In this document: positions 1 to 16,794 of the stretch, in pieces | Layout: each line of letters opens with the position of its first letter | Numbering within the stretch: position 1 is the first letter of the stretch | Source: Solirubrobacterales bacterium 70-9 | GTDB lineage: Bacteria; Actinomycetota; Thermoleophilia; Solirubrobacterales; 70-9 | NCBI GenBank assembly: GCA_001898095.1 | Contig: MKSH01000023.1 | Location: forward strand, 13,705 to 30,498 | Length of the DNA stretch: 16,794 bases | Direction of reading: 5' to 3' | Program-made: the position numbers and the translations under genes | Notes under the pieces: model-generated | Database searches by the model: none | The model's input: the letters and a program-made list of their open reading frames with translations, nothing else | What the model was told of the DNA's origin: nothing

Positions 1-229
1 GGAGCAGGGCCGCCACCACCAGGTGCTCGGGTGCCTCCGACGCCAGGGCGAGCATCCAGTCGCCGGCGCGGGTCAGGTGGTCGCGGTCGTAGTAGTCGTC
101 GATCCAGTCGAAGACCTGCGGCCGGAGCTTCTCGAATTCGGCCGAGAACTCTCTCCCGGCGGGTAGCTCCCGCCATCCGGGAGTTCTTTCGATCTCCGGA
201 ATGTTCAGAAGTGGGCGGGATGCTTGCAT
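1..229 (-). CDS. HD-domain family protein, N-terminal fragment (runs off left edge)
   Basis: The minus strand is open from an ATG at 229 to the window edge, giving 76 residues beginning MQASRPLLNIPEIERTPGW. A purine-rich GGAGAGG lies 4-5 bases upstream of that ATG and supports the start. The visible C-terminal part (DRDHLTRAGDWMLALASEAP, then EHLVVAALL) looks like the first helix pair of an HD metal-dependent phosphohydrolase, where xAALL is normally followed by the His-Asp pair. The next base is C, which would suit His, but the HD dyad itself is outside the window. The gene is divergent from the Amt-like gene, and a GntR-like operator motif overlaps its start codon, so it may belong to the same regulon. 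The substrate cannot be guessed. Confidence 0.55.
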   Translation of the reverse strand, partial: MQASRPLLNIPEIERTPGWRELPAGREFSAEFEKLRPQVFDWIDDYYDRDHLTRAGDWMLALASEAPEHLVVAALL

Positions 230-233
230 ACAA
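224..233. promoter_or_regulatory. Putative GntR-family operator (copy 1)
   Basis: TTGCATACAA is a near-palindrome (reverse complement TTGTATGCAA). With the two following C's it shares the 11-mer TGCATACAACC with the site before gntR at 12292-12302. It overlaps the start codon of the HD-domain gene. The link to the GntR protein is an inference from motif recurrence and from the inverted-repeat form typical of FCD-type regulators. Confidence 0.5.
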
Positions 234-278
234 CCTCTCCGTGATTATGCCTGCACAGGTCTTTCCTGAGCGCCGTGG

Positions 279-306
279 TTGACCCCATAAAGGATGCGAG
301 TATACA
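279..306 (+). promoter_or_regulatory. Putative promoter of the Amt-like gene
   Basis: A TTGACC -35 box (279-284) and a TATACA -10 box (301-306) are separated by 16 bases. This is an unusually AT-rich element for the window and would start transcription near 313, leaving a leader of about 60 bases. The -10 box lies inside operator copy 2, so a bound repressor would block RNA polymerase. Confidence 0.5.
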
Positions 307-307
307 A
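298..307. promoter_or_regulatory. Putative GntR-family operator (copy 2)
   Basis: GAGTATACAA contains the palindrome GTATAC and the same ATACAA half-site as the other copies. It overlaps the -10 element of the Amt-like promoter. It is the weakest match to TTGCATACAA in its left half. Confidence 0.4.
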
Positions 308-374
308 TTGCGCGCGCGGTCGGGGTTACATCAACCGCACCCATATCTCACCCCCCCTTTGTCGAGGAGCCGAT

Positions 375-1778
375 ATGCAATTCGCCAAGGAACAGCTCTC
401 ACCGGAGATGCTGTTGCTTTCTTTCATTTATCTCGTTGGTGCGGTATCCGTAGTCCTGATCGTCCTGGCCCTGTGTTTCGTCGATTCCGGCCTGGTGCGA
501 CGCAAGAACATGCTCGACACGTGGATCGCCAAGATCCTCGCCGCGCTGATCGCCGGCGGCGGCACCATGGTCGCCGGGATCGGCATCTGGAACTGGCAGT
601 TCAACGAAGCCTTCGGGGTGCATGAACCCCTCTGGCAGGCGTTGAAGGATTGGTGGCTGGGTGGCCAGTTCCTCACCCACTATTCGGGCCAACTGGCGTT
701 CGAAAAGCTGCCCGAGGCGGACGTCCAGCAGGTCTTCGCCGCCTTCTTCATCACGTTCTCGTTGGGAACGCTGGCGCTGATCCACACCGGCGCGATGGAG
801 CGGATGCGACACAAGCCCCTATATGTGATGGCCCTGGTGATCGGCCTGGTGCTCTCGCCGCTCGTCGCCTACCTCAACTGGGGACCGGTCGGGCCGCTCT
901 CCAACCACGGCACCCATGATTTCGACGGCGTCTTCCCGCTCTACATCTTCGCCGGGACCTGGGTCGCCGTCCTCAGCTGGCGACTCGGGCCACGGCTCGG
1001 CGCCTTCAAGCCTCACCCCAGCGGCACCAAACCGGTGGGCAACAACATCGCCCTGGTCGGTGCCGGCGTGCTGCTGATCATGTTCGCCCTGCCGTTCATC
1101 GCCGTGGCCTCCACCTGGATCGCCCCGGAAGAAGGGTTCTTCGGGATCAGCTTCACCAACACCGGGATAGGGATCATCCTCGAGAACATCTTCTGCGCCT
1201 ACATCGGCGGCGCGGTGGCGGGTGGCTTCATCGCCTACCGTCGCAAGGAAGCGCAGTGGGCGCTGCTGGGACCACTGGCGGGCGCCGTCATCTGCGGCAC
1301 GATGCTCGATGTCGGCATGCCCTGGGTGGTCTTCCTGGTCTCCCTCGCGGGCCCGTTCGTCGCCCTGGGGACCGCCAACCTGACGGTGAAGCTCGGCATC
1401 GACGAGCCCAAGGTCCTGCCGCTGGCGCTCGGCCCGGGCGTCGTCGGCGCGCTGCTCTGCGGCTTCCTCTACTGGGGGACGAAGACCGGTGGCTACCCCG
1501 GACTGGAAGGCGCCTACGCCCTCCAGCACGCCGAAATCACCCCCTGGTGGCAGCTCGCCGGAATCGTCTCGACGATGCTGATCGCGGCGATCCCCTGCCT
1601 GTTGATCTGCCTCGCCTTCGAGCGGACCGGCGGGCTCCGGATCACCGAAGAGCAGGAGCTGGTCGGCCTCGACCAGACCTACTGGGGCATCGACAACTAC
1701 GGCGAGGAGCCCCCGCTCGCGATCGGCGCCCCGGCGCCGCCGATCGCTGACAGCCCTCCGCCGGTCGCGACCACCTAG
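375..1778 (+). CDS. Amt/Rh-fold membrane transporter lacking the twin pore histidines
   Basis: 467 residues; ATG at 375 follows a GAGGAG ribosome site 5 bases upstream, so the longer open frame from 294 is not used. About eleven hydrophobic segments span the protein. Family landmarks can be read by eye: DSGLVRRKN after TM1, a TGAMERMR loop (Amt: GALAERxR, near 138-145), a conserved-type W near 169, DFDG near 182-185, LGPR near 205, and the cytoplasmic tail GLRITEEQELVGLD (Amt: GLRVxxEEExxGLD). By eye alignment with E. coli AmtB, Asp160 is kept (D182) but His168 is Tyr190 and His318 is about Ala351, so classical NH4+ deprotonation and conduction are doubtful. It faces a pyridine-catabolism operon that releases ammonium, so it may carry a pyridine compound, handle ammonium by another mechanism, or act as a sensor. 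A proline-rich tail ends the protein. Confidence 0.8.
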   Translation: MQFAKEQLSPEMLLLSFIYLVGAVSVVLIVLALCFVDSGLVRRKNMLDTWIAKILAALIAGGGTMVAGIGIWNWQFNEAFGVHEPLWQALKDWWLGGQFLTHYSGQLAFEKLPEADVQQVFAAFFITFSLGTLALIHTGAMERMRHKPLYVMALVIGLVLSPLVAYLNWGPVGPLSNHGTHDFDGVFPLYIFAGTWVAVLSWRLGPRLGAFKPHPSGTKPVGNNIALVGAGVLLIMFALPFIAVASTWIAPEEGFFGISFTNTGIGIILENIFCAYIGGAVAGGFIAYRRKEAQWALLGPLAGAVICGTMLDVGMPWVVFLVSLAGPFVALGTANLTVKLGIDEPKVLPLALGPGVVGALLCGFLYWGTKTGGYPGLEGAYALQHAEITPWWQLAGIVSTMLIAAIPCLLICLAFERTGGLRITEEQELVGLDQTYWGIDNYGEEPPLAIGAPAPPIADSPPPVATT

Positions 1779-1790
1779 CCCCCGCGACAT

Positions 1791-1836
1791 CCCGAACGCC
1801 ACGACGGCCGCCGCAAGGCGGCCGTCGTCGTTCGGG
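1791..1836 (+). terminator. Terminator-like hairpin after the Amt-like gene
   Basis: The stem of CCCGAACG plus ACGACGGCCGCC (1791-1798, 1801-1812) pairs with 1817-1836, with a two-base bulge at 1799-1800 and a GCAA tetraloop of the GNRA class. It starts 12 bases after the stop codon. No U-run follows, which fits the U-less terminators proposed for actinobacteria. Confidence 0.65.
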
Positions 1837-1859
1837 GAAAGAGTTCGCGCCCCGCGGCC

Positions 1860-1883
1860 GGGGACGGGCGGGTTCGGGGCGCC
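1860..1883. repeat. Imperfect direct repeat, copy A
   Basis: This 24-base unit begins GGGGACGG and ends TTCGGGGCGCC. It recurs at 1941-1964 with two mismatches. The pair flanks the hairpin at 1892-1934. The short core GGGGACGG also appears at 1972-1979 and 2003-2010, 31 bases apart. Confidence 0.6.
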
Positions 1884-1891
1884 GGAGGCCG

Positions 1892-1934
1892 GCGTTCGCA
1901 CTTCCCCGTAGCCGGTACGGGGAACTGCGAACGC
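1892..1934. repeat. Long inverted repeat (hairpin b)
   Basis: Arms 1892-1910 and 1916-1934 pair over 18 of 19 positions, with a single C-C mismatch (1901/1925), around a 5-base centre GCCGG. The hairpin sits between the two copies of the 24-base direct repeat. Confidence 0.75.
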
Positions 1935-1940
1935 ATCCAA

Positions 1941-1964
1941 GGGGACGGCGGGGTTCGGGGCGCC
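1941..1964. repeat. Imperfect direct repeat, copy B
   Basis: Second copy of the unit at 1860-1883; 22 of 24 bases are identical and the difference is a GC/CG swap in the middle. Confidence 0.6.
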
Positions 1965-2011
1965 TGCGACCGGGGACGGCGCGCTTCGCTGCGCTCGCGG
2001 CGGGGGACGGG

Positions 2012-2074
2012 CGCGTCCTGGGCGTCTCGCGGCGGCCGGGCAGGCTGTGACCGCCGCGAGACGCCCAGGACGCG
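2012..2074 (+). repeat. Perfect 24-bp inverted repeat with a 15-nt loop (hairpin c)
   Basis: Arms 2012-2035 and 2051-2074 are exactly complementary around the loop CCGGGCAGGCTGTGA (2036-2050). The same loop, flanked by the same inner GGCGG/CCGCC pairs, occurs on the other strand in the hairpin at 2366-2417. On the plus strand it would lie in the 3' region of the Amt-like transcript. Confidence 0.8.
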
Positions 2075-2210
2075 AGGCTTCCGGGGGGAAGTGCGTGGGT
2101 CCGGTGCGCCTGCGGGGGGAGACGTGACGCCTCCGCGGCGCCGACCCGGGCTCCGCCGTCCCCCGGCCGTCCCTCGACCTCTTGGCCCCTTTGGGGGACC
2201 AAAAGTCGGT

Positions 2211-2252
2211 CTGAGTGAGTTGAACACACCCTGGTGTGTTCAACTCACTCAG
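2211..2252. repeat. Perfect 42-nt palindrome (hairpin d)
   Basis: Arms 2211-2230 and 2233-2252 are exactly complementary over 20 bases, with only CT between them. The stem (starting CTGAGTGAGTTG) is less GC-rich than its surroundings. It sits nearly midway between hairpins c and e. It may be a bidirectional terminator, a DNA cruciform or a protein-binding site; no U-tract is present. Confidence 0.75.
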
Positions 2253-2257
2253 GGCTC

Positions 2258-2287
2258 CGGAACCTCCTTAGGGAACGCGGAGTTCCG
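2258..2287. repeat. Small hairpin beside palindrome d
   Basis: CGGAACCTCC (2258-2267) pairs with GGAGTTCCG (2279-2287) around an 11-base loop, with one bulged C. Its significance is uncertain. Confidence 0.4.
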
Positions 2288-2365
2288 CACCGGACCCGCG
2301 CGGATCGTCGCGGACCCTCGGCGCGACCCGCACGGGACGCGCGCCCTCGCCCTCTCCCCGTGACC

Positions 2366-2417
2366 CGGCCCTCTCGTAGGCGGTCACAGCCTGCCCGGAC
2401 CGCCTACGAGAGGGCCG
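2366..2417 (-). terminator. Hairpin e downstream of the catabolic operon
   Basis: Arms 2366-2385 and 2398-2417 pair perfectly over 20 bases. The stem begins 23 bases past the nicE-like stop in the direction of transcription, the normal place for an operon terminator. Read on the minus strand, its loop is the same CCGGGCAGGCTGTGA as in hairpin c, whereas the outer stem sequence is unrelated. No U-run follows. Confidence 0.65.
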
Positions 2418-2440
2418 CGTCCCTTACCGTCCCTCGCCCG

Positions 2441-3187
2441 TCAGGTCGCCAGCAACGACCCCGCGCCCGGCACCGCGCGGGACGCGCCGAGGGCGTCGAG
2501 GACCTCGCCGGCGGTGGCGGTGGCGGCGGAGAGGACGGGGAGGCCGGCGTCGGCCTCGAGGCGGTCGAGGATCTCCAGCGAGGGCATCTGCACGCAGGCG
2601 GAGCCGATCAGGGCCTGGGCGCGGCTCAGGTCGAGGCCGCGGGCGTGGTCGACGAGGCCGCTCGGGTCGAGGCGGCCGACCTCGACGTTGTCGGCGACGT
2701 TGAGGCTGAGGGAGTCGACGACCTCGATCCCGTAGGCCTCGAGGTAGCCGGCGACGAGCGCCGTCAGCGGCGGCATGTACGGGGTCATGATCGCCACCCG
2801 CTCGAAGCCCTGCTGCTGGAGCGCGCGGATCAGCGCCCCGGCGCTCGAGAGCACCGGCGCCTCACCGCCGTTCTCGGCGGCGAGGGCCGAGAGGTGCTTC
2901 TCCACCTTCTCGTGGGCGCCCGCACCGCGCGCCATCAGCGCGATCAGGCAGGCGTAGGCGATCACGTCGACCCGCGCGTCGGAGAGCTCCTTCACGCAGC
3001 GGTCGGAGTCGGCGACCATGCGGTCCAGGGACTCCTCGTCGACGCTGTGGAGGACGGCGCGGCTGGAGTGGAAGGTGACCGGAAAGTCGAGCTCCGCCCG
3101 CGCCAACATGCGCGGCACCTCGGTCTCGATCGTCGTGTTGGAGCTGGGGACGATCAGCCCCACCCGCCTGGTCTCGGCGGCGTTCAC
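2441..3187 (-). CDS. nicE: Maleate cis-trans isomerase (Asp/Glu racemase superfamily)
   Basis: 248 residues from a GTG at 3187 that overlaps the preceding stop as GTGA; family members are about 250 residues. The N-terminus RRVGLIVPSSNTTIETEVP is the typical start of this maleate isomerase/arylmalonate decarboxylase group. The two active-site cysteines expected for maleate isomerase are present: C80 in VIAYACLIAL and C198 in IGSACVQMP. The two-Cys arrangement argues against a one-Cys decarboxylase. It would turn maleate, the product of maleamate hydrolysis, into fumarate for the TCA cycle. It is the last gene of the operon, and its stop is followed by hairpin e. Confidence 0.88.
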   Translation of the reverse strand: MNAAETRRVGLIVPSSNTTIETEVPRMLARAELDFPVTFHSSRAVLHSVDEESLDRMVADSDRCVKELSDARVDVIAYACLIALMARGAGAHEKVEKHLSALAAENGGEAPVLSSAGALIRALQQQGFERVAIMTPYMPPLTALVAGYLEAYGIEVVDSLSLNVADNVEVGRLDPSGLVDHARGLDLSRAQALIGSACVQMPSLEILDRLEADAGLPVLSAATATAGEVLDALGASRAVPGAGSLLAT

Positions 3188-3843
3188 CGGCGGGCCCCGA
3201 AGAGGATGAACAGCGCCGTCGCCAGCAGGGCGCCCAGCGCGGTGCCCTTCAGCAGGTCGTAGGAGATGAAGAAGCCGTCCTGGCGAGGCTCCGGGGCGAT
3301 CGTGCCGGCCGCGGAAGCAGACGCCACGGGCGCACCAGGCGCAGCGGTGGCGGCAGCCCCGTTGGCGCTCGCCGCCGGCGTCCCCACCGGTTCGCCTTTC
3401 ACCGCGCGCTCGAGCGAGGACATGAACTCGCGGGTCACGGCATCGGCCTGCTTGGCGATCACCTTCTGGCCGACCGAGCCGAGCACGCCGCCCATCGCCA
3501 GGTCGGCCTCGAGGTTCACCCGGGTCCCCTCGTCGAGCGGCTCCAGGGTGACGGTGTTGGAGCTGCGCAGGTTGCCGGCCGCCCCCTTCACCGCGCGGCC
3601 GATCGCGGTGAAGCTCATCCGCTCGTTCGGCTCCCGCTCGGTGATCCGCATCTTCAGGTCGAAGGTCGCCGTCATCGGGCCGACCGCCTGGGTGACGCGG
3701 ACTTTCGAGTTGTCGGGGTCGATCACCTCGACCGACTCGACGCCGGGCACGCACTTGGCGACCTCGTCCACCTGCTCGAAGAACTCCCAGAGCCGCTCGC
3801 GCGGCTCGGCGATCACGAAGGACTGCTCAACCTTCACTCCCAT
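3184..3843 (-). CDS. SRPBCC/CoxG-family protein with C-terminal membrane anchor
   Basis: 219 residues from the ATG at 3843; GGAGGTG directly abuts this ATG, so a GTG at 3837 is an alternative start. Residues 1 to about 145 form a SRPBCC/CoxG domain (FVIAEPRERLWEFFEQVDEV, CVPGVESVEV). An Ala/Pro/Gly-rich linker follows, then one hydrophobic segment near the C-terminus (LKGTALGALLATALFILFG) ending in Arg-Arg. It overlaps the Mo-subunit gene by 17 bases and the isomerase gene by 4. In CO dehydrogenase, CoxG anchors the enzyme to the membrane. In the 3-hydroxypyridine dehydrogenase of Ensifer adhaerens a separate SRPBCC protein is a component of the enzyme. Here it probably tethers or assembles the Mo hydroxylase at the membrane. 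Confidence 0.82.
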   Translation of the reverse strand: MGVKVEQSFVIAEPRERLWEFFEQVDEVAKCVPGVESVEVIDPDNSKVRVTQAVGPMTATFDLKMRITEREPNERMSFTAIGRAVKGAAGNLRSSNTVTLEPLDEGTRVNLEADLAMGGVLGSVGQKVIAKQADAVTREFMSSLERAVKGEPVGTPAASANGAAATAAPGAPVASASAAGTIAPEPRQDGFFISYDLLKGTALGALLATALFILFGARR

Positions 3844-6214
3844 CACCTCCGTTGGCTTCGCGTATGGCCCGCCAGACCAGCTCCGGGGTGATCGGCAGGT
3901 TCGAAATCTCGATCCCGAAATCGGCGAGCGCGTCGCAGATCGCGTTCGCGATCGACGCCCCCGGCGGGATGGTCCCGGTCTCCCCCACCCCGCGGACGCC
4001 GAACGGCGTCACCGGCGAGGGGATTTCGGTGTGCAGCAGCTCGACCGCCGGCAGGTCGCTGGCGGTGGGCACGAAGTAGTCGAGCATCGTGCCGTTCACG
4101 AGCTGGCCGGAATCGGCCTCGTAGCGCAGCTCCTCGGTCAGCGCCGCGCCGAAGCCCTGGGCGAGGGCGCCCCGGATCTGGCCCTCGACCGCCTTCGGGT
4201 TCACCACCCGGCCGCTGTCGTGGGCCATCACGAAGCGCTCGATCTCGAAGTCCCCGGTCTCGGCGTCGACGGCGACCACCGCGGCGGCGCTGCCGAAGGC
4301 GTAGGCCGCGTCGGTCGGCTCGAAGTGGGCGGTCGTCTCAAGACCGGGCTCCTCGTCGATCGGGATGCCCTGGCCGGTGATCGCGGCCTTGTGGACCTCG
4401 GCCAGGCTGACCGCCCTCCCCGGGTCCTCCTTGGACCGCACGGAGTCGCCGACGATCTCCAGCGCCGCCGGGTCCTCCCCCAGCTTGCCGCCCGCGATCC
4501 GCAGCGTCTTGTCGCGCAGCGCCGCCGCCGCGTCGCGCACCGCGCCCGCCCCGGCGATCAGCGTCCGCGAGGCGAAGGCGCCGGTGTTCAGCGGCGTCGC
4601 CCCGGTGTCGCCGGCGTGGACGCGGATCGCGCCGTAGTCGATCCCGTGGACCTCGGCGCAGATCTGGGCGAAGGCGGTCTCGTTGCTCTGGCCGAAGGTC
4701 GAGACGCCGGTGTAGAGGTCGATCCCGCCGCTGCGGTTGGCGCGCAGGGTGACGCTCTCGTGGGCGCCGAAGTGCGACCCGCGCTTGGCCAGGAAGCGGG
4801 CGCTCGCGTAGCCCGTCCGCTCGACGAAGGAGGTGAAGCCGACGCCGACGTAGCGCCCGTCGGCGCGCGGCCCGCGGCCCGCCGCGCGCAGGCCCTCGTA
4901 GTCGATCCGCTCGGCGACCATCTGCAGGCAGCGCGGATAGTCGCCGCTGTCGTAGATCGCCCCGGCGGCGTTTTCCCAGGGCAGCTCCTCCTCGACCAGC
5001 ATGTTCTGCAGCCGCAGCTCCAGCGGGTCGCGGCCGAGCTTCCGCGCCAACCGGTCGACCAGCAGCTCGCGGGCGAAGTTCACCTCCGGCTGGCCGTAAC
5101 CGCGGTAGGCGCCGATCGGCGTCTTGTTCGTCACCGCGACCCGCCGTTCCACCGCCCCGTCCTCGATCTTGTAAGGCCCGGTGAAGACGATGCTCGACAG
5201 CTGGGCCGAGCCGAACGCCGAGTTCTGGCCGCCGAGGTCGGTTACGTAGGTGTCGGTCATCGCGACGAAGCGCCCGTCGGCGTCGGCGCCGATGCGGAAG
5301 TCGTGGACCGCCTCGCGCGCCTGGGTCGAGGCGCGGAAGTGCTCGAGCCGATCCTCGGTCCACTTCACCGGCCGGCGCAGCTCGATCGAGTGCAGGCAGG
5401 CGAGCACGTCCTCGGGGTAGACGCCGAGCTTCAGCCCGAAGCCGCCGCCGACGTCGCCGGTGACGACCCGCACCTCGCTCTCCACCAGCCGCAGCGACTC
5501 GGCCAGCTGCATGCGGACCAGATGCGGGACCTGGGTGGAGACGTGGGCGGTCAGCTCGCGGGCGCCGGGGCGCCACTCGGCGACGATCGCCCGCGGCTCC
5601 ATCGGCAGCGGCGCCACCCGGTTGATCCGGAAGCGGTCGGCGACCACCACGGCGGCGGCCTCGAGCGCCTGCTCCGGCTCGCCGCGGCGCTGCGGGTTCG
5701 AGGCGAGGAGGTTGTCGTCCATCTGCTGCGGGTGGATCACCGGGGCGCCGGGCTCCAGCGCCGCGATCGTGTCGGAGACGTGGGTCAGCGGCTCGTAGTC
5801 GATCCAGATCGCTTCCACCGCGTCCTCGGCGATCCGCCGGCTCTCGGCGACGACGCTCACCACCGGCTGGCCCTCGAAGGCGCAGAACTCCGGGGTGAGC
5901 GCGTAGAACGGCAGGTTGGCGGCGCCGGGGACGGGGCGCAGGACGCTGATCGGCTCGGTCCGGGCGACCACCTCGGCGCCGGTCAGGACCTGGTGCACGC
6001 CCGGCATCGCCACCGCCTCGGCGGTCTCGATCGACTCGATCCGGGCGTGCGGGAAGGGACAGCGGCCGACCGCCATGTGGAGCGAGCGGGCGGGCTCGAC
6101 GTCGTCGGTGAAGCGGCCGTCGCCCTGGATCAGGCGGTCGTCCTCCTTGCGCGGGACCACGGTCCCGATCACCCCGGGAGCCTCGCGCGTGGTGGTGTCG
6201 GCGCCCGCGCTCAC
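3827..6214 (-). CDS. Molybdenum hydroxylase large subunit (xanthine dehydrogenase/CoxL family)
   Basis: 795 residues, the usual size. The GTG start at 6214 overlaps the small-subunit stop as GTGA; the longer open frame to 6385 only shadows that gene. Family marks: an N-terminal DDRLIQGDGRFTDD segment, the molybdopterin motif GGGFG (residues 256-260), the loop AYRGYGQPE, and the catalytic Glu in GVGETGT (E745). The AYRCSFR loop of form I CO dehydrogenase is absent, so this is not a CO dehydrogenase. It would hydroxylate an electron-poor ring carbon using water-derived oxygen. Given the downstream 2,5-dihydroxypyridine dioxygenase, I infer that it hydroxylates 3-hydroxypyridine or a close relative. 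Nearby XdhC and MocA homologues suggest a cytosine-dinucleotide form of the cofactor. Confidence 0.9.
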   Translation of the reverse strand: MSAGADTTTREAPGVIGTVVPRKEDDRLIQGDGRFTDDVEPARSLHMAVGRCPFPHARIESIETAEAVAMPGVHQVLTGAEVVARTEPISVLRPVPGAANLPFYALTPEFCAFEGQPVVSVVAESRRIAEDAVEAIWIDYEPLTHVSDTIAALEPGAPVIHPQQMDDNLLASNPQRRGEPEQALEAAAVVVADRFRINRVAPLPMEPRAIVAEWRPGARELTAHVSTQVPHLVRMQLAESLRLVESEVRVVTGDVGGGFGLKLGVYPEDVLACLHSIELRRPVKWTEDRLEHFRASTQAREAVHDFRIGADADGRFVAMTDTYVTDLGGQNSAFGSAQLSSIVFTGPYKIEDGAVERRVAVTNKTPIGAYRGYGQPEVNFARELLVDRLARKLGRDPLELRLQNMLVEEELPWENAAGAIYDSGDYPRCLQMVAERIDYEGLRAAGRGPRADGRYVGVGFTSFVERTGYASARFLAKRGSHFGAHESVTLRANRSGGIDLYTGVSTFGQSNETAFAQICAEVHGIDYGAIRVHAGDTGATPLNTGAFASRTLIAGAGAVRDAAAALRDKTLRIAGGKLGEDPAALEIVGDSVRSKEDPGRAVSLAEVHKAAITGQGIPIDEEPGLETTAHFEPTDAAYAFGSAAAVVAVDAETGDFEIERFVMAHDSGRVVNPKAVEGQIRGALAQGFGAALTEELRYEADSGQLVNGTMLDYFVPTASDLPAVELLHTEIPSPVTPFGVRGVGETGTIPPGASIANAICDALADFGIEISNLPITPELVWRAIREANGGDGSEG

Positions 6215-6687
6215 GACTCCTCCCCGTTCAGCACCCGGTCGACCGCGGTGACGATCCCCTCGTAGCCGGTGCAGCGGCAGATCACGCCGCTGATCTCGTC
6301 GCGGATCTGCGCCCGGTCGAGCGTCCGCCCCGACTCGCCGAGCGCCGTCGCGGTCATCAGGAAGCCGGGCGTGCAGAAGCCGCACTGGAGGCCGCCGGCG
6401 TCCTTGAAGGCCTGCTGGAGCGGCGCCAGCTCACCGTCCACCGCAAGCGACTCGACCGTCCGCACCTCGTGGCCGTCGAGCTGCGGGGCGAGCATCAGGC
6501 AGCTCTTCACCGCCTCGCCGTCGAGCAGCACCGTGCACATCCCGCAGACTCCCTGCTCGCAGCCGACGTGGGTGCCGGTCATCCCCAGGTGCTGGCGGAG
6601 GAAGTCGGCGACGTGCATCCGCGGCGCGACCTGCTCGCGGTGGACGGTGCCGTTCACGGTGACCGTGATCTCGATCGCTTCATCCAT
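6211..6687 (-). CDS. Molybdenum hydroxylase [2Fe-2S] small subunit (CoxS family)
   Basis: 158 residues, typical length. The plant-ferredoxin-type cluster is bound by C43, C48, C51 and C63 (GCEQGVCGMC...C). The second cluster, in the C-terminal helical domain, is bound by C102, C105, C137 and C139 (QCGFCTPG, ICRCTGY). It passes electrons from the Mo site to FAD. ATG at 6687 overlaps the upstream FAD-subunit stop by 8 bases, and its own stop overlaps the large-subunit start, so translation of the three subunits is likely coupled. Confidence 0.93.
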   Translation of the reverse strand: MDEAIEITVTVNGTVHREQVAPRMHVADFLRQHLGMTGTHVGCEQGVCGMCTVLLDGEAVKSCLMLAPQLDGHEVRTVESLAVDGELAPLQQAFKDAGGLQCGFCTPGFLMTATALGESGRTLDRAQIRDEISGVICRCTGYEGIVTAVDRVLNGEES

Positions 6688-7549
6688 CGTACGAGTCCTC
6701 CCCCATCCCGCGCAGCAGGCGCCGCAGGTGGATCGGCAGGAGGTGGGTGCGGTACTCGGCGCTGGCGCGGACGTCCGCCGGCGGATCGATGCCCTCCAGC
6801 GCCAGCTCGGCCGCCTCGGCGAGCGTCGCGTCGTCCCAGGCCTGCCCCTCCAGCCGCGCGGCGGCGGCCCGCGCCAGGATCGGCGTCTGGTTCATCCCGC
6901 CGATGCCGATGCGGACGTCGTGCCAGGTGCCGTCCGGCTCCGGGGTCGCGGCGACGGCGAGGCTGAGCAGGGCGAAGTCGTTGTGCTTGCGGCCGCGCTC
7001 GAAGAAGCCGCAGCGGGCCGGGACGACGCCGAAGCGGAGCGCCGTGATCATCTCCTGCGGGTCCAGGGCGTTCGCGTAGGACCCGACGAAGAACTCCGCC
7101 GCGGGCAGCTCGCGCATCCCGGCGGGCCCGCGGGCGACGATCGTGGCGCCGAGCGTCAGCGCGACCAGCGCCACCTCGCCGGTCGGGTCGGCCTGGGCGA
7201 CGGCGCCGCCGAGCGTCCCGCGGTTGCGCACCTGGCGGTCGCCGATATGGCGGATCGCGGTCCGCAGCAGAGGCAGCCGCTCGGCGATCACCGGCGAGCC
7301 TTCCGCCTCGGTGTAGCGGACCAGTGCGCCGATCGTCGTCTCCGACCCGCGCGCCTCGATCTGCCCGAGCTCCTCGGTCAGGCGGTTGATGTCGATGACG
7401 GCGGCCGGCCGCATGAGGCGCATGCCGAGCATCGGCACCAGGCTCTGTCCGCCGGCCAGGACCCGCGCCTCACCGGCGTAGGTCTCGAGGAAGTCGATCG
7501 CCTCGTCGACCGTGTCGGGGCGTACGTATTCGAATGCCGACGGCTTCAC
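6680..7549 (-). CDS. Molybdenum hydroxylase FAD-binding subunit (CoxM family)
   Basis: 289 residues from a GTG at 7549 that overlaps the PPDK-like stop as GTGA; the longer frame to 7708 is only a shadow. The start reads VKPSAFEYVRPDTVDEA, typical of CoxM-type subunits. FAD motifs are visible: AGGQS (32-36), TIGAL (72-76) and RNRGTLGG (108-115), the last followed by a DPTGE segment. It takes electrons from the 2Fe-2S subunit and hands them to an acceptor that is not identifiable here. The gene order FAD, 2Fe-2S, Mo is the usual CoxMSL order. Confidence 0.9.
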   Translation of the reverse strand: MKPSAFEYVRPDTVDEAIDFLETYAGEARVLAGGQSLVPMLGMRLMRPAAVIDINRLTEELGQIEARGSETTIGALVRYTEAEGSPVIAERLPLLRTAIRHIGDRQVRNRGTLGGAVAQADPTGEVALVALTLGATIVARGPAGMRELPAAEFFVGSYANALDPQEMITALRFGVVPARCGFFERGRKHNDFALLSLAVAATPEPDGTWHDVRIGIGGMNQTPILARAAAARLEGQAWDDATLAEAAELALEGIDPPADVRASAEYRTHLLPIHLRRLLRGMGEDSYDG

Positions 7550-8628
7550 CGCGCTCCGCGGCCGGCACCGAGAAAGGTCGCCATCACCCGGCCGACCGCA
7601 TCGCCGGCGTCCGCGGAATCCGCCGAGCCCTCCGCCTGGCGCGAGGACCAGACGGTCTCCGGCCGCGCCTGCAGCAGGTGGAGCGCGCCGCTCGCGTCGA
7701 GCGCCCACTCGAGGTCCTGGGGAGCACCGCGATGGCGCTCGACCCGCTTGCCGAGGGCGGCGATCGCGAGCGCCTCCTCCTCGCTGATCGAGATCTCGCC
7801 CTGGCGCTCGGCCGGGAGCTTCCCCAGCTGGACCTCGCCCGCGCCGGACTCGAAGCGGTATTCCTCCTCCTGGGCGCCGGCTTCGCGCTCGAGGACTTCC
7901 ATCGTCACCTTGTCGACCTTGTGGCGGTCGGGGCTGATGTCGCCTTTGACGACGCCCTCGCCGAGGCCCCAGCAGCTCTCGATCAGGATCCTCGAGCGAT
8001 CGCCGTTGAGCGGGTCGAGGGTGAACATCACCCCGGCGCTGCGGGCCGCCACCATCTGCTGCACGCCGACCGCCATGCCCGGCAGGTTGTCGGGCGACGC
8101 CAGATCGACGCCGTCGGGACGGTAGGTGAGGACGGCCGGGTTGAAGAGGCCCGACCAGCAGCGGCGGATGTGGTCGATGACGCTGCCGGCGCCCTCGATC
8201 CAGAGATAGGTGTCGTACTGACCCGCGAAGCTCGCCCCCTCGAGGTCCTCGTTCACGCCGCTGGAGCGGACGGCGACCGCGACGCTCGCGCCGAGCCGCG
8301 ACTCCAGCTCGGCGTAGGCGGCGCGGATCTCCGCCTCGAGCGCCTCGGGCAGCGGCGCCGACTCGATCAGCGCGGCGATCTCGGCGGCGGCCCGATCGAC
8401 CGCGGCGACGTCGCCCGGGTCGAGCGCGGCGCGGATCGCGGCGATCTTCGGCGCCAGCCCGGCGGCGGCGACGAATTCCTCGAAGGCGGCGGTGGTGACG
8501 CCGAAGGCGAGCGGCACGTCGAAGCCGGCGCCGGTCATCTCGGCAAGGCCCTTCACCTTGCCGCCGACCGCGGCCGAGTCGATCCCCGGCTGGTCGATCC
8601 AGAGGATCCGGGCGCCGTCGCTAGCCAT
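7546..8628 (-). CDS. Stand-alone PEP synthase/PPDK N-terminal ATP-grasp domain protein
   Basis: 360 residues; ATG at 8628 overlaps the nicX stop by 8 bases. The sequence covers only the nucleotide-binding part of PEP synthase/pyruvate phosphate dikinase: VGGKVKGLAEM (21-31), AVRSSGVNED (119-128), FAGQYDTYL (134-142) and the C-terminal QDLEWAL...LLQARPET (304-325). The swivelling phosphohistidine domain and the PEP-binding barrel are missing. Its size and content resemble the small ATP-binding subunit of phenylphosphate synthase (PpsB) of Thauera, which works with a separate histidine subunit. A PPDK-like and a PEP-utilizing protein were both reported to be needed for 3-hydroxypyridine dehydrogenase activity in Ensifer. 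I infer ATP-dependent activation, perhaps phosphorylation, of the hydroxypyridine; the partner is not visible here. Confidence 0.82.
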   Translation of the reverse strand: MASDGARILWIDQPGIDSAAVGGKVKGLAEMTGAGFDVPLAFGVTTAAFEEFVAAAGLAPKIAAIRAALDPGDVAAVDRAAAEIAALIESAPLPEALEAEIRAAYAELESRLGASVAVAVRSSGVNEDLEGASFAGQYDTYLWIEGAGSVIDHIRRCWSGLFNPAVLTYRPDGVDLASPDNLPGMAVGVQQMVAARSAGVMFTLDPLNGDRSRILIESCWGLGEGVVKGDISPDRHKVDKVTMEVLEREAGAQEEEYRFESGAGEVQLGKLPAERQGEISISEEEALAIAALGKRVERHRGAPQDLEWALDASGALHLLQARPETVWSSRQAEGSADSADAGDAVGRVMATFLGAGRGAR

Positions 8629-9679
8629 TGGTCGCCCCGACCGCCTCGTCGGCCTTCAGCACGTCGACGACAATGTCGCCGTCGATCACGATCGGCTCGC
8701 CGTCGAGGTAGAGCGAGCAGTTCCGCATCGGCACGTCGACGTGGCAGAGGGTCTGGTTCGGCCCGCCGAGCTCGCCGTTGGGGCCGGTCGAGAACAGCAC
8801 GTTGCCGTAGAAGGAGCGGCCGTGCATGCCCATCCCGCGGCGGTCGTGGGCGAGGATCGACCACTTCGCCGTCTCCAGCATCCCCCAGCCGATGTGGCTG
8901 ATGCCGTAGGCGTCGGGGTCGTCGAAGGACTCCATGTACTCGCTCAGCAGATCGGCGTCGAGGCCGCCGGCGATGTCGACGATCTTGCCCTTCTCGATCG
9001 TCAGTTCGATCGGCGTCTGCACGTAGGACTTGAACGGGAAGATGATGTCGCCCGCGGCGATCACGACCTTGCCGTCGACGCCGTCGTCGGCACCGCCGGT
9101 GAAGAGGAAGCCGGAGGGCCAGTGATCCCAGCGGCCGGGGGTGTCGGTGTAGCCGTACTGGGTCATCACCGGGTAGGCGCCGAGCTTGTAGGTGACGTCG
9201 CTGCCCGCCTCGTTGGTGAACCGCAGCTCCTTCGCCCCGGCGAGGATCTCGGCCCCCGCCTCGACCCGCTCGCGCAGGCGCGGGCTCGGCTGCATCGCTT
9301 CGATGTGCTCGACCGGCTCGATGCAGAGCAGCACGCGGGTGCCGGACTCCTGGATCTCCATCTGCTCGGGCGAGAAGAGGAGGAAGACGGTGTCGACGAC
9401 CAGGTCGACGCCCTTCAGCGCCTCGATCGCGGGACGGTTGCCGGCCAGCGGCGTCTCGCCGACCTCCCAGACCCCGTCTTCACCGTCGAGCGAGGAGTCG
9501 ACGGCGGGCAGGCGCACGTTGAAGGCGGTGGCGCCGAGCCCTTCGGCCGCATCGAGGAAGGCGTCGACGTAGTCGACTTTCTGGTTCCCCTGGGAGAGGA
9601 CGGCGACCGTCGATCCCTCCTTGATGCCGCAGAGCTCGAGCTCGTCCCGGCACAGTTCGGTGAAGGAGTTTTTCGGCAT
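8621..9679 (-). CDS. nicX: 2,5-dihydroxypyridine 5,6-dioxygenase (M29-peptidase-like fold)
   Basis: 352 residues, against about 350 for Pseudomonas putida NicX. ATG at 9679 follows a strong GGAGG ribosome site about 7 bases upstream, the clearest in the operon. It is also the only junction in the operon with a gap (14 bases) rather than an overlap. The protein looks like an M29/aminopeptidase T relative, but in this pathway such proteins are Fe(II) ring-cleaving dioxygenases. H262 (GISHIGWGM), H313 and D315 (LCHVDVP) reproduce the His...His-x-Asp spacing I recall for NicX iron ligands. It converts 2,5-dihydroxypyridine and O2 to N-formylmaleamate. A simple peptidase reading is unlikely given the next three pathway enzymes alongside. 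Confidence 0.87.
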   Translation of the reverse strand: MPKNSFTELCRDELELCGIKEGSTVAVLSQGNQKVDYVDAFLDAAEGLGATAFNVRLPAVDSSLDGEDGVWEVGETPLAGNRPAIEALKGVDLVVDTVFLLFSPEQMEIQESGTRVLLCIEPVEHIEAMQPSPRLRERVEAGAEILAGAKELRFTNEAGSDVTYKLGAYPVMTQYGYTDTPGRWDHWPSGFLFTGGADDGVDGKVVIAAGDIIFPFKSYVQTPIELTIEKGKIVDIAGGLDADLLSEYMESFDDPDAYGISHIGWGMLETAKWSILAHDRRGMGMHGRSFYGNVLFSTGPNGELGGPNQTLCHVDVPMRNCSLYLDGEPIVIDGDIVVDVLKADEAVGATNG

Positions 9680-9693
9680 CGGAGACCTCCGTT

Positions 9694-10554
9694 CTAAGAA
9701 GCCGCGCCGTCGATGGCGAGCTCGGTTTTCAGTGCTTGGTCGACCTCCGACATGAAGCCTGGCAGGTTGTCCCAGGGGACCATGTGGCCCGCCGCGGGAA
9801 CCACCGCGTAGGCGGCGTCGGGGTTGGCGGCGCGTGCCTCGGCGGCTCCGGCCTCGGTGACGACGGGGCTGTCCCCGCCGCTGATGAAGGTGGCGCGGCC
9901 CTCGACCGCGGCCCACCAGTCGAAGAAGCCTTCCTCGCTGAAGCGGTCGTAGGTGTCGAGCACCGCGTCGCGGTCGCAGGTGCCGACCCAGCGCGCCCGC
10001 AGCAGCAGCTCGGGGCGCGGCCAGTGCGGGTAGGCGGCGGCGACCTCGTCGCCGGTGGTGCCGGCGTAGCCCGCGTCGAGCTGCGCTTCGAAGGAGGTGC
10101 GCGGGGTCGGGTAGCCGCCCCGGCCCGGGCCGCAGAGCGGCGGGTCGACGACGATCGTGTGGCGGGGTCGGGCGCCGCCGGCGACCAGCGCGGCGGCGAT
10201 CCGGGCGCCGAGCGAGTGTCCGAGGACGAGCGGGTCGGCCAGCTCCAGCTGGTCGATCGCGGCGGCCGCGTCGGCGGCGAAGTCGGGGGCCCCGTAGGCG
10301 CCGCCGGCCTCGCTCAGGCCGCGGCCACGGAGGTCCATCACCAGTGGCCGCACCCGGTCGCGGAGCGGCGCGACGATGAAGTCCCAGGTGATCGCCGGGC
10401 TGGTGATCCCGGGGAGCACGAGGAGCGGCGGCTTCTCCCCGCCGTAGTCGAGGACGTGCAGGCGACAACCGTTGCTCTCGACCCAGCGGCTCTCGGCGCC
10501 GAGCGTGCGCAGCTCGTCGCGGAGGCCGTCGGTGACCGGGTTGCGCTCAGACAT
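9694..10554 (-). CDS. nicD: N-formylmaleamate deformylase (alpha/beta hydrolase)
   Basis: 286 residues; ATG at 10554 overlaps the preceding stop by 8 bases, and the longer frame to 10650 lies inside that gene. An alpha/beta hydrolase is plain: the LVLPGITSPAITW oxyanion region (45-57), the nucleophile elbow GHSLGA with S114, D138 in VVDPP and H257 in AAGHMVPWDN. The Ser-Asp-His spacing (24, then 119) closely follows what I recall for NicD. It removes formate from N-formylmaleamate to give maleamate. Alpha/beta hydrolases are functionally broad, so the specific call rests on its place between nicX- and nicF-like genes. Confidence 0.82.
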   Translation of the reverse strand: MSERNPVTDGLRDELRTLGAESRWVESNGCRLHVLDYGGEKPPLLVLPGITSPAITWDFIVAPLRDRVRPLVMDLRGRGLSEAGGAYGAPDFAADAAAAIDQLELADPLVLGHSLGARIAAALVAGGARPRHTIVVDPPLCGPGRGGYPTPRTSFEAQLDAGYAGTTGDEVAAAYPHWPRPELLLRARWVGTCDRDAVLDTYDRFSEEGFFDWWAAVEGRATFISGGDSPVVTEAGAAEARAANPDAAYAVVPAAGHMVPWDNLPGFMSEVDQALKTELAIDGAAS

Positions 10555-11554
10555 CGGCGACCTCGGCGACGCCCCCGCCGAGCGCGGCGACGACCGCGTC
10601 GCCGAACTCCGAGGTGCTGGCCGAACCGCCGCGGTCGGGGGTGCGGACATCGGCGGCCACCTGGTCGATCACGGCTTCGAGGCGCACGCCCTCGTCCTCG
10701 CGCTCGAGCCCGAACCGCAGCAGCAGAGCCAGGGAGCGCAGCGCCGCGGTCGGGTTGGCGACCCCCTCCCCGGCGATGTCCGGGGCGGTGCCGTGGACCG
10801 GCTCGAAGAGCCCCGGGCCGGAATCGCCGAGGCTGGCGCTGGCGGCGACCCCGAGCCCCCCGGCGAGCGCCGCGGCGATGTCGGAGAGGATGTCGCCGAA
10901 GGTGTTCTCGGTGACGATCACGTCGAAGCGGGCCGGGTCTTCGACCAGGCGCATGGCGGCGGTGTCGACCAGCAGGTGGTCGAGCTCGACGTCGGGGTAC
11001 TCGGCGGCCAGCTCGGTCGCCCTGTCGCGCCACATGCGCGAGGTCGCCAGCACGTTCGCCTTGTCGACCGAGGTAAGCCGGCCGCGGCGGGTACGGGCCA
11101 GCTCGAAGGCGCGGCGCAGCACCCGGTCGACCTGGTCGGGCCGGTATTCGAGGACGTCGAAGACGGTGCCGTCGGCGCGGGTCCCGCGCTCGCCGTAGTA
11201 GAGGCCGCCGACCAGCTCGCGCACGATCAGCAGGTCGATCTGCCCGTCGCGGAAGGGGCGCAGGTTGGCGTAGACGTCGAGCGTCTTGCGCAGCTTGAAC
11301 ATGCCGTCCTCGGGGTTCGAAGCGCTCCAGGCGTAGTCGGACGCGCCGACCGCCCCCAGCATCACCGCCTCGGCCTCGAGACAGGCCGCCAGCGTCGCCG
11401 CCGGCAGCGCCTCGCCGGTCGCGGCCAGCGAGTCCGAGCCGATCGGGAACTCGCCGACCTCGACCCCCGGGGCGATCGCGGCGAGGACCTTGCGGGCCTC
11501 GCCGACCACCTCGACGCCGATCCCGTCGCCGGGGAGCAGGACGACGCCGCTCAT
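10547..11554 (-). CDS. 3-isopropylmalate dehydrogenase-family NAD-dependent decarboxylating dehydrogenase
   Basis: 335 residues, close to LeuB length. ATG at 11554 overlaps the nicF stop as ATGA. It contains LLPGDGIG (6-13), KLRKTLDVYANLRP (87-100), VRELVGGLYYGE (111-122), the family signature NTFGDILSD (217-225) and the NAD loop HGTAPDIAGEG (254-264). Acidic and arginine residues for malate-type binding and metal are kept (R89, R99, D221, D225). VREL with YYGE is isopropylmalate-dehydrogenase-like rather than the RENTEG form of D-malate/tartrate enzymes. No other leucine gene is nearby, and it is embedded in the pyridine operon by overlaps on both sides. It may oxidise a C4 acid of this pathway (for example D-malate), or be a recruited leuB. 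Confidence 0.85.
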   Translation of the reverse strand: MSGVVLLPGDGIGVEVVGEARKVLAAIAPGVEVGEFPIGSDSLAATGEALPAATLAACLEAEAVMLGAVGASDYAWSASNPEDGMFKLRKTLDVYANLRPFRDGQIDLLIVRELVGGLYYGERGTRADGTVFDVLEYRPDQVDRVLRRAFELARTRRGRLTSVDKANVLATSRMWRDRATELAAEYPDVELDHLLVDTAAMRLVEDPARFDVIVTENTFGDILSDIAAALAGGLGVAASASLGDSGPGLFEPVHGTAPDIAGEGVANPTAALRSLALLLRFGLEREDEGVRLEAVIDQVAADVRTPDRGGSASTSEFGDAVVAALGGGVAEVADV

Positions 11555-12207
11555 ACGGCCGGGGCCTCGCGGGAGCAACTGGCGACGTAGCCGAGCGCGT
11601 CGTCGAGGTCGATCACGTCGCCGTACTTGGCGTCGATGTCGAAGAGGTTCGCCGCGTGCGGCTCGGGGGCGCGGTCGCCGACGCACTCGCGCGGGACGAG
11701 CACGTCGAAGCCGGACTGGACCGCGTCGACGACGCTGGCGCGGACGCAGCCGCTGGTCGTCGCGCCGCAGACCAGGAGGGTGTCGACGCGGAGCGCGGTC
11801 AGGGCGGCGGCGAGGTCGGTGCCGAAGAAGGCGGAGGCGCCCTTCTTCACGATCAGGGGGTCGGTGGGGCGGCGCGGCAGGCGCGGGTCGAGCTCGACCG
11901 GCTCACTCCCCTCGCGCAGGGTGCCCATCGTCGGGGCCTTGCGCAGCCAGGCGCAGGCGCCCCCGTCGATGTCGGCGTCGCCGTAGGCGATCGTCGTGAA
12001 GAGGACCAGGGAATTGGCTTCGTGAGCGGCATCGACGAGCCGCGAGGTGGCCGCGACGACGTCGCTGAGGTCGCTCCCGGTCGGCCACTGCGGCTCGGTG
12101 AAGCCGCGGTTGAGGTCGACGACGAGCACGCCCGGACGCTCGCCGCGGGGCACGCGCTGCCCCCAACCGGCGCGCTCGTAGATCTGGTCGGTCGACCCGT
12201 CACCCAT
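11551..12207 (-). CDS. nicF: Maleamate amidohydrolase (isochorismatase/cysteine hydrolase family)
   Basis: 218 residues from the ATG at 12207 (MGDGSTDQIYERAGWGQRVP); an ATG at 12216 in the same frame is possible. The family triad is present: D31 (VVDLNRGFT), K122 (IVKKGASAFFGT) and C154 (CGATTSGCVRA), with the usual cis-peptide GATTSG. The close relatives are maleamate amidohydrolase and N-carbamoylsarcosine amidase; the pathway context favours maleamate to maleate plus NH3. It is the first gene of the operon, so the operon is divergent from gntR. The tandem operator motif lies just upstream and overlaps any promoter for it. Confidence 0.85.
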   Translation of the reverse strand: MGDGSTDQIYERAGWGQRVPRGERPGVLVVDLNRGFTEPQWPTGSDLSDVVAATSRLVDAAHEANSLVLFTTIAYGDADIDGGACAWLRKAPTMGTLREGSEPVELDPRLPRRPTDPLIVKKGASAFFGTDLAAALTALRVDTLLVCGATTSGCVRASVVDAVQSGFDVLVPRECVGDRAPEPHAANLFDIDAKYGDVIDLDDALGYVASCSREAPAV

Positions 12208-12218
12208 GGCCGGCATGA

Positions 12219-12236
12219 TTGCATACATGCATACCG
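12219..12236. promoter_or_regulatory. Putative tandem GntR operator at the catabolic operon start (copies 3 and 4)
   Basis: TTGCATACAT and the overlapping ATGCATACC share the GCATAC core and repeat it 8 bases apart. The site lies immediately upstream of the nicF start. On the minus strand it also contains TATGCA elements that could serve as a -10 box, so binding would block the operon promoter. Confidence 0.5.
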
Positions 12237-12290
12237 AGCTCAACGTCCGTAGGTGTCATTCGGCCTCAAATGCGCTCAAAGTGACTTTCA

Positions 12291-12300
12291 GTGCATACAA
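12291..12300. promoter_or_regulatory. Putative GntR-family operator (copy 5)
   Basis: GTGCATACAA, extended by CC, repeats the TGCATACAACC 11-mer found at 225-235. It covers the expected -35 position for the gntR promoter, which would give autoregulation. Confidence 0.5.
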
Positions 12301-12317
12301 CCGGGCTCGCTTTTCCC

Positions 12318-12323
12318 TAAAAT
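12318..12323 (+). promoter_or_regulatory. -10 box of gntR; probable leaderless transcript
   Basis: TAAAAT ends 8 bases before the ATG at 12332. No Shine-Dalgarno sequence lies between them. This spacing is what leaderless actinobacterial genes show, with transcription starting at or next to the start codon. Confidence 0.45.
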
Positions 12324-12331
12324 CATGCGAT

Positions 12332-13042
12332 ATGGCCGACCTCGCCGTTCCCAGCTCCCTGCCCCGCGGGGAGAAGACCAGCGTCTCCGCCGCCCGGGTC
12401 CTCCGCGAGGCGATCTTCTCCGGCGAGCTGCGGCCGGGCGAAACGCTCGGCGAGGCCAACCTGGCGAGCCAGCTCGGGATCAGCCGGACGCCGATCCGCG
12501 AGGCCCTGGTCCTGCTGCGCGGCGAGGGCCTGGTCGAGACGCCGCCGAACCGACCGGCCGCGGTCCGCAACTTCACCGCCGGGGACCTGCGCGAGATGCA
12601 CTCGCTGCGGGCCGTGCTCGAGGGCTACGCGGCGCGCACCGCCGCCCCTAACCTCACCGACCGCCAGATCGGCGAGCTGGAGCGGAGCGTCGACCGCTAC
12701 GCCAGCCTGATGGACAACGACGCGATGCTGGGCGAACTCGTCGGCGAGAACTTCACCTTCCACAACACGATCATCGAGGCGGCGGGGAGCGAGCGCCTCG
12801 AGCTGATGATCCGCCAGACCACGGCGATGCCGCTGATCTACCGCTCCTACATGACCTACTCGAAGGAGAACCGCGACTCGGCGCTGCAGGACCATCGCAA
12901 GATCCTGGCGGCGTTGCGCGACCGCGATCCGGAGCGGGCCGAGTCGTTGATGAAGGCGCACGTGCTGTGGGCCCGCGACGTCGCGCTCGCCCACCTGCCG
13001 CTGATCGACGACGGCCAGGCCGACGAGCCAGATCGGACTTGA
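12332..13042 (+). CDS. GntR-family (FCD subfamily) transcriptional regulator
   Basis: 236 residues from ATG 12332; the longer frame from 12206 would run through the operator region. The N-terminal winged helix is clear: VLREAIFSGELRPGETLGE and LASQLGISRTPIREAL (45-60). From about residue 85 an FCD ligand-binding domain follows, with likely metal-binding histidines in NFTFHNTIIEAAG (H144), QDHRKIL (H188) and MKAHV (H210). It is divergent from the catabolic operon and flanked by repeated TTGCATACAA-like sites, so it is probably a repressor released by a pathway acid or the pyridine substrate. Its stop overlaps the ABC ATPase start (TTGA), so these genes may be co-transcribed. Confidence 0.9.
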   Translation: MADLAVPSSLPRGEKTSVSAARVLREAIFSGELRPGETLGEANLASQLGISRTPIREALVLLRGEGLVETPPNRPAAVRNFTAGDLREMHSLRAVLEGYAARTAAPNLTDRQIGELERSVDRYASLMDNDAMLGELVGENFTFHNTIIEAAGSERLELMIRQTTAMPLIYRSYMTYSKENRDSALQDHRKILAALRDRDPERAESLMKAHVLWARDVALAHLPLIDDGQADEPDRT

Positions 13043-13839
13043 GCACCGCCGCGCTGGAGATGCACGGGGTGAGCGCGTTCGGCGACGCCGGCGAGCGCCC
13101 GATGCTGGCGGAGGTCGACTGGACGGTGCGGCGCGGTGAGCACTGGGCGCTGGTCGGGGCCAACGGCGCCGGCAAGAGCACCCTGCTGAAGATCGCGGCC
13201 GGGATGCTGGAGCCCGACGAGGGGACCGTGCGGGCGCTCGGCGAGCCCTTCGACACGCACGGCCTGGCCAACCCGAAGCTGCGGATCGGGGTGATCGAGA
13301 GCCACCCGCGGATCTACGCCGAGAACCTCACCGTGCTGGAGATCGTCTCGATGCAGCGCACCGGGCCGGCGGCGGTGATGGGGGCGCGGATCGACCCGGC
13401 CGAGCGCGAGCGTGCCGCCGCCCTGCTCGAGCGCTTCGGCTGCGGGCACCTGGCGTCGCGGCGCTACCGGGTCTGCTCCCAGGGCGAGCGCCAGCGGGTG
13501 ATGCTGGCCCGGGCGATGATGCGGGACCCCGAGCTGCTGCTGCTCGACGAGCCCAGCTCGGCGCTCGACCTGATCGCCCGCGAGGCCTTCATCGAGGCGG
13601 TCTCGGCGCTGGTCGCCGGCGCCCCGCGGATCGCCACGGTGACCGTCGCCCACCACCTCGAGGAGCTGCCCGCGGTGGTCGATCACGCCGTGCTCCTGCA
13701 CGAGGGGCGGGTGCTCGCGGCCGGCCCGGCGGCGGCGGTGCTGAACACCGAGAACCTCTCGCGGGCGTTCGCCGCCCCGGTCGAGGTGCGGCACGGAGGC
13801 GGACGGTGGCGGGCCGATCTGGCCGCCGCGCCGGGATGA
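13039..13839 (+). CDS. Stand-alone ABC transporter ATP-binding protein (ModF-like)
   Basis: 266 residues using a TTG start at 13039 that overlaps the gntR stop; this start keeps the first beta strand (TAALEMHGVSAFG), which the next ATG (13060) would cut. Walker A GANGAGKST (40-48), signature CSQGE (146-150, for LSGGE), Walker B LLLLDEP (166-172) and the H-loop histidine near 205 are present. The usual Q-loop glutamine is not obvious (IGVIESHPRIY). No permease or binding protein is adjacent. The single-domain soluble form resembles the COG1119/ModF group linked by name to molybdenum. That fits a neighbourhood of Mo-enzyme and Mo-cofactor genes but is not proof of function. Confidence 0.78.
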   Translation: MSTAALEMHGVSAFGDAGERPMLAEVDWTVRRGEHWALVGANGAGKSTLLKIAAGMLEPDEGTVRALGEPFDTHGLANPKLRIGVIESHPRIYAENLTVLEIVSMQRTGPAAVMGARIDPAERERAAALLERFGCGHLASRRYRVCSQGERQRVMLARAMMRDPELLLLDEPSSALDLIAREAFIEAVSALVAGAPRIATVTVAHHLEELPAVVDHAVLLHEGRVLAAGPAAAVLNTENLSRAFAAPVEVRHGGGRWRADLAAAPG

Positions 13840-14945
13840 GCGTCTTCCGGTCGACCCTCGAAGGGGCACTCGCCTGGCGCGAGGAAGGACGGCGGGTCGC
13901 GATCGCGACGCTGTTCGAGGCGGAGGGATCCTCGCCCTTCGAGCCCGGCGCGACGATGGCGATCGACGCCGAGGGGCGGATCGAGGGGTCGGTGACCGGC
14001 GGCTGCGTCGAGGGCGCGGTGGCGCAGGCGGCGATCGCGATGCTGGCCGGCGAGCCGCGGACCGAGAACCTCCGCTACGGGATCAGCGACGACCTGGCGG
14101 GGTCGGTCGGGTTGACCTGCGGCGGGATCGTCCACGTCGGCCTGCGGGAGCTCGACCGGAACGGCGCCGAAGTCCTCGCCGCCGTGCTCGCGGCGGAACG
14201 GGAGGGCGACGCGGTGGCGGTCGCGACCGTGCTCGACGGCCCCGGCGCGGGCGGCTCGCTGGCCGTCAGCGGGGCGGGCAGGGTCGGGCGCCTGGCGAGC
14301 GGCGGCGAGCTCGAACCCCACCTGGTCCGCGAGGTCGAGGGGATGCTGACCCAGGGCATCTCCGGGGTGCGCCGCTACGGCGCCGACGGCGTCCGCCTCG
14401 GCAACGAGGTCCGCGTCTTCATCGACAGCCACAGCCCGCCGGCGCGGATCGTGATCTTCGGCGCCGTCGACTTCGCCGCGGCCCTGGCGCCGCCGGCCGC
14501 CGCGCTCGGGTTCGCGGTGACGATCTGCGACGCGCGCGCGGCCTTCGCCGGGTCCTCGCGCTTCTCCGAGTCCGCCCGCGTGGTCGTCGGCTGGCCCGAG
14601 GACCTGCTCGCCGCGGAGGAGCTCGGCCCGCGCGACGCGATCCTCGTCTTCACCCACGACCGCAAGTTCGACGAGCCCGCCCTGCTCGGCGCCCTGCGGA
14701 CCGGGGTCGGCTACATCGGTGCCCTCGGCAGCCGGCGGACGGTCGCCGATCGCACCGAGCGGCTGCTCGGCGCCGGGGCCACCGAGGCCGAGCTGGCGCG
14801 GATCTGCTCCCCGGCCGGGCTGGACATCGGCGCCCGCGACCCGGAGGAGACGGCGCTCTCGATCCTGGCCGAGATCGTCGCCGTCCGCAACGGGCGCGGC
14901 GGCGGCCAACTGCGCCAGGCGCGCGGGCCGATCCACCCCTCCTGA
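13836..14945 (+). CDS. xdhC: XdhC/CoxI-family molybdenum cofactor maturation factor
   Basis: 369 residues; ATG 13836 overlaps the ABC stop as ATGA. The N-terminal XdhC domain shows ATLFEAEGSSPFEPGATMAI, GSVTGGCVEGAV (with C57) and GLTCGGIVHV. The C-terminal Rossmann domain begins near residue 205 (IVIFGAVDFAAAL) and contains FTHDRKFDEPALL and GYIGALGSRRT. XdhC proteins bind molybdopterin, protect or sulfurate it, and insert it into apo-hydroxylase. The only such hydroxylase in the window is the one encoded at 3827-7549. The gene ends 12 bases from the stop of the convergent mocA-like gene. Confidence 0.9.
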   Translation: MSVFRSTLEGALAWREEGRRVAIATLFEAEGSSPFEPGATMAIDAEGRIEGSVTGGCVEGAVAQAAIAMLAGEPRTENLRYGISDDLAGSVGLTCGGIVHVGLRELDRNGAEVLAAVLAAEREGDAVAVATVLDGPGAGGSLAVSGAGRVGRLASGGELEPHLVREVEGMLTQGISGVRRYGADGVRLGNEVRVFIDSHSPPARIVIFGAVDFAAALAPPAAALGFAVTICDARAAFAGSSRFSESARVVVGWPEDLLAAEELGPRDAILVFTHDRKFDEPALLGALRTGVGYIGALGSRRTVADRTERLLGAGATEAELARICSPAGLDIGARDPEETALSILAEIVAVRNGRGGGQLRQARGPIHPS

Positions 14946-14957
14946 GAACTCCTCTGG

Positions 14958-15503
14958 CTAGGACCCGAGGTCGGCGGGCCGATCGACGTCCCGGGCCACC
15001 CCGAGCCCGGCGCAGTCGACCGCCACCGTGCGGGCCTCCCGCAGCACCGGGCCGAGGCCGGCGTCGGGAGCGTGGCGGGCGCGCTCGATCATCGCCCCGC
15101 GGATCAGGACCGGGTGGGCGGGGGTCTCGCCGTCGAAGGCGCGGTAGGCCTCGGCCTCGCCGTCGGCGGCCGCGGACAACAGCCGCAACGCCGCCTCGCG
15201 CTCCAGCCACGGCAGGTCCGCAAGGGCGATCAGCACTTCCTCGGCCTCGCCGACGACCTCGATCCCGGCCCGCAGCGAGGCCCCGACCCCCGCCTGCCAG
15301 TCGGCGCAGACGACCGTCTCCCAGCGTCCCTCGGGGACGACGGCGGCGACCGCCTCGGCGGCGGCGCCGAGCACGACCACCTGGCGCTCGCCGATCCCGT
15401 CCAGGGTCGTCAGGACCCGCGCCAGCAGGCTTTCGCCGTCGACCTCGGCAAGCTGCTTCGGCGACCCGAAGCGAGAGCCTTGGCCGCCGGCGAGCACCAC
15501 CAC
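14958..15503 (-). CDS. mocA: Molybdenum cofactor cytidylyltransferase-like NTP transferase (MobA/MocA family)
   Basis: 181 residues from a GTG at 15503. In-frame codons just upstream (LTGLA) look like the normal MocA N-terminus (MTGLAxVVLAAG), so the true start might be a CTG at 15518; there is no upstream ATG in frame. The nucleotide-binding signature LAGGQGSRFGSPKQL is intact, and ALADLPWL is the metal-binding ADxP region. It would attach CMP to molybdopterin for XDH/CoxL-type enzymes. Its start lies 11 bases beyond the stop of the secreted-protein gene upstream, so the two may be co-transcribed. A general sugar-phosphate nucleotidyltransferase is less likely at this size. Confidence 0.85.
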   Translation of the reverse strand: MVVLAGGQGSRFGSPKQLAEVDGESLLARVLTTLDGIGERQVVVLGAAAEAVAAVVPEGRWETVVCADWQAGVGASLRAGIEVVGEAEEVLIALADLPWLEREAALRLLSAAADGEAEAYRAFDGETPAHPVLIRGAMIERARHAPDAGLGPVLREARTVAVDCAGLGVARDVDRPADLGS

Positions 15504-15514
15504 CGCGAGTCCGG

Positions 15515-16477
15515 TCAGCGTCGGTGCCTCCCGGGGATCCGCACGGTCATCCGGTCGGTGCTGACGTTGCCGGTCACGCGGTTGACGCGGGCGACGAGCG
15601 GGACGCGCAGCGACTTGTGCGAGTCGAGCTTGCGCAGCTGCGCGCCGAGCGCCGGCGGGATCGCCAGGTTGAAGGTCGTGAGCTTGCCCGCGGCGATCGT
15701 CTTCCGCGTCCCCAGCGAGGTGCCGAGGCCGGGAAGGACGCCGGTGACCGCGACCCGGGCGCCGAGGCTCGACTTCACCTGCACCTGGACCGAGCCGTTG
15801 CCGACGGTGTAGCCGGGCGCGAAGTGCAGCACCGGGCAGGCGCCGTGGTATTCGGCGCCCTGCGGGCAGCCGTCCTGGGTCAGGTCGCCGTAGCCGTCAC
15901 CGTCGACGTCGGGCTCGATCACCCCCGACACCGGCACCCGTACTTCGGACGCCGCGAAGGAGGCCTTTCCGCCCGGCTGCGGGAGCGGCATTTCGATCCC
16001 GCCGCTTGCCGCGTGAATGCCCCTCTCTTCTTCTTCCTCGGAGGGCGGCGGACAGACGATGGCGCCGCCTTCGTTCGACCCGAACGCCAGGTATTCGCCC
16101 GCCTCGATCGGCAGCCGGGTTTCGAATTCGTTCTTGCCCGGCTTCATGCTCTCCAGGGCGGCCTTAGCGGTGACTTCGACTTCCCCCGAGCCGAGGACGC
16201 GGACGAGGCGCACCGTGAATGGCGGCACCCCTTCGGCCGGGAACAGGGCAGGCATGTAGGCGGTCCACTTGGTCAGCACCCCGGAGACCGGAGCCGCCAG
16301 TGGCAGCGGCGATCCCGTGTGGGAGCGCTCGAAGACCGCACCGAAGGGGGCGCCCGACTGGGTGGCCGCGCAGGTGTCACCGAATTCGCCGCCCTTGGTG
16401 GCGCCGGTGGCTCCGGCGGTCACCAAGAGGGATCCGCCGACGGCAGCAGCGGCGGCCAGCAAGAGTATGCGTCGCAC
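15515..16477 (-). CDS. Secreted protein with a thrombospondin-3-like calcium-binding motif
   Basis: 320 residues from a GTG at 16477, preceded by GGAGGAACGAA (good ribosome site, 7-base spacing). The N-terminus MRRILLLAAAAAVGGSLLVTA is a signal peptide, with likely cleavage after an AGATGA-type segment. The mature part has two beta-rich regions separated by an acidic stretch (PPPSEEEEERG). Between them is a DVDGDGYGDLTQDGCP calcium-binding repeat followed by a Cys pair, a hallmark of many Solirubrobacterales secreted proteins of unknown function. The basic C-terminus (RIPGRHRR) has no sorting signal or anchor. I see no functional link to the pyridine operon. Confidence 0.8.
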   Translation of the reverse strand: MRRILLLAAAAAVGGSLLVTAGATGATKGGEFGDTCAATQSGAPFGAVFERSHTGSPLPLAAPVSGVLTKWTAYMPALFPAEGVPPFTVRLVRVLGSGEVEVTAKAALESMKPGKNEFETRLPIEAGEYLAFGSNEGGAIVCPPPSEEEEERGIHAASGGIEMPLPQPGGKASFAASEVRVPVSGVIEPDVDGDGYGDLTQDGCPQGAEYHGACPVLHFAPGYTVGNGSVQVQVKSSLGARVAVTGVLPGLGTSLGTRKTIAAGKLTTFNLAIPPALGAQLRKLDSHKSLRVPLVARVNRVTGNVSTDRMTVRIPGRHRR

Positions 16478-16529
16478 TTCGTTCCTCCGATCGTCGACCC
16501 GGAAATCGAAAAATATCCTCCCGAAGGCC

Positions 16530-16794
16530 GTGACCCCACCGATCGCACATCAGCTGGCCGAGTTCGCGGTGTCCGCGGAGCCCGGCGCGCGCCCCGGCCT
16601 GCGCGCCGTCGCCGCCCGGCACCTGCTCGACACGGTCGGCTGCGGCCTCGCCGCGGTCGGTACGAGAGAGGGAGGCCACGCGAGCGCGGTGGCGCTGGCG
16701 GCGGGCGGGCGCGAGGAGGCGACGGCGCTCGGCGCAGGCGACGGCGATCCTCGGGTCGGCCGCGACGGTGCAGGCGGGGGAGTCCGGGGCGCCG
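16530..16794 (+). CDS. MmgE/PrpD-family protein, N-terminal fragment (runs off right edge)
   Basis: Open from GTG 16530 to the window end (88 codons). The first part, IAHQLAEFAVSAEPGARPGL then HLLDTVGCGLAAVGT and GREEATALG, follows the start of MmgE/PrpD proteins (LAxFA..., LLDTLGCALAG, ATxLG). This family includes 2-methylcitrate dehydratase, cis-aconitate decarboxylase and related C4-C7 acid dehydratases/isomerases. The last 20 or so residues (DGDPRVGRDGAGGGVRGA) do not look like the family, while the next frame does, so a frameshift near 16740 is possible. It is divergent from the secreted-protein gene, with only 52 bases between them and a weak ribosome site. Confidence 0.55.
   Translation, partial: MTPPIAHQLAEFAVSAEPGARPGLRAVAARHLLDTVGCGLAAVGTREGGHASAVALAAGGREEATALGAGDGDPRVGRDGAGGGVRGA

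Follow-up and report, generated by a model that had tools for sequence, protein, structure and literature searches.

A candidate route for 3-hydroxypyridine breakdown combining a two-component dikinase with a molybdenum hydroxylase in a soil actinobacterium

The window analysed here, a stretch of 16,794 nucleotides from the soil actinobacterium Solirubrobacterales bacterium 70-9 (Thermoleophilia), together with the DNA directly to its left, carries what is on balance probably an inducible catabolic system in which 3-hydroxypyridine, or a close 3-hydroxypyridine, is phosphorylated, hydroxylated by a Mo hydroxylase, dephosphorylated and cleaved to fumarate. This reading draws on gene families, diagnostic residues, conserved linkage, a distinct dikinase clade and shared operator-like sites, all observed at the sequence level. 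3-Hydroxypyridine is the likely substrate, and phosphorylation would precede Mo hydroxylation, with dephosphorylation between that step and ring opening. More tentatively, the system may represent a Mo hydroxylase acting on an aryl phosphate, with a dedicated dikinase clade, a new HD phosphatase subfamily and possibly an Amt-fold carrier, in two phyla.

The minus-strand genes run in the order NicF, IPMDH (the isopropylmalate-dehydrogenase-like gene), NicD, NicX, PPDK_N, CoxM, CoxS, CoxL, SRPBCC and NicE, and the ends of neighbouring genes overlap or abut (Table 1). The initial annotation had placed all of these genes in one operon, and this arrangement agrees with it at the coordinates given there. 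Its proposed extent holds for the genes within 2441..12207, but the system continues leftward past 2441 and past the window edge.

Table 1. Features of the locus and its flank (window positions; those prefixed C23 lie outside the window).
Feature	Position	Strand	Remark
HpeH-like swivel protein gene	C23:11521-13347		0.4 kb left of window
HD-type hydrolase gene, 3' part	C23:13354-13617		87 N between parts (C23:13618-13704)
HD-type hydrolase gene, 5' part	1..229	-	candidate aryl-phosphate phosphatase
Operator-like site TTGTATGCA	225..233	-	HD/Amt divergent region, overlaps HD start codon
Amt-fold membrane protein	375..1778	+	PF00909 E 8e-28
NicE-like maleate cis-trans isomerase	2441..3187	-	PDB match
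SRPBCC/CoxG-like protein	3184..3843	-	PF06240 E 3e-18
CoxL-type Mo subunit	3827..6217	-	loop AYRGYGQ; Glu in GVGETG
CoxS-type [2Fe-2S] subunit	6211..6687	-	Pfam domain
CoxM-type FAD subunit	6680..7549	-	Pfam domain
ATP-grasp dikinase subunit (HpeI/CreI/PpsB-like)	7546..8628	-	PPDK_N alone, E 3.2e-91
NicX-like 2,5-dihydroxypyridine 5,6-dioxygenase	8621..9679	-	Glu177 replaced by Gln
NicD-like N-formylmaleamate deformylase	9694..10554	-	GHSLGA elbow
Isopropylmalate-dehydrogenase-like paralogue	10547..11554	-	
NicF-like maleamate amidohydrolase	11551..12207	-	SGCVRA cysteine
Two operator-like TGTATGCA sites	12217..12300	.	between NicF and GntR
GntR/FCD regulator	12329..13042	+	divergent from operon
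XdhC/CoxI-family Mo-enzyme maturation protein	13830..14945	+	accessory
MobA-like nucleotidyltransferase	14958..15503	-	accessory

The complete maleamate route, also proposed earlier and in a distant high-GC lineage, is upheld on both counts: the host belongs to the Thermoleophilia, and the four enzymes each match solved structures. The best PDB matches are the 2,5-dihydroxypyridine dioxygenase 7CN3 for NicX (E 1.7e-97), the deformylase 4L0C for NicD (E 3.5e-44), 4L07 for NicF (E 2.3e-57) and the maleate isomerases 2XEC (E 6.2e-62) and 4FQ7 (E 1.9e-60) for NicE. NicD, NicF and NicE share with these homologues a Ser, a Cys and a Cys pair, respectively, which we take to be catalytic. It is near certain that the lower pathway from 2,5-dihydroxypyridine to fumarate is encoded here: NicX would open the ring to N-formylmaleamate, NicD would release maleamate and formate, NicF maleate and ammonia, and NicE would form fumarate. 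The published iron ligands of NicX, His265, Ser302, His318 and Asp320 (PMC7910607), are all conserved in the alignment with 7CN3 (265, 318 and 320 also by script); at the substrate-binding positions His189 is conserved and Glu177 is Gln. A His105 to Phe change was dropped as an anomaly: Phe occupies this position in 85 of 87 rows, and an H105F variant is known to retain activity (PMC7910607).

The same four enzymes and reaction order are found in the Pseudomonas nicotinate (nic) pathway, from which the locus differs in its upstream step. No flavoprotein monooxygenase (NicC) domain occurs among the 16 window proteins scanned, nor is the NicAB-NicC gene set of the nicotinate pathway found among them. 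As the initial annotation had suggested, a CoxMSL-type Mo hydroxylase stands in place of NicC, with Mo-, FeS- and FAD-subunit domains all recognised by Pfam. The best PDB match of CoxL is quinoline 2-oxidoreductase (1T3Q, E 1.6e-143, 483 bits), which leads the CO dehydrogenase chains (465 and 416 bits) by a small margin only; bacterial nicotinate dehydrogenase reaches 133 bits. On match scores rather than phylogeny, then, none of the nicotinate, purine and CO dehydrogenases is the closest relative of the Mo subunit. It falls under the cut-off of each of the 13 NCBIfam models matched, including those for CO dehydrogenase (552/950 and 478/991 bits). The loop AYRGYGQ is present in 12 of 12 cluster CoxL rows and lacks the active-site Cys of Cu-Mo CO dehydrogenase, which sits in AYRCSFR; on match scores and loop together, a CO or nicotinate dehydrogenase was rejected. 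Where CoxL could be matched in proteobacterial NicX loci, identity to their Mo hydroxylases is only 29-36%. Conserved basic residues mark 18 positions of the Mo subunit against 6 outgroup rows (the rows of four rhizobial loci being too short), and no phosphate pocket is claimed from them.

The separate SRPBCC protein noticed earlier is confirmed by its CoxG Pfam match, and its C-terminus resembles, by eye, a hydrophobic membrane-anchoring helix. Membrane anchoring by the CoxG homologue has been proposed for the Ensifer adhaerens HP1 system (cited in PMC11962113). Two accessory genes lie to the right of the regulator: an XdhC/CoxI-family gene, with no match found in the loci L001-L010, and a MobA-like gene whose product possibly serves in Mo-cofactor cytidylation.

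The PPDK-like protein of the initial annotation is present but does not stand by itself: it forms the ATP-grasp component of a split dikinase whose partner, the HpeH-like swivel protein, lies outside the coordinates then considered. Its best PDB match is HpeI (9GOJ, E 7.5e-63). The split into separate ATP-grasp and swivel/substrate proteins is that of the two-component small-molecule dikinases, of which HpeHI of Rhodococcus rhodochrous GD02, CreHI of Corynebacterium glutamicum and PpsAB of Thauera aromatica are described examples (PMC12167813, PMC9618137). The swivel motif T/SxxGGxxxH, with Met two residues before the His, is also shared, here as SDIGGIMAH, and the H-subunit is 46-47% identical to plasmid homologues in Azoarcus, Thermomicrobium and Rhodococcus. 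The pair is predicted, by homology, to phosphorylate an aromatic hydroxyl group. However, whereas HpeHI, CreHI and PpsAB are linked to a carboxylase or a P450, the present dikinase accompanies a Mo hydroxylase and the genes for cleaving a pyridine ring, and in the tree the pyridine-linked dikinases form their own clade (100/99), separate from the P450-linked and carboxylase-linked ones. Many relatives bear the source name 'pyruvate,water dikinase' (among the best 120 of 767), as would be expected of a gluconeogenic PEP synthase or PPDK lying beside a nic operon by chance. This is hardly credible, and a gluconeogenic PPDK was rejected: the pyruvate domain is absent from both the ATP-grasp and the swivel parts, another locus in the genome holds a PPDK-type gene, truncated where its contig stops, that combines ATP-grasp, swivel and PEP-binding domains, and the linkage is kept across phyla.

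The combination of dikinase, Mo hydroxylase and NicX-family genes recurs in 13 genomes, among them Capillimicrobium parvum and a single Hyphomicrobiales genome. Of the 13 clusters that contain both the dikinase ATP-grasp gene and CoxM, 12, one of them alphaproteobacterial, have the two side by side; the exception (G1150) has a NicX-like gene between them. This proximity bears on a rival view of the same pathway, in which phosphorylation would have no role beyond uptake or detoxification: the Mo hydroxylase would use free 3-hydroxypyridine, with storage and release left to the dikinase and the HD hydrolase. The Hpe authors do suggest scavenging, trapping or detoxification and term the reason unclear (PMC12167813, PMC9618137). 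We nevertheless regard it as unlikely, such adjacency being needless for a salvage kinase.

Dephosphorylation would fall to an HD-type hydrolase whose gene straddles the window edge between the HpeH-like and Amt-like genes and was found in 8 of the 13 genomes. It was identified by tblastn/HMM to homologues in six loci (L002, L003, L004, L007, L154 and L157); modelling of the L002 homologue gave matches to HD hydrolases. The metal motif H...HD...D (H53, H79, D80 and D154) is invariant in 45 rows, the corresponding residues of the 70-9 gene falling in or adjacent to the N run. The proteins stay under the Pfam curated cut-off for PF01966 or PF13875 (best 34.2/35.1 bits among four cluster rows), and some database relatives carry one of these tags.

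A single operator-like motif precedes the GntR, NicF and HD genes, and the site at the HD start lies at the same position in two other genomes (G1097 and G1099). GntR would control the two operons by way of TGTATGCA-type sites.

The following mechanism can be proposed. The dikinase would phosphorylate 3-hydroxypyridine; CoxMSL, tethered to the membrane through the CoxG-like SRPBCC protein, would place a hydroxyl group on C6, beside the nitrogen and para to the ester; and the HD hydrolase would remove the phosphate to give 2,5-dihydroxypyridine, the substrate of NicX. A possible reason for prior phosphorylation is that a Mo hydroxylase attacks an electron-poor carbon, whereas 3-hydroxypyridine ionises to an electron-rich oxide, which the ester prevents; it would also keep the substrate trapped in the cell. 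The order of phosphate tag, Mo hydroxylation and tag removal before ring opening was not found described for a pyridine, and among the matches listed from the open-licence literature, which does not extend to subscription journals, none reported that hydroxypyridines are degraded by way of a dikinase or a phosphorylation step. If correct, this would be a phosphorylate-oxidise-dephosphorylate cycle based on molybdenum chemistry; it would add pyridinols to the phenols on which two-component dikinases act, and would couple these enzymes to Mo hydroxylation. It bears on why aromatic catabolism would begin with phosphorylation, an open question according to the dikinase authors (PMC12167813).

Among the closest parallels is the HpdA/3hpd system of Ensifer adhaerens HP1, reportedly described by Wang et al. 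in 2020 as a four-part Mo hydroxylase with a separate SRPBCC protein that is said to convert 3-hydroxypyridine to 2,5-dihydroxypyridine. As far as this reported description goes, its CoxMSL-type enzyme, SRPBCC, PEP-utilising and PPDK-like proteins and nic genes are all present here, where IPMDH, Amt-fold and XdhC genes are added. The PEP-utilising and PPDK-like proteins are reportedly involved in HpdA activity by an unstated reaction; the present proposal would give them a concrete, testable job. They might instead activate the Mo hydroxylase or its cofactor with no phosphorylated substrate, as that reported involvement could suggest, yet tested members of both proteins' family phosphorylate small phenolic compounds and the operator-like site is common to the HD-type gene, so that we hold this to be very improbable. 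To our knowledge, neither the HD gene nor the dikinase logic has been recognised in HP1.

In 4-cresol oxidation by the Cre system the substrate is phosphorylated, oxidised by a P450 and dephosphorylated. Cre and similar Rhodococcus and Rhizobiaceae clusters have, as here, adjoining dikinase, oxidase and HD-domain genes; here a Mo hydroxylase replaces the P450 and the HD protein is of a different, DUF4202-like subfamily. Swivel-protein matches occur in 10 of 394 Rhizobiaceae genomes, nine of them full length. No NicX or Mo-hydroxylase match at 1e-6 was found in the 20-kb stretches of these nine loci (the tenth genome, G185, at 35%, being left out), and the Rhizobiaceae were dropped as a home of HP1-like clusters (0 of 9 stretches). 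With L144-L146 excluded from the mapping, a P450 gene beside the dikinase was confirmed by Pfam in L143, L149 and L150 and, judged by eye, seems present in L147 and L148, and a carboxylase gene was confirmed in L151.

The extra isopropylmalate-dehydrogenase-like gene seen earlier is borne out by a LeuB match (E 1.7e-84), under the cut-off of NCBIfam TIGR00169 (LeuB; 340.9/353.2 bits). The genome has two other Iso_dh-family genes, one of which outscores it. The residues that we assume to be catalytic are conserved, and a Met-Phe pair occupies the presumed side-chain pocket. The protein is probably a D-malate or methylmalate dehydrogenase that would remove D-malate (or methylmalate) formed from maleate. 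Enzymes of this type act on 3-methylmalate, and with these residues this could point to a substituted (e.g. methyl) 3-hydroxypyridine, degraded to a methylmaleate that is hydrated and oxidised by the paralogue. However, the cluster showed no gene for a hydratase, and IPMDH is absent from the examined stretches of four genomes (G1115, G1150, G408 and G843) that have most other genes, which makes such a substrate rather improbable.

The other extra member, described as Amt-like, does have the Amt fold, but both pore histidines are missing, with Tyr and Ala in their place in all 7 homologues aligned with E. coli AmtB, and it is therefore no ordinary ammonium transporter. It scores 117/343 bits against TIGR00836, has no match to PDB sequences at E 0.001, and may transport the substrate.

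Capillimicrobium parvum, a cultured species, has the whole gene set within 64 kb, so that an experimental test is feasible. Among metagenome relatives, 10 contigs, matched on size alone, appear common to 36 ATP-grasp and 30 HD rows, which is no more than suggestive of co-occurrence.

The protein initially annotated as PPDK-like does carry a PPDK_N domain but appears to be the ATP-grasp half of a dikinase, ATP-grasp being its sole Pfam domain, with its partner beyond the window edge. A swivel-domain search of the window's own genome (a draft of 84% completeness and 5.7% contamination, with near relatives in the Solirubrobacterales, class Thermoleophilia) gave three hits, one of which lies 2 kb to the left of the window. 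The swivel is again the sole Pfam domain of the protein encoded there, which shares 46-47% identity with plasmid-encoded proteins from Azoarcus, Thermomicrobium and Rhodococcus; the Azoarcus homologue is accompanied by phenylphosphate carboxylase genes. Its motif, SDIGGIMAH, matches the T/SxxGGxxxH motif with Met described for two-component dikinases in PMC12167813, and HpeI (9GOJ) is the best solved match of the ATP-grasp protein. Because of the split domains, swivel homologues, motif fit and HpeI match, the pair is predicted to be a two-component small-molecule dikinase like HpeHI, CreHI and PpsAB. Published members, as PMC12167813 and PMC9618137 describe them, require both parts and use ATP as donor and a phenolic hydroxyl as acceptor.

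Features of the window, its flank and compared loci (C23, the window's contig, on which the window is C23:13705-30498; L, compared loci)
Feature	Coordinates	Strand	Remarks
Malate synthase-, GlcF-, GlcD-like genes	C23:5315-11301	minus	left of window, past swivel gene; by eye
Swivel protein gene	C23:11521-13347	minus (operon's strand)	608 aa; ends 0.4 kb from window
Operon NicF, IPMDH, NicD, NicX, PPDK_N, CoxM, CoxS, CoxL, SRPBCC, NicE		minus	10 genes
PPDK_N (ATP-grasp) gene	window 7546-8628	minus	
NicX gene	window 8621-9679	minus	
GntR/FCD regulator		divergent from operon	
ABC ATPase, XdhC-family protein			past GntR/FCD
MobA-like gene			farther out
Protein with DVDGDGYGDLTQD stretch resembling calcium loop	window 15515-16477		320 aa; no Pfam match
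NicF, IPMDH, NicD, NicX, GntR	L001, 5689-15502		73-88% identical to window's
Second NicX-like protein (35%)	L155:14841-15839		inside Mo-hydroxylase operon
Second NicX-like protein (35%)	L157:11635-12675		inside Mo-hydroxylase operon

The other names of the initial annotation (NicX-, NicD-, NicF- and NicE-like, CoxMSL, SRPBCC, IPMDH) are upheld by domains and nearest solved proteins, as is the PPDK-like name in its domain. The four iron ligands of Pseudomonas NicX, taken from PMC7910607, are all kept in the window protein by alignment. At NicX position 177, 14 of 87 aligned rows have Gln, 72 Glu and one a gap; all 14 are actinobacterial loci of the window's group.

Three copies of the operator-like motif TGTATGCA lie within 30.5 kb of this genome: two between NicF and GntR and one at the start of HD, an HD-type hydrolase gene straddling the window's left edge. 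In G1097 (20 kb) and G1099 (33 kb), two genomes with related clusters, all three of these positions carry the motif, and it occurs nowhere else on the examined stretches. Both NicF-GntR sites are present in locus L152, one each in G1119 and G1108, and both in G1117 together with one past GntR; the motif is absent from the searched stretches of more distant clusters. The sequence TTGTATGCA is present twice in the window versus 0.01 expected. Since TGTATGCA recurs at the HD start and in the NicF-GntR gap, the HD-swivel operon is most likely under the same regulator as the window operon.

Mo hydroxylases usually place the hydroxyl adjacent to the ring nitrogen, and 3-hydroxypyridine is the sole monohydroxypyridine that gives 2,5-dihydroxypyridine by one such addition. 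In the proposed pathway it would be phosphorylated by the dikinase, hydroxylated by CoxMSL and then relieved of its phosphate by the HD hydrolase. Gene content, residues, linkage and clade are established here; we infer the order of steps, which is suggested by the aromatic-hydroxyl dikinase family, the position of the dikinase beside the Mo hydroxylase and the regulator probably common with HD. The Hpe carboxylase accepts phosphorylated compounds only, according to PMC9618137. This selectivity can be regarded, by analogy, as a precedent for phosphate gating. The Cre system, with its P450, is a second. A less likely reading is that phosphorylation serves to trap the substrate and is no prerequisite for Mo hydroxylation; less likely still, the dikinase-like proteins would be activators of the Mo hydroxylase.

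In its reported make-up, the 3hpd system of Ensifer adhaerens HP1 resembles this one, which may be its counterpart in actinobacteria; a paper citing the HP1 study mentions a CoxG homologue there (PMC11962113). The present analysis adds the dikinase identity, HD gene, clade and likely regulon, as well as the occurrence in two phyla and Capillimicrobium parvum as a named host.

NicX relatives are encoded by at least 585 stretches in 84,980 species genomes. Among the best 80 loci, which were kept, L002-L006 combine NicX, Mo hydroxylase and ATP-grasp subunit, and the L008 contig has these as well, at a greater distance. In whole-genome searches the ATP-grasp protein is matched in 72 of 299 class genomes at 1e-40, many matches sitting in PEP synthase-like frames of 700 to 1000 residues; six of the 299 reach at least 49% identity. 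At 1e-80 it is matched in 9 of 232 order genomes. CoxL is matched at 1e-220 in two of 296 phylum genomes, the window's own included, and at 63-64% identity in one of 397 Hyphomicrobiales genomes. The Hyphomicrobiales contig carries swivel protein, ATP-grasp, CoxM, SRPBCC, NicD, NicX, CoxS, CoxL and HD in a single run, with no NicF match and a NicE match of 23 residues only.

With genomes counted once each (several had appeared under two or three handles), the pyridine-type dikinase is found in 14: the window's own (G000), G1097, G1099, G679, G1117, G1119, G1108, G1115, G1150, G542, G408, G426, G616 and G843. In 13 of them the run also includes CoxL, the remaining one being a 3.7-kb contig, and all 14 have a NicX-family gene on the examined stretch (a 35% paralogue only in G426, a fragment in G616). 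The swivel protein is present in 11; the contigs of G679, G1117 and G1119 end before it. HD is present in eight (G000, G1097, G1099, G1115, G1150, G542, G408 and G843). The 20 kb examined in G426 contain no HD, and the contigs of the remaining five stop within or just beyond the cluster. Nine genomes have IPMDH and five the Amt-like protein. G1115, which encodes P0095, a protein named Capillimicrobium parvum, has NicX, NicF, NicD, NicE, HD, dikinase, CoxMSL, SRPBCC and the Amt-like gene within 64 kb of a 5,953,270-base contig, and, some 20 kb away from the dikinase block, a second CoxMSL set (CoxL 36%) adjacent to NicF and NicX.

In L001, the NicF, IPMDH, NicD, NicX and GntR genes are followed by a flavin-reductase-like gene (by eye) and by dissimilar versions of CoxM (40%) and CoxS (56%); this stretch has no CoxL or dikinase match, and its upstream step seems swapped or broken. 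The second NicX-like proteins of L155 and L157 keep iron ligands 265, 318 and 320 and have His at 105; a normal NicX is additionally present on the G1150/L157 contig, and C. parvum has a second NicX-like protein (39%).

A tree of 37 swivel proteins puts those encoded at NicX-family loci, 16 in all and the Hyphomicrobiales protein among them, on one branch (100/99; 200/200 bootstraps). Seven Cre-labelled rows form a separate branch (100/100), with a P450 beside the dikinase annotated in L089 and L090, found by Pfam in L143, L149 and L150, and recognised by eye in L147 and L148. The third branch, also of seven rows (98/94), comprises rows with nearby carboxylase genes, annotated in L092 and L168 and found by Pfam in L151, L156 and L161; gene context covers these five, the other two rows being L127 and L129. 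These branches agree with a 41-row tree made before seven duplicate or near-identical rows were removed and three added. The ATP-grasp tree is weaker, placing 9 of 11 pyridine-linked rows together (98/94), with the L155/L157 pair unplaced. L154, L155 and L157 each have two swivel proteins per ATP-grasp subunit, and those of L154 lie in two subclades. The P450-dikinase clusters of L143 and L147-L150 (Rhizobiaceae) resemble Cre 4-cresol oxidation; those with gene maps examined also contain genes of the HD and aldehyde dehydrogenase types. In L168, a Thermomicrobium roseum plasmid, the dikinase adjoins a biotin carboxylase gene, just past which lies a CoxMSL set (CoxL 37% identical to the window's).

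Alignment shows that the catalytic Arg, Tyr, Lys and Asp are conserved in the operon IPMDH, which has Met-Phe in place of Leu-Leu of E. coli LeuB and is without an arm of about 15 residues. Two further Iso_dh proteins are encoded in the genome, one of which, 49% identical to the operon protein, outscores it (429 versus 335 bits). The simplest role for the operon IPMDH is D-malate clearance. In the Amt-fold protein, Tyr and Ala occupy both pore histidine positions in seven of seven homologues.
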